NCBI GenBank assembly: GCA_009829735.1
Contig: CM020619.1
Coordinates: 1,246,590 to 1,310,589, forward strand
Length of the DNA stretch: 64,000 nucleotides
DNA from: Pyropia yezoensis
Lineage: Eukaryota; Rhodophyta; Bangiophyceae; Bangiales; Bangiaceae
Direction: 5' to 3'
The first letter of the stretch is position 1. Each line of letters opens with the position of its first letter. Made by a program: the position numbers and the translations under genes. Positions 1-64,000 of this stretch are shown here, in pieces. The notes under the pieces were generated by a model. That model worked only from the letters and a program-made list of their open reading frames with translations. It had not been told where the DNA came from and ran no database searches.

Positions 1-904
1 CATTGGCCACCCACAGCAGCACCACCCCGGTGGGAAGGCCGGCAACGGCAGGGAAAAGCAGGATGGTCATCCCCTGCGCGCCAACCCGCAGCGCTCCGCT
101 GTCTACCAGCTGCCGCCAGGCGGTCCACACGTCCATCTTTTTCTTGCCGCCAGCGGGGGGCGCGGTGGCCGCCGGGGGCGCCCCCCCCGCGCCCCCCGTG
201 GCACCGCCGGCGTCCCCTGCCCGCTGGCCCGCCAGCGCCCCCCGCTGCAGCATCCCCAACACCAGCACCGCGTTGATGGCGGGTAGCGCGCCGCTAGCGT
301 CCGCGGCGGTCAGGTCCCTCCATGTGTCGGCCAACCCGCCCGTCGCCCAGCCCGGCTCGCCGCGGAGTGCCAGCGCGCGGGCGCCCAAGCTCAGGCCCAC
401 AAACCCCGGGATCTGGATGGCCAGGTGCCACGGAGCCAGCCGGGACGGCGACGTCCCCGCCGACGCGAGCGCCACCCGCCGGAGGCGGCGGTAGGTCAAC
501 CACTTTTGGGGGAGGGACCCGGGCGACCGCCGCACCACCGCGGTGATGCGGCCGAGTTCGGGGGCGGCGGCGGACGCGGCGGCGGCCGCCCTCGCCTGTG
601 CAACCGCCAGGGGTGTCGACGCCGCCCGCAGCAGCACCGCCGACGAGACGAGCGTGGCCGCCCAGGGGAGGTCCCCGGGGAGGACGCCGTGGAGGGAGGT
701 GAGGAGGGTGGCGGCCGCCTCGGGGAGGGTGGCGAGGCCGCGGCGATGAAAGGGGGGCGGGGAGAGACCGGGGGAGGACGGCAGTGATGGGCGTTGCGGC
801 TCGAAGGGGGGGGGGTGGGCGGCGTGCAGCCCGACGGGGGCAAGGACCGACCGCGCCGGAAACCGGCCCCGCGGCCAGGCGCGTAAGCATCGAAGGAGTG
901 ACAT
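1..904 (-). CDS. Oxa1/Cox18/YidC-family mitochondrial membrane insertase, partial (3' end off window)
   Basis: Reading the minus strand from an ATG at 904-902 gives an open frame of about 301 residues that leaves the left edge without a stop. The start (MSLLRCLRAWPRGRFPARSV) is arginine-rich and lacks acidic residues, like a mitochondrial presequence. Residues 65-100 carry the family's first conserved block: an amphipathic stretch, then LPWAATLVSSAVLLR leading into a helix with a TPL motif. The last visible block, GMTILLFPAVAGLPTGVVLL, matches the late transmembrane segment of Oxa1/Cox18. Proteins of this family insert mitochondrially made subunits (Cox2 for Cox18) into the inner membrane. 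An alanine/glycine-rich loop near 160-240 is unusually long. Family assignment is good; Oxa1 versus Cox18 versus the plastid Alb3 branch cannot be settled from this fragment, although the presequence favours mitochondria. Confidence 0.75.
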   Translation of the reverse strand, partial: MSLLRCLRAWPRGRFPARSVLAPVGLHAAHPPPFEPQRPSLPSSPGLSPPPFHRRGLATLPEAAATLLTSLHGVLPGDLPWAATLVSSAVLLRAASTPLAVAQARAAAAASAAAPELGRITAVVRRSPGSLPQKWLTYRRLRRVALASAGTSPSRLAPWHLAIQIPGFVGLSLGARALALRGEPGWATGGLADTWRDLTAADASGALPAINAVLVLGMLQRGALAGQRAGDAGGATGGAGGAPPAATAPPAGGKKKMDVWTAWRQLVDSGALRVGAQGMTILLFPAVAGLPTGVVLLWVAN

Positions 905-1372
905 GGCGGCCAGGAGAGGAAGTATAACCACGGGAAACAAATAGAAGCACCAGGGCTGCAGAGAGGAGCAACTCGGCGAAGGGGATGTGTGCCATCCTTC
1001 TGTGTCGATAGGAAAAGACAGCAGCCAGCACAGAGGCAATGCCATGGGCCTCAACCCAACATTCGAAAGTTGTCTCGAAAGTCAAAAACAGCCGAGTTGG
1101 CGCTTGCCTTGATCCACTTGATCCACATCCTTACGGTCAGTCGCCGTTTTTCAAACACCAGAGCGTACGTCCAGTACAGTACAACAAGGTTGTGCCACCA
1201 GTCAAGGTGCAGTGCCCCCCACCTCGACGGCGCAGCGGTGCGGAGCAGGAAGAGGCAAGTCCTCTTGTTCCTTCGCCGGTGCGTGCGGCGACGGGGAGCG
1301 ATCCGCCCCCTTGCCCCACCCGCCCCCTTTATCCCCTCCCCCCTACCCTGATCCTCCCCCCACCGTCCTGAT
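905..1372. promoter_or_regulatory. Divergent intergenic region between insertase and importin genes
   Basis: These 468 bases separate two genes that are transcribed away from each other, so they should hold both promoters and both 5' leaders. I see no convincing TATA box. The right third (about 1280-1372) is C-rich on the plus strand and leads into the importin ATG. No reading frame here resembles a protein. Confidence 0.4.
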
Positions 1373-2851
1373 ATGGCGGCCCCCCCCCCCCCCCCCCCGG
1401 CGGTCACTGCCGAGGCCCTCTTCCCCGCCGTCGCGGCGGCGCTGTCGGCCGACGGCCCCACCCGGCGGGGCGCCGAGGCGGCGCTCCGCACCGCCGAGCC
1501 CACCGACGGCTACCTCGGCTCTCTCGTCACCATCACCGCCTCCCCCGGCGCCGCCCCCACCGACGTGCGGTGGCTGTCGGCGGTGCTCGTCAAGAACGCG
1601 GTGCCCCGCCTGTGGCGCCGCCGCCCCGCCGCGGGCGGGCTGGCCGAAGAGGAAAAGGCCTACGTGCGGGCCACCCTGCTGGGCGCCCATGGGGAGACAG
1701 ACCCGCGGGTGGCGGTGCAGGTAAGCCTCGCCGTTGCGCGCATTGCGCGCCTCGACGCGCCGCGGGCGTGGCCAGAGCTGCTGCCGGCGCTCATGGCCGC
1801 CGCGGGGGGGGCGGTGGGCGAGGGGGGGGCGGGGAATACCCCAGCCGCCGCCGACGGAAGAGGGGCGGGGGGGGGAGGGGGGGGCGACGCCGCCGCCCGT
1901 TCTGTGGGCGTCCACGCCATGGCCACGCTCGGCCACGTGCTGCGGGAGATGGCGTCGCGGCGGCTCGCGGCTGACCGGCGGGCGCTGGCCGCCGCCGCGC
2001 CCGACATCCTGGGCGCGCTGCTGGCCATTTGGGAGGCCACGCTCGGCCGGCTGGTGGGCACTCTCCAGGCCGCCACGGGGGTGGGGGGGGACGGGGCGGC
2101 GGGGGGGGGTGCCGCCGCAGCCGCCACCGCCGCTGGCGGCGCGACGCCGCTGGCGTCGGCCATTGCGCACGACCTCCGCGTCGTCTCCCTGTGCTTCAAG
2201 TGCGTCCGGCGGCTGGTGGAACACGCGGTGGATAGCCTGGACGCGGTGCCCGCGGCGGGCACCCTCTTTAGCCGCCTCCTTGGCCACCGCGCCCTCTTTT
2301 TCACGCCCTACCCGGGGGTGGGCGCCGCCGCCGCCACCGCCGCTGCGGCGGGCGCGCCGCCGGGGTGGGCGCCGCTCGAGGCGCTCACGGGGGGCGCCAA
2401 GGCCCTGCCCATAGACGCTGCCGCCGCGGCGCTGCAGGCGGGCGTTGCCGCACCCGTGGCGGCGTTTGTAACGGGCCGCCTGTCGGAACTGGCGGCCAAG
2501 CTGGTGGTCGCCGCGCAGGTGGCGCACCCCGTCTCGTTTGGGCCCTTCCTGCCCCCGTTTTTGGACGCCTACACGGGGGTGGTGGTGGCGCACGAGGGGG
2601 GGGTGGGGGGTGGGGGGGCCCGCGCTCCGCACGACGGCTCGGCGGCGGGCGCCGACGCGGGCGCCGACGCGGCAACGCACACGGCGCTGGCGTTTTGGGC
2701 CACCTCCTTTCTCCGCAACGTCGCCACCAGCGACACGTACGCCAAGGCGGGAGGGGGGGGGGGGGGGGTGGGACCTGCTGGGGCTCGGGCTTTGCCGACG
2801 CCGCCGCCATCGACGCGTCGGTGGCGCACTTTACAGGCGCGCCCGCGGCTT

Positions 2852-2884
<33 letters not shown>

Positions 2885-5280
2885 GCGATGGCGGCGGCGG
2901 TGGGGGCGGTGGCAACCGCGACGCGGCCGCGTCGTCGGCGGCGGCAGCCGCCACCGCCGCGGCAGCGACGGTGGCCACCTTCCTTTCCGACGCCACCTGC
3001 ACGGCCCTGGCGGGCGCCCTCCTCACTCGCGTCCTCCCCCTGTCCCCTGCTGAGGTGCTGGACTGGGCGGATGACCCCGAGGCGGCGTCGCGGGACGAAG
3101 ACAGCGCCCGCTGGGCGGGGGACTCCCTCCGCACCGCGGGGGAGGCGCTGCTGGTGGCCCTCTTGGAGCGGTCTGGCCTGGCGGTGGCGGCGCTCATCCG
3201 CGACGCGGCGGCGGCGGCTGCCGCCGCCGCCCCCGCCGTGGCGGCGGGGGGTGGCTCGGCGGCCGTGCGCTCCCGCCACTGGCGCGCCCACGACGCGGTG
3301 CTCCGGGCGGTGGGGGTGGGGGTGTGGCAGCTGGCCGAGGAGGTGGACCTCCGCGCGCTCGTCGGCACGCAGCTGCTGCCCCTGCTGGCGACACCGTCGG
3401 CGGCGGCGGCCAGCGCGCCCGAGCCCCCCCCCCCGCACGCCTACCGCCTCCTCCGCTGCCGTGCGGCGTGGCTGCTCGGCGCCGCCGTGCCGCTGCTCGA
3501 CGCCCCCGCCCGGGCGGCGGCCTACCAGGTGCTGGTGCCCATGGTGGGCGGCGGGGCCGACACGGCGCTGCGGCTGGCCGCCGCCCGGTCGCTCGCGGCG
3601 GTCGTTGAGGACGTGTCGGTGCGGCCGGCCGAGTGGGCGCCCTACATGCCCGCCGCCGTTGGCGGCGTCCTCCGCCTCGTTGCGCACGTGGCGCTCGATG
3701 AGCCCGACGCGGCGAGCCGACTGCTATCGGCGGCGGCCACGTTTGTCGAGCGGGCGCCCGCGGGGGTGTCGCTGGCCCTCCTCGACGCGCTCGCCGACGC
3801 GGTGGCGCCGCTGTGGGGGGGCGCCGCCGCCACGGCGGGCGGCGGCAGCGACGGCGCGGCGCACCTGCTGCGCGTGGCGGTGGTGGTGCTGCTCAAGCGG
3901 GTGGTCGAGGCGGTCGGGCCCGCGGCGGTGACGGCGCCGTGCCGGCTGGCGCCGCTCGTCTACGCCGCCATCCGCACGGTGATTGGCGCCGCGACGGTGC
4001 ACCAGCCGGCGGCGGCGGCGGCGGTCGACGATCCGGCCGCGTCCATCGCGGGCGGCGGCGGTGGCGGCGGCGGCGGTGGCGTCGCATCCGCGGCGGCAAC
4101 TGTGCCGAGCGCGGCACATCTCCTGGAGGACGCCCTCGAGCTGTGGGTCGCCGCCGTCCGCCACGCGCCCGCCTACACCCCCGACCTGGACGCGCTGGCC
4201 GGGGCACTGGCGCCGCTCGCGTGCGGTGACGGCGACGCGCTGCGGCCGGCGCTCGGCCTGGTCGACGCGTACGCGCTGCTCGGCGGGGAGGCCTTCCGGG
4301 TCGCCCACGGGGGGGCGGTGGTTGCCGCGCTGGGCGCAGCGCTAGGGGGGGTGCGCGAGCGGGGGGTACTCGCCATTCTCGATGTTGTCGACACGCTGCT
4401 GAAGGCGTGGCCACCGGCAGCTGTTGGGGGGCTGGTGCCGCTCCTCGGCGCGGCGCTGCGGCCTGTACTCGCCGCCCGCCTCGGGGGTGGTGGTGTTGGC
4501 GGTCGAGGCGGCCGCGGCGCACGGCCGCCGTCGGGGGTGGTGTCGGCTGCCGCGGCGGCGTCGGCGCTGCGCCTGGCCGCTGCGTCGCCGGCGGCCTTTT
4601 CCGCCGCCCTGGCCGCGGCGGTGGCGCCGGTTGCCACGGCAGCGCCGGGCGGTTCCCCCGCCGGCGGTGCAGCTGGGTCGCCGTCTGAGGAGGAGGCGCT
4701 GGGTGCCTTTCTGAACGTGGCCGCCACCCACCTGGACATTATGTTTACCGCCCGCCGCCGGCGGGTGGCGGTCGTGGGGTGGGTGACGCTCCTTGGTGCG
4801 GCGCCAGGCTCGACCGCCCTCCTGGCGTCCCTTCCCGCTCTCGTCGACGCGGTCGTCCAGGTATTGGCCGAAGCGCCGCCGCCGAAGTCGGCCGCAGCGG
4901 CGGCGGCGGCAGCAGCAGTCAGCGGCGACGCCAGCAGCAGCGGCGGCGGCGGTGGGGACTGGGCCAACGTTGTGGCCCGTCACGGCGAGGGTGACGCTGA
5001 ACCAGACGGCGGCGGCGACGGCGTCGGCGACAGCGGCGCAGGGGGCGGAGGGGAAGGCGCATGGGACCCTCCCATCGCGGCGGCTCCCACCCCTGACGAC
5101 GCCCGCCGCGCTGCCGCGGCCGCCGCCGATGATGCGCGGGCTGCGCACCTGGGCGCCGCCGCCGCGGCCGCGGTGTCGGCGACGGCCGCCGCGGCGGGCG
5201 CCGACGCGGTCGCCGCCGCGCTTGGCCGGCTGGACCCGCGGGTGAGGCAGCAGGCGCAGGGGTGGTTGGCACCCACATGA
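1373..5280 (+). CDS. Importin-11 / KAP120-like nuclear import receptor
   Basis: About 1300 residues, longer than the roughly 1000 of IPO11/KAP120 because of alanine/glycine inserts. The importin-beta N-terminal domain is clear near residues 30-110: DVRWLSAVLVKNAVPRLWRR, the family's acidic-lysine EEEKAYVRA segment, then ARLDAPRAWPELLPAL. Further IPO11-specific matches are RLAADRR, LSPAEVLDWADDPEA (family LTxEExxxWxxDPE), the RxxxARSLAAVVEDV repeat and LLEDALELW near residue 917. The family carries cargo into the nucleus in a RanGTP-dependent way through HEAT repeats; that role is inferred from family. The frame changes at a run of 16 G (2753-2768); both sides are clearly coding, so a run-length error or an overlooked event there is likely. 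The start ATG at 1373 is followed directly by a 19-C run coding for proline. Confidence 0.85.
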
Positions 5281-5804
5281 GGTAGGTAGGTAGGTGGGGG
5301 GGGGATGGGGGATTAGGAGGGGTAAGGGGGGTACGATGGTGGGGGGTCAAGTGGGGGAGGGGGGGTTCGGTGGAGGGGGGTCAAGTTGGGGAGGGGGGGT
5401 TAGGCGTTGCGGGGCAAGGCGGTGGTGCAGATGGGTGGGGGGGCGCGGAGAGGGGTGACGGGCGACAGCCGGCCTCTGTGCACAGCTGCCGAGAGGGGAG
5501 GAAAGCGGCGGCCGTGCCGCCCCCGCAACTCCCTCCGGCCTTCAAAAATGGCCGGGTCAACCGTCGCATCCAACGGCAACGGCGGACGGTGTCGGTAGAG
5601 AAACAAGGGTGGGGACGACGGGTACGCACGGCGGGCACAAAGCAACAACCCTCCAAACCCCCCCCACCACCCCCCCCCAACGCGAGCAACCACCGGCCGA
5701 GGCAAAAAAAGGCACATGCGGCCGGCCGCCCGCGCTGCACGACCAGACGGGAGCGAGGGAGCGAAGGAGAGAAGAAAAAAAAAAACGGTCGTCCCCCAAC
5801 GGAC
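5281..5804. other. G-rich gap between two convergent genes
   Basis: This gap lies between the stop codons of the importin (plus) and the PTC7-type gene (minus), so it holds both 3' ends. From 5281 to about 5410 the plus strand is dominated by closely spaced G runs of 4-9 with short spacers, the pattern that can form G-quadruplexes. The rest has no gene-like content. Confidence 0.4.
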
Positions 5805-8126
5805 TCACACCGCAGCCCCCACCACGGCCACAACAACCGTCACGTCTCCGTCCGTGCTGGCCGACGTGTAGGCACGGCTGGCGTCGCTCCATCCCGCGGG
5901 GCCGGTGGGTTCCTCCCCCCCCCCCCCCCCCCCCCCCGACTGACCCCAGCGACGACGTGTCGGCCGGGTCACTCGCAAACGTCCATGCAAGGTGCGCGAG
6001 CATGTAGGCCAGGTAGACCGGGTCGTCGCTCGTCCAGGTGGCCAGGCAGGTGTTGTTGGCAATTGACAGGGACGTGTCGTGCGCGCTTTCGGTGGGGCGA
6101 AGGAGCGCCAGTACTTGCCGCTCCGAGACATTGGCAAAGAAGCCGTCGCTGCCGGCAATCACCACATCCCCGTCCTGCACCTCTAGCACCGCCGAGCCAA
6201 TGGGCGGCAGCCGCCGCTCCCAGGCCAGGCGGGGGCCCGCGCCGTCGGGCACCGACAACGCTTCCGTGGAACCTCTCCCCGTCGTAGGCTGCTGGCCACC
6301 AACGCTGCTGGCAGGGGCGTGGCCATTACAAGCAGCGGGGCTGTCGCCTCCAAACGCGCGCTCCAGTGCCGCCACCGACCCCGCCCGCGGGGACCGGTAA
6401 ATGATGGACTCCCCGCGCAGCACCACGTACGCGCAGGTGCCCACATAGGCTGACCGGAGCACCCCGTGGTCGAGCGACACCAGCAGCGCCGACGCGGAGC
6501 GGGGCCGCGACACGCGCGAGAGGCTGTCGGCTAGGACCGACGGGAGGTCCTGCAGCGCGGCGGGCTCCGTCAAGGACGTGAGCACCGCCGCGTCCAGGAT
6601 GGCACTGGTGTTCTCATAGCGGCTCTTAAGGGAGGTTGACTGCGCCGCGTCTCGGGCTGCGTCTACCGCGCCAGTGTCGGCAATTCCAAACGTGCTGCGC
6701 TCCCAAAACGGGCACCACAAGCAACACGACGCACATCACAGCGGGGGAGCAACGGAAAAAAGTGGGAGTCAAGATGGAGAGGAGGCAACCACATACAGCA
6801 GGGCCGTGCGAACAGGTTAGGATTACCCTCAAAGGCGTGTCACACATACGCACTGCCACCTGACACGACTTGAACAACGGAACCGACGGCCATGCCTGTC
6901 ACAGCACGTGGGCGTCTACAGCGGCAACGACGGGGCAGCCCCCTGCAATCGTCTGCTGCGGGAGACAGCACCGCCTTGGCGCCCCGTCCTCACTGCATCA
7001 AGGCCCTTCTAGGCTAGCCGACCACGAGCCCTGCGGAACTCGTCAGCCCCCCAGCAGATCAGCGCACAGGTGGCCGGCCAGCTGAGCAGCGGTGAGCGGC
7101 GAGCGGCAAGAGGCAGTCGGGCGGCCAGTCAAGCAGTCGAGCAGACGAATGGTGGGCGGCCTCACCAAGCAGCCAGCGACAGTACCAGGCGTCAAACGGC
7201 AGCAGAGGCCACGCACCTGCAGTCGTCCAGCACAAACGCCTCATCTGTAGTGCCCTGTAGGCCGTGTACGTGCAGCACTGCCTGTGCGTCCCGGCGACCA
7301 CAGCGGATGGTGTAGGCCGAGGCGTCGAGCTCAAGAAGGGGTGCCTCGCCGAGGCGCAGCTGCAGACGCGCTGCGTCCACCCTGTCGACGACGCCCATCC
7401 AAGCCATCACGGCCACACACACACACATACGCATGCACGCACGCAAAAAAAATGCAGAGCTGAAGCGCCGCTCGGCCTCCCCCACTAGTCAGAAGGCATC
7501 CCAACAAGCGCGCACTCCGGTTCCGCATCAAGGGGCACCCACTCCCCAACCCCCACCCCCACCGCCACCTCGCGCTGCGCCACACCGTCACTGCGCATGG
7601 GTGGTCACGGCAGGCCATAGCAGCCCCGCCACCGGCCATAGATGGTCACGGCGGCCCGTGACCACCCCGGCCGTCGTCCTCCCGCCGCTGCTGCGCCCAC
7701 ACCGCCGCCACCACCGCCGCATCCGGCAAATCCGCCCACCACCCTCATAGACAAAAACCACCCCCAGACAAAAAAACAACAACAAGAAACGTACCCGTTC
7801 GCATCCGCATAGGTCGCGGTGGGCGGCGGGCGCGCCGCCCCCGCTGCTGCCGACAGCGCTCGCTGCGGCAGCCGGCCTGCCATCCCTCCCGCGCACCCCC
7901 ACCGCGGCGCCGCCGACGCGGCCGCCGCCGTCGTTGAAGACGCCCACGTGCCTACCGCCGCCGCGGGCGTCCACGATGTTGCCACGCCGGACGGGGCGCC
8001 GACAAAGCACCCGACGGATCCGCCCATGGCGCGGTCGTCAACGAACGGCGCACGCGCACGCGCGCGCACGCTCGCGCGCACCACACGCGAAGGGGGCACG
8101 AGAGGTGGGAGCAGGGATGCTGCCAA
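5805..8126 (-). CDS. PTC7-type PP2C protein phosphatase (three exons), catalytic motifs altered
   Basis: Proposed exons are 8126-7795, 7381-7217 and 6694-5805; introns 7382-7794 and 6695-7216 have GT-AG ends and all phases match. PPTC7/Ptc7 landmarks appear in order: EAFVLDDCSTFGIAD (family DAYFV...GVADG), SAYVGTCAYVVLRGESIIYR (family [20 protein letters not shown]), DVVIAGSDGFFANVS, and near the end GDVTVVVAVV. Ptc7 is a mitochondrial phosphatase acting on metabolic and coenzyme Q proteins; the basic N-terminus here is compatible with mitochondria. Several metal-binding positions look replaced (GVADG to GIADT, GDS to GTC, DD to GD before the last strand), so activity is uncertain. The frame changes at a 23-C run (5915-5937); the PP2C-like ending is in the frame that stops at 5805. 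The first exon and start are the least certain parts. Confidence 0.7.
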
Positions 8127-9340
8127 CGCGCGCCCCCAGGCTCTCGAAAAGAGAGGAAGTCAACCCCTTTCCCGCCCCCACCCAGCCCCGCCACGGTCAG
8201 CGGCGGTGGCGGTGGCGGTGGCGGTGGCGGTGGCGACGGCGGTGGGGGTGGTGGCGCCCGCGTCGCGGCGTGGCGTGGGGCATGAACGCCACGAGGCGCG
8301 GCAGCGGGGGCGTTCGCGTGACGCCGACGGAAGCCGCGGCGGCGGCGACGAGCGTGACAGCGGAGCAAGATGAAGCAGGGGAGAACAGGGCCAGGTAAGG
8401 GCGGCAAGGGAGCAGAGCGGGGTGGGGTGGGGGGGAGCAGGTTGGACTGGAAGGGAGAGGTGAGGGCGGGAAGGGCGCAATGCAAAGAGAACAGGCGACC
8501 TACTTGCACAGCGGCTGCGAGACCGCAGCTTCCACCCGCAGAATTGCCGCACGCCGTCTGAGAGCTGGCGGCACGGGCGCGCGCGACTGCCACCAGCGAC
8601 CCCCCCCAAAACCTGGCGTGAACGCCCCCAGCGTCGCTGGGAGGACAACACGTCACGTGACACGTCAGAGGACGAGTCGGTAAGTAGGGCTTTGCAATCC
8701 ATTATCAGATTCGGAGGTTTCTGAACATGAGAAACTAATTTTGTCGTGCCTCACTGGGACTCTTCAAACGTGGCCATGATATTACGTTCTCTTTTTGCTG
8801 ACCGTGGGAGTATTGGCAGGAATAGTATCAGACTCACGGCCTGCTATAGTGCGTCCCGTATTTAAAAAGTGGACGTGCTGGTGTCGTGATCATGTCAATT
8901 ATCAGCCACTGGACCAATCAATCCCACACTGCACGACACGTGCACGTCCGCTATTTTCGGGACGAACAATACCGGCCGCGGATCCGTGCAGTTGGGGTAG
9001 CCGACGTCCGTGCACGCCCCAGACACAGAAATCCAAGAGTCCTTCGTCGTTCAATGTCTCTCTCTCCCACGCAATCGTCCCTTCAGCACCCTGTACCCAC
9101 CCTCATGTACGGGCAGCCACACCCCCCACATGCCACGCGCACGCACGCGCGCTCACACGGGCACCCGTACACGCATCGTCACGTTTGACTGGAAGGAAAA
9201 TCAAGACCACTGTGCGTTAGCACGCTTTTTCACCAATTCGCCTATCGAGACCAGGACGCTGTTGGGCTCCCGACTTTCTGGTCCCGTTGGTGTAGCTTGC
9301 ACCGCGCGAGCCGCACTGACATGTCCTGAACGCACGCCTG
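8127..9340. other. Gene-poor stretch with a GGTGGC microsatellite
   Basis: A (GGTGGC)n tract sits near 8198-8238. From about 8690 to 9200 the composition turns markedly AT-richer than the flanking genes. No frame gives a recognisable protein. Confidence 0.35.
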
Positions 9341-12300
9341 TCACAGGTCTGAAGACGAATCAGATGTCAAGCATCCACGGCCGATTCGGGAGTAGAGGAA
9401 ATCGAGACTTGTGGGGCCTGCTGTGAGATCAACTCGTTCCAGCGGGACGCCAATGCGCGCCATCGCTCCAGCCACGGCTGCCGCCGTCGATGCCGTGACG
9501 TGCTGCGAACCATCCCGTCCCGCCCCCCCCCCCCCCGCCTGCCCCCCTGTCCGCGTGCGGGTGCGGGTCCCTCCCCTCACGATGTTGATCTGGGCGCTGC
9601 GCACGCTGCCCTCTGCTGGGTTTTGGCGGTGAGGTGAGGAGCGGGCTCAGGAAGAGGGCAGCTGCCAAATTTGCAGCGGCTGCTGGTGCGGCTGTCGGGG
9701 CGGCTGGCGACGCAGCTGGCGCTAGCGGTGCATTTTGGTGTTGGTTTTGCCCGGATTGCTGGGTAGGCTCCTGCGCCGGGCACCTCCGTTGGCCTTGGCC
9801 CGCACTCTGCGAGTCCCAGCCATGTGTGCGCTTCACTCCGCTGTGCGTCATCGGTGCAGCGAGCCTTGAGGACAGTGTCGGGAGTGGGTCGGTGAGCACG
9901 GTGTTGGGAGTGGAGCGGGTGGATTCAGGTGTGGTGCAGGCGGGCTCTGCTGGCGGTCGAGCGGGCGGGCACTGGTGGCGGTTTTGTGAGCGGGCACTGC
10001 TGGCGGCACTGCGGGCGGGTACCGCTGGCGATTGTGCGGGCGGACGGCGCTTGGGGTCGGGTGAGCAGACGCAATCGAGAGCGGTGGGGGCGGGCAGTTT
10101 TGGGCGTCGTGACAGCGGCCGGCGTTGCCGATGTTGCGGGCGATCAGAGTTGTGCGAGGCGAGAATGTATGGTGATGGGAGTGGCGGAGGTAGACGACGG
10201 GCGGGCTTTCGCCGCCATGCATGCTCGCCTGGCCTCACGCGTAGCTCCTGCAAGATAATTTGTGATGCACTGCACGAGGCACCATCGGCGCGGACGGTCC
10301 GTACAGAAGCATGGAATGGAATTCCCCCCCTCCAGCTAAGGCAGCAGTCTATGCAGACCTCAACAGCTCTCTCCCTCCAGGCGGCCAGGTCGACAAGAGA
10401 AACACTATAGTGGCAAGACGGGAACCCGTACAGGGGACCGTGCTCAGTGGGAGGGTTGAAGCACCAACCCGCAGCCGCAGTGCCAAGTCAATGACAGGTA
10501 AACGGTGCAAAGAGGGATACGTTTAGACCTGCCGAAGATGGATGCTCTCGACGAGACCGCCAGCGCGTACCTGAAAAGACACCGCTGGCCGGTCGCAACC
10601 CTAGATCGGAGAGGTCGGTCCGAAGTGACCAACCTGTCCTGAGATACTATTGGAAATCCCTCAGAAGCGACAAGTACATGCGAAAAAGGTAAGTACCTCC
10701 CTAAAGGGCTTGCCACGACTGATGGGTAAGGACCAATGATCGTCCCAGGGAGTACTCGTCCGTATCTTGGGCTCACCCAGGATGCCTCGTCGATTCTTGG
10801 GAGGGGCGACCACCGGCACCTCTGTCCATAGCGTGGGACCAGTCAGGGGGCTTAGGTTGGGTGGCGATCCGCCGCCTATTTAGCCCGCCCAACCCCGCCC
10901 AGGCATTTGGCCTGCCATTTTATGGCCACAACTACGCGTACGCAAAGCAGGAGTCGAGTGCCGCGAGAAGAGCAGATCAGACAGAATGGCCACCGTACAG
11001 TGAGTGCAAACGAACAAGCGCAACGCAAACAATGCCAACGCACACCTACCCTCAAACATCCATCTCATCTAGGGAGGCCAGGATATCGAGGTCCAGGCCC
11101 GCAAGGTCCAGAGCCTTCTCCTCCAGGTACTCCTCATCCAGGGCGTCCTCGACGACCTCCAACTTTGAACGGCGAGGGTCTGCGCCGTCCACCAGACGAG
11201 TGCTGCGAAACTGCACGTTGTGGGGGGGCTTGTACGTGTGAAGGCGCAAGACCTCGGCGGCAAACTCAGTGAGCATGCCGCCTGTCAGGCCAGTGCACCG
11301 AGGCGGCTTGATACCCGCCGCCTTTGTAGTGGTTCTGCGGTGTAGGCGTCTAGCACCCGGATAAAACAGAGAACCTTTCCGTGGGAGAAACACAGGGAGA
11401 CCGGTGAGATACGAAGCATCCAACCGCCTGGCTGTCTGAAACGTAACGAGCACGCACCAGCACGGCAGTATTCACGCACATACAAGTCTGACTTTACGAA
11501 GGGGACAAGCAAAGAGCACCCCGGTGCGCACATCGTCACTAAACGCCCTTTTTCCATCAGTGGACAATTCTCGAGCCGCTTCGTTACGCCATCAGGCCAG
11601 TGTTTCGTTAAAGTCCCGATAGGCGCTGGGATACATATCAGTCGACAAGCCCGATAGAGAGACCCCTCACGAGACTCCTTACAGACACATTTCAGCAACC
11701 AATGAGGTGGACTGAGGGACGCGTATCGCACAGGCCGCCAGACCATACCAAACGCCCATCTCTTGACATGGATCTTCGGACCGTCACTCGATAGACATCA
11801 TGGACGCATCTCCTGACACGCATCCCAAGTGTATCCCAGGACAGGCTGTTTTTTCTGCCCGCGGGCAGGGACCGTACGGGGGCTCCTACGGCTCCTGGAC
11901 GGCGCTTCACGACGCGCGTGACGGGTACTTTATAATGGTGTGCATACCAAGCAGTCACATGAGCGCAGGCACTTCGTATGACTGCGCACTGCGGACGTCA
12001 AGAAGGGGACGTGCAAACAACAAAGCGCGCAAAGCAATAGCGCGCATGCAAGCCAGAAAGCGCCCTGAAACCAAGCATGACACCGGCCATGTAGATGGGG
12101 AAGCAAGGCAGAGAGGGGCACACGAGGACGTACACGCACAGCAGGCCCACGCAAACACAAAGCACCTCAGCTCATGAGATGGCGTAGAAGCTCAGAAAGA
12201 AAAGCACCACGCGCCGTACAGCATGCGAAACAATGGCACAAGGGAGCACACGACGGCACGCACACGCAAAAAGACCACAGAAGCAGCGTCTCTCGTGACT

Positions 12301-12449
12301 CGCAGACCCTCAGAGAGTCGGGCCAAGTTTGCTCGTTCAACCCGAAGCATGAAGAGTGCATGATGAAGCGCCACTCGTGATGCCCACAGACCAACAGAGG
12401 TTGGGGCTAAATATGCCCACAGAAGCACGCCATCAATGACCGCACTCCA
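9341..12449. other. Unassigned 3.1 kb, mostly without recognisable genes
   Basis: Overlapping frames at 9429-10410 on both strands are low-complexity and mutually antisense; neither is recognisable. A degenerate repeat around GCGGGCACTGCTGGCGG lies near 9950-10040. A minus-strand segment, 11290-11052, reads like an exon end: it finishes in an acidic tail (LDEEYLEEKALDL, then LASLDEMDV and stop) and could belong to an unidentified gene or a third transposon gene. The stretch 12030-12260 has two loosely similar blocks about 130 bases apart, as in subterminal transposon repeats. Confidence 0.25.
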
Positions 12450-14237
12450 TCAGGAGATCGGAGGAAAGTCGTTGGGGACGCCTTCGCGCTCGTCGGCGGC
12501 GACCGACACACCACCGCGGTCCTCCGGGGCGACCGCCGCGCCACTACCGCTTTCGCCACCACCCCCGGCTGCGCCGTTGTCGGCCCCCTCCATGACTTCC
12601 ATGCCGACGTCGGAGTTAGAGGCGTCGTCCTCGTCATCTACGACACCGCGGTTGGGGTCATCCCCGTCCGTGATGATCAGGCAGTTGTGCACGCCGTTGT
12701 CGCGCGGAAGGGCCGCGTCTGCGCGCGCCAACTCGCTCTCCCACTGCTCATAAATGGCGCCACGCAACCCCGACCGACGACGCGGGCGCAGCCCTGCCTT
12801 CGCTTCCAGCATGGAGCGGACAAAGCAACAGGCGAGCGCGAAGTGGCCCAGCAGGCAGCGGATAATGGGACGGCCGCCCACCGCAGCCGGCTCAGAAATC
12901 ATCTCGTCGCCGCCCCCACAAAAGCGAAGCATGTCCGCAGTCCCTGCCACCATGCTGGGCAAGCCCATCTCGGCTGCCATGTAAGCACCGATTTCCAGCC
13001 ACAGCTTGCACAGGTCGCTTTTCAGCTCAGCACGAGAGAGCCCGACGCCTAGAAGGAAGGCACTGCATACTAAATCCTTCAGGGACTGCATCAGATGCGG
13101 CTTGGTCCGCAGGACCGGGACGCAGGCGCGCATCCCGGCAAGGACGCTGGCGTTGCGTCGAGTAGGCAGGTGGACGGTGCTCAGCAGCCAGTCCTTTGCC
13201 TCCGCACGGTTGACGCGGCGCGTCGTCATGACAATCTTGATGACCTGGTCCCACGTCCGGTTGGTGCTGTTGTACACCTCGGCGCTGCGAGTGGCGCTGA
13301 TAATGCGCTTCTTCTCATTCTCGCGGAAGGCCATCTTGAGGGTTGATATGGCCGTCAGCGTCTGATCCGCCGCACTGGACGGGGAGGAGACGCGACCATC
13401 AGCCGCATTCGACATTTCTTCCAAGGCTCTCAGGACGTCCTTAAAGCCCACTGTGAACGTCGTCCCCATCGTGTGCACAGCCTGCGCTAAGCGCTCTTGG
13501 CTGCGACTAAGCACCTCAACCTTGACGAGCACGTCGCGCACCGAGTCCACTAGGTCGTCAACGCTCGTTGCGACTGCAATGAGCTGCACACGCAGCGGCT
13601 GCAGACCAGCGCCGACCACGTCAGACAGCGTAGATGCCGTTCCGCGACACGCAACAGAAGGAGCGCCAGCGGTGGCAGGACTGGGGGAGAGTCGAGGACG
13701 GGCCGTGCTCACGCCCCCTGAAGGAGAAGAGGGGGGCGTATCCGACATCATCGGACGGACGATAATTGGGCGTGCCGCCCCACCAGAAGCTGGGCGCAGC
13801 ATCTGGCATCCACCAGCAAGAGCCGAGCCCCCAGCAGGGCTACACGGCGCCTCTTCGGCATCCTGGGAAGAGCGCGTTTGCGAGGACACGCCCGGCTCCG
13901 CGCCGTTCGCCGCCGGCGCCTCCGGGACAACTTCAGTGCTGCAACTTGTGCTAGGGGTGGGCGGCGTGCTCATGGGAGAAGCAGGGGCAGGCATTCCAAA
14001 GCCTGTGTCCGCAGGAGGAGGAGATACAGCATGCATGCCAGCCGTGTTCGCGGGAGCGTCGGCAGGAACGGCGGCAGCAGAGGCCGTTCAAGAACCGGGA
14101 GCAAGCAGGGAAGGCGCGGCAGGAGGGCCGCGAGGAGGAGACCTAGGGCTGCCATCCCGCGGTGACGCGCGGCGACGCTGCGCAGCACTCGTCTTCGGGC
14201 GCGCCGGATTGGCAGGGCGCTTGGGAGCGCGAGGCAT
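12450..14237 (-). CDS. Transposon accessory protein, undescribed helical family (member 1)
   Basis: From an ATG at 14237 (MPRAPKRPANPARPK, very basic) the frame runs 595 codons to a stop at 12450, broken once by TGA at 14090-14088; the next in-frame ATG is at 14036. The N-terminal third is proline/serine-rich. Near 13640 comes GLQPLRVQLIAVATSVDDL, then a heptad-like segment suited to a coiled coil, then a basic region (LPTRRNASVLAGMR) and a C-terminal helical block containing EPAAVGG and LLGHFALACCFVRSMLEAKA. The tail is acidic and glycine-rich. I recognise no known domain. The same blocks recur in the gene at 21880-23421, so this is a family. By position, head to head with a transposase, it may act like the DNA-binding second protein of CACTA elements; that is speculation. 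Confidence 0.6.
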
Positions 14238-16482
14238 GCCTGGGGAGGACGTACGATGTGACAAACAGGCAAGACCAGACGAGCCAAGAGGTGCAAATCG
14301 TTCGTGGACGAAGAAGGGGGCATGGAAATACAAAGTCAGAACCATGCGGAGGCGGCAATCATGGGACACAGCGCAGCTCAGTTGCCCGATGCTCCACTCC
14401 CGCAAAAAAGTCATCTTCATGCTCTCAGTCCTCAGAAAGAATGCACATACCTGCAAGCGCGATGGCACAGCACAAAGAGTGGAGAAGAGTACACTAGGTG
14501 GTCAGTGTTGGGAGAGAGGAGCTTGGTCGTTGACGAGAGAGCTTGCGAGTTGCCGCAGCGTGGATGCGCTTGCAAAGGGTCTCCTGCTTGCCTTCTCGTA
14601 GGCCGGTGTGTGCACCTCTCCGAGCTCGCATGGCGCCGCAAGAGGCTCTGCGCCAGCAGCCCCACAGCAAGCAACCAAGCTCCTTTGCGCACGCTGTCCG
14701 CCTCTGCACGACAGGGGTGCCCACGCGCAACCTGTGGCGGCCAGTCGAGGGAGAAAAAAATCTGGAGAGCGACAGCCACAAGCATGGCGCTGCACACATG
14801 GACGAGGGCCCTGTCGCTGAGTGGGTGTAGCGTCAGTGGCAGCCAGGAGACGGCACGGAAGTTTGCGAAAAAGAACCTCAACGGCCCGTCGCCGCACAGC
14901 CTCTCATCACACAGCCTCTCATCGACAGCCTCTCATCACGTGCCCCTCAGTGAAGTCCTCTCCAGCGCAAGCACACAAGACGGTTGCTCTCACGTTGGAG
15001 ATGACTCGAATACGGCACGGACAACAGAAAAACGACGACCGGTGCCCATCATGGCAGAAGCACAGAAGCGCGGGAGAGAGCCCCGGAACGCCGTGCGCTG
15101 CAGTCCGCATTGGCGGCGCCTGCAGCTTTGCGCTCGTAGAGAAGCAGAGACCGTTGGGGAGGTTGCCGCAGGTAGGGGTCGGTCGCGACTCGGCAGCAGG
15201 ACCATCAGGCGCACAGCACGCCCGCGGTTTTGACCAGCGACTTGGCCGGTGCGGGCGTGGTTGCTCCCCACGTGGTGAGCAGCGCGCTCGCTGGCCCCGC
15301 ACGAGAAGCGAGCAGTGCGTAAAGGCCAAGACAGCGCATCGATCGAGCACACCTCACGATGCCCGATCGAAATGAGCGCCGAAATGATGTTGACGAATGC
15401 ACAGGGCGAGGGCCTGACAGACCCATAGCCAGGCCTCGATTGGTGCGGAAAGGTAGTTACTGGCTTTTTGTGACGCACTTACGGCGGTTTTCGCCAACAT
15501 GGACTCAGTCTGCCGACGATCGTTTTCGAATTCGGCGACAGGAGTTGTTAGGAGCTCGATGGGAGTCGCAGGCGTGACAGCCAAGCTCATAGCGGAGCGT
15601 GGCAGGTCGCCGCACGATCACCGCAGTCGCGTGACGGCTCGAAGGCCGAGCTTGCCAGCTTCTGTTTCCCATGCATCTGCCCAAGTTCTCGAGACTGCCG
15701 CCAAACATGCGCTGTCACGAGGGCCATCCGATGCAAGGTGGCCTGAACGCAGGCTTGGACGCGCCGGAGAAGGGCATGATTCACTTCTACACAAGGCGCA
15801 AGAGTTTCGTGCTGCTGTTCGCTGGCTCATCTGGCGTCCGTACGCTTTGGGGGGTGCCGAAGTTATCCCATGGTCACAGCGCGCCAGGGGAACGTTATTC
15901 CTGTTCTGGCACTTGGAATCTGCTGGGGTCGGCGCCGAGGGAGCCCCGGCAGGAGGGGGTGACCCGTGCAGCAATCTTACTGCAATGTGTGGCGTGCGCG
16001 GCCCCAATGACGGCGTGATTGACCGATGTGCCCGGAGCGTGTTTCCGCACATAGGACTGGGCCGTTGCTGCAGAGGTGCTCCTGGGTTCGGCGAGATTCA
16101 GAGGTGCTGCTGGCCAGGCGCACTTGGCCTGTCGTCTTCGTATCTCTCTTTCACTCGCGGTCCTCAAACTTGCACTTTTTGTTGACTTGCGCAGCCCGTC
16201 ACAAAGTTTTGCGTTTGAGACACCAGGCCGCAGGTTGCGGCTAGCTTTGGTGTGCGGCGCACCCCAGAGTCTCCAGGCCGTGAGCCGCATCGGCTGCTAC
16301 CTGCTGGCTTCCTGCGCTGTCTGCGACTACCAGGTGGCGTCGGAGACAGGTGAAGGTGGTGGCAGGAGCGCTGCGTACTGCCCCTGGGCCGCCACCGGCC
16401 CCCCCTCCTCCCTTGCTGCGTCGTCACGACCCCCTCTAGCCTCTCCGCGCGCTTGTATCGTTCCCCTCCTTCGTTCCCCGCA
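14238..16482. other. 2.2 kb between the two divergent transposon genes
   Basis: Presumed bidirectional promoter region and leaders of the accessory gene and the transposase. Frames exist on both strands but overlap each other and resemble no protein. I see no clear TATA box close to either start and no obvious tandem array. Confidence 0.3.
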
Positions 16483-19400
16483 ATGTCCGATGTGCCATTA
16501 TCCCGAGCAGAGCTGCAGTGCCGTATTTGTGGGCGTCGTCCGTTCTCCAGGCCACGTTGCGGAGGCATGAACTGACGTCCCATCGAGGCGACACTGGGAG
16601 CGCTCCTCGATCTACCGCTGCAAGTCATCGCAGTCGGCTGGAGGACGTGGATGGGCGGCGGAACTGCGCGACAGCAGCTCCTTCTGGGGTACCACTTGCC
16701 GCTGGAAGTGGAAGTGGCGGTGGTGACGCGGCGCTGCACGGGGACGATGCAGATATAGCAGTGATACTACAGGCTAGCGAGCAGCCTGTGCCGGCAGCAG
16801 CTCAAGGCCGCAAGCGTTCACGCCCGCCCACTCACGCTCAAAAGGAGAGGACCTTCCCATCCATTTGTACCAGGGTACTTGGTGTGTATGAGCGCTATGG
16901 TGACACGGGCAGGAGCTTGCCGCTTGCCCGCCGGCGCGCCCATAGCAAGGCAGGTCAGTTCAACACCCGCCGGCTGCTCGCCTTCGAGTCCTTCATCTTC
17001 AAGACGGGAGGCTGCGGGATGTCGGCAGAGGGCGCCAACGATGTCTGGAATCTCTTTGACGAGTGGGAGTCTGATGGGCCCTCTCCAGGTGGCAGGGCAA
17101 GGAAGCTGCGGGAGTACTTCCCGAACCCCCATGCGATGCGGCAAGCGCTCGCTGACGACATTGACAAGGCTGTGGACTCCGACGCGTGGTACTCATGCCA
17201 TCTGACGGAGCTCGACGAGACGTACGAGGCTTACTACCGCGCTGCATTGCCCAAAATCGTGTCCGCCTTGTTGGGGGCGCCTAAGGTCCGATATTGGGCA
17301 AAGGGGGACGAGAACGAGGGACCATCGGACTGTCGGGAGACTCCGTTTGATGGGGATGCTTTCCGGCTGTGTGAGGAGCAGGTCCTCCGAGAGCACGGGC
17401 CCGACGCTTTCGTCGTCGGCCTCTACGTTTACAGCGACAGCTGCGTTATGTCTGGATCTGGTGGTATGTGAAGTCCTGTTCTTATTGGCGTCTTCGCCCG
17501 CCGTGCTTTTCTTTATACACGAGCATGTGCGTGACTGTGTGCCCCGTTTCCGTTCCTGAAGAGCCGATCGCTTTGCTCTCCCTACTGTCTTTGCCTTCCA
17601 TTGAGTGCTTGAGCGAGCAGCTTACAAGCTGTATCCCAGCAGAACGAGAGTCGTCAACGCCCTTACCGAGGAAGAAGAATGGATCACCCTCGCGAACGTG
17701 CCCCAGTTAAGCACGGAGAAGGGGTCGGCGGGCATGGAGCGGTCGAGATTGAGGCGGATGGCCATACTGCAGCGCGTTCTCTACCTCGCGTTCCGGTCAA
17801 CCATGCGCGCAAGTCACAACGGCGTGTGCATTTCTGCAGGACCACGCGGACAGCTGCTGGCGTTCCCTCGAATCATTCTTTACCTCTGCGATCAGCCCGA
17901 AGAGCGACAGGTGCTGTGCTTCAAACCTGGGATGTGCCACCGTCCGTGCACAATGTGTGAGGTCGCGGTGTCGGACTTGGGCGTTGAAGCAGCTCTGCGC
18001 GCAAGGAAGCGCTGCGCTGTCTCCGTCGTGGAGCGGCAGCTGGAGGCGCACGGACATCTTACTAAGGGGCGCGAGAAACGACGGCGGCTCAAGATTGAGA
18101 GGGAGTGGAGCGTCAACAGTCAACCGCCGGCTGTAGCTGCCATGGCGGGGCTGTGCACCCCACCGTTTCTGCTTTGCAACATCGTCGCCATAGACGTCCT
18201 TCACGTACGTTTGCTGCTTTGCCCCTCGAGATTCCTCTCTCTTATTTCTCGAGTTGCTTGAGACTGCTTTGAGGCTGCTGCTTGCGGCACTGACACCGGT
18301 GCTTCCCATGCGCTCCTTGCGCTTGCGTTGCTGGGCATGCGATGACCAATTGGGCCTGCAGGTGTTGGACTTGGGCATCACCCGTGACTTGGTGAAGCGA
18401 CTCGTGCAGGTGTTTCCGTCCATGTGCGCCGGTGACCACCCGGTCTGTGGATCCTTTTCGGCTACATACGCGGAAGCGTACAGGCGGCTTATGGACTTGG
18501 GACGCCGCTGCAAAGCGTCGAGAGTGAAGCCAGGGTAAGCCTGTCCGCTTCTTTTTGTGTGCTCGTCTTTTGTGTTCGCGTTCTGATCCTCTCTGGACAA
18601 CAGCACCACCGCAACGAGTACCAAGGTGGTCTAATGGCGCGTTCTCCACTCCTCTCCATTTCCCTGTGCGCTCCATGGCGAGCTGCGTGCAGATACTTCA
18701 TCACCGAGGACGAGACCCAGGCTACGTACACTGGCAGAGAGCAGCGGTTCGGGACGTGGATATTGCCGTTCTTAGTCGCCGGCCTGTTTGGTCCTGGCAA
18801 GTCTACGAAGGGAACTGACTCGGGGGTCTCTCAAGAGGACGAAGACGACGGTGGGGACGCAGCCAGCCGGCTCATCAACTCGTTGGGCAACCAGACTGAC
18901 TCACCAAACGTCGCAGAGAATGGGGATGGTGATTCTACGTCTCCCGCAAGCGGCAAGAGCAGCGGCGCCACACGCAAGAAGCACAAGTTCGACAACGACG
19001 CCTACCGTGCAGCGTTCTCTGATACACCCCTGCACGCAGCAGTGACAGCCATGTTTGCGGAATACGCGCTGCTGGTGGGGCGGCTGACCAGACGGGTAGG
19101 AGTCGCTGCGGGTCAGCCTATGACTCTGTCTGAGGGTGCTTCACTTGCGCAGCAGGCACAGGACTTCATCTTTGGCTATGTCAACCCCATTTTGGGGCAC
19201 GTCAAGACAACCAAGATCCACCGCGTGCTGTGCCATGTGCTAGACTCCGTGAGGTACCATGGGAACCTCATGAACGCCAACACCAGCTCGAACGAGATGG
19301 GCCACAAGGACGACAAGAGGCACTACGCACGAACCAACAAGCGGGCAGGGTACACGAGGCAGCCCGTACGGCACGCTCACGGCACGCGGAAGGTGCTGCG

Positions 19401-20106
19401 TCGGAACGCAGCAGCGAGGCTTGCGGAGGATCGCGCTGCCAGGGTTGACGGCGGCTATGTAGCGGACAGCGAGAGAGAATTTGCACCTTTGCGTCGGGCA
19501 CGCAGAGCACATCTGCGCCACGATCGAGTTGGTCGTCTTGCGGCGACGCCAGGGCTGTCAACGTTGCCAGCCGTGCTTGGCATCCCTGCGTCACAATGCG
19601 TGGCTGTGCCTGCCCACATTTTCTTTCGAGCGCAGCTTCCCTGTGGCGAAAGACGCCAGTTGGTGCGCGCTTCGCCGTCCTTCCATGACAAGCAGTGGTA
19701 TGACCACGTTGAGTACCGGCCGCCCGGCACGGAGGCGGGTCGGGATGTGCAGTATAGTCAAGTGCGTCTGATTGTGCGCACTCATGACGACGTGGACCGG
19801 CTTGTCTTGGCAGACATGGAGCGCGTGGAGGGTGCTGATGAATGCCCACTGTCTGCTCGCAGCTGCACACAACTGAAGTGGTCCACAAGTGCACGTGGCC
19901 ATGCCGGTGACGATGATCGACAAGTGAAGCTGCGCGCTATATCTGTTACAGATGTTATGCGTGTAGTGCACATTGTTCCAGACTGCGCGGACATGGGCCG
20001 CCGAGAGACGATTGGAGTCGCGCCGCCTGCGTTCGGCTCGAATACCAAGCGCCTGTGGAGCATGCGCTATCTTCTTAATGCTTTCCATCCGGACTCAGAG
20101 CAATAA
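16483..20106 (+). CDS. Plavaka/KDZ-like transposase (CMC superfamily), four exons
   Basis: Exons 16483-17463, 17621-18204, 18362-18534 and 18693-20106 are joined by three GT-AG introns of 157, 157 and 158 bases with matching phases. The start at 16483 opens a C2H2 finger: CRICGRRPFS in one frame continues as ATLRRHELTSH in the next, a one-base slip near 16552 inside the finger. Recognisable Plavaka-type blocks follow: ETPFDGDAFRLCEEQVLREH, VVGLYVYSDSCVMSGSG/AYKLYP (likely first catalytic aspartate), AFPRIILYLCDQPEERQVL, then CHRPCTMCEV, a zinc-knuckle-like pair, and DVLHVLDLGITRDLVKRLVQ. The last exon carries a possible late helical region (IHRVLCHVLDSVRYHGNL) and a basic tail. The protein should cut and paste its own element. 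Apart from the finger slip the frame is intact, so decay is recent. Confidence 0.8.
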
Positions 20107-20107
20107 A
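20102..20107 (+). terminator. AATAAA polyadenylation-like signal overlapping the transposase stop
   Basis: The stop codon TAA at the end of the transposase lies inside AATAAA. The hexamer could serve as a poly(A) signal, although its use in this lineage is not shown by the sequence. Confidence 0.3.
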
Positions 20108-21879
20108 CTCTTGACTGTCCAAAGTGACGCAAAGTGACAGCGCGCATGTAAGCGGCCGCTACCGCCGCCGCCGCCACCAGCATCAGCACCACAGCCCACC
20201 ACCGCCGCCCAAGCCCCTGCCCCTTCCGCAACGCCTCTCACCCCCCCTGCCCAGCACGCTTTGTTCCTGCGCAGCAAAGACCATCGCCACTTCCGCTGCC
20301 AGCAGATAACAGTGACGCTCTGCGACGGTGCCGGGGGCAGCAACCAGCTCCCCATCCTGCTCCAGGACCACAATGTCGGCCAGAGGATTGCGCTGGGGAC
20401 CAAGCTGCCCTCCGCTCTGTACCGCGGCAGGGTGACTCAGGCGAAGAGGCTCTGCTCCCCCCCTTCCGCATCCGACCTTGCTCAGGGGGGCATCCGCTAG
20501 AACTTCTGCCCCTACCGCCCTTTGCACACCGTACCTTTCCCTGTCACCGCTGCCGCCTAGCTCGCCACCGTAACTGTCGTGACCGCGACGCTTGCCCCCA
20601 CCGCCGCCGCTGCCGCCGCGACAACAGCCGCCGCGGCCGCCATCTCCGTCACGGTGGCGGGCGCGTCCGCTGCCTCATGGTGCTCCACTGCCGGCGGGTC
20701 TCTTGGCCTCTCAACCGGCGGGCCTTGCGGATCCTCGTCAGGCGCGTCTCTCATCACAGCGTTGGGTACGTCCGCTGCGGCAGGCGCATAGACACGAGCC
20801 GACCCATCTGGCGCGGGCGTCGGCTACGCGGCGGAGGCGCCGGCCACCTTCGCACCGGACCATGAGGAGGTCACCCCTCCAACGAGCGTTCCCGGCCAAG
20901 CGGCGGTCGCCTCATCCCCGCCGCTGTGCAACACACCGTCGCCGTCGCCGCCGCCCTCCCCGCCGCCGCAGCCGCCACCGCCGCTGCCGCCGCCGTCGCC
21001 GCCTCCGCAGCGGGGGCGGATGCGTCCGCTGCCACATGGGGCGGACTGAGCTTGCTTGTCAGATGCACGCGATGCAGCTAGACACACACGAGCATGGGGG
21101 AGGATGGCCAGGGAGCCGTCGCACCCTCTGCCACCGCAGCCGTCGCAGTCACCTTCCCGTAAACTCAGTCGCCTCACTCACGGCACCCGCCGCTGCCGCC
21201 ATGCTCGTCTGCCCAGTACGGCACGCAGTGGCCGGCGGGCGCGACCGTCGCGATGGCGCTGCTACCCTGTGCGAGAGGGAGCTTCAGGGGCTCGACGGGT
21301 GCAGCGCAGAAGTGGGCCGCATTTTGTCGTTGGCACTCGCCGCTGAGAGTGTCCGAAACAGACACTCAAGGAGTCTGGCCGCAAAAAACGCGAAGGCTTG
21401 CAGGCGTGGGCTCGCCCGAGACCTTGGTGTGTCGGATCAACGCACTTCAGAGTCACAGGACTGCGCAAGCGGCCAATGACGTCCTGTGTTTCAGGGCAGC
21501 GTCTTCTTACTTGACACCGCCATCTGCGAAGCCCATCGAGGCCGCTGACTTACAGAGCCGGCGACCTTCATCCCATTGATGGGTGAGATGGGCAAATTGG
21601 TGCTTATCGAAACTCCCCGTCCCAGAGGGCTTGATACGGATCAGAGCCATTGATAGGCCTTGTTATGGAAGTCGATGGGGAAACAGTCTATTGTGACGAT
21701 ATACCCCCTCACGCCGGGCACCCAGCGACCATACACCCCGGGCCACGTGCGGGCCAATCACATTCTAAGCAAGCGGTGCCAGCAGGAATCTCCCCGCACC
21801 TCTCCCACGGGTCATCCCAGCCAGCGGGGCAGTGCCCCCAAAGCAAATACAACTACAAATCCCTCACCAATGCAGAAAT
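20108..21879. other. Low-complexity gap after the transposase
   Basis: From 20160 to 21060 the sequence is dominated by CCG/CCA trinucleotide-like runs that open artificial alanine, arginine and proline frames on both strands. From 21060 to 21879 complexity rises but I see no gene. Just after the transposase, two copies of CAAAGTGACG/CAAAGTGACA lie side by side (20119-20138), a possible subterminal repeat. Confidence 0.3.
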
Positions 21880-23421
21880 TCAAAAACAAAGTAGACCCCC
21901 TATTGGGGGTAAAATCCATACAATTGGATTGGGCAAACGCCCTCCCAAATCCAGTATCCCGAGGAGATACCGGCACCGGTCTCGGGTCACCTCTTTTCCG
22001 GTTGGGCCGAAGAATCCCGGAGGGACGCACCAACCGGGGGCCATGCGGATAGCCGCGTGGCCACCCAGTGAGGGCTCCACGTGTGCGTGCCTTGGCACCG
22101 GTGACACCGAATGCCACCGTATCGCCTGGGCGGCGCCCCAGCGCAAGTGTTGGGGGATCCCTTGGATCCCCACAGCCTTCTCGAACACGGCGCGTATAAT
22201 GGCACACACGATGGCTGCATGTGCGAGCGTGCAGTCGACATATTGTGTCCCTTCGATGTTGTCGGGCTCTACAACGCGGTGGCTTGCGCCCACCAGCTCC
22301 ATCAGCCGCATGATCGTCTTGCGGATGGCGGAGACTCCAAGCTCCGACTTCTGGTACGCCAGGTTATCCAGCCACTTATTCGCCGTGGGCTTCTCCAGCA
22401 GCGACGCCACCTGGTCCAGGAGGTCTGCGGATGCCGACCGCTTGCGCTTGCCGCACCGCTTGCTCGATGTCGACATGGGGATGCCAGGGATTTCGAAGTG
22501 GACCTGTATGAGCACCTCCTTGTACCCCTGGAGAGTGTGGGAGCGGCTCCGCATCGGCACTGCGCGAACGCGCGCCATCGTGGTCTTGCTCTTCCTGCCA
22601 GGGTAGACCTTGCGGCTCAAGGCGGGCGCGCGCGCCTCCTCCTCTGTCAGCATCAGCTCTTCCTCAATGGCCATGTTCATCTGGTCCATTGCATTATCGG
22701 CGTTCAGGCACACTCGGCGTGCCTCGATCGTGGTGGCCGTCTCCGACTTGGCGTTCGACCGCAGGTGGTTTCGGATGCGCACAAGCTCACGCTTGTTGTC
22801 CTTGGCGCGCTTGAAATCCTTCCTCATGCCGTCCATGTTGCCCCGGTCCAGACCGACCATCTGCTTCAGCTCCCTGTCGCTGGTGGACATCTCCGTCTTG
22901 AGATTGTGGATGGTCTTGGCCATCTGCTCCAAAATATTGCCCTGCGTGTCCAGGTGCTTGCCATACTCTGCCACTTTTTCGGTCAGCTCCTCGACGCTCG
23001 ATGCAATGATGTTGACGTCGAGCCGCATCGGCCGAATTCCCGCGGGTACAGCGTGTGCCAGCGCGTGCCCCGACTGTGACAGGATGGGTGTCCCGTCATA
23101 GAGCTTGTCAGCGGAAAACGTCGGCACCATTGCGGGAATCTGCCCGCCGCGCGCATTGGAAGCCTCCCCCGACGGCTGGGACGCTCCTTTCCGCCCTTTG
23201 CCCGTCTTGTAAGCTGGGCCCGTGGTGGACAGTGTGGCAGTATTGACCCCAGATAGGGGGTCGTGCCATACAAGGGACGGCAGGCAGCTAGTCTGACCCG
23301 TTTCTCCCCATGCATTTGGGCCCATATTCCCCAAGTTAGGGATAGTTAGCTCAGTAGTAAGTCCAACTTGGTCTTGAGGGTTTTCTGCATTTCTTATCGT
23401 CTTGAATATTTGTGTGGCCAC
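21880..23421 (-). CDS. Transposon accessory protein, undescribed helical family (member 2)
   Basis: A frame of about 514 codons; it opens with GTG, so the true start is unresolved and may lie in an upstream exon or at a later ATG such as MVPTFSADKLYD (about 23130). Blocks shared with the gene at 12450-14237 occur in the same order: GIRPMRLDVNIIASSVEEL near 23035 (the other has GLQPLRVQLIAVATSVDDL), a coiled-coil-like stretch rich in K/E/L, a basic YPGRKSKTTMARVRA segment, and near the C-terminus EPDNIEGTQYVDCTLAHAA followed by IVCAIIRAVFEKAVGI. The segment just before the C-terminal block is lysine/arginine-rich (SSKRCGKRKRS), a possible nuclear signal. No transposase is recognisable beside it, so it may be a remnant of a related element or of a non-autonomous copy. 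Function unknown. Confidence 0.55.
   Translation of the reverse strand: MATQIFKTIRNAENPQDQVGLTTELTIPNLGNMGPNAWGETGQTSCLPSLVWHDPLSGVNTATLSTTGPAYKTGKGRKGASQPSGEASNARGGQIPAMVPTFSADKLYDGTPILSQSGHALAHAVPAGIRPMRLDVNIIASSVEELTEKVAEYGKHLDTQGNILEQMAKTIHNLKTEMSTSDRELKQMVGLDRGNMDGMRKDFKRAKDNKRELVRIRNHLRSNAKSETATTIEARRVCLNADNAMDQMNMAIEEELMLTEEEARAPALSRKVYPGRKSKTTMARVRAVPMRSRSHTLQGYKEVLIQVHFEIPGIPMSTSSKRCGKRKRSASADLLDQVASLLEKPTANKWLDNLAYQKSELGVSAIRKTIMRLMELVGASHRVVEPDNIEGTQYVDCTLAHAAIVCAIIRAVFEKAVGIQGIPQHLRWGAAQAIRWHSVSPVPRHAHVEPSLGGHAAIRMAPGWCVPPGFFGPTGKEVTRDRCRYLLGILDLGGRLPNPIVWILPPIGGLLCF
23200..23420 (-). repeat. Dispersed repeat B, copy 1
   Basis: This N-terminal coding segment of the second accessory gene recurs on the plus strand at 49478-49700 with high identity; shared peptide text includes NAENPQ, TKLTIPNLGNM/TELTIPNLGNM and GVNTATL. 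In this copy it directly abuts repeat C. Confidence 0.7.
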
Positions 23422-23825
23422 GCGCAGTTGTCTTTTTCCCTGAGGGCGCGGGCCAAGGGCGCCTCGCTGTCCCTCTTAACGTGCATCTTGGAAAGCCTCG
23501 GCACGTTGGCCAGGTAGCCCCCCCCTACCCCCGAGTGGCCCCGACCCGAGTCTAACCTCGTCAGGTCGGGGGCCACTATCACTACTACTTCTATTCTCCC
23601 TCACTAATCTCACACTCAAATTCTCTCAAATCAAGTCCATCACAAATGTGCAAACACCCATCAGAAGTCCCTCTCTCACGAGTGGGTAGCGTAGTCCACC
23701 GCATCCCAGTGCCGGGCACGGGCCACGGCCGCCAACCATCCCCACACGGCGGGCGTGTCCTGGCACCTGGTGTCCCTTGGTTGCCATCCCGGGTCGGCAC
23801 CAAGTCAGGGCCAGAGATGCTACAC
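23422..23825 (+). repeat. Dispersed repeat C, copy 1 (404 bp)
   Basis: A block starting GCGCAGTTGTCTTTTTCCC and ending TGCTACAC that recurs in the same orientation at 50507-50907 with roughly 85-90 percent identity by eye. Its left edge is sharp at both loci, while the neighbouring sequence differs. It includes the distinctive segment CCCCGACCCGAGTCTAACCT. I cannot place it in a known family. Confidence 0.7.
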
Positions 23826-26800
23826 CGATGGCCGACTCTGCTCCGGCGTAAGTATGTGGCGCGCCGTATCCGCGGAGTCTGCTCCGGGTACTCCGAGCGT
23901 AGCGCTCCGTGTGGCTCCGTTCCAACTGGGCTGACGAGTCGGATCCATAACCCGCCGTGTCCGGAGGTTGTCCGGGAGTCGCTGCGCCGGGGTCAACCCC
24001 GGTAGACTCCGAAAGTAGGCCGGCCGGTTTAAACCGTACCGGTGTGGGAGGAATACGACGGGGTACCTTCGTGTAGCGTGTTAACATCAGCACTGCCATT
24101 GCGTCCTCTGTACGCTCTTGACGTGCGTTGAGTCCAGAAAACCAAGCCTCCATGTGGGCCAATGATGCCATCAAGGATTCCCCGGGTGAAGGTGGCGGCG
24201 GATGGAGATCCGCAGAAGACGGTCACGGCGGGCCTCCGCCCCCTGCCGTCCGAGCCGTACCGAACGTCGATCCGGAACCGGAGAGCATCGGCGTCTCAAT
24301 GTTGTCCATCGGGTTACCGATCCCAGTTCCCGTAGTCACCTCCGGGGTCGGTATCGACCCCGATCCGTCATCTTGAGCGTTCTTCGTCTCTTGAGTTGAA
24401 ATAGTCACCATCAGTCAAGTGACGTAACGGTCACCACAAAGGAGAGACAGAGGGGGTGGGAAGGGGGACGTAACAATCGATCACAATCAAACGTAACCAC
24501 TCAACACAGACAACCAGATCGCAACACCACGAGTACAAGAAACGGAACGACTCCATATCCGTGTGCCAGGGCCGAAGACGGCCTCACCACTAGGGTGACG
24601 GAAACCCGTCCCCTGCTGCTTCACCAACAAAGCAAAATAGGAACCCGTTACACGTCCACTCTCAGGGAATACTCACCAGGGGGGATCGGTACCAACGTCA
24701 CCCGGAGGCCAAGGTTGCAGTCCTTGGAGCACAAGCCACGGGACCAACATGGGAGTCCAAATGGGAGCGGTGTGTTGTTCTACCATGGCCGGCGGTGTAT
24801 TCGCCGCCGGAATTTTCGTTATAAACCCGCGGAGACACATCAAACTACGCTCCACCCCAAGATGCAAGTCCCTCTGGTCATACGTAACTCGTACCGTCAT
24901 AAATACGTACTCCCAACTTGACAGTTAAGGATTAGAAGTAGCTCCCCTAAATTAGGGTCGCAATACGGTCATTCATATTGTTACAATCGGCCATGGTGTA
25001 GACCGAGGCAGCTGGGGCTCCCCTCGCAAACAACCCGCCCCTGACGAGACACCAGCACGGGGGGGGCATGCCGGGACGATCCGGGAAAGCGCAGGCACCC
25101 GCGCTTATGTATACCCCGACCCGGCATCGGGTAGCAACCGGGGCAACGCGCCCCCGCGCCCAGGCACCTGGGCTCACGTCACACCCTCCCACGGGGTGCA
25201 TCAGGGGGGTGAACCCCCCACAACCGCCCCCGCGCAACGCGGGCGCGCTACCCCTCTCTGGGCCACACGAGGCGGCCGCATCCACCACCAGACACCTGGT
25301 GGCGGATCCGCTTGCACCACACCCTCCGCGGGGTCGTGACTCGGAGCCCGCATCGGGAAATTCAGTCGGGAAAACGGACTGGTTTTGCACCACACATAGG
25401 GGTGCACCCGCCCTCAATGAACTCCGGAACGGGGTGGCAGCAGCGAACGGGCGTGAAGCTCGCGCCCCCCCCCGCCTATAGATGAAAGGTTTGGGGAGGG
25501 GGACGGATACACGGGTGGTGCGCTGCGCGCGGTGCGATCCGAGCAGTGCCTGCAGCGTCGCGCGCCGAGCCTCGGAGCAAAAGCCGGTGCGTGCAGGGCG
25601 CCGAGGTAGGCTCGGGTGCCGTGCACATACGAGATTTTTGTTTTGATTAGCGACGCTGTTGAACTATGATTACAGATTCCCGTGACATCTAAAAAGCTTA
25701 AAACATTTGAACATTTTCTGCTCGCCATCTATGTACAGTCTTTCTCCATTCTTGGGCACCCTTTGTGGCGACCGTAAGCCCAAGGATTGTCTCTTGATTC
25801 CGCCCTCTGATTGGTCGGTGACAACGATCGAATGCTGACACATGCGTTGATCGCACCGTAGAGGTCGGTCGACCTGCATTGGTTACTAGACACCGTGCCC
25901 AAGAAAGGATGTCACAGCAATGGAGCAAGACTGTATCTGGCATGTGGTGAAGAGAGCAGCGAGTGGGACAGACGCTTTTAGAACTCCAGGAGGAGCACTT
26001 TAGTGGAGACATACAATGGTGGAGAGCGAACGCTAAGGGGGTGAGGAGGGGGCGCCATCTTATGAACCCGTGTTTGATGGTGGCGCCGGCGTGCGGCTTC
26101 TTAGGGCAGCTCTCGCAGATATCTCGAGGAGAACGACGCGAGAAGAGTGAAGGCGAGGGGACGGAGGGGTCGCTTTTCAATGTAGACATAGGCGAGGCTT
26201 TGTGGGTAGCGGGGGCGTGGGGTGTGTTTGCGTGGGTCGCGGCCGTCCCGCCGCCTGGTACACGCTGACGACGCCGCCGTGCTCTGATGGCGTCACCTAG
26301 GTTATGGCTCGGAAGGTCATGACGGCGAGCCAGGCGCAGCTAGCTCGCCTCGGCCGCGCGCTTTGCGAGTCGGAAGTGGTGGTGCTGACGTAGCTGCCGA
26401 CGCAGCTGCCTACGGCCGCAAGGTGCTGTCCTACGGCGCGTAGGGCGGGCAGGAATGACTTTCGGGAACAGCTTTGAGAAGGGGGGAAGGGGGATGGGTG
26501 AGACGGGACTAAGGTCGGGAAGAGACGGAGGGAGTTCCCGGATGGCTGGTTGTCAGGGGACTACCAGCCGCTGCCGGGGAATGCCTTGGTCGGTGGCAGT
26601 CTAAACTCATACGCACGCATGTCTGCGGATGTGCCAGCGCCTCTCGGAGAGGTGGCGGGAGAAGAGGGGCCTCCCGGCTTGCGTGATGCGGGGGGGCGAC
26701 TGGGGTGCCTGTGGATGAAGAGCGCGAGAAAGGACCTAATGAACAGTGAGAGAGGGGGCCGGTGCGGGGGGGCGGACAGATGGGCGTAGCCCAGGTGGCA

Positions 26801-27077
26801 AGACGGTGACGTGAGGCGGCTATTCGAAACCTAGCCGAGGCCAACATGTGTTCCCATAGTCGATACTATGTTTATATTCATGTCATTTCTTACGGTGGTC
26901 GAGGTCATGAGGTGAAAGTGTTATCCCAATGATTCTATAGGCTGTTGCCCGACGACCTTGCTGCGCTTCGGGCCATCCGTGATCAGGTCCGGCCAGGATA
27001 GGTCGAGAGCTCGGCACCAGGTCCCCACGTTAACAGAGAGGTCAGAATATATTGGCCGGCTCAATTGCGAATCTCGT
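23826..27077. other. Intergenic/mobile-derived stretch without recognised genes
   Basis: The minus strand between 24411 and 23626 contains gene-like pieces (for example MVTISTQETKNAQDDGSG, then MASLAHMEAWFSGLNARQER) that may be upstream exons of the accessory gene at 21880-23421, but I could not connect them by splice sites with confidence. The interval 24420-25480 looks like leader or promoter sequence. Beyond 25500 the composition is mixed and I recognise nothing. Confidence 0.25.
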
Positions 27078-27716
27078 ATGTGCATCAGGGCTGTTCAAGG
27101 GTATCTGCCCAAGGGTACTACGCATGCATCAAATCAAGGGCATACACGATACACATGGCGGAATTCTTTTCACAGGGCATATACACTCTCTGGTGGGAAG
27201 TGGGTATCCAAGAATATGTGTGATACGCTTCCCCAGATTCCTAAGGGTATCAAGGAAGTACACAAAAGGTGTATCCATGTGCCCACTGACCATATTAACT
27301 TGAGTAGTTACCCCAACATTGTACTGTTGTGACCCAGAGGAGTACAATGGACGTCGTTGTTTCTCATCGTACAAGGCTTCTGATCGGCTGTGGGCATCAG
27401 ATTGCGCACTGCTCATCGGAAACGGCTGGCTTGATGCGTTCCACTGTGGTTTTTCAGGATACTCCCGTCATTTTTTGATGAAGTCAGTCGTCCTTTATGG
27501 TATCAATACACTCGGATGGTCCGTGCTTAGTCATACAGACGCCTAATCTGGAGCGAGGGCGTACATCCTTGGGCAATACGTTCGTGTTTCCCTCACCGCT
27601 TGATACACTTGGCTCAGCCACGGACCACTGTCAGCCTTATTCACTCAGTGACGTGAGACCCTCCGATGCAATACACATGGCGAAGTCTAATACCCTTGAA
27701 CAGCCCTGATGTGCAT
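27078..27716. mobile_element. Non-autonomous hAT element with 8-bp target-site duplication
   Basis: The element spans 27086-27708 (623 bp). It begins CAGGGCTGTTCAAGGGTA and ends with the reverse complement, TACCCTTGAACAGCCCTG, the classic CAGGG start of hAT ends. It is flanked on both sides by the identical octamer ATGTGCAT (27078-27085 and 27709-27716), the 8-bp duplication expected of hAT. Variants of the motif AAGGGTA/AAGGGCA recur several times in the first 200 bases, as hAT subterminal repeats do. There is no transposase inside, so it depends on one elsewhere. The perfect duplication and matching ends suggest a fairly young insertion. Confidence 0.88.
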
Positions 27717-28642
27717 GGCACCTGAGCCCCTAGGTACATGATTCTTCGGGCCTATGACCTCACGAGGCCCTGAACCACTACATCTGTTCCTCGTATTTTC
27801 TTGTCGCAAAGCCTGCCAGAAATTCGCGGATGTCCCAAAGTGCCTGGCCCTTTATGGCACCGAGTTTGTGGCGTCACAAACTCGGCTGCCACAAACACGG
27901 GGCGTGCCCCAAACCGTGACTATCGGTAACCGCGAAGCCCCCACGGCGAAGCGAACGCGGTCAAGCCACCCCCAGTTAAGACCCAACGAGAGCGGACGCT
28001 AGGGTTCAGAGCGATTCCGGATCAGCCATTGGCTCACAGGACGCTGTCGAGAGCAAATATGGCATATATTGAAACATCTCAGGATATCCGAGGGTTCATA
28101 CAACGTGTCTGTACAGAATTGGAGCACAGCTGCCTGGGGCACCTGCGCCGCACTGCTTATCGTCTGTCAAAACTTTCTTGCTTTTTGAGGAAATTCTCGA
28201 GCAAAAACCTGCAAAAAACCTGCATCGACCCCCCCTCAAGGCATCATAGACACCGCTTTTACCCCCGTGTCTTGCTCTCTGCCCGTAACCGCTCGGGCGA
28301 TAGGTGGTCGCCACCTCCCGTGGTATGACCGGAAGCGCAAGGGGCAGGAGAGCACTCTCGTGAAGCGCAAAGAAGCGACCGACAATCGCTACGCTCGGGA
28401 GCAATGTTTATACAAACGCGTTTAAAAACCGTGCAATCTCTCACACTGGTTAAGCAAAAACCTGCGCGACGACAGCTTTCGAGGGTCTGCACGGAAAAAT
28501 CTCTCCGCCTTGCTCGACATCTACGACGTGAGTTCTGACCAATGGAACGCTCCGTCCAGCAAACAGCAGCGCCACCGGTGTTGTCATTGGTTGACAAAAC
28601 ACCGACAGCTGCCGTCGTGTCGGTCATCCTGGGGGAGATTCT
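27717..28642. other. No recognised gene
   Basis: Contains a small hairpin (GAGTTTGTG, loop GCGT, CACAAACTC, near 27870) and short A-rich repeats (GCAAAAACCTGC occurs twice around 28200). No coding frame of note. Confidence 0.25.
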
Positions 28643-28771
28643 ATGGCCTCAGCCCATCCACTCGATCAGAAAAGCAAAATTCTGCTCGAGCCGTTCATTT
28701 TCGTGCTCGAGCAGGGCAAGAATTTGCACAGCGAAGCAAGAGATCTGGCCAAAATCGGGCTTGTATCTTGA
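28643..28771 (+). CDS. Short ORF with prenyltransferase-like N-terminal text, possibly a gene fragment
   Basis: From ATG 28643 a 42-residue frame reads MASAHPLDQKSKILLEPFIF and on through FVLEQGKNLHSEARDL to a stop. The KILLEPF...GK pattern recalls the start of fungal-type geranylgeranyl diphosphate synthases (ILLEPYxYLLxxPGK), but the match is short and no catalytic aspartate-rich motif follows. Downstream pieces at 28785-29021 (HVREHCSNIYKCHEPLKAAF) and 29095-29357 also look protein-like without a clear family. This may be a decayed gene, a multi-exon gene I cannot assemble, or chance. Confidence 0.2.
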   Translation: MASAHPLDQKSKILLEPFIFVLEQGKNLHSEARDLAKIGLVS

Positions 28772-29744
28772 CAGGGGATAAGCAGTGCTGCGCTGCGGTA
28801 GACCTGTGGGGTTGAAAATCAACACGAAATCCTTACATTTCGCCTTGTGGGAGCAGGGCACAGTGCTTCACGTGCGTGAGCACTGCAGCAACATATATAA
28901 GTGCCATGAGCCTCTGAAAGCTGCATTCGCGTGCGGACTAATTGCCGAAGCATTGCGAACCGAAGACATACATAGGGTGCAAAAAAAGGCGCTTCTTATG
29001 CGGCATGTTATGGTGCTATGAGAGGTACGGTGCCATACCTTATTTTTCTCTTGTTACTTCTTTCTTGTTCTCACTCAGTTCTTGTCATGTGCAGTCGTTT
29101 ACATTTTCTCCCGTCCAACCAGGAAGTCATATCGACGACTAAGTCGCGCGAACGTTGCACGTGTGGGATGTAACGCAACATTTGCTTTGAACCCTCATGT
29201 CCGCCCTGAACTGGGGGTGAAGCAGCGCAACCCGCACAAACTGTGCAGACACGTGTATGCCTTGCGCCGACGGGCTGTCACCGGGATGGGTGTGAAGCGC
29301 ATGCCACAACTATACTCCTCGTGGAGGGAGCAAGCCCGCAGCGGCCCTCCGCTTTAGGAGTGCAAGCGTTTGCGTGATATTCGGTCGAAAATGTGGGCCA
29401 GGGAAGGCTGTGGGAGGGTGCGCAAGGGGCCTCGCAAGCGGAAACAAGCCGATTTCCGAAAATCCGCGACGACGGTTTAGTGGGCACAGCGCTGGGTGTC
29501 ACCCACGCGTCCAGCCGTGCCGCTCCCCGTGTCCACCACCGGCTGCCCCTGGCGCTGGTCCCAGGGCGCCATGCGGTTGAACCCGTGGCAGCTGTCCCCA
29601 CCTCTTCATCACCAAACCGGTTTGCCACGCCCGTCGCCAGTGCCCACGCTCCCCCCCGCCCCTTCCCCTCTTCACCCTCCCCGCCCTCTCTGCAACGCAG
29701 TGACCTATTCTCCCCCCCCTCCCGCCCGCCACCAGCCGCCCCAC

Positions 29745-32248
29745 TCACAAGCGCTCCCGCCCCCCCCCACCCCCCCCCCGCCCCTCTGCCGAGGAAGACC
29801 CCCCCACCGATGATGGTGCGCCAGTCAGGCGATTGACCATCACCACGTTGCTCGTGCGGAGGCGGTCGGCGGCGCGCAGCACCGCCGCGACGTCCCGGCC
29901 CGGGTAGTGGAGGAGGAGCTTGAGGGCGCCGCCAAAGTCGGCCGCCAGCAGCGGGCCCCGCACCGACACGAGCATCGCGACGATGACGTAGCGGAGCCAG
30001 GGGAGGCGCACCTCGGCGGTGAGCAGCGAATCCCACACCCGCAGCAGTGGGCTGTCCATGTCTGTCTCAAAAGATGTAGGGGGGGGCGGGGGGGAGGGCG
30101 TCACTGGGATGCTCCCACCACCACCATCGCCACTACCGCCGACGGTGCCACCTCTGCCCGCCCCTGTGCGGTCGTCGGCGGCGGGGACACCCGCCCAGGG
30201 GCCACCGCTGGCCGGCAGCGTGTCTTCCCCTCCCCTCCACGCCGCTCCCTCTCGGCGCGGAGCCGCGAGTGGGAACTCCCGTGCCAACCACAGCCGCAGG
30301 TAGCGGAGGCCGTAAAAGCGAACGTCCACGCCCAGGGTTGCCAGGTGGCCCGCCAGCACCGGGTCCTTGATTTTCAGCAGGGAGCCCAGCTCCCGCAGCT
30401 GCCGGTCCAGCGCCGTCCCACCACCGCCGCCGCCGCCGCCGCCGCCGCCGTCGTCACCGCCGACGCCGCCGCTGCCGTCGCTGGCGCGGTCGCCCCGGCC
30501 CGTGTCAATGCCGTGGGCACCCCCAAAAAGGCGGTCCGCAGCTCCCCCCCCCCCGCCACCCCCCGGCCCCCCCGCGGCTGCCGCCCGCTTGGCCGCCTCC
30601 ACTGCCGACGGGGGCGGCACGAACAGCGGGGCCATCTCGGTGAGCACCTCTGCGAGCGACGCGTACGCGTCCGCCTCGGCGTCGGTCCCCCCGTCGGTGG
30701 AGGGGGCGGCGGCCGAGTAGACGACGAGGAAGACGGCGCCAAGCTCGTTCATCCCCTGCCGGTAGCCCACCGCCGGGTGTGCCTTGGCGTAGACGAACAG
30801 CAGCCGCCCGAGGGCGGGGCGGAGGCGCCGCCAGCCGGGCACCCCCGGGTGCGTCCGCGACACGTCCGCGTCAATGGTGCGGCGGAGGCGGGCGTCGGCA
30901 AAGTGGGTGGCCCACCGCGAGTCAGGGGCGGTGGAGAGGGGGTGATCCGCAACGCCGCCACCGCTGCCGTCGCTGCCGTCGCAGCTGCTGCCGCCGTCGT
31001 GGCCGCCGGCGCCCACCGGCGCCCAGCCGGCGCCCCCCAGTCCGCCCATCCCCGCCGCCCCCCCCCCCCGCGCCCCTCCGTGCGAGTCCTCTGCCTCGGA
31101 GGGGTCCGCACTCGCCGCCGCCACCGCCGCCCAATAGTCTGCCCGACAGCGGCTGGCCACCTCATCCCATCGCCCCCGCTCTGGCGGCAACACCCCCAGA
31201 AGCACCTTCCACACGGCCGGCCGGTCTGCCGGGCACGGCACCCCATGCGCCCACACCAGCCGCCGCAGCTCGTCCGTGTCAATGAGAGGGGCGTCCATGC
31301 ACTCGGCCAGCAGCGTCGCCTTGTCCGCCGCACTCAACCGCGGCGCCTGCCCACTGCCGCCGCCGCCGCCACCCGTCGAGGCGGCCGTCCACACCGAGCC
31401 GTCGGCGCTGCTCGCCAGCGCCGATCCGACGCTCGTCCGCGGGCTCCCGCCGCTCCCACCGCCGCCGCCCCCACCGCCGCCGCCCCCGCCGCCGCTGCCG
31501 CCACTGCCCGCCGTGGCAGACGCGGCGGCCGACCCCCCCACCCCGCGTACCGCGTATGGCGGGGGGCTCCCGTCTGGGCCGTCGAGGGCGTAGCGCAGCT
31601 GCGCGGCCACCGCGTCGAGGTGGCGGACAAGGAGGCCCCGGGGCGCCCCGCCGCTCCCCGCGCCAACAGACGAGCCGCCGCCGCCGCCGCCGCCACCACC
31701 ACCACCGCCGCCGCCGCTGCCGGTTCTGCTTGGCGCCACGGACCCCCGGCGGCGGCGGCTTGTGCGGCCACCCCCCTCGGCGGCAGTCGGCGACGGCGGC
31801 GACGGCCCCGCCGCGGGGGAGCCGCCACCGCCGCCGGCCAGCCCCCCCCCCCCCCCCCCCGGGACGGGTCTGTCGGGGACGGGGAGGAGCGAGTGGGGCT
31901 GGCAGCCCCCCCCCTGGGCACCGCCCCGCCAAGCGGGGCACCCGCAAACTCTGGGCGGACGTAGCCCGCCGACTCGGCAAGCGGGGGGGGCCCAGCGACA
32001 ATGGTGGGCGGCCCATACGCGCCGCCGCCGCCGCCGCCGCCGCCGACGCCGCCGCCGGCGGTGTGATGGCCACCACCACCACCACCACCCCTCCCACCCC
32101 CCCCCACACCACCAACCCCGCCGCCACCGTAGCGGCCACCGCCGCCGCCACTGCCGCTGCCGCCGACGCCATAGCCGCCGCTGCCGCTGCTGACGCTGCC
32201 GCTACTGACGCCGCCACCGGCGGTGGGCGGGAAGGCGGCCAGCTCCAT
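29745..32248 (-). CDS. TBC1D13-like Rab GTPase-activating protein
   Basis: From ATG 32248 (MELAAFPPTAGGG) to a stop at 29745, about 834 codons, with very glycine-rich linkers. The TBC domain follows the TBC1D13 plan: PLIDTDELRRLVWAHGVP, RPAVWKVLLGVLPPERGRW, DHPLSTAPDSRWATHFAD, then IDADVSRTHP with the arginine finger (IxxDxxR) and VGYRQGMNEL with the glutamine finger (YxQGM). The C-terminal half keeps VDVRFYGLRYLRLWLAREF and LLRVWDSLLTAEVRLPWLRY. Both catalytic fingers are present, so it should stimulate GTP hydrolysis by a Rab; TBC1D13 acts on Rab35 in animals, which cannot be assumed here. The N-terminal 130 residues lie in a different frame, the switch falling in a 19-C run (31842-31860); the start is therefore less certain than the domain. 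Confidence 0.85.
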
Positions 32249-33264
32249 GGCGGGGGGTTCGGGGCGGCTGGCGCGGCCCATAGGGGGCGGAGCGGAGCAA
32301 GGGTCGACCGGGGAGAAGGGGGACCGGCAGGGGGGGGGCGGGGTGGGAGCGGAGGGGGGGGGTGGGTGGGGCGTGGGGGGGGGGGGGGAGCAAGAAGGTG
32401 AGGGGAACAAAAGACTGGCGAGGGGGGGGGGGGAAGGCACGAAAAACGAGGTGGATGAAGACAGAGAAAGGAGATGGGGAGGAGGAAAAAAGGAAGAGCG
32501 GGGGAAGGAGGAGGAGGGAGAGGAGGGGGAGGGCGGGGGGTAAGGTGAGGGTCGGGGGGGGGGGGGGGGGGGGAGGGGGGGGGGAAGGGAGCAGAGGGGC
32601 CGCTGACAGGGGGAGCGGCGGCGGCAAGCAAGGCGCGGCGGCCGAGCGGCCAGCCAGCCGCGGCCACCCGGGCGCCGCGGGGGGAAGGGCACGTGGGGGG
32701 AGGGACACGCGCCGCGCACCGTCGTGGGGGCGCAGACACAGCCGCTGCAGCAGCTGCTGTAGGGGGCCGCGCCTCCACCCACCCCCCCGCCCCCCCCCCC
32801 TCTCGCCCCCCGAACCTCACGCCCCCTGTCGCCCCCCGAACCTCACGCCCCCTGTCGCCCCAGACGGGCGCGGCGTGCAAGTGGGGAGGGCGACGACCGC
32901 GGCCGGGTGGCGGCGGCGCCTGCCAGCGCGCACACGCGAGCCACCGCTGGTTTCCTTTCTTTTTTTTCTTTTTCAAAACGGGGGGTCGGGGCGCGCGGCC
33001 GTCCTGGTCTTGTGTTGCGTTTTTTTCAAACCCGCTGGATGGGGAGGGCCAACTTTGTCTCCCCGCCGCCGCCGCCCCAACCCGCCGGCGTCGACCGCCA
33101 GCGGGGCAGCGGGCGAGAGGTCAAGGGATCATCCCTCTCCCGGGAGGTTGGGGGGGGGGATTGCGTGCCCTCTGGACGCTGGCCGGCCAGGGGGAGGTCA
33201 GACACTTGCCGCCGCCTGGGTCATGGCCGGCGGCATGGCCACGGCCCCCTTGGGCGGCAGCGCT

Positions 33265-33296
<32 letters not shown>

Positions 33297-36200
33297 TGTG
33301 GCGGTTGGGGTGGTGGCGGGATCATCTCGGATGGAGGGGCGACGGCCGTCTCGCTCGCCGCGGCGACCGCCCGCGGCGGGCGGTGCAGAGACAGGGGGGG
33401 GTGTGGGGTGCGGCACGCCGCCCCCGCCGCCCCCGCCGTCGTGGCGCCACACGGCCGCCGTTCTTCGCCCCGCCGGGGATTCCCCGCCCGGTCCCCCCAA
33501 CCCCGCGCCCAGCGGGGGGTGCGCCCCCGCCGACCGTACGCGGCCATCCGCCCCCCCCCACCGCCGCCCGCCGCCGTGGGCAGGCAGGCCTCTTCCCTCG
33601 ACCGGCAGTGCCTCGCCGGCCGCGTCCGCCCACCCCGCGCGACGCGCCACACGACCGGCCGCTGTGGGTGGGTGAGGGGGGGGGGGGGGGGGGGGGCGCC
33701 CCCGCGCGCGCCCCCGGCGACCGGTGGGGCGTACCGACTTCCGCCTGGGGGGGGAGGCGGACGGCCACACCCCCACCCGGCCGCCCGCCGCCCCTCTCCT
33801 CCCTCGCGTGTGGTCGGGCAGGGAAGGCGGTCGCCTACGCGCCGCCGCCGAACAAGGGGCGATCCCTCAAAACGGGCTGACGCAAGCCACGCCTCCCCGC
33901 GATAGCTTGGGGGTGGTATATGCTACTCGGGGTGACGGGCCGTTGCGCGGCGGGCTTCCCCCCCCCTCCCCGCTCTCTGGGTGTATAGATGGTGAGACGG
34001 AGGGCGACCGTTTGCTTGGCTGCCCGGCGCCCGGCAGCTGGCCACCAGAAAGGGTGCTGTGGTTGGAGGTCGGGGGGTGGCGCCAAGCCGACCCCCTCCC
34101 CGACACGCAGCGATCGGGCGCGTTGTTCTTTGCCCGCTGCGCTCCACCCGCCATCCACGCTTGCTGCCGCGGCCGCTCGGCACTTGCGGGCTGGATGCGC
34201 GCGAGCGCGCGAGCGCGCCGGACCGGGCTTCTTCTCCCGTGTCTTTGCTCTGACCCTCCTTCCCGTCCATCTCTTTCTTTGCGACGCGGTCGCCCCTCGT
34301 GCTTTTGTGCTTCTACCCTTGCTACGACGCACCACAGCTCGACTCTCTGGTGTTTTGGGCACCGTCACGAATGGTCCATCCTGCCCCCGGCGTGCCTGGC
34401 TCCTGCTGGCCATACGCGTCTGGTAGGCCTCGTGCAGCGGGGCAGAGGCAGTAGGCGGGATCTTTGTGGGGGTCGAGGTCCCTACAAGATGTGGCGCCTA
34501 CTAGCGGCAGTACGTACTCTCCCATGTCTATTTTTGAGGGGGGGGGGGGGGGGCTTCTGCAAGGCGGGGGACTTTACTCCTCGTGGCTACCATGTCCTTG
34601 TCGACCCACCCGTCCTTGTCAGAGCGGATACACCGACGGATAGGGGCGTGGGGCGGCGGTGGCCGTCGCCAGCCGCAGAGGAGCTCTGCCGCTGCGGGCC
34701 GCCGCGCGCACGCGTCCCGTCGCCGCAGCGTCGCGCGCCGCCGCGCGGTCGTGACGACAGGTGCCTCTGGGTGGGTTCCCGGCAATGGGCGCGGTAGTAA
34801 CTTTAGGCACCCCCCGGCGCCCTGCCCCTATCCACACTCTTCTTTCTGCCTCGTGCCGTCATGCCCCGCGCTCCCCGCGAGCGCGTTCTCCTTTTCCCAG
34901 CAACACCTGACATGGATGTCACGCTGCGCGCAGTACCTACAAACAAACTGTATAAATACTTCAAGTAGTACAGCAGGGCTTGATGTGCACACGGGGGTGG
35001 AAAGAATGCGCTGGCGCTACCCGACCACGGTCATAAGCTGGATGGGGTGGCTGTCTTCCATTCGTGGTAGCCTGACAATGCAGCTCCCGTTGGCTGGCCA
35101 CCGCACGAACCCTGGGCCAGGGCCCTGTCCCTGAAGGGACCCTGGTCCAGGGTGCGCAGCAGGAGGGACGGACAGCAGGCCCCCGTGTCATCCCCCCCCC
35201 GGCCTCAATTGGGCTCCATGATGGAAAACGCGGTGGGCAGATGCGACCCGAGCCTCACTGTCCTCAAGTGTCGGGGGTCAACGTGCCGCGTCACCCGCCG
35301 CACCCACCCCCCGGCCGGGCCCCCCCCAACGGGACCCGTTTGTGACGGGATTTCCTCGTGCTCGCTGGTCTTCCACGCCGCACGCCCTCCAACCCCTTCA
35401 TCATTGGTGGATTGGTGAGTCATGGCGCCACCCCCGACCCATTATTATTGACACAAACAACCTGCCGACGCTGTTCCTGCCAGGTGGGCCCTCGACCTTG
35501 GATGTGAAGGGCGCTGTGGACATGTGTATGTACAGTACATACAGGCATATGAAGTGGCACAACCGCACGGCCACCGCATAGGTTTAGACAGCAGGACGTC
35601 CCTGTCCTTGGACACCGTGAACCCGAACACGCTCCGTGGCACGCTCCGTGGACGCGAGAGTGGGGAGGGGGGGCGCGTCCCGCGACGCACCGCCCTCGCA
35701 GGTACACATACGTTGGGAACGCACGGGCAGCGCGCCCCGCCGTCCCCTCCCAGACACATCGCCTGGCGCCGCGCACTTGGTGTGGGCGGCTGGCGGTGAC
35801 GACTGTGAGCGGCTGGCGGTGACGACTGTGAGCGGCTGGCGGTGACGACCGTGACGGGGTTTTTCCTTGCTCCCTTGGACAACCTCCCCCGCGCGCCCAT
35901 TCCCGCTCCCGACCTCGTCATTGTGGAACTGGCGGCGGTGCCAACCCACAGGCAGCGGCCAGTCCCTGTTCCTCCTTCTGCCCGTCGACCCGACGTGCCG
36001 AGCGCTGTGGGGCCGAACGTGCGTGGCCGACGCCTATATTCCGCCCCGCTTGCCGGTGGCGCCTGACTTCCCGCGTGCCTACAAGAAGCGGTCCCGACTA
36101 CCGGGGTCCGCCATACGACTCGTCCTCATCACCGACACCCGTGCAACACCCCTCTCCCTCCCTTTGAGAGCCCCCCACAACACGGGTGGCGCCTCTCTGG

Positions 36201-36320
36201 TCTCCTGTGCTCCTCTCATCCGCATCAGGCTGCCTTCCCCCTCTGGACTTTGCTTCCTCGCGGAGTCCTCCCCCTCTACTGTACCACCTTCACGGTAAAC
36301 CCGTCGTACCCCCCCTCGCA
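32249..36320. other. 4 kb G/C-rich region with no recognised gene
   Basis: The first 350 bases are poly-G tracts broken by single bases. Between 33180 and 33800 both strands stay open because of trinucleotide and homopolymer runs. A TATAAATA sits at 34950. A 23-base unit (CGGCTGGCGGTGACGACTGTGAG) is repeated three times at about 35786-35856. One plus-strand stretch near 35960-36150 (ALWGRTCVADAYIPPRLPVA) looks weakly coding and ends close to the subtilase; it is not assigned. Confidence 0.3.
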
Positions 36321-37754
36321 ATGGGGCACCCCGCCCCCCGCCCTGGCCGTGTCGTTGCCGCTGTAGCCGCTTCCGCTGTTGCTGTTGCCGCGGCGGCCGC
36401 CACCACCGCTGTCGCGGCTGGGCCGGCCGCCCCCGTCGGCTTGCAGGCCGTTGTCATGAAGCTGAATCCCGACTGTGACAGCGACTGTGCGACGCAGGTG
36501 GCCGAGGGCCTGGCCGCCGCCGGGTGCGGGCGGGTGCGCCTATTCCGGGGCCTCTCCATGGTCGCCGCCCACTGCCCCGTGGAGGCTGCCCCCGCTGGCG
36601 GGGAGGGCGCGGCGGCGTCGGCGGGTGGGGGGTTGGCCGCATCGTCGCGGGACGAAGGGGACGTCGCGGCCAAGGTGCCGTGGTCCTCCATCCCAGGGGT
36701 TGCCGCGTGGGCGCCGGACGAGGGGGTCAAGGTCGCGGTGCCCGTTAAGGGCGGCGCCACCGCTGCCGCCGCGGCGGCTGCGGCCGCCGCCGCCGCCGCC
36801 ACCATCCCCGCCAGTGCGCCCGCGGCGGACCGCCAGTCGGGCGCCGGCCCCTACCTGTGGGGCCGCGACCGTATTAATCAGGCCACGCTCCCGCTGGACC
36901 GTCGCACCAGCACGGGCCGGTGCTACCCCCGGGCGGGCGCGGGCGTCCACGTCTTTGTTGTTGACAGCGGCTGCTACGCCGACCACGCCGAGTTTGCCCA
37001 TCTCGTTGCCGACAAGCGGATGGCGGTGGTCCCCGCCCCCGGCAGTGACTTCCCCAGCGGCGCCGACGGCGACGGCCACGGCACGCACGTGGCGGCGACG
37101 GTGGCGGGGCGGACCATGGGCGTGGCACCGGGCGTGACGCTGCTGTGCGTCAAGGCAATAGGCGACGATGGCAACGGCACCCTCGCGGACGTTGTGTCGT
37201 CGTTTGACCTCGCGGTGCTGTGGGCCAAGGACCACCCAGACACTCCCGTCCTGCTGTCTGCATCGCTAGGCGGCCCGCGCCGTCGCGGCCCGATGGGGGA
37301 CATGATGGCCGAGGCGGCCATCAAGGCGTCCGAGGCGGGGGTTGTGGTTGTCGCCGCGGCGGGCAATGACGCGTCTGACGCGTGTAATTATACCCCCGCG
37401 TCAGACCCGCACGTCATTGCGGTAGGCAACGTGGATCGAAAAGACTCGACGGCGGCCACGTCCAACTGGGGGAGGTGTGTGGACGTGACCGCCCCCGGGG
37501 AGAACATTGTCAGTGCCGACGTGAAGTCGGTGGACGGCCTGACAGCATTATCGGGGACTTCCATGGCCGCGCCCCACGTCACAGGTCTAGCAGCGCTGGT
37601 CATGGCCGAAGGGGCGCCGGGCCGTCGGCTGGCCGCCCCAGACGTGGTCACCGCCCTCACTGCCCCTGGGGGCGTAACCGTGGACGGAACGCCGCTCGCG
37701 TGGCTTGACCAGGATCACTGTGGGGGGGGAGCGTCTGGGGACTTTGACGCGTAA
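36321..37754 (+). CDS. Secreted proteinase K-like subtilase (S8 family)
   Basis: 477 residues. From ATG 36321, residues 8-34 form a long alanine/valine hydrophobic segment, a signal peptide. Residues about 42-150 resemble an I9 propeptide (AVVMKLN... VPWSSIPGVAAWAPDEG) interrupted by low-complexity inserts. The catalytic domain has all S8 motifs: aspartate in VFVVDSGC (D215), histidine in DGHGTHVAATVAG (H253), the oxyanion asparagine in AAAGNDASDACNY (N349) and the serine in LSGTSMAAPHVTGLAAL (S414). Motif wording is closest to the proteinase K group. Expected to be a secreted endopeptidase matured by removal of its propeptide. An earlier in-frame GTG exists at 36186, but the ATG immediately before the hydrophobic segment is the sensible start. 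Its downstream neighbour is a convergent, also secreted, cysteine-rich protein. Confidence 0.92.
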   Translation: MGHPAPRPGRVVAAVAASAVAVAAAAATTAVAAGPAAPVGLQAVVMKLNPDCDSDCATQVAEGLAAAGCGRVRLFRGLSMVAAHCPVEAAPAGGEGAAASAGGGLAASSRDEGDVAAKVPWSSIPGVAAWAPDEGVKVAVPVKGGATAAAAAAAAAAAAATIPASAPAADRQSGAGPYLWGRDRINQATLPLDRRTSTGRCYPRAGAGVHVFVVDSGCYADHAEFAHLVADKRMAVVPAPGSDFPSGADGDGHGTHVAATVAGRTMGVAPGVTLLCVKAIGDDGNGTLADVVSSFDLAVLWAKDHPDTPVLLSASLGGPRRRGPMGDMMAEAAIKASEAGVVVVAAAGNDASDACNYTPASDPHVIAVGNVDRKDSTAATSNWGRCVDVTAPGENIVSADVKSVDGLTALSGTSMAAPHVTGLAALVMAEGAPGRRLAAPDVVTALTAPGGVTVDGTPLAWLDQDHCGGGASGDFDA

Positions 37755-38062
37755 GGAAGGGGGGGCGTGATGACGTGGGGGGGGCGGCGGGAGGACCTCA
37801 GTTTTTTGTGAATGTTTTTCCATGTGGTTACCTACGGTACGGCATTGGTATGACCATTATAACCCGAGAGGCGCGGGTGTGAAAAAAAAAATCAAGATGG
37901 CGACACGTGCTCCGTGCGCCCCTATTGACAGATAGTACTCCCCTTCCCAACAGACACGGTGGTAGGGCGCGGAAAAAAGGGTGGGGTGACGGCTGCACCT
38001 CGCGATTGCATAACAGGGCCACGCAAGGCCCACGGAGCGGGGACTGCAGGGCTCCTTCCCCC
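37755..38062. other. Short gap between convergent secreted-protein genes
   Basis: The 308 bases between the two stop codons hold both 3' ends. An eight-to-nine-base A run occurs near 37882. No gene is seen. Confidence 0.35.
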
Positions 38063-41000
38063 TCAGGCCACCGCGCAAAAGCCGTATGAGCAGCGCAGGC
38101 CATCGTCACACACGGTGTGTGGGGCGAAGCACGGCTTCTTGACCTGCGCGACCGCCTTGCACAGCTCGGCGCCCGCGTACAGCACACAGTCCAGCCCCGG
38201 GCGGCACGTTGTCTTGGCATGATCCCAGCAGTTTTCCCCCGCCGCCAGCTGCACCTTGCACGCCCGGTCTACACACGCCAGGTCGCCAGTGCACGTTGCG
38301 CCGGTGCGGGGGCCGCACGCGGAACCGGCGCCAACGGGCCGCAGGCACTGACGGGAGAGGCCGTCGCACACGAGGCCGTTGTCACAGACTGTGGCGGCCG
38401 CGCCGCCGCCACATGGCCCCTCCACCCCCACCACCGCCGTGCAGCGGCCGGCCACACATCCGTTGCCGGGCGTGCACGCGGGGCCCGTTGGGCCCGTGCC
38501 GCAGCGCTCCCCCACCGCCGCTCCCTCCACGCAGACGCCGCCGCTGCATAGCGCGCCGGTGGTACACACGGTGGCGTTCATCACCAAGCAGTCCCCGCCG
38601 GTGGGCACCACCGCCTTGCACAGGCCGTCTGAGCACGTCAAGTCGGTCGCGCACTCGGCATCGGACGAGGTAGGGCCACAGCGGCCACCCACAGTCACCC
38701 TAGCGACGCAAACGCCACCGGTGCAAGACGACCCCGTAGCACAGACGGCTGAGTTGGCCGCCGAGCAGTCGCCGCCGGCAGCCACCTCGGCCTTGCACAT
38801 GCCGTCCGCGCACGACAGCCCAGCTGCACAGGCCGTCGTGTTGTCGTTGCTGCAGTTGTTCCCTGCAGACACAACCGCCCGGCAAGTCTGGTCCATGCAG
38901 CGCAGGTCTCCCTCACACAGAGCGCCCGTGTTGGGGCCGCACGCCGCGCCAGCAGGGGCCTCCATCAGGCACAGGTCGCTGACGTCGTCGCACACCAGCC
39001 CGTCCTGGCAGACCGCGTTAAGCGTGGGGCCACACTTCTGCTGCTTGCCCACCACCGCCTGGCAAAGCCCGCCAACGCACGACGCGCCCGCCACGCACCG
39101 GTAGTTGGCCTCGTCCACCCGGCAACGCTGGCCGATGGGCACCACTACCTCACACACATTGTTCACGCACGTTGCGTCGCCGGCGCACACGGTGGTAGCA
39201 GACACGCAGCCCCCGCCGAGCGCCACCTCGGTAACGCACAGGTCGCCCTTACAGAACAGGCCAGCACCGCAGGATACAAACGGCTCGCTCGCTCCGCAGC
39301 GCCTGCCTGCCGACACAATTGACTTGCATACTGCGCCCTCGCACGCTGTGCCGAGGGTACAGACCGACGCGTTTACTGCCGAGCAGTCGCCGCCAACCCC
39401 CACAGTGGCCTTGCACTTGCCCGCCATACATGTCAGGCCCGACTTGCACACATCCTGGTCCGAGTCCGAGCAGTCCCCGCCACCCATGACCTCTCGCTTG
39501 CACATAAAGTTGGAGCACACCAGGTCACCCGAGCACAAGGCGCCCGTCGTGGGGCCGCACGCAGCCCCAGCAGACACCTCCATGAGGCACAGCTTGCTGG
39601 TCGCATCACACACGAGCCCCTGCTCGCAAACGGCATGGCTGTCCTCGTCGCAGACATCCTCCTTGCCCACCGTCTTGACACACTTGCTGCCATCACACGA
39701 CAGCCCACCAGCACATACGGTGGAGTTGGCCGCTGAGCAGTCACCGCCAGCGAGCACCTCGGCCTTGCACATGAAGTTGGAGCACACCAGGTCACCCGAG
39801 CACAAGGCGCCCGTCGTGGGGCCGCACGCAGCCCCAGCAGACACCTCCATGAGGCACAGCTTGCTGGTCGCATCACACACGAGCCCCTGCTCGCAAACGG
39901 CATGGCTGTCCTCGTCGCAGACATCCTCCTTGCCCACCGTCTTGACACACTTGCTGCCATCACACGACAGCCCACCAGCACATACGGTGGAGTTGGCCGC
40001 TGAGCAGTCACCGCCAGCGAGCACCTCGGCCTTGCACATGAAGTTGGAGCACACCAGGTCACCCGAGCACAAGGCGCCCGTCGTGGGGCCACATGCCGCC
40101 CCGGCGGGGACTTCCATCAGACAAAGCTTGCTCTTATCATCGCAGACGAGGCCGGCTGCGCACATGGCATTGGTGCCAGCGCCGCACGCCCCCTCCTTGC
40201 CCACCGTCGTAACGCACTTCGTGCCGTCACACGACAGCCCACCAGCACATACGGTGGAGTTGGCCGCTGAGCAGTCACCGCCAGCGAGCACCTCGGCCTT
40301 GCACATGAAGTTGGAGCACACCAGGTCACCCGAGCACAAGGCGCCCGTCGTGGGGCCACATGCCGCCCCGGCGGGGACTTCCATCAGACAAAGCTTGCTC
40401 TTATCATCGCAGACGAGGCCGGCTGCGCACATGGCATTGGTGCCAGCGCCGCACGCCCCCTCCTTGCCCACCGTCGTAACGCACTTCGTGCCGTCACACG
40501 ACAGCCCACCAGCACATACGGTGGAGTTGGCCGCTGAGCAGTCACCGCCAGCGAGCACCTCGGCCTTGCACATGAAGTTGGAGCACACCAGGTCACCCGA
40601 GCACAAGGCGCCCGTCATGGGGCCACATGCCGCCCCGGCGGGGACCTCCATCAGACAAAGCTTGCTCTTATCATCGCAGACGAGGCCGGCTGCGCACATG
40701 GCATTGGTGCCAGCGCCGCACGCCTTCTCCTTCGCAGCCATCTTGATGCACTTGTCACCCTTGCAAGACAGACCCGTCTCGCAGACGTTATTGGCCGCAG
40801 CAGCGCCACAGTCTCCGCCCGCTGGCACCTCCCGCTTGCACACGTCCCCGAGGCATGAGTGGCCCTGCCGGCAAAGCGTCGCGTCCGCCACGCCGCATGC
40901 ATCCCCACCGCTGCCTACCTTCTTGCACAGGCTCTGGTGGCACAGCAGCCCGGCCTGACACACCCGATGGGCGGCCGCGTCACACTGGCCGCCGGTGGGC

Positions 41001-41677
41001 ACCGACACCGCGCACGTGCCACTCACACACGACAAACCAGACCCGCACGGGGGGCCCGTGCGGCTGCCACACCGCCCCCCGACGACCGCGGGTGCCACAC
41101 AACGGCGCCCCGCACACACGTTGGGCGCCAGGCAGTAGGCAAACTTGGACGCGGCGCCGCCGCACCAGGCACCCGCCCAAAGCGGTAGCTTGCACCGTTC
41201 CCCCACACAGTGGAGGTGCTTGGCGCACAGCGCCGGCGACGGGCCGCCCGTGCCACACCGCTGGCCCGCCCACGACACCTTGACACACCGCCCTTTGACG
41301 CAGCGGGCGCCAAGCACGCACCGCACCTGGGGCGCCGTGCACCTACTGCCCACCGACACGCCGCGCGTCACACAGCGGCTCCAGTGGCAGGCCAGTCCCT
41401 GTCGACAAACGGCAGACGCGGACTTGCCGCACCGGTCGCCGGCGCCAACCACCCGCCGGCAAATGCCAGAGACGCACGCCAAGCCAAACCCGCAGTTGGC
41501 GGCCGAGCTGCAGCGGGCATTGAAGCCCGTGCGGAGGGCCGTGCGGAGGGGGAGGCGGGCACCGCCACGGGCAGCGGTCGGTGCGTCAGCGTGGACCCGC
41601 AGCGGGGCCCCGACCAGCGCAACAGCCAACACAGCTGCGGCCAGCAGGCACGCCCAAGAACGAACAGACCCCGCCAT
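38063..41677 (-). CDS. Large secreted cysteine-rich repeat protein
   Basis: 1204 residues from ATG 41677. The start MAGSVRSWACLLAAAVLAVA followed by LVGAPLRVHADA is a standard signal peptide. The rest is a chain of about 25 modules of 40-45 residues with the pattern C(5-6)C(5)C(6)C and conserved wording such as AxGGDCSAANSTVCAGGLSC and GAACGPTTGALCSGDLVC. The cysteine spacing is reminiscent of Dickkopf-type or EB-type disulfide modules; no exact family is claimed. Middle modules form near-identical 89-residue units (see repeat entry). No transmembrane segment or GPI-like tail is visible, so it is probably an extracellular or wall protein. An upstream in-frame ATG at 41845 would bury the signal peptide and is rejected as the start. 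Confidence 0.85.
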   Translation of the reverse strand: MAGSVRSWACLLAAAVLAVALVGAPLRVHADAPTAARGGARLPLRTALRTGFNARCSSAANCGFGLACVSGICRRVVGAGDRCGKSASAVCRQGLACHWSRCVTRGVSVGSRCTAPQVRCVLGARCVKGRCVKVSWAGQRCGTGGPSPALCAKHLHCVGERCKLPLWAGAWCGGAASKFAYCLAPNVCAGRRCVAPAVVGGRCGSRTGPPCGSGLSCVSGTCAVSVPTGGQCDAAAHRVCQAGLLCHQSLCKKVGSGGDACGVADATLCRQGHSCLGDVCKREVPAGGDCGAAAANNVCETGLSCKGDKCIKMAAKEKACGAGTNAMCAAGLVCDDKSKLCLMEVPAGAACGPMTGALCSGDLVCSNFMCKAEVLAGGDCSAANSTVCAGGLSCDGTKCVTTVGKEGACGAGTNAMCAAGLVCDDKSKLCLMEVPAGAACGPTTGALCSGDLVCSNFMCKAEVLAGGDCSAANSTVCAGGLSCDGTKCVTTVGKEGACGAGTNAMCAAGLVCDDKSKLCLMEVPAGAACGPTTGALCSGDLVCSNFMCKAEVLAGGDCSAANSTVCAGGLSCDGSKCVKTVGKEDVCDEDSHAVCEQGLVCDATSKLCLMEVSAGAACGPTTGALCSGDLVCSNFMCKAEVLAGGDCSAANSTVCAGGLSCDGSKCVKTVGKEDVCDEDSHAVCEQGLVCDATSKLCLMEVSAGAACGPTTGALCSGDLVCSNFMCKREVMGGGDCSDSDQDVCKSGLTCMAGKCKATVGVGGDCSAVNASVCTLGTACEGAVCKSIVSAGRRCGASEPFVSCGAGLFCKGDLCVTEVALGGGCVSATTVCAGDATCVNNVCEVVVPIGQRCRVDEANYRCVAGASCVGGLCQAVVGKQQKCGPTLNAVCQDGLVCDDVSDLCLMEAPAGAACGPNTGALCEGDLRCMDQTCRAVVSAGNNCSNDNTTACAAGLSCADGMCKAEVAAGGDCSAANSAVCATGSSCTGGVCVARVTVGGRCGPTSSDAECATDLTCSDGLCKAVVPTGGDCLVMNATVCTTGALCSGGVCVEGAAVGERCGTGPTGPACTPGNGCVAGRCTAVVGVEGPCGGGAAATVCDNGLVCDGLSRQCLRPVGAGSACGPRTGATCTGDLACVDRACKVQLAAGENCWDHAKTTCRPGLDCVLYAGAELCKAVAQVKKPCFAPHTVCDDGLRCSYGFCAVA
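39494..40735 (-). repeat. Tandem 267-bp (89-codon) repeats inside the cysteine-rich gene
   Basis: The string TTGGAGCACACCAGGTCACC recurs at exact 267-base steps (around 39509, 39776, 40043, 40310, 40577). Units are nearly identical at the DNA level, with two sequence subtypes (one coding VCDEDSHAVCEQGLVC, the other ACGAGTNAMCAAGLVC). Identity this high points to recent duplication or gene conversion. Short-read assemblies could miscount the units. Confidence 0.9.
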
Positions 41678-41906
41678 GGGGGCGCTCAACAGCGGCCACC
41701 ACCGGCAAGGCTCAATGTGCAGCCGAGAATGTGTCGCCAATGACGGCAATGGTGGAGGGGAGGTGTAAAAGAGGACGGATGGTGGAGAAGACGGGGAAGC
41801 GGGGGGCCAGAGGACGTCGCCAACGCGGAGAACGGTGGCCACCACCGCTGGTCGAAGAACGGATGTGCGAATAGAGTCGGGGGCAGCCCAACAGACCGGG
41901 CGCGGG

Positions 41907-42359
41907 TTAGCTCATATTCCGCGGCCGCGACAAACGCACCGAGAGAGGACCAGCGCCATTGCCGCGCGCCCCGCAAGGCCTCTCCAGACCTCCGCAGACG
42001 GCCACTGCCGCCCTTCCCACTGACATCGCCAGCACGACCGCCGACGCGCCCCATTGCTTCATTCCAAACGCCCTCCGCCACGACGGGAAGGCCCCAGCCA
42101 CAGCAAGCGGCCCCGGAATGCAGTCGAGGTTGGACCACCCTCTTTCCCCCCCTCCCCACCCTCCCCATCCCTCACTCCCCAAGCCCCCCGCCAGCTCCCC
42201 GCTCCCCCTTGTCAATGCAGCCAAGGCAGCTTCAACCACACCAACAGACCCCGTCGGCGAGAGCATCCGAGACGTCAAGAGTCGGCCTGCGAGGCCACCC
42301 TGCACTCGACCGGCGCGGGCGCCAATCATTCCCGCCGCACGGCGAGCGGCCGCCGCCAT
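41907..42359 (-). CDS. Hypothetical protein, possible organelle-targeted N-terminus
   Basis: A 150-residue frame from ATG 42359 begins MAAAARRAAGMIGARAGRVQ, arginine/alanine-rich and free of acidic residues, like a mitochondrial or plastid transit peptide. It later has GPLAVAGAFPSWRRAFGMKQ and a hydrophobic stretch (WGASAVVLAMSVGRAAVAV) that could span a membrane. The opposite strand is also open but is proline-rich and less protein-like. No family recognised; may not be real. Confidence 0.3.
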   Translation of the reverse strand: MAAAARRAAGMIGARAGRVQGGLAGRLLTSRMLSPTGSVGVVEAALAALTRGSGELAGGLGSEGWGGWGGGERGWSNLDCIPGPLAVAGAFPSWRRAFGMKQWGASAVVLAMSVGRAAVAVCGGLERPCGARGNGAGPLSVRLSRPRNMS

Positions 42360-43031
42360 TGCCGGCAGCGGTGCACCGACGAGGCATCGCCCCTCCCCCC
42401 CCCCATTCAAGCCACCCCAATCACGCCAGCCCCGCCACGAGTGTCTGCAGCGGCCGTGGCCGCGTCGAGCCGCACCCATCAGCAACGCGCTCGCGGCGTC
42501 GGATCTCGTTCATGGTAGCGGCAGGGACTTGGCCTCGTCCCGGCTGCGCCGCCTCCGCCCTCGCTGCTCGGCTCTCATACAGGGTCCGTGCCTTTGCCGA
42601 CGCGGACCGCGGCGCTCGGCCGCCGTGGCCAGGATGCCTGCAGGATGGAAGCTTGCCTTGAGAAGGTGCTTCGCAGCGATCCGCGCGACGGCGCAGCGCG
42701 GTCACGGGATCGTGACCAAACACGAACAATAAGTAGCGAATTATAGGTCTTCTGTGGACCACCACCGCTCGTCTTCTGACATTTCTTTCGGCTGGCCATC
42801 CCACGGACAGATCCGGCAGTTGCTCTGGCTCCTTCGCAAACCCCGACGTTTCCGTCTGTCGATCATCCGCGCGCGTGCCCACCGTCACTGTTCGCCGCCG
42901 TACTGTTCGCCCCATCCCACCCGTCGCGGCATCTTCCACCACAACCGATCTCTCCGGAGCTCCCCCCCGCCTTCGCGCCCTTCTTCGCTTGCTGTCCGTC
43001 AATCCCCCCCTCTCGCCCTTCCACGAGCGCC

Positions 43032-43367
43032 ATGGTGGCCACCCCGCCCCCCCCCCCGCTGATGCCCGCGGACCCTCCTGCCGCCGCGCCTGCTCTCACC
43101 GCGGTGCGGTCCCTGGCGGTGACCCCCTTTCTGGGCGGCTTCCTGCAGGGCGCCTTCTCCGTCTTTGTGGTCCACTATGGCCAACGCCGCGCCGCCCGCC
43201 GGGCGGCTGCCGCCACCGTTGCAGTCGACCCCATTCCATCCACCATTGGGGATGACCCGCTACGCGATGGCCTGTCGGCGGCGGTGGTGTCGTCTGCGGG
43301 GGGGGGAGTGGGCGGGGTGGGGGGGACCGCCGCTGCGCCGGCGGCGGGTGTGAGCCTCGTTGAGTAA
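43032..43367 (+). CDS. Small hypothetical single-pass membrane protein
   Basis: 111 residues from ATG 43032, which has a good context (GCCATGG). A proline-rich start is followed by one hydrophobic segment, TPFLGGFLQGAFSVFVVHYG, and immediately by QRRAARRAAA, so the positive side would stay on one face of the membrane. The C-terminus is glycine/alanine-rich and ends SLVE. I do not recognise a family. The mixed, non-repetitive hydrophobic core is the main reason for thinking it is real. Confidence 0.4.
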   Translation: MVATPPPPPLMPADPPAAAPALTAVRSLAVTPFLGGFLQGAFSVFVVHYGQRRAARRAAAATVAVDPIPSTIGDDPLRDGLSAAVVSSAGGGVGGVGGTAAAPAAGVSLVE

Positions 43368-43752
43368 GGCCCCAAGGGGGGGACAGAGTGGAGGCTGGTG
43401 CCGGGGCGGGTTGAGAGATGGAACCAGAGGCGGATGCGATCTTTGCTGTTGGGTGACCAGAGGCGGCCGCGGCGGGCCGCGGCGGTCGGTGGACGTCGGA
43501 TGATTTCTTTTTGGTGGGGTGCGAGTTTTGTGAAGGCTACGGCGGGCGAGCCGGCGCGCCTGGTTCGAGGCGGTGGCGGGGTCTTCAGCGGTGGCGGTGG
43601 CAGCGACATTGGTAGCTGCGGCGGCCACGGTGGCGGGTGGTGGCTGTGATGGCGGACAGGGGTGGCGGTGGCGGTAGCGGTGCTGGTGTCGGTAGCGGTC
43701 GCTGTGGCGGGTTGGGCGGGCGGTGTGGTGCAGTGGGGGCGGCTTCGGTGCC
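43368..43752. other. GGT/GGC-rich gap upstream of a TATA box
   Basis: Repeated GGTGGCGGT-like runs near 43580-43720 and no gene-like frame. Confidence 0.3.
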
Positions 43753-43760
43753 TATATAAA
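43753..43760 (+). promoter_or_regulatory. TATA box (TATATAAA)
   Basis: A consensus TATATAAA 91 bases before an ATG (43844) that opens a frame leading into a GT-AG intron. Position and context suit a core promoter. Confidence 0.45.
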
Positions 43761-43843
43761 TGGTCGGGAGTATCAACGAGCGGGGCGTCTTCAGTGAGGT
43801 TGCGAGTAGGTGTATCCCCGCCAGAGCTCTGGAAGGGACGCAC

Positions 43844-44466
43844 ATGGCGCATGATGACCAGACGATGCACCTGAGGTCTGGGCTGTAGCGCTGTTGGCTA
43901 CCGCGGCCCTGCCCCTGCTCATCTCATGCCAGTCCGAGAAGCATCGTGGGAATTCCGGCGGCTGGCAGCGGTCGTCGTGGAGAGCTAGCATCGCCCAAGA
44001 CCATAACCTTTGACTCACTTTATCTTTCGTAGACGACCCCGCTGCGACTCGAGTCGTGTGTGGGCGTGTCAAGAGCTGACCCAGTCGGCGTGTGTGGCCA
44101 GGGAGGGCGTGGACAGGGAGCTCCGCAGGCCTATCCGGGTCTACTTCAACGGCTTCTATGCTCTCTGGCCGTGCTAACGCATTGCTTCAGGCCGAGCCCC
44201 TGGAGGACGTCTCGATCGTGGGCATCAACTCGATGGTTGAGATTGTGGCGCACAAGTGCCCGCCGTTGATGTCTTACCATGTGCGGCTGGTGGCGGTCAA
44301 GAGCGTCGAGTGGGTGGACGAGGTGCTTGCGGCCGAGCCATGCGATGTCCGTCCCGGGTTCCTGGACAAGCTACTGCATTGGCAGCGTCGACGCCTGCAT
44401 AGGGCACGACGGACAAGACCTGTTGAATGCGGCGATCACGGAGCAGGACCGCTCACGGGCTGTTAA
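43844..44466 (+). pseudogene. Unrecognised spliced gene or gene fragment
   Basis: ATG 43844 starts a short exon (MAHDDQTMHLR) ending at 43875. A 158-base GT-AG intron (43876-44033, branch-like CATAACC near its end) joins it in frame to exon 2, which reads CQELTQSACVAREGVDRELR then RPIRVYFNGFYALWPC and a stop at 44171-44173. The next frame over continues protein-like text: ANALLQAEPLEDVSIVGINS, VEIVAHKCPPLMSYHVRLVA and onward to a stop near 44466. One base change near 44160 would separate them, so this looks like a slightly damaged gene. No family recognised. The intron length matches the transposase introns, hinting at a mobile origin. Confidence 0.35.
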
Positions 44467-45657
44467 ACAGACGGACGCGTCTGACGCCCCCCGCCCCACC
44501 TCCCTCCGAGCCCGCCGTGGAGGCGGTTTGCTCGTATTCCCTCTTCTTCTTGTGTTGGTGCCCGCTCCGCCCCGTCCACGCTGCGCGTGTCGACCTCCAG
44601 CGCGCGCGGCGGCGTCGGCCGCTGCCGCGCAGGGCGCCCCGGGCGTCCGAGTGCCGCGGGCGCCCCGGCTGCTGCCAGACGCTCCGCCGCTGCCGCACGC
44701 GCGCCCGTCGCCGCCGCCACCCCCACAGCTGCTGCCGCCGCTGCCGCTGCGACCGCCACCGCCGCCGCCGTCGTTTGCACTTGTGCTGGCGGGCCGGCGT
44801 CGGCGCGCGGCATCGGTTGGGCGGGCGGCAGCAGAATTCTCTACAAAAAAAAAAAAAAAAAAAAAACAGTTGGGACGGCGACGCCATGTCACTGGCGGAG
44901 GTTGCAGCCCTTTCCCGGCGTTCGACAGCGGCGGAGGGGGGCGGTGGGGGAGGTAACCACTAGCGCGGGTGTCCCCGCGGGACCGGGGCACGCGTCCGTG
45001 GCGGCGGCTTCATCCGCCCGGCTGTCGTCGGGTGCCCGTGGATGCGATCTGCAGCGGCCGCGTGGAGCGACCCCCTGCGCTGGGCGCTCCAGCGCATGAG
45101 ACGGGCGCCCCCCAAATCCCGCCATAGTCGCGGCCAATGGCTGACCATCATGGCCACTTTCGTGGCCCTGACGGTACCCACCCCCGGGCAGGCCGAGGGT
45201 AGACGCCTGCTGTGTGCTGGCAACGGCAACGATGTGGTCCCTAAGAGTGTTTCCAACAACGTCACGACGATCCCGATACCATCTCACGCCAATCTGAATT
45301 GAAGCAGCCACGTGGGCGCTGCTGAGTGGAGCAGCGTGGCAAAAGCCGATATATGCAATGGAGTTGCTGGATCACAGGGGCTACATGATTTTAAGACGGG
45401 ACAGCTGGCCTTCACGATAGCAAGTGGCTTTCCGCTGCCTTAAAGCAGAAGTGGGGAGGGTTCGCTGTCGCCTATTGCGTGTTCGATGGTATTATTCAAC
45501 CTGGGGCAAGCCCCCCCCCGAAGACAGGTGCAAGGCTCGAAAACGAGGAAACATTGTCGACTCTCCTGCTGAACAAGCGAGACACGCAGCACAAAGCAAG
45601 GCAATCTCGTGTATCTCGTCCATACTTTTGTCGAACGTTGCCTAATATGACTGTGCA
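44467..45657. other. Low-complexity gap with a 22-A tract
   Basis: CCG-type low complexity from 44580 to 44780, then a pure run of 22 A at 44845-44866. No direct repeats flank it, so I do not call a retrocopy. The remainder holds no recognised gene. A TATATAAG at 45737-45744 lies just beyond. Confidence 0.3.
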
Positions 45658-45843
45658 ATGCGACTCTTCTTGCCACGTGCAGTCCAAACTCGCTCCAATA
45701 TTCCTGTCCATATGCGAATATACACACTCAAAAGTGTATATAAGTCTGTTTGCGGTCGGTTGGGGTCGTGTCCGACCGTCTCTGTGCAACGAGCCAATCA
45801 CCTGACGCGGTTTCCCTCGACGCGCCCCGCCTGCGATCAGTGT

Positions 45844-46485
45844 ATGCCGGGAACGGACGGTTGTGACCGCTCGGTCCATGCGACAACCGACCACGTCGTT
45901 TTCTGCATGGTTGACAGTTGCACGCTTCCGCGACTCCATGCGGTGTACCGGCGTCGTTTCCGCAACTTTCGCACGCTCTATGAGGGGAGCACAGCGCGGC
46001 GGCTCAATCGTGCCTCCTCTTTTTTTTTTTCGAGGCGCGAGGTTGCGCATTCCCCCCCGCCATGCATGGACCCCGCCATGCGAATTATGGTGAACGAGAT
46101 TCGCCCCCCCCCCCCTCTCTTTTCTTTACCCCTTGCCGGCGCACGCGGCCCCGGCGGCTCTTGCATTCCCCCCCGGTCGCGTATCACGTGTCTATGCGCA
46201 ACTCCGGCGGTTGTCGGTCGGTTGACCCTCTTCCCAGGCCCGTGCACGCCCCCACCTCGGGTTTTGCGTCTCCGTCTCCACGCTTTACGCGTGTCACCCC
46301 CCCGCTCTCCCCTGCGCGTCGCCAAGCCAGCCACCGCCGTCTACGCAGCCGCGCCTTCCCCGACGCCCCCCCTCATCGCCCCACGCCCGCCCCACGGCCG
46401 CAGGAGGGTGCCAACAGTGGACAGGGGCGGCCCCCGGTGGTCGCCTTTGGCGTGGCGGCAACGCCCCGCCTCGTGTCGGCCCTGA
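45844..46485 (+). CDS. Hypothetical protein downstream of a TATA box
   Basis: ATG 45844 lies 100 bases after TATATAAG (45737-45744). The first 60 residues look like real protein (DGCDRSVHATTDHVVFCMVD, LPRLHAVYRRRFRNFRTLYE), after which the frame becomes proline/serine/arginine-rich and less convincing, so a splice or stop may end the true gene earlier. An in-frame ATG at 45658 precedes the TATA box and is unlikely to be used if that box is real. No family recognised. Confidence 0.3.
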   Translation: MPGTDGCDRSVHATTDHVVFCMVDSCTLPRLHAVYRRRFRNFRTLYEGSTARRLNRASSFFFSRREVAHSPPPCMDPAMRIMVNEIRPPPPLFSLPLAGARGPGGSCIPPRSRITCLCATPAVVGRLTLFPGPCTPPPRVLRLRLHALRVSPPRSPLRVAKPATAVYAAAPSPTPPLIAPRPPHGRRRVPTVDRGGPRWSPLAWRQRPASCRP

Positions 46486-47285
46486 TTCTCATTGGGCACG
46501 CCAATCCGGTCGCAACCCCTCCCCGCCGCTTGCTGCCCAGAGTACTGTTGGGCCCCCTCCCCCTCACATCGCTCCCGCCCAATGGAACTGTGCGGGCGTT
46601 TCCTCTTCAACCCCCCCTGTGGGCACCAACGCCCATGGGCGCTGCCGTGCTGGTTGGCCACACGAGGTGTCTCGGCCGAGGGTGTCGCGTGACCCCCCGA
46701 CAATTTCCAGGGGCGGGACGTGAGCCTTGCGGGGGTGCTTCCTCCCCCCCCCCTCCCCCCCACATGACCACGCCCCCCCCCTTCCCACCACACGCCCCAC
46801 CTGCGCTCTGTCGTCGACACGGATCCCCACTTCGCGCCACCGCTGTCGGGAGGCGTTTCCCACCGGCCGCTCTGGCCCACGTCTGCACTGTTTGCGAGGC
46901 AGTCGCCCGCGGGGTGGTCGCCGGCGGGGGGTCGCCAACTCTCCTCGCCCGATTTCCACTTGGCCGCACGGTTGTCGCGGTTGGCCCCCAGCACGTGGGT
47001 GAGCCACACTAGCGACCCCATCGTTGGCGCCCACATTGGCGGCCGCAACGGAAGGATCGGCCGCGACCCCGGTGAAGGGGCCGCCTCCACCTGCATGCAG
47101 GGCAGCCTGGCGGCCAGGAGGCCGAAAAGGGTCATCATCCCTCCTCGTTTCGGCCTCCCCGGTTGCCACGCCGCATCTCCGCCACTCCTCTCGCGGCCGC
47201 ACGGTTTCAGCGGTTGGTGGGGGCGGCCATCCCCCTCTCGGGCGGCCATACGCGAAGGGGCGCCGCCCCCGCGGCCACACGCTCT
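46486..47285. other. No recognised gene
   Basis: Both strands are open for long distances because of high GC. Neither the plus nor the minus frame shows a domain, signal peptide or repeat. Confidence 0.25.
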
Positions 47286-47570
47286 ATGCTGCTGCAAGCC
47301 GCCTTTTTCTCCCTCTTTGCCGTCATTGCCGGTGTGGCTGCAGCCCCGCCCCCGACAGTGGCGGCCGCTGCCAGCCGCTGCCGGCCGCCGTCCAGACGGA
47401 CGACACCTGCACCGGGGGCGGCCTATTGGCCGCATGCGGGCCCACACTTGTCCGCACCCCCCACGCGCACCCCGGTGCGTCGGGGGAGGGGGGTCGTCCG
47501 GCCGCACCCTGGGCGGCTGACGTGCTCTGTGGGCCTGTGGTCGACGCGCACTTCATCGACCCCTCTATGA
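47286..47570 (+). CDS. Hypothetical small protein with signal peptide
   Basis: ATG 47286 opens MLLQAAFFSLFAVIAGVAAA followed by PPPTVAAAASR, a textbook signal peptide with a cleavage-like AAA. The remaining 70 residues are rich in P, R, S and T and not recognisable. An overlapping frame downstream (QTDDTCTGGGLLAACGPTL) looks more protein-like, so an unseen intron may switch frames. The signal peptide is the only solid feature. Confidence 0.35.
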   Translation: MLLQAAFFSLFAVIAGVAAAPPPTVAAAASRCRPPSRRTTPAPGAAYWPHAGPHLSAPPTRTPVRRGRGVVRPHPGRLTCSVGLWSTRTSSTPL

Positions 47571-47725
47571 GGCCATGAACGCTGGCTACAACGTTCGTCG
47601 CGCTCAGCCGTCACAACGCTACCACTCTGCACATTGGGGGCTGTACGACGGCCCCGATTCCCTTTCCCCCACTTTCCCACGCGGGCAGCACTCTCCTGTG
47701 CCGCCTTTTCCGCTCCTCGAGCACC

Positions 47726-49504
47726 ATGGGCGCAGCCACCCGCGGCGCGGGGGGGGACAGGGGTGGCGGAGGGGGGGGGGGGCGGGACCGGAACCACGGG
47801 GGTCCGCCGGCGCGGCAGAGAGGCAAGGACCAGCGCCGTCGAGGGCTCCGGCCCCTCTGCGCGCGCTGTCGTCGTGCGCAGATCACGGGGCCGGAGTATC
47901 CCCTCTGTCACTGGCGGTGCGGCTGCCCGTGGGCAGCTCAGCCACCGTGTGGGGAGCGCGGAAGCCTGTGGTGGGCAGGCCGCGGGCGGCACCTGACGAA
48001 GACGGAGCTGCGGAGGGCCTTCCGCCGTCTGTGCTGGCAGTGTCGGCGAGCGCAGCGGGCGGAACTGGACCACGCTCTGTGCCATTGGACGTGTCGCTGT
48101 CCTTGGGCGGCCACTCCCCCGAAGCAGGACGTGCCGCCTCTGCTGACGGGGCCGCAGGGCGGCCCCTGGGCCGACCGATCGCCGGCGGGGCGGGCGGTAC
48201 CGACGGAGTGGGACACCGGGCGCCAGCGCCAACCGACAGAAGAGCCGTTGAACGACGGCGGCGGCCAGGCGGCGCCGGGCGGGTGGACCAACGCCCATCT
48301 GGGGCGGCCGACCGCTCCCCGCTGGGAGGGGCCGCCGCTGGTTGGCGGCGGCGGCCAGGGCCAGGGGGGACCGACCCGGTGGCACCATCAGCCAGGGCGG
48401 CCGAGCAGTCCCCGCTATTGGGAGGGGCCGCCGCTGTTTGGAGGGGGCCAGTCTCGGCCAAGCCGGTGGCAAGACCAGCAGCAGCAGCAGGAGCAAGGGC
48501 GGCCGACGAGCCCACGCAGGGACGATCGGCCGCGGCAGTTTGGGGACGGCCAGGCGGGGCCCAGCCGGTGGGAGCACTACCCGCAGCAGCAGCAGCAAGG
48601 GCGGCCGACGAGCCCACGCAGGGACGATCGGCCGCGGCTGTTTGGGGACGGCCAGGCGGGGCGCAGTCGGTGGGAGCACTACCCGCAGGAGCAGCAGCAA
48701 GGGCGGCCGACGAGCCCACGGAGGGACGATCGGCCGCGGCTGTTTGGGGACGGCCAGGCGGGGCCCAGCCGGTGGGAGCACTACCCGCAGGAGCAGCAGC
48801 AAGGGCTGCCGACGAGCCGACGCAGGGACGATCGGCCGCGGCTATTTGGGGACGGCCAGGCGGGGCCCAGCCGGTGGGAGCACTACCCGCAGCAGCAGCA
48901 GCAAGGGCTGCCGACGAGCCCACGCAGGGGCGATCGGCCGCGGCTGTTTGGGGACGGCCAGGCGGGGCCCAGCCGGTGGGAGCACTACCCGCAGGAGCAG
49001 CAGCAAGGGCGGCCGACGAGCCCACGCAGGGACGATCGGCCGCGGCTGTTTGGGGACGGCCAGGCGGGGCCCAGCCGGTGGGAGCACTACCCGCAGGAGC
49101 AGCAGCAAGGGCGGCCGACGAGCCCACGCAGGGACGCCCGGCCGCCGTTGTTTGGAGACGGCCACGCGAGGCAGAACCGGGAAGCCGACCACCAGCCGGT
49201 GTGGCAAAAACCACTAGCACACACGGCACCCAAGTTGGGGCGGTGTGCTAGGGCTGCCTCCCGTGTCGGGGGAACCGGAAGAAGTGCATGTCGCACACAC
49301 TCTGTCCCTGTTGTGGGGCAAACCCCCCACGGACAAACAAGAGGATGGTGTGTGGTCCAACAGTTTCTTGGTCGGGACGGGGACGCAGGGCCAAGCCCCG
49401 CTGTCCCTCCCCTTATCCCCCCAGGGTCCACTCAGAATCTCGCCACTCAGAATCTCCCACCCCAGCACCTGCCCACTGGGCCACACGAAAATTCAAGACG
49501 ATAA
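47726..49504 (+). CDS. Protein with duplicated cysteine module and seven 34-residue repeats
   Basis: 592 residues from ATG 47726 (context CACCATGG). After a glycine/arginine-rich start come two copies of a module: LRPLCARCRRAQ...YPLCHWRCGCPWA (about 47845-47940) and FRRLCWQCRRAQ...HALCHWTCRCPWA (about 48015-48110). Each has five cysteines and a histidine in the order CxxC...CHWxCxC, suited to metal binding. Looser repeats with W, P and G lead into seven 34-residue units of the type GRPTSPRRDDRPRLFGDGQ + AGPSRWEHYPQEQQQ. The composition (R, D, G, P, Q with regular W, Y and F) is that of a disordered sticker-type region; RNA binding is a guess. From 49199 the frame runs into a dispersed repeat, so the last 100 residues are not original. 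Family not recognised. Confidence 0.55.
   Translation: MGAATRGAGGDRGGGGGGGRDRNHGGPPARQRGKDQRRRGLRPLCARCRRAQITGPEYPLCHWRCGCPWAAQPPCGERGSLWWAGRGRHLTKTELRRAFRRLCWQCRRAQRAELDHALCHWTCRCPWAATPPKQDVPPLLTGPQGGPWADRSPAGRAVPTEWDTGRQRQPTEEPLNDGGGQAAPGGWTNAHLGRPTAPRWEGPPLVGGGGQGQGGPTRWHHQPGRPSSPRYWEGPPLFGGGQSRPSRWQDQQQQQEQGRPTSPRRDDRPRQFGDGQAGPSRWEHYPQQQQQGRPTSPRRDDRPRLFGDGQAGRSRWEHYPQEQQQGRPTSPRRDDRPRLFGDGQAGPSRWEHYPQEQQQGLPTSRRRDDRPRLFGDGQAGPSRWEHYPQQQQQGLPTSPRRGDRPRLFGDGQAGPSRWEHYPQEQQQGRPTSPRRDDRPRLFGDGQAGPSRWEHYPQEQQQGRPTSPRRDARPPLFGDGHARQNREADHQPVWQKPLAHTAPKLGRCARAASRVGGTGRSACRTHSVPVVGQTPHGQTRGWCVVQQFLGRDGDAGPSPAVPPLIPPGSTQNLATQNLPPQHLPTGPHENSRR
48499..49200 (+). repeat. 102-bp tandem repeat, seven units
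   Basis: The string GACGATCGGCC recurs at exact 102-base steps (48521, 48623, 48725, 48827, then close variants near 48929, 49031 and 49133). Because 102 is divisible by three and the unit lacks stops in several frames, long false frames appear on both strands over the array. Confidence 0.92.
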
Positions 49505-49700
49505 ATGCAGAAAACCCTCAAGTCCAAGTTGGATTTACTACTAAGCTAACTATCCCAAACTTAGGGAATATGGACCCAAATGCAGGGGGAGGAACGGATC
49601 AGGCTAGTGGCCTGCCGCCCCTTGCATGGCACGTGTTGCCCCCCTACCTGGGGGTCAATACTGCCACACTCCCCTCTCCTCAGTTCCGACCGACCCGGTC
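49478..49700 (+). repeat. Dispersed repeat B, copy 2
   Basis: Matches the minus strand of 23200-23420, the 5' coding part of the second accessory gene. It starts at GGCCACAC and carries the peptide text TKLTIPNLGNMDPNA. Here it is separated from repeat C by about 800 bases, while in copy 1 the two touch. Confidence 0.7.
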
Positions 49701-50006
49701 GGCCCTGTGAGGGGGTGCGTAAACGCACGTCTCGGCGTTGGGGGCGCGACTTGCTGTCCCCCATCGAGTACGTAACACGGATGTGGAGGCGGTCACGTTG
49801 ACCGCCCCTCTCCTCAAGCTTGCCCACTCGGCAGCTTGCTCTCCTCAGTTCACACTTCACCATCACCACCACCTCCCCTTCACCTTCCACTGGGCCGCCC
49901 CACGCTGGGGAGGCCACCCGTATACCCACGATCCGAGTCCCCCTCAACTCGAGGCGGGTCTCGTGCTGCGATAGCCAGAGCGTCTCTCCCCAACTTGGGG
50001 AGAGCC

Positions 50007-50480
50007 ATGGCGACTCCGGGAGTGGAGACGGACTCTCTTGACGAGCGCATGGAAGACACCTCCTACGGGGCAGCACCCGCCGGGACTTCCGGCGGGGGCT
50101 CCGCGATCGCTCCGGGGGACGGGACTCCCGCGTCACCCGGCTTTGGGTTGACGGCGGGGTCTCCCCCGGAGGCGGGACAAGTTGTCCCGCGTGGGGCCTT
50201 GGGGCGGTGGTTTTACCCCGCTTGGCCTCTCTATGAGGAGGGGCTGACTGTTCTTCGCTGTGGCCGACTTGGCGCAGCGATGGGCCGGGTATGGGACCGC
50301 CTACGGGAGAAGTATCCCCCTGCTGCTCCGCCAAATATGTGGTATAAAACTCGATCCTCTCAGACACGTGTCAGTATCCCTCGGGGGAAAGGGACAGGTA
50401 ACACAGAAAGAGGAACTACGAGAGTGGTATGTCTGTTGCCTCACGTGCCTGTCGGCAGGGCAGACAGATACGCGCGGTAG
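50007..50480 (+). CDS. Unrecognised reading frame inside the LTR-like element
   Basis: 157 residues from ATG 50007: MATPGVETDSLDERMEDTSY, then a glycine/proline/serine-rich part, then a more structured stretch (EEGLTVLRCGRLGAAMGRVW). Its place between the direct repeats would suit a structural-protein start, but no domain is recognisable. A TATAAAA at 50343-50349 lies inside it. Confidence 0.3.
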   Translation: MATPGVETDSLDERMEDTSYGAAPAGTSGGGSAIAPGDGTPASPGFGLTAGSPPEAGQVVPRGALGRWFYPAWPLYEEGLTVLRCGRLGAAMGRVWDRLREKYPPAAPPNMWYKTRSSQTRVSIPRGKGTGNTERGTTRVVCLLPHVPVGRADRYAR

Positions 50481-50506
50481 TGCACACGGGGAAGAGGAAA
50501 GCAAAT

Positions 50507-50907
50507 GCGCAGTTGTCTTTTTCCCTGAGGGCGCGGCCCAAGGGCGCCTCGCTGTTCCTCTCAACGTGCATCTGGGGGAGCCTGGCAAGTTGACCTGGTA
50601 GCCCCCCCCTAGCCCTGAGTGGCCCCGACCCGAGTCTAACCTCGTCAGGTCGGGGGCCACTATCACTACTACTTCTATTCTCCCTCCCTAATCTCGCACT
50701 CAATTCTCTCATGTCAAGTCCCTCACGAATATGCAAATACCCATCAGAAGTCCCTCTCGCACGTGTGGGTAGCGTCGTCCACCGCATCCTCGTGCTGGGC
50801 TCGGGCCACGGCCGCCAAGCATCCCCGCACGGCAGGCGTGTCCTGGCACCTGGTGTTCCCTAGTCGCCATCCCGGTTCGGCGCGAAGTCAGGGCCAGGGT
50901 TGCTACA
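50507..50907 (+). repeat. Dispersed repeat C, copy 2 (401 bp)
   Basis: Same orientation as copy 1 (23422-23825), with matching sharp left edge at GCGCAGTTGTC and matching text to TGCTACAC. The two copies flank different neighbours, so C can be found apart from its partner sequences. Confidence 0.7.
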
Positions 50908-51346
50908 CTTTTCCCTCCACGAGAGGTGCCGCCCGAGGTCCAAGTAGCCAACCCGGTCTACCAGAGGATCTTCGAATGCTGGACCTACGCTTTCCATCGA
51001 CGGGCTCATTGCGCATGTTCCTGCCCAGGCCCAATCTATGAGCCGCGGCAAGGCGAACGTAACTCATTCTGTTAGACAAAAAGCGGAGTGTGATGTGTGG
51101 CAAAAACCACTCTTGCACACAGCACCCATGCTGGGGCGGTGCACAAGGGCTGCCTCCCGTGTCGGAGGATCAGGAAGCAGTGCAAGTGGCATACACGCTA
51201 TCTCTGTTGTGGGTGAATCCCCCCACGACAAAACAAGAAGATGGTGTGTGGGCCAACAGTTTCTTGGTCGGGACGGGAAAGCAAGGCCAAGCCCCGCTGT
51301 CCCTCCCCTTATCCCCCCAGGGTCCACTCAGAATCTCGCCACTCCG

Positions 51347-51410
51347 AGGGCGCAGGGAGCCGAAAGAAGAAAGGGACGTGTCCCTTTCTCCTTTCGGCTC
51401 CCTGCGCCCT
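51347..51410. repeat. 64-nt nested palindrome
   Basis: Outer arms of 20 bases (51347-51366, AGGGCGCAGGGAGCCGAAAG, and its exact reverse complement 51391-51410) enclose a second palindrome, GAAAGGGAC/GT/GTCCCTTTC (51369-51388), leaving only two unpaired bases on each side. It would fold into an almost continuous hairpin or cruciform. It starts two bases after the second LTR-like repeat. Confidence 0.9.
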
Positions 51411-53093
51411 CCCCCTCCCCCCCCTCTCCTCCTTTCGCATCTCCTGCACGCCGGCGCCGGAATTCTCTGTCCCCAGGGGTCTCGTCGGCCGACGACGAGA
51501 TAGGATTGGCCATGATGCGCCCTCGCGCCAAGACGGCAGTGTGGGCCCGACGTCGCGAGGCGCGGAAGCGTGCGGATGGGAATAGCGACTCTGAGAATCG
51601 TATCGGGGATGCTGACGGGGGTAGCCTGTCTTATCTGGCCATTCTTCTGCTTTCTGACCGTGGTCTTTGTTGTATCTTTGTGCTTCGGCAAGCTTCATCT
51701 CTGCGACCTGCGTTTTCCTTGTTTTGCTTCATGTTACAGGGAGGGGGGGGGGGGGGGGGGATGGGGCGTACCTGGGGTGGATGCCTGCGGGAAGCGTGGG
51801 CGAGAGGTGTAGGCAGGGGGTGGATGGAGGTGCCCTGGAGGTGCCCTGAGGGATGCCCTGCGGGGGTGTTCCCTGGGAGTGCCCCTGGGGGTGGCCTGGG
51901 GGAACGTGCCCTGGGGGTTTTTCTGGGGGAGCGTGCCCTGGGGGTGCCCCTGGGGGTGCCCCTGGGGGTGCCCCTGGGGGTGCCCTGGGGAGGGGAGTGG
52001 AAGGGGGGTGCCACCCCCCGAGCGCAATGAAAAAACGCTGAATTCTTTGCAACGTACTGTTTGTGGGTGGGGTCACGTACTCGTCAGAGCCCGGCGGGGA
52101 TGGTCGGCTACGATAGAGGAACAGCAGTGGGCCGACGTCACATCAGCACAGTGCGTACCTGTGTATGCGCGCCCAACGTGAGGAGGTGGTGGGACACGCT
52201 GCTGCCGTAAGTAGCTCGACACAAATCCTTCCAGATCCTCTCCCGGTCATCCGTCTCATTTGGGTGCGTCAGCCATGCGTGCAATGTGCGCACCCCCCCC
52301 CCACAGCGGTCGTGCGGCCAGTGACTGAGTGTACTGGCTAAGACGGTGAGCGCCCCGCGAATATTGGTTTATACTAAATTGACGCACACTGTGAAGAACG
52401 CAGTGTAAGGGCGTACTGGAGCCCGATCGCACTCGCAAACTTTTGTACTGGGGCCATTTCAGATGAATTGAATCTGAACTCGCGTGCTGGTGAGGACACG
52501 GCGCCAGTACGCCCCAAGTCGGGTGGTACGTTTTCGCGACGATGGGCGGTGGTGGTGGGCGGGTTCCCCTCGCGGAAGATGCGAAAATGCCGACTATTTT
52601 AAAACCCATGAGAGGCCAAAACAAGAGAGGGGGCCCTGCTGGCGCCCATCCCCTTGGATGCGTGGACTTGGTCGCAAGCTGCAACCACCCCCCGCTCATC
52701 TCTGTCGTCCAGCGCAACACTTCCGCGCGGGGCCCCCTGTGTGCTGTGCGACCCGCGGCTCGTGCCATACGCCGCGCCGGCAGGGCGCGTCGGGCCGGGA
52801 GGCGCGGCGCCGCCCATGCGGGCCGGGAAGGCGGTGCACCGGCCGCCGCGCCATGCGGGTGGCACGCGGCCGCCGACGAGGGACAAATGGGAAGGAAGGG
52901 GGGCGCGTTGGGGGGGGGGTGGGAGGGGCGGGTCATGGGATGTGTAGGACCGGGGCGGAGAGTGGCCGCGGGGGTGCCGCAAGATGATGTGGGGAGAGGG
53001 GGGGAGGGGGGTGGCGGGCGGGAGGCTGGGATAGCCTGTTGTCCACCGCAGTTGGGCGCCCCGTGACCGCGCCCTCGCGGGAACTGCTGCCCG

Positions 53094-53125
<32 letters not shown>

Positions 53126-53372
53126 TGCCGCCGCCACTGCCGCCGCCACTGCCGCCGCTCCAAGGGGCGCGTACAGTACAAGAAGCGGGACGGCGCCGCC
53201 GCGTTCCCGTCCGGCGGGCACATCAAACAACCCGTTTCCGGTGTGGGGAGGGCGCCGCTGTCGTCTCCCCGCTTCTCCCCCACCACACCCCTCCCCACCC
53301 TCCCATCCCGGCCCCCCCTGGCCAAGTACTCGCTCTACGGGACGCAGGCGTCGTTCCCTGTGCCGACGGACC
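51411..53372. other. Gap with 12-mer tandem repeats, no recognised gene
   Basis: A G run near 51741-51760, then at 51835-51995 a tandem array of GGTGCCCCTGGG-like 12-mers, most regular in the last 50 bases. A CCG trinucleotide tract occupies 53095-53160. The long minus-strand frame over 52256-54277 is the antisense of the hydrolase gene and of low-complexity sequence, not a gene. Confidence 0.4.
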
Positions 53373-53483
53373 ATGACGCCGCCATCCCCCCCCTCCCGCC
53401 GTCGCCGCCGGCCGCCGGTGCGGCTGGCGGTGGCGGCCGCCCCCTCGTTTGCGACTCTGGCGGGGTGTGCGGTGGCGGTGGGG

Positions 53484-53514
<31 letters not shown>

Positions 53515-55193
53515 TGGCGGGTGCGGGCGCCGTGCATGCCATCCCACCGCCCCCCTCGACGGCGATGGCGACGGCACCGGCGACGGCGGCGGCGGCGGTG
53601 GCGGTGCCAGTGTCAACGGCGTGCCCCGCCGGCTCCCCCGAAGGCCTGTCCTGCGCGCGCCTGGACGTGGCGGTCAATGCGAGCGCGCCACCGGGGGGCG
53701 CCACCCTGCCGCTGGCGTTTGGGGTGCTGGGCGCCCCCGCCGCCGGCGGCGCCACGTCGCCCCCCCCCCCCCTCGACGCCGCCCTACTCATCCTGTTTGG
53801 GGGCCCCGGCGGGTCGGGGCTGGTCAGCGTGGCGGGCCTGCCGCCGGGCACTGCCGCCGCCGTCGGCCGCCCCGTGGTGGTGGTGGACCCCCGCGGGGTG
53901 GGCGGCTCGGCGGCGGTTGGGTGCTCCCTCCAAGACGCCCCCCGGTCCCCCGCCGCGGACCCCGCCGTCGTGGCCGCCACCTGCGCCGCCGAGGCGGCGG
54001 CGGCCGCGGCGGCGGGCGGCGGGGCGCTGCCGCTGGCGGCGCTCACCACCGCCGCGACGGCGCGGGACATTGAGGCGCTGCGTCTGGCGCTGGGCGTGCG
54101 GGCGTGGGACATCCTGGGCATCTCGTACGGCTCCGTCGCGGCGGCGGCGTACGCCGCCCTCTTCCCGTCGGCGGTGCGGACGCTGGTGCTGGACGGGCCC
54201 GTGCCGCTCGACGCAGACGCCGAGCGGGACGTGTCGATTGGCCGCGGCCGGCGGGTGGCGGACCGGGTGCTCGGCACCCACTGTGCCCGCGGCTCGCCGC
54301 CGGTGGGGGCGTGCGACGTGGGCGCGCTGCCCCGAGCGGTGCGGGCGGTGGTGGCAGCGTCGCGCAGGGAGGGGAGGCGGAAGAGCGGAGGGGGGTGTGC
54401 TGACGCTGACGATGACGACGACGCGCCGCCGCCGCGCGCCGCCGCCGCCGCCGCCGCGGCTGCCTATCCCCGGGGACCCCCCAGCCGCCGCCGCGCGTCG
54501 GCCGGCGGCCTGTCGGCGGTCGCCCTCGCGCGCCTGCACCGGGCGGCTGACCCGCCCACCGCGGCGGCCTTTACCGCCGCCGCCACCGCCGGCAACGCGA
54601 CGGCGCTGGTGGCGGCCGCCGCCGCCGCCGCCGCCCCCATCCCCCCCGTCCCCGTGGCGGCCTTTTCGCTCACCCTCCAGTGGGCCATTACGTGCAACGA
54701 CGCGGCGGCGACGGCGCCGTGGGCGCCCGCCGACGGCCCCGTCGCGCGGCGGCGGGCGCTCCGTGCCGCCGTTGCCCGCCGGGTGGCGGGTGGCGGCGGC
54801 GGCACGGCGCCGTGGCGGATTGATGAGTACGTGGTGCCCGCCGAGGGTGGGTGCGTGGGCTGGCCCCGCCCCGCGGCGGCGGCGGCGGCGGCCACCCCCG
54901 AGCCCCTGCCCGTGGTGGGCGCAGGGCGGCGGCCGGGGGCGGCAGACGCTGGCCTTGCCGCCAGTGGGTGGGCGGGCGCGACGCTCGCGCTAGTGGGGGA
55001 CGTGGACGCCGTGACGCCCGTGGAGGGGGCGGCCGCGGCGGTGGCGCCGTTTGGGGGGGCCGTTGCGGTCGTTGCGGGTGCGGGGCACACGACCATTGGG
55101 GACCCGTGCGCGGCGGCGCTGGCGGTCGAGTGGGTGGTGTCGGGGGGGGGGGCGGGGGTGAACGTCTCCCGCTGTGGGGGGGGGGGGGCGTAG
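53373..55193 (+). CDS. Secreted S33-type alpha/beta hydrolase (tripeptidyl/prolyl aminopeptidase-like)
   Basis: 606 residues from ATG 53373. A basic start (PPSRRRRRPPVR) precedes one long hydrophobic stretch (GCAVAVGVAVAVAVAVAVAG) ending in a VHA cleavage-like site. The fold's marks appear in order: oxyanion-hole loop LLILFGGPGGSGL, VVVVDPRGVGGS, nucleophile elbow LGISYGS (S251) followed by AALFPSAVRTLVLDGP, the acid in GDVDAVTPVEGA (D545) and the histidine in GAGHTTIGDPC (H572). The end corresponds to the TAP-like C-terminal domain. Enzymes of this group release tripeptides or proline from peptide N-termini; substrate here is unknown. Alanine runs and a region near 54360-54520 look like inserts. 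The hydrophobic stretch is coded by a GGTGGC microsatellite. Confidence 0.88.
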
Positions 55194-56105
55194 GGGGTTG
55201 GGTGGGTGGGGGTGGGGGGCGAGGTGGCAGCAGAGGGCGGGGGGAGGCGGCCTGTCAAGGGTGGTCAGACGGTTGACCTCGAGGGGGGGGGCGTGCACGA
55301 CCCGGGGAGGGCGGCGAGAGTGGCGAAAGTGCACCCCTCCCGCGCAGGCACCTGCGCCCAGACTGGCCGCGGGGAAGGCACATGCAGTAGTACAGCGTGG
55401 CAGGTCAACCACAGGTCATCCTTTGCGCGATGACGTTTTGCGTGTGTGTTACATGCTGTCCATGTCAGAAGGAGGGGGGGAAGGGGGGGAGAACGCACCC
55501 TGCACCGTTCACCCGCTGTCGCCGTACGCGGCGGCCGGCGTTGCCCGTCGCCGTCGCGACCGGACGCGACCGCAATGGGTACGTCCCGCCCTCCGCCGCC
55601 GCAGCCACCGCCGCCGTCACCGTCGCGGCCGCCACCGCCCGCTGCGACCAGCGACGCCCTGTCGTTTGTTCTTCTTGCAAGCCACCAGGGGCAGGGCCAT
55701 GCGCAGCACTGCCACCGCCCCCCGCCCCTGGGGCCTCCTGCCCCCCCGTGGGGGGGTAGGGTGGGCCTTGCCGGCGGTTGCTGGTGGCCACGTCGACGCG
55801 CGCCGCCGCTCCCGGCCGCTGAGCGGGCTGCGGGAGATGGAGGCGGGCGCTACCTTTCCGCCCCCGCTCTCCTGTCCCAGCCCCCGCAAACCACCGCGAA
55901 TGTGGCGTGGAGGGACTCCCCGCGTGGGTGGTCCATGAGGCAGCCCCCCCCCCCCCCCCCCCCCCCTTTCCCAGGCGGCCCCTCCCCTCGCCCCAACAAC
56001 GGTTGTATCCCCCTTGGCACCGGCGGTGCCGAATTGTACAGAGCAGTACCTATTGCTAACGCGCGAGTCCCCCCCACTCCCCTCTGCTCCCCCCCCTCAC
56101 TTCTC
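55194..56105. other. Gap between convergent hydrolase and kinase genes
   Basis: 912 bases between two stop codons. G-rich at the left, and a poly-C run near 55940-55967. Overlapping frames on both strands are low complexity; no gene is recognised. Confidence 0.35.
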
Positions 56106-58933
56106 CTACATCATGGTGCACCGGTCGGGGACGACGCTGTTGAGGACGGCGGGTCTTGGGAGACGGTCAAGGGACGGGCGGCCCGACGCGGCAGCAGCGC
56201 CGGCGCCGGGGGCGGGCGGGGAATACGACGAACCCGTAGAACCGGTGGCCACCAGGCTGGCGGTGCCGCCAACGACGTTGGTGGGGGCTCCGGCGCCCCC
56301 CCCCCCGCCCCCGCCCCCTCCTCCTCCATCGCCATCGTCACCATCGTCCTCGTACATGGCCGACACGATGTTGAGGATGCGCGACGCGCGGCACGGCTGG
56401 GGCACCCGCCGTGGCTGCGGGGACCCGTCGGGCGCGACCACCGGCTCATCGTCGGCAAGCCACGGGTGCGCGAGCACCGCCTCCACCGACAGGCGGTCCT
56501 CAAAGTCGACGGTCAGCATGCCAGACAAGAGGTCCGCGGCGCCCGCGTCGAGGGCGGGCGGGACCGTGTAGGCGCCGGCCGAGATTTTGGTAAACATGCC
56601 CATGAGCGTGGACGCCTCGAACGGGATGACCCCCGTCAGGCAGTAGTAGAGCGTCACGCCCGCGGCCCACACGTCCACCTTGCGGCCGGAATAGTCAGCG
56701 GCGCCCGACGCGATTTCGGGCGCCTGGAAGGCGGGCGTCCCGGACGTGCGGGACACCGAGTCGGTTACCACGTACTTATCGAGGAACTCGGCGACGCCAA
56801 AGTCCGACACCTTCAGCTCTGACCGGGACGTCAGCATGATGTTGGCCGGCTTGATGTCCCGGTGCACAACATTGCGGTCGTGGATGTAGGAGAGGCCCCG
56901 CATCAGCTGCCGTAACAGTGGCTTCATTTGACAAGCGGGTATCCTCTGGGATAGGGGGGGGAGGGGGGGGCGTGGGAGGGAATGGTGGGTCAAGCAAAGA
57001 GGAGGCGCGCCAGGAGGAGGGAGGGCAGAAACAGCGCCAGGGGAGCAGAGGCGACGACAGACAACGCGTCAGCAACGCAGTCGCACGCGGCGGCGACCTT
57101 ACAACAAGCCACGAGCGCGTGCCCAGCGGCACCGCCACCATCGCAGCGCAAACCCCAGAAGCCAAGGCTCTTTAGCGTGCAGCAAAACAAGCAACAAAAA
57201 AAACAACACCCCCCACGCGGGACACGTACCGAATCCGGCGCCGACAGGAGCAGCTCCTGCAAGTTGCACCCATTGGCCAGCTCCAACACAATGTACTTCT
57301 TGTCCTTGCGCTCATCGTCAATGACGTCGATGAGCTCAATGATGTTGGGGTGCTTCTTCAGCGCCTTCATAATCGCCACCTCCCGCTTGAGGTTCTCGGG
57401 GCCGCCCCGAATCTGCGCCCGCCACCGCCGCACCAGCCAAGCGCAAAGGAAAACATGCACACACACACAATAACAACATACAACATACAGCCTGGCGGTC
57501 AGCAGCCACATTGGATAAGCCACAGCCATCCCCGTCCAGGGGCAGCGGGGCACTGGTCGCACCCATCATCTGACCCACATCTCCCACGTACCGCCACGAG
57601 GCGGAACTGAGGAGGATAGTGTGCGGGCAGCGGTCGTCGCCGCCCAATACCAACCGCGCCCGCTCCCATGGCGGGCGGTCGACGAACAGGCGCAACAAGC
57701 GCGCGGCGGGGTGCCTCAACCTCCCCCACCACCCCCCCACCGTACCAGCAGCATGCCGCGTGCTACGCCTGTGCCAACCACACGTCCCCGACGGCGTGGC
57801 CGCAAGCCCCGCTGCTCAGCCGGCCACCGCCCGCCATGCACGCCGCCGTCATCGCACCCGCCCCTTTCTGGCTCACACAGCGGCGGCGGCCACGACAACC
57901 GACGCCACGACGGCCGCCGCAATGCAATCGTCGACACTCGTTCCTCCCCCCCTCTGCCGCTGCCGCCGACGTGTCACCACCACCACCATCAACACCTCCA
58001 ACAACCCCCACCCCACTCTCACGCCGACCCGCCCCCCACCAGACGAGGCAGACCCACGACTACGCGCCCCCCTCCCACAGCACGTACCTTGCGTAGGAAG
58101 CGGAGGTCCACCACCTTGACCGCCACAATCCGCAGCGACCGCGAGTCAATGCCCTCTACGACCTTGGCGTAAGAGCCCTCCCCGAGGACGTCGCCCAGGA
58201 TAAAGTGCTTGACCGTCTGTGGCCGAAACGGCCGCCGCCGGCCGCTCCCACCCCCAGACAGAGCGACGTTGCCAAAAGCCGCCCCGTAGGTGCCACCCCC
58301 GCCACCTCCGCCTCCGCCAAGGCCCCCGCCCTCATCGTCGCTGTCGGTGCCCGCGTCCGAGTCATCCAGGAAGGAGGCGCCGCCGGGCCGCCGGGGGCTG
58401 CCCACCCCAATGGGGCGCCCGAAAAAGCCGCCGCCGCCGTCGCCCACGCCGTCGCCGCTGCCGCTGCCACCCGCCGCCGCGACGCCAGACGACGGGCCGC
58501 CGCCCCCTCCCCCCCACCTCCCTCCGCCAGGCGACACCAGGCGGGTGGCGCCCAGCCCAAACCCGCCGCTCCCCGCGCTGCCCACGCTGCTAAACGCGCC
58601 CGACGCGCCAAGCGACGCGCGGTGGGCACCAGCAAACAGAAAGTCGTCGTCGTCGTCGTCGTCGCCGTCCTCCTCCCCCTCTCCTTCCTCGGTGACAGCG
58701 GCGGCAGCGGCGGCGGCGACGGCAGCGGCCGCAGTGGTGGGGATGGCAGCGGCGTTGACGGTCAGCGGGGCGGTGGGGGAGGGGAGGGGGTGGCCATTGC
58801 CGCGCGGGACTGGCCAGGGGGGGGCAGGCGGCCCCGCGGCTGTGGCGGAGGCGGCGGCTGGGGCGGTGGCGATGGCGGCGGCGGGGGCGGTGGGGGCGGT
58901 GGCGGGGACGCCCTCGATGGGGGAGTCTGACAT
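56106..58933 (-). CDS. LKB1/STK11-like serine/threonine kinase with C-terminal CAAX-type motif
   Basis: Three exons (58933-58088, 57412-57230, 56945-56106) with phase-0 GT-AG introns (57413-58087 and 56946-57229); 622 residues. An acidic/glycine-rich N-terminus (240 residues) precedes the kinase domain: GDVLGEGSYAKVVEG, lysine in VAVKVVDL (K273), VVHRDIKPANIML (D373), VSDFGVAEFL (D391), TSGTPAFQAPEIASG, then YSGRKVDVWAAGVTLYYCLT and GVIPFEASTLMGMFTKI. GVAE after DFG, the FxAPEIA wording and the GVTLYxxxTGxxPFE block are typical of LKB1, which phosphorylates AMPK-family kinases. The protein ends CTMM, a CAAX-type box; animal LKB1 also ends in a prenylated cysteine motif. Start chosen at MSDSPIEG because upstream frame is low complexity. 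Confidence 0.9.
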
Positions 58934-59448
58934 GGCAACGGGGGTGCGCCCACCCACCCCCACCAAGCCGCCTCCCTCCCCCCCCCCCGCCCGCCGGCCC
59001 CCCTCCCCCACCGCCACGCTCACACACCGGCGCCGCCCACCCCCCGGCCCGCCCCCCCCTCCCACCGGCCCCCCTCCCACAGACCGGCAGCCGGCTGCCA
59101 GACCCTCCGCGTCGTCCGCCGCTGACGCGGCCGCAGGCGGGCGGGCGGAACCACCTCTGCGGGGATGCCGGCTGCGGGGGGGGATGGCCTCGTGGGGGTG
59201 GAAGTGAAGGGGGGAGAGGACGCAGCGGGCCGGGGGCGGGGGGGGGGGGGGATGCAAGTATGCGTGGGAGAAAAGAGAGAGGAAGAAAGGGGCAAAGAGG
59301 GCACGGGTTGGGAGGCGGGGAGACGGGGGAGAGCGGGGGACAGGGGCGTGGGAGGAAGGAAGAGAGAGCGGGGAACGAGGAGCGCCGGCGGATGATGACA
59401 CGACGGGGAGGCAAGGGGGGGGGAAGGGATGACGGCGGCGGTGGCGGC

Positions 59449-59486
<38 letters not shown>

Positions 59487-60369
59487 CGGTGGCGGCGGTG
59501 GCGGCGGTGGCGCAGGGAATGGGGGGCGGGGGGGGACGACGGCAGGCGGCGGAGTCACGGCGGCACGTGGACGAGGGCGAGGGCGCGCCTCAGACACCAG
59601 CGCGGGGGGGGGGCCGACGCACGCGAGTCCCCCGCCAGGGTCCGGCCGCAGCAACGCGTTGTGGGGGGGTGTGGCGAGATGGCCCCGCTCGAAGTGTTGG
59701 GGGGGTATATCCTTTTCGCTTCAGGGGGGGTGTGGCGGGGGGGGGGGTGGATGGCGGGTGTGGGGTGGCGGAGCAAGGCCCGCCGCACATACAGTATGGC
59801 GGCCAGCTGGCCGTGGGTGGCGTGAGCGTGCCCTTTCATGTACCGTATCATAGGTATGTCCACTTCTGCTGGTCATACTGTACATGTACCCTGCAAGATC
59901 TGGCCTAAACGAGCCCCAACGGCGGGAACGCGCGCCCTGATTGGCTACTCACCTGCCACGTCTTTGACGAGGCGTGCTTGAAGTGTTCGGATGACTTGCG
60001 GAGTCGGATTGGAACATGCCCCATGACATACTGTAGCCCCACAGGGTTGAGTGGGATTCCTTTTTCTATTCATCGTCTTACTGTGATTCGTAACTTCATT
60101 GCCCAGATCAAAAGACAAGGAGGCCCGCTTGAGGAAGTTTGGCTCCAGGGATCAGGGTTGACCGTTTTGCACCCTTCACGCATAGTTAACGCCCAGTCGT
60201 CCGGCTCTTCTGGCTTTTCAAGACGAACGCGGCTCTGGTTGGCTGTCACGATTCTAACAAGACCGTTTATTGGTCAGATCTGAGTTTATCAGCCTCGAAA
60301 GCAAGCCTTCAACATTGCCGCCCATATTTCAAGCAGGACGACCACGTGGCTCCCGTCACCCCTCTGGTG
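58934..60369. other. Upstream of the kinase: GC microsatellites, then AT-richer sequence
   Basis: A (GGCGGT)n tract lies at about 59430-59515. From 59840 the composition becomes balanced. The motif CAGGGTTGA, which also ends the nearby MITE, occurs at about 60047 and 60157. No gene recognised. Confidence 0.35.
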
Positions 60370-60942
60370 AGCAGGGTTGATATATTTTGCGAAAGCATCC
60401 ATCGTTAGTAAAAACATGCGATAATTATTGAAAACGTTTCTGATAGTCATCGCCCAGGAGCCACGTGTTAGGATGACAGCAATTAATTAACCACGTCGTG
60501 CCCAACACGAGCCGCCTGACGAGCTGCGGACAAGGCTTTCGGAAAGGGCGTAGAGCCTAAATTGGGCCGCGTAGTACGCAGGCAGCGGAGAACGTGCCGC
60601 GTGGGGCGGCCGCACCCGCCGTGTTCAGTACGCCGCGGAGGATGTGAAGTCCTTGTCGGCGTACGTAGCTCCTATCGTCCTCGTGGTGTGGGTCTGGATC
60701 TTGGCTGGGCACGCTGCCGTACTGTTTCGCGGCTACGTACACAGTTCCGAAGACGACGACAGGGTGCGGCACTGCCGCGTGATCAGGCGGTCCGGTCTGG
60801 TCTGATGGGCCTCCGAGCCGACACGTGGTGGAACACGTGGACGTCTGATAATCATTATCGTTCCGGTTCTCCTGAACGTTATTCTTTTCTGATAATTTAC
60901 TCGATAATTTTGACTCAATAATTATCGCCTCTCAACCCTGCT
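60370..60942. mobile_element. 573-bp MITE with 11-bp perfect terminal inverted repeats
   Basis: Starts AGCAGGGTTGA and ends TCAACCCTGCT, flanked on both sides by GGTG (60366-60369 and 60943-60946), a possible 4-bp target duplication. A second inverted pair, GCGATAATTATTGA near the left end and its complement near the right end, strengthens the case. There is no coding capacity. Superfamily not assigned. Confidence 0.65.
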
Positions 60943-62052
60943 GGTGAGCCACTCGGGGGGGGGGAGGTGTCGACTTCCTGTCCAAAGTACAGGCTACTTT
61001 CTGATCAAGGGGTCTCACTTTCATCCTGTGCGCCTTCTGCGTCAACACCGTCTGCGACCGCGGACTGCTCTGCGTCGCGCTCGTCCGCGCATCGCACGGC
61101 GCGTCACACGTGCTTGCCGCGACGCCCGCGGCAGGGTACGGCTGGGATAGTTCCACCTCGCGCTTCGCTACGTCCATGAGTACCGTCCGCTTTACGCGAG
61201 GATGCCAGGAGCAGTGGGAAGTGGTCAGCGTGGTTTAATGCTGCGTTCGGCCGCCCCTCCACCTTGCATATGCCCCTCCATGCGTAAACTGCCAGTGTGG
61301 AAAGACGTACGTCCCTTCTTCATTGTCCTCCGCCATGTTGAGATGTCCTCAGGAAGACGACACAGCGACTGCACCGGTGCAGCAGCGCTACTGCACCAGA
61401 GCCGAGGGCGGCCTGTTGGCGACGGATCCCGGAGCGCGTGCGCGGGCAAACCGTGATCCGGCCTATCAACACTCGTCCTCAACCCCTCTCAGGGAGGCCA
61501 TAGAGCAGGGATGAGGGGTCGATAATTTAACCTGAAGCCGGGTGCCAAAACTATTGAGCAGTTTTCACATATTTGGTCAAAATCACTGCTCCTTCACGGC
61601 TCAAAATTGATGGCATGTCAGCAGTAACCACGCGACCAGGTGAGCACAAACAAAGTCGACCATGCCAGGCCGCAGCCGGGATGAAGACAGGAGAACGACC
61701 TTCGCGAGGGTGTGTGTTCATACATCGTGGAGAGCTCGCCATCACGGGAGGGGAGTCGAGAGAGGGCCCTATCATTGGCATAATAGCGTGCTGCTACGCG
61801 ATAGAGTCTGCCGACAAGGATGTACAGCAAGTAGCCAATATCGTTTGTACACTTTACAGCTGAAAATCTAAGAGTCAATTTGTCACGATCTGCACTCTGC
61901 CCAGGCGCGCTGGGTTTCCAGCCAGCAGCTGCGACTTGGTAGAATCCGATGGCACCCCTCTCCCCCCCCCCCCACCCATCCTCAACAACACCAACCATCA
62001 ATGAGACAACCACCCTCGCACGCACTAGCCAACAAAATAGCGAGGCCTATCC
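60943..62052. other. No recognised gene
   Basis: Balanced composition. Short frames only, none with recognisable content. The stretch TGCCAAAACTATTGAGCAG near 61542 resembles the inner end of some Tc1/mariner terminal repeats, but no partner was found on the far side of the transposase remnant. Confidence 0.25.
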
Positions 62053-62387
62053 CATCACAAAATTTGATCCCGAAGCCCTTGGAGGCGATGACGGCCGCTA
62101 CTCGACGGGGCATGGAGACAATGATGGTCTTGAAGAACGCGTCCGGTATAGCCGTCTACTTCTCACAAAGTGCCAGAGAGAGGTCGTCCTTGTTATTGGG
62201 GGCGGTCTCGGTTCTCACGTGCCGGGGCACCGGCGCCGCTGCGCACCTTCTTGGCCACATGGGCAACGGTGCTCTTCCTGAGGTCGAGCGCGGCCGCAAT
62301 GGCCGCGTTGCTGTTGCCCTTGGACGCCATCTCCTTGATGGCAGCGGTCTGCTGGCTCATCAGGGACACCCGGTTGTGACCTGCCAT
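62053..62387 (-). mobile_element. Internally deleted Tc1/mariner transposase gene
   Basis: The minus strand carries the transposase N-terminus (helix-turn-helix, 62387-62193) and, about 60 bases further on in another frame (62137-62053), the characteristic Tc1 C-terminus KTIIVSMPRRVAAVIASKGF (family: SMPRRVxAVIxAKG). The whole DDE catalytic core that should lie between them is missing, so this is an internal-deletion derivative. Terminal inverted repeats were not identified. Confidence 0.7.
62193..62387 (-). CDS. Tc1/mariner-derived helix-turn-helix protein
   Basis: 64 residues from ATG 62387. MSQQTAAIKEMASKGNSNAA followed by IAAALDLRKSTVAHVAKKVR is a homeodomain-like HTH of the kind that binds Tc1/mariner ends (pattern: helix, GxS/N, xxIAxxLxxxxSTV, helix). 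It then stops after a short basic tail. A TATA box 50 bases upstream suggests the fragment can be transcribed on its own. It could still bind element ends and repress transposition, which is a known fate for such fragments; that is inference. Confidence 0.6.
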   Translation of the reverse strand: MAGHNRVSLMSQQTAAIKEMASKGNSNAAIAAALDLRKSTVAHVAKKVRSGAGAPARENRDRPQ

Positions 62388-62438
62388 GGTTGCGATTTTT
62401 TTTTTTTTTTTTCTCAGCCGTGATGCATGTGGAGGACG

Positions 62439-62446
62439 TTTTTATA
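62439..62446 (-). promoter_or_regulatory. TATA box (TATAAAAA) of the HTH gene
   Basis: On the minus strand TATAAAAA lies about 50 bases before the ATG at 62387, with a poly-A run (plus-strand T run at about 62396-62412) in the short leader. Confidence 0.5.
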
Positions 62447-62912
62447 CCGGTCGGCAGTCGCCTTGTGTAGCGGCGCTTCCCCGAAAACAATGGGGTCCTG
62501 AATGCGCCTGGAGCGAGATAACCACGAGATTGCAGCAAAGTCCAGGCATTGGACCCGGGATTCTCGACGGTTAACAAACGATTTTGGCCGGCGATGGTAC
62601 TCACTGCACGTGATGCTTGCTTCGCAGTCGCTCGGGAGGTCACGGGGTCGAATATAGTACACATCTACCACGTGGCTGACACGTGCCACAAAATATTTAA
62701 ATGAGAGACAATAATTATGGTTTGATTGTTTCGATAAATATACGTATAATATACACCCTTGGGCAAGATTTAAGAAATATATCAAGCATGCCATAGAGGC
62801 CGAAATTGGGACGCGCCAGCTTTCGAATCGGGGACGGACAGGGAAATTGGGACGCGGCCCAATTTTGTCGTTCGCGGTCTCTGTGAGAGGGGGTCGTATC
62901 CCTCGACCACTG

Positions 62913-63370
62913 ATATTGCAGTTCCCCAAATTTTGTCTTATGGAGACAATAGCAACAGCGTGACAACAAGGCCATGAGCCAACCGCGTGCTGGGTGCTCG
63001 CAGCGGACCAATAGCGTGCTGTGGGGCTTGCCTTTTGATCAGGCGATGATTGGCTGCAGTCGCGGCGGATCTGGTACCGAACGCTAGTTGGTCAGATAGC
63101 TGTTGTTTTCTCTCACGATCTCGACGGATTTCCCTCTATCTCAGCCCAATCCACTCAAGAGCACTGGAAGAGGTCGCAGCTGGTTCCTGGGATGCCTGTT
63201 TCATCTACGATGTGGGGAGAAATCTCGAGAAAGTCTCAGATCGCACTGTTTCCACACTAACGCGGAGCACTCATTGGCCAGTGGTGTGTAATCTGAGGCA
63301 TGCGATTGGCCTGTTGTGGATCTGTTGTTGTTATTGTCGCCATGAGACAAATTTCAGGGTACTGCAATAT
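62913..63370. repeat. Foldback (inverted) repeat, arms about 46 bp
   Basis: The left arm (62913-62958: ATATTGCAGT...TTGTCTTATGGAGACAATAG) matches the reverse complement of the right arm (63325-63370) at roughly three quarters of positions. The loop contains several CCAAT motifs. It may be an old MITE; no target duplication was found. Confidence 0.5.
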
Positions 63371-64000
63371 TTTAGCACGTTGCACGTACACTTTTCCAAG
63401 GTGAGATGTAATGGAAAAAGCCAGAAGAGCCGGCTGAGCTATGCGTGCCGTCTGGCCCCGATCTGCAACGTGGCTTGCATATTGCGAATACTCACTCTTA
63501 GACTGATTTCCTTGCACAGCTACAAACACTCCCCCCCGTATGGCCCCACTCTGACGGTTACTCACCTGGGGGGGTGCTGCCTCCTGCTTGACTAACCCCC
63601 TGGCACCCCCGCGTCCGCGCACTGCCTGCGCGCCCGGGATGCCCCGACCTGGCCCCCCTCCCTCGCGCTTCCACGCGCGTCTGGGATTGGGGGCGGGCGG
63701 TTGCCAGGGGGTGAGGTCCAGCGCCACCGGCATTCGATCACAGATCGATGCCGACGGCGCCGCGAGGACAGGGGGTGTCGGCCCTACCCGGGCCGGGGCA
63801 CACGACTGGACTGAAAAGGCAGCGCCTGGCCGCGCTTCCCTCCCACCGGCCTGTCCGGTACGTCCGTCGTTTTTCGCCTTACAGCAAAAACGACGTCCAG
63901 CGATCTTATGGGTCGGATGGATTCGACGATTGGGCTGCGCCCAATGCCGCCGACGACGGTGGCAGATCCCCTTTGGGGACACGGCTCCTGTGGCGTCTTG
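63371..64000. other. Right-edge sequence, no recognised gene
   Basis: A minus-strand frame (63982-63257) spans this part and the foldback arm, so it is probably not a gene as it stands, though the GC-rich portion 63600-63980 could be an exon of a gene beyond the edge. Nothing in it is recognisable. Confidence 0.25.

Follow-up and report, generated by a model that had tools for sequence, protein, structure and literature searches.

Plavaka transposons have been little studied: in the portions of the literature drawn on here, they are represented by a transposase, joined by TET/JBP genes in some fungi or by large gene clusters in Amoebidium. Plavaka and its relatives are described as having a first Asp, a C(2)C motif and an H(3-4)H motif, and Plavaka as producing target site duplications of 2-3 bp (excerpts of PMC12730594). 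According to the same excerpts, the TET/JBP genes captured by DNA transposons in fungi are thought to counter silencing. In the CACTA element Spm, the protein TNPA binds subterminal repeats, and both TNPA and TNPD are required for transposition; TNPA and TNP1 of Tam1 show little similarity to each other (PMC2613891, as excerpted).

We find that a Plavaka-type element of a red alga contains a second gene. This element lies in the window, by which we mean the whole 64,000-nucleotide stretch of Pyropia yezoensis DNA that was analyzed (C2:1246590-1310589), and it holds a transposase gene and a gene for a protein that we call ORF2 (Table 1). The initial annotation had placed one copy of this protein family head to head with a Plavaka-like transposase, and that copy, the first of two family genes in the window, proves to be the only one of the two that shares a complete element with a transposase gene. 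Like fungal PlavakaB of the CMCT clade, the element has a transposase in which a C(2)C and an H(3-4)H motif can be read (PMC12730594, in the parts consulted); its match to PF18759 is weak in the window copy. The fungal Plavaka elements differ in that, within those parts, TET/JBP genes are reported for some families and no accessory gene of the present kind is described. Further genes also accompany the Plavaka transposase in the giant repeats of Amoebidium, but these form clusters of up to 50 kb with many tyrosine recombinase genes (PMC11244446, in part). Neither a red alga nor a second protein of this kind is mentioned in the extracts of the Plavaka literature consulted; a description in Repbase, NCBI nr or other algal genomes is possible. 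We present ORF2 as a putative, so far undescribed accessory protein of Plavaka-type transposons.

Table 1. Coordinates in the window of the two-gene element, its parts and the second family member.
Feature	Position	Strand	Remark
Plavaka-type element of 10,169 bp, both ends present	11532..21700	.	divergence points of copies
TIR, ORF2 side: ATCGTCACTAAACGCCCTTTTTCCATCA	11532..11559	+	
Subterminal repeats YATCA/TGATR, ORF2 side	11540..11789	.	3 here, then 1, 0 (250-bp bins)
ORF2, family protein, first gene	12450..14237	-	family start motif MPRAPKRPANP at 14237
C-terminal helical domain of ORF2, predicted alone	12651..13127	-	overlaps winged-helix-like part by 13 residues
Basic winged-helix-like domain (predicted), model residues 88-184	13089..13379	-	
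Coiled coil predicted for ORF2, model residues 1-80	13401..13640	-	
Transposase exon (putative), YSDS (first catalytic Asp) at 17430-17441	16518..17463	+	GT donor at 17464
Transposase exon (putative), Plavaka domain, CTMC at 17947-17958	17605..18204	+	exon start approximate; GT donor at 18205
Open frame, rest of transposase, HRVLCH at 19219-19236	18559..20106	+	frame bounds, not exon limits
Subterminal repeats YATCA/TGATR, transposase side	21443..21692	.	3 here, then 0, 0
TIR, transposase side: ATCGTCACAATAGACTGTTTCCCCATCG	21673..21700	-	
Second family member, solo relic outside element, no transposase partner	22162..23230	-	52.5% identity to L032 ORF2

The limits of the element are given by the points at which its copies diverge: three of them (L009, L010 and L011) part from it at the left end, and one 96% copy, L033, at the right end. 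Both ends are inverted repeats beginning ATCGTCAC. When one mismatch is allowed, the first bases of the ORF2-side end are found in 17 of the 20 loci L009-L028 (but not in L013, L017 or L028), with the consensus ATCGTCACcAA..gaCttTTtcCCATCA, and the transposase-side end is found likewise in 7 of the 11 loci examined for it (not in L035, L036, L038 or L044). Since both ends occur together at seven loci besides the window, eight elements with both ends are available, and in all eight a single pair of terminal inverted repeats encloses both genes. A pattern of 13 fixed bases drawn from the ORF2-side consensus matches the genome 21 times, compared with no match for the reversed control; for 14 of the 21, an ORF2 or transposase place from a list picked by eye is no more than 9 kb away, and all 14 point inward. 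The dinucleotides that flank the element are identical in two of the eight cases (AC and GT), and those of the window element, AC and AT, are one base apart. The termini read ATCGTCAC..GTGACGAT, and a C precedes the first A in most ends. Most ends therefore read CATCG in place of the CATCA of the PlavakaB termini CATCA..TGATG, with which they have CATC in common (PMC12730594, in part); for this reason we call the element Plavaka-type and not PlavakaB.

The transposase of the window matches PF18759 with an E value of 5.3e-4 and 19.7 bits, which is under the cut-off of 26.3. Genome-wide, 101 of 114 matches to this family exceed the cut-off, including some at places next to ORF2, for example C1:24320439 and C3:15529913. 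The motifs follow one another in the order YSDS, CTMC and HRVLCH, of which the last two, picked by eye after the published description (PMC12730594), conform to C(2)C and H(3-4)H. A candidate Glu is encoded at 19294-19296. Many of the 125 genome matches to the N-terminal frame end at query residue 316-317, and GT donors follow both upstream exons; together these features suggest an intron common to the transposases.

ORF2 belongs to a protein family of which the window holds two genes. The second, at 21880-23421 on the minus strand, is a single open frame of 513 codons. The first carries an in-frame stop codon at 14088-14090, after which the first ATG is at 14036, leaving 12450-14036 open. Despite this stop, the ATG at 14237 is the start common to ORF2 relatives: a regular expression finds its motif in six other rows of our alignment A1 (L009, L012, L014, L023, L024 and L026). 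By sequence comparison the two genes are homologous far beyond chance, with a BLASTP E value of 3e-20 (22% identity over 346 columns), a best piece of E 9.1e-9 in the whole-genome search, and a local alignment score of 201 compared with a mean of 36.6, an SD of 5.8 and a maximum of 65 for 1000 shuffles. The shared blocks reported in the initial annotation are therefore real, but its list of invariant residues stands only in part. Across 22 ORF2 sequences, one His and one Tyr alone are fully invariant, and at least 90% conservation is seen at A148, P159, R171, K188, G200, L215, S223, G242, G255, R275 and E279. The R and E of FVRxxLE reach this level, whereas E-P and C vary and most of the listed residues are not invariant. 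Pfam scans of ORF2 gave no family above its cut-off, and a further scan none with E < 0.0027, in agreement with the initial annotation, whose author knew of no named domain with such a pattern. At many genome places the stop-to-stop ORF2 frames span 800-1100 codons; annotation would otherwise call these proteins, whose open frames reach 1114 codons, hypothetical.

ORF2 starts with a basic segment, which is followed in the prediction by a coiled coil, then by a winged-helix-like domain that is also basic, and finally by a C-terminal domain. The coil is modeled as one long helix at low confidence (block pLDDT 46-71), and its profile matches designed coiled coils (best E 2.1e-8). A winged-helix-like fold is weakly indicated for the basic domain: about 15 of 50 listed matches are cullin winged-helix B domains, aligned to model residues 82-184, and MarR-type regulators account for 14 of 50 listed Foldseek matches, with E values of 2.6-5.8. 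The three best cullin matches have 10% identity, and the cullin domain is unrelated in function. When the predicted C-terminal domain was compared with known structures, no match was found. Net charge is +3 or more in the winged-helix-like segment of 18 of 21 sequences and 0 or less in the coil of 17 of 19 and the C-terminal domain of 16 of 22. For five diverged ORF2 pairs, dN/dS ranges from 0.13 to 0.37 at dS values of 0.95-1.43, near saturation; pairs that involve the window genes give 0.19 and 0.37. Six comparisons of close copies (two of them the whole gene and the core of one pair) range from 0.42 to 1.22, and one N-terminal pair gives 0.82; two more pairs, which failed to align, were left out. 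These ratios indicate that ORF2 is kept by purifying selection in the long term and that close copies are little constrained.

The ends of the elements are rich in a short motif. Within the outermost 250 bp of 16 ends, YATCA/TGATR is found 51 times, and the two 250-bp bins that follow hold 5 and 7 copies. These counts are to be read with the knowledge that this word was itself picked from those ends, that some ends are related and that the outer bins are poorer in G+C. Observed numbers exceed those in dinucleotide shuffles for both forms of the word (20 against 3.3 for TATCA, 31 against 11.7 for CATCA). In the window element alone the outer bins hold 3 copies each, yet two interior bins hold 4 and 3, and so the case for subterminal repeats rests on the set of ends.

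We infer that ORF2 is best read as a DNA-binding or regulatory partner of the transposase, as the initial annotation had suggested, and it is probably an end-binding accessory protein analogous to TNPA. In this reading, the element is a two-gene, CACTA-like transposon of Plavaka type, with divergently oriented genes for a DDE transposase, which probably contains introns, and for ORF2. ORF2 would enter the nucleus by means of its basic start, oligomerize through its coiled coil and use the basic winged-helix-like domain to bind the YATCA motifs repeated in the terminal 250 bp at each end; once bound, it would pair the element ends for the transposase. It may also regulate the divergent promoter, as TNPA does in maize Spm/En. 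In common with TNPA of Spm/En and TNP1 of Tam1, it is a second element-encoded protein in an element with repeated subterminal motifs, but the motif itself differs from those of Spm and Tam1, and ORF2 has a divergent gene of its own, whereas in Spm the splicing of common exons yields both tnpA and tnpD (PMC2613891, as excerpted). No homology of ORF2 to TNPA or TNP1 was seen in the Pfam scans, the one comparison made; because these two proteins barely resemble each other, this is no objection to the analogy. If the proposal is correct, this Plavaka clade is a two-component system like Spm/En, a plan that would extend beyond plant CACTA elements, and one genome would offer a large natural set of pairs of protein and end motif. 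More tentatively, and with rather less than even confidence, ORF2 might be a new family, with a C-terminal fold new to the PDB, that reads the subterminal repeats of an entire Plavaka clade and has co-diverged with its transposase, giving dozens of separate motif/protein pairs in a single genome.

Alternatively, ORF2 could be an anti-silencing or transcription factor of the element that takes no part in cutting, comparable to the VANC proteins of VANDAL elements or to the TET/JBP genes of some fungal Plavaka. The gene pair is divergent, and fungal DNA transposons including Plavaka have captured TET/JBP genes (PMC12730594, in part). We nonetheless think this unlikely, as Pfam detects no enzyme domain in ORF2 and the concentration of the motif in the outer 250 bp of the sampled ends fits end binding better. 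It is also conceivable that the transposase complex includes ORF2 as a second subunit, whose action would depend on protein contact, as a scaffold, targeting factor or nuclear carrier, and not on specific DNA binding. Its coiled coil, long linker, acidic tail and conserved C-terminal domain would suit such a subunit, but the winged-helix-like domain is basic and the subterminal repeats have no other evident reader, which makes this explanation improbable.

ORF2 is almost certainly an integral gene of the element. We searched a genome of 107.5 Mb in 11 contigs, three of which measure 43.6, 34.3 and 29.4 Mb. The first protein yields 85 matches, merged into 79 places, and a diverged member, L047, yields 97 matches; the union of both queries is 96 places, 18 of them new places picked by eye from the L047 search and some of these weak (E up to 1e-3). 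The N-terminal transposase frame yields 119 places from its 125 matches. Of the 96 ORF2 places, 72 have a transposase place within 10 kb; the two genes are head to head at 70 of these and tail to tail at the other 2. These counts, with the eight elements described above, bear out the proposal that the family is carried by transposons. For the first 79 places alone, 65 are this close (64 head to head) at a median distance of 3.2 kb, whereas 200 random placements of the 79 places average 1.84 and never exceed 7; matches span 18 to 100% identity, and close copies among the places are not independent. That ORF2 is a host gene or separate repeat adjoining the transposase by chance is hardly credible: 24 of the 96 places have no transposase place within 10 kb, but 70 of the 72 neighbors are head to head and the eight elements with both genes inside their inverted repeats largely contradict it.

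Conversely, 71 of the 119 transposase places have ORF2 within 10 kb. The proportion is 65 of 81 for transposase scores of at least 100 bits, 2 of 10 for 60-100 bits and 4 of 28 below 60 bits; ORF2 is thus rarer near low-scoring transposases, so that it is a diverged part of the transposases that lacks a detectable ORF2. The remaining 48 Plavaka-type places, 32 of them under 100 bits, either represent another lineage or contain an ORF2 whose divergence puts it beyond detection. Five pairs of equally scoring transposase matches lie on the same strand 8.6-10.1 kb apart (C2:3556758/3565373, 19453751/19462936 and 30230282/30239103; C1:3257675/3267098; C3:12351828/12361930) and are tandem copies of whole elements or assembly duplicates.

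The second window gene turns out to be a solo relic whose ends are foreign and which lacks a transposase partner. By coordinates, the transposase closest to it belongs to the first element and is oriented tail to tail with it. Family sequence is limited to about 22162-23230, a core that matches the ORF2 of L032 over 303 codons; that ORF2, at C3:15523684, stands head to head with a transposase at C3:15528840. The initial ~64 and final ~100 residues of the frame are dispersed repeats fused to it, and by our own count, of the 85 matches that the whole frame gives in the genome, 69 lie entirely or for the most part in these flanks. Part of the repeat sequence recurs at 49479-49670 of the window.

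Several other features were seen. Two adjoining repeats beside the second gene (23231-23825) recur ~26 kb away at 49479-50908 with 86 and 90% identity, and a dispersed repeat at 24631-24988 is also present, at about 86% identity, next to ORF2 in L009 and L010. The window further contains a gene with a RabGAP-TBC domain (29745-31739, minus strand, E 2.9e-15), presumably a host gene. In L047, the ORF2 frame at 7-1011 on the minus strand has a glutamine run at its end. The ORF2 of L011 is interrupted at about 3333-6864 by an insert of ~3.5 kb with inverted ends beginning GTCGGTGACCGGAACCAC, which is probably another DNA transposon.
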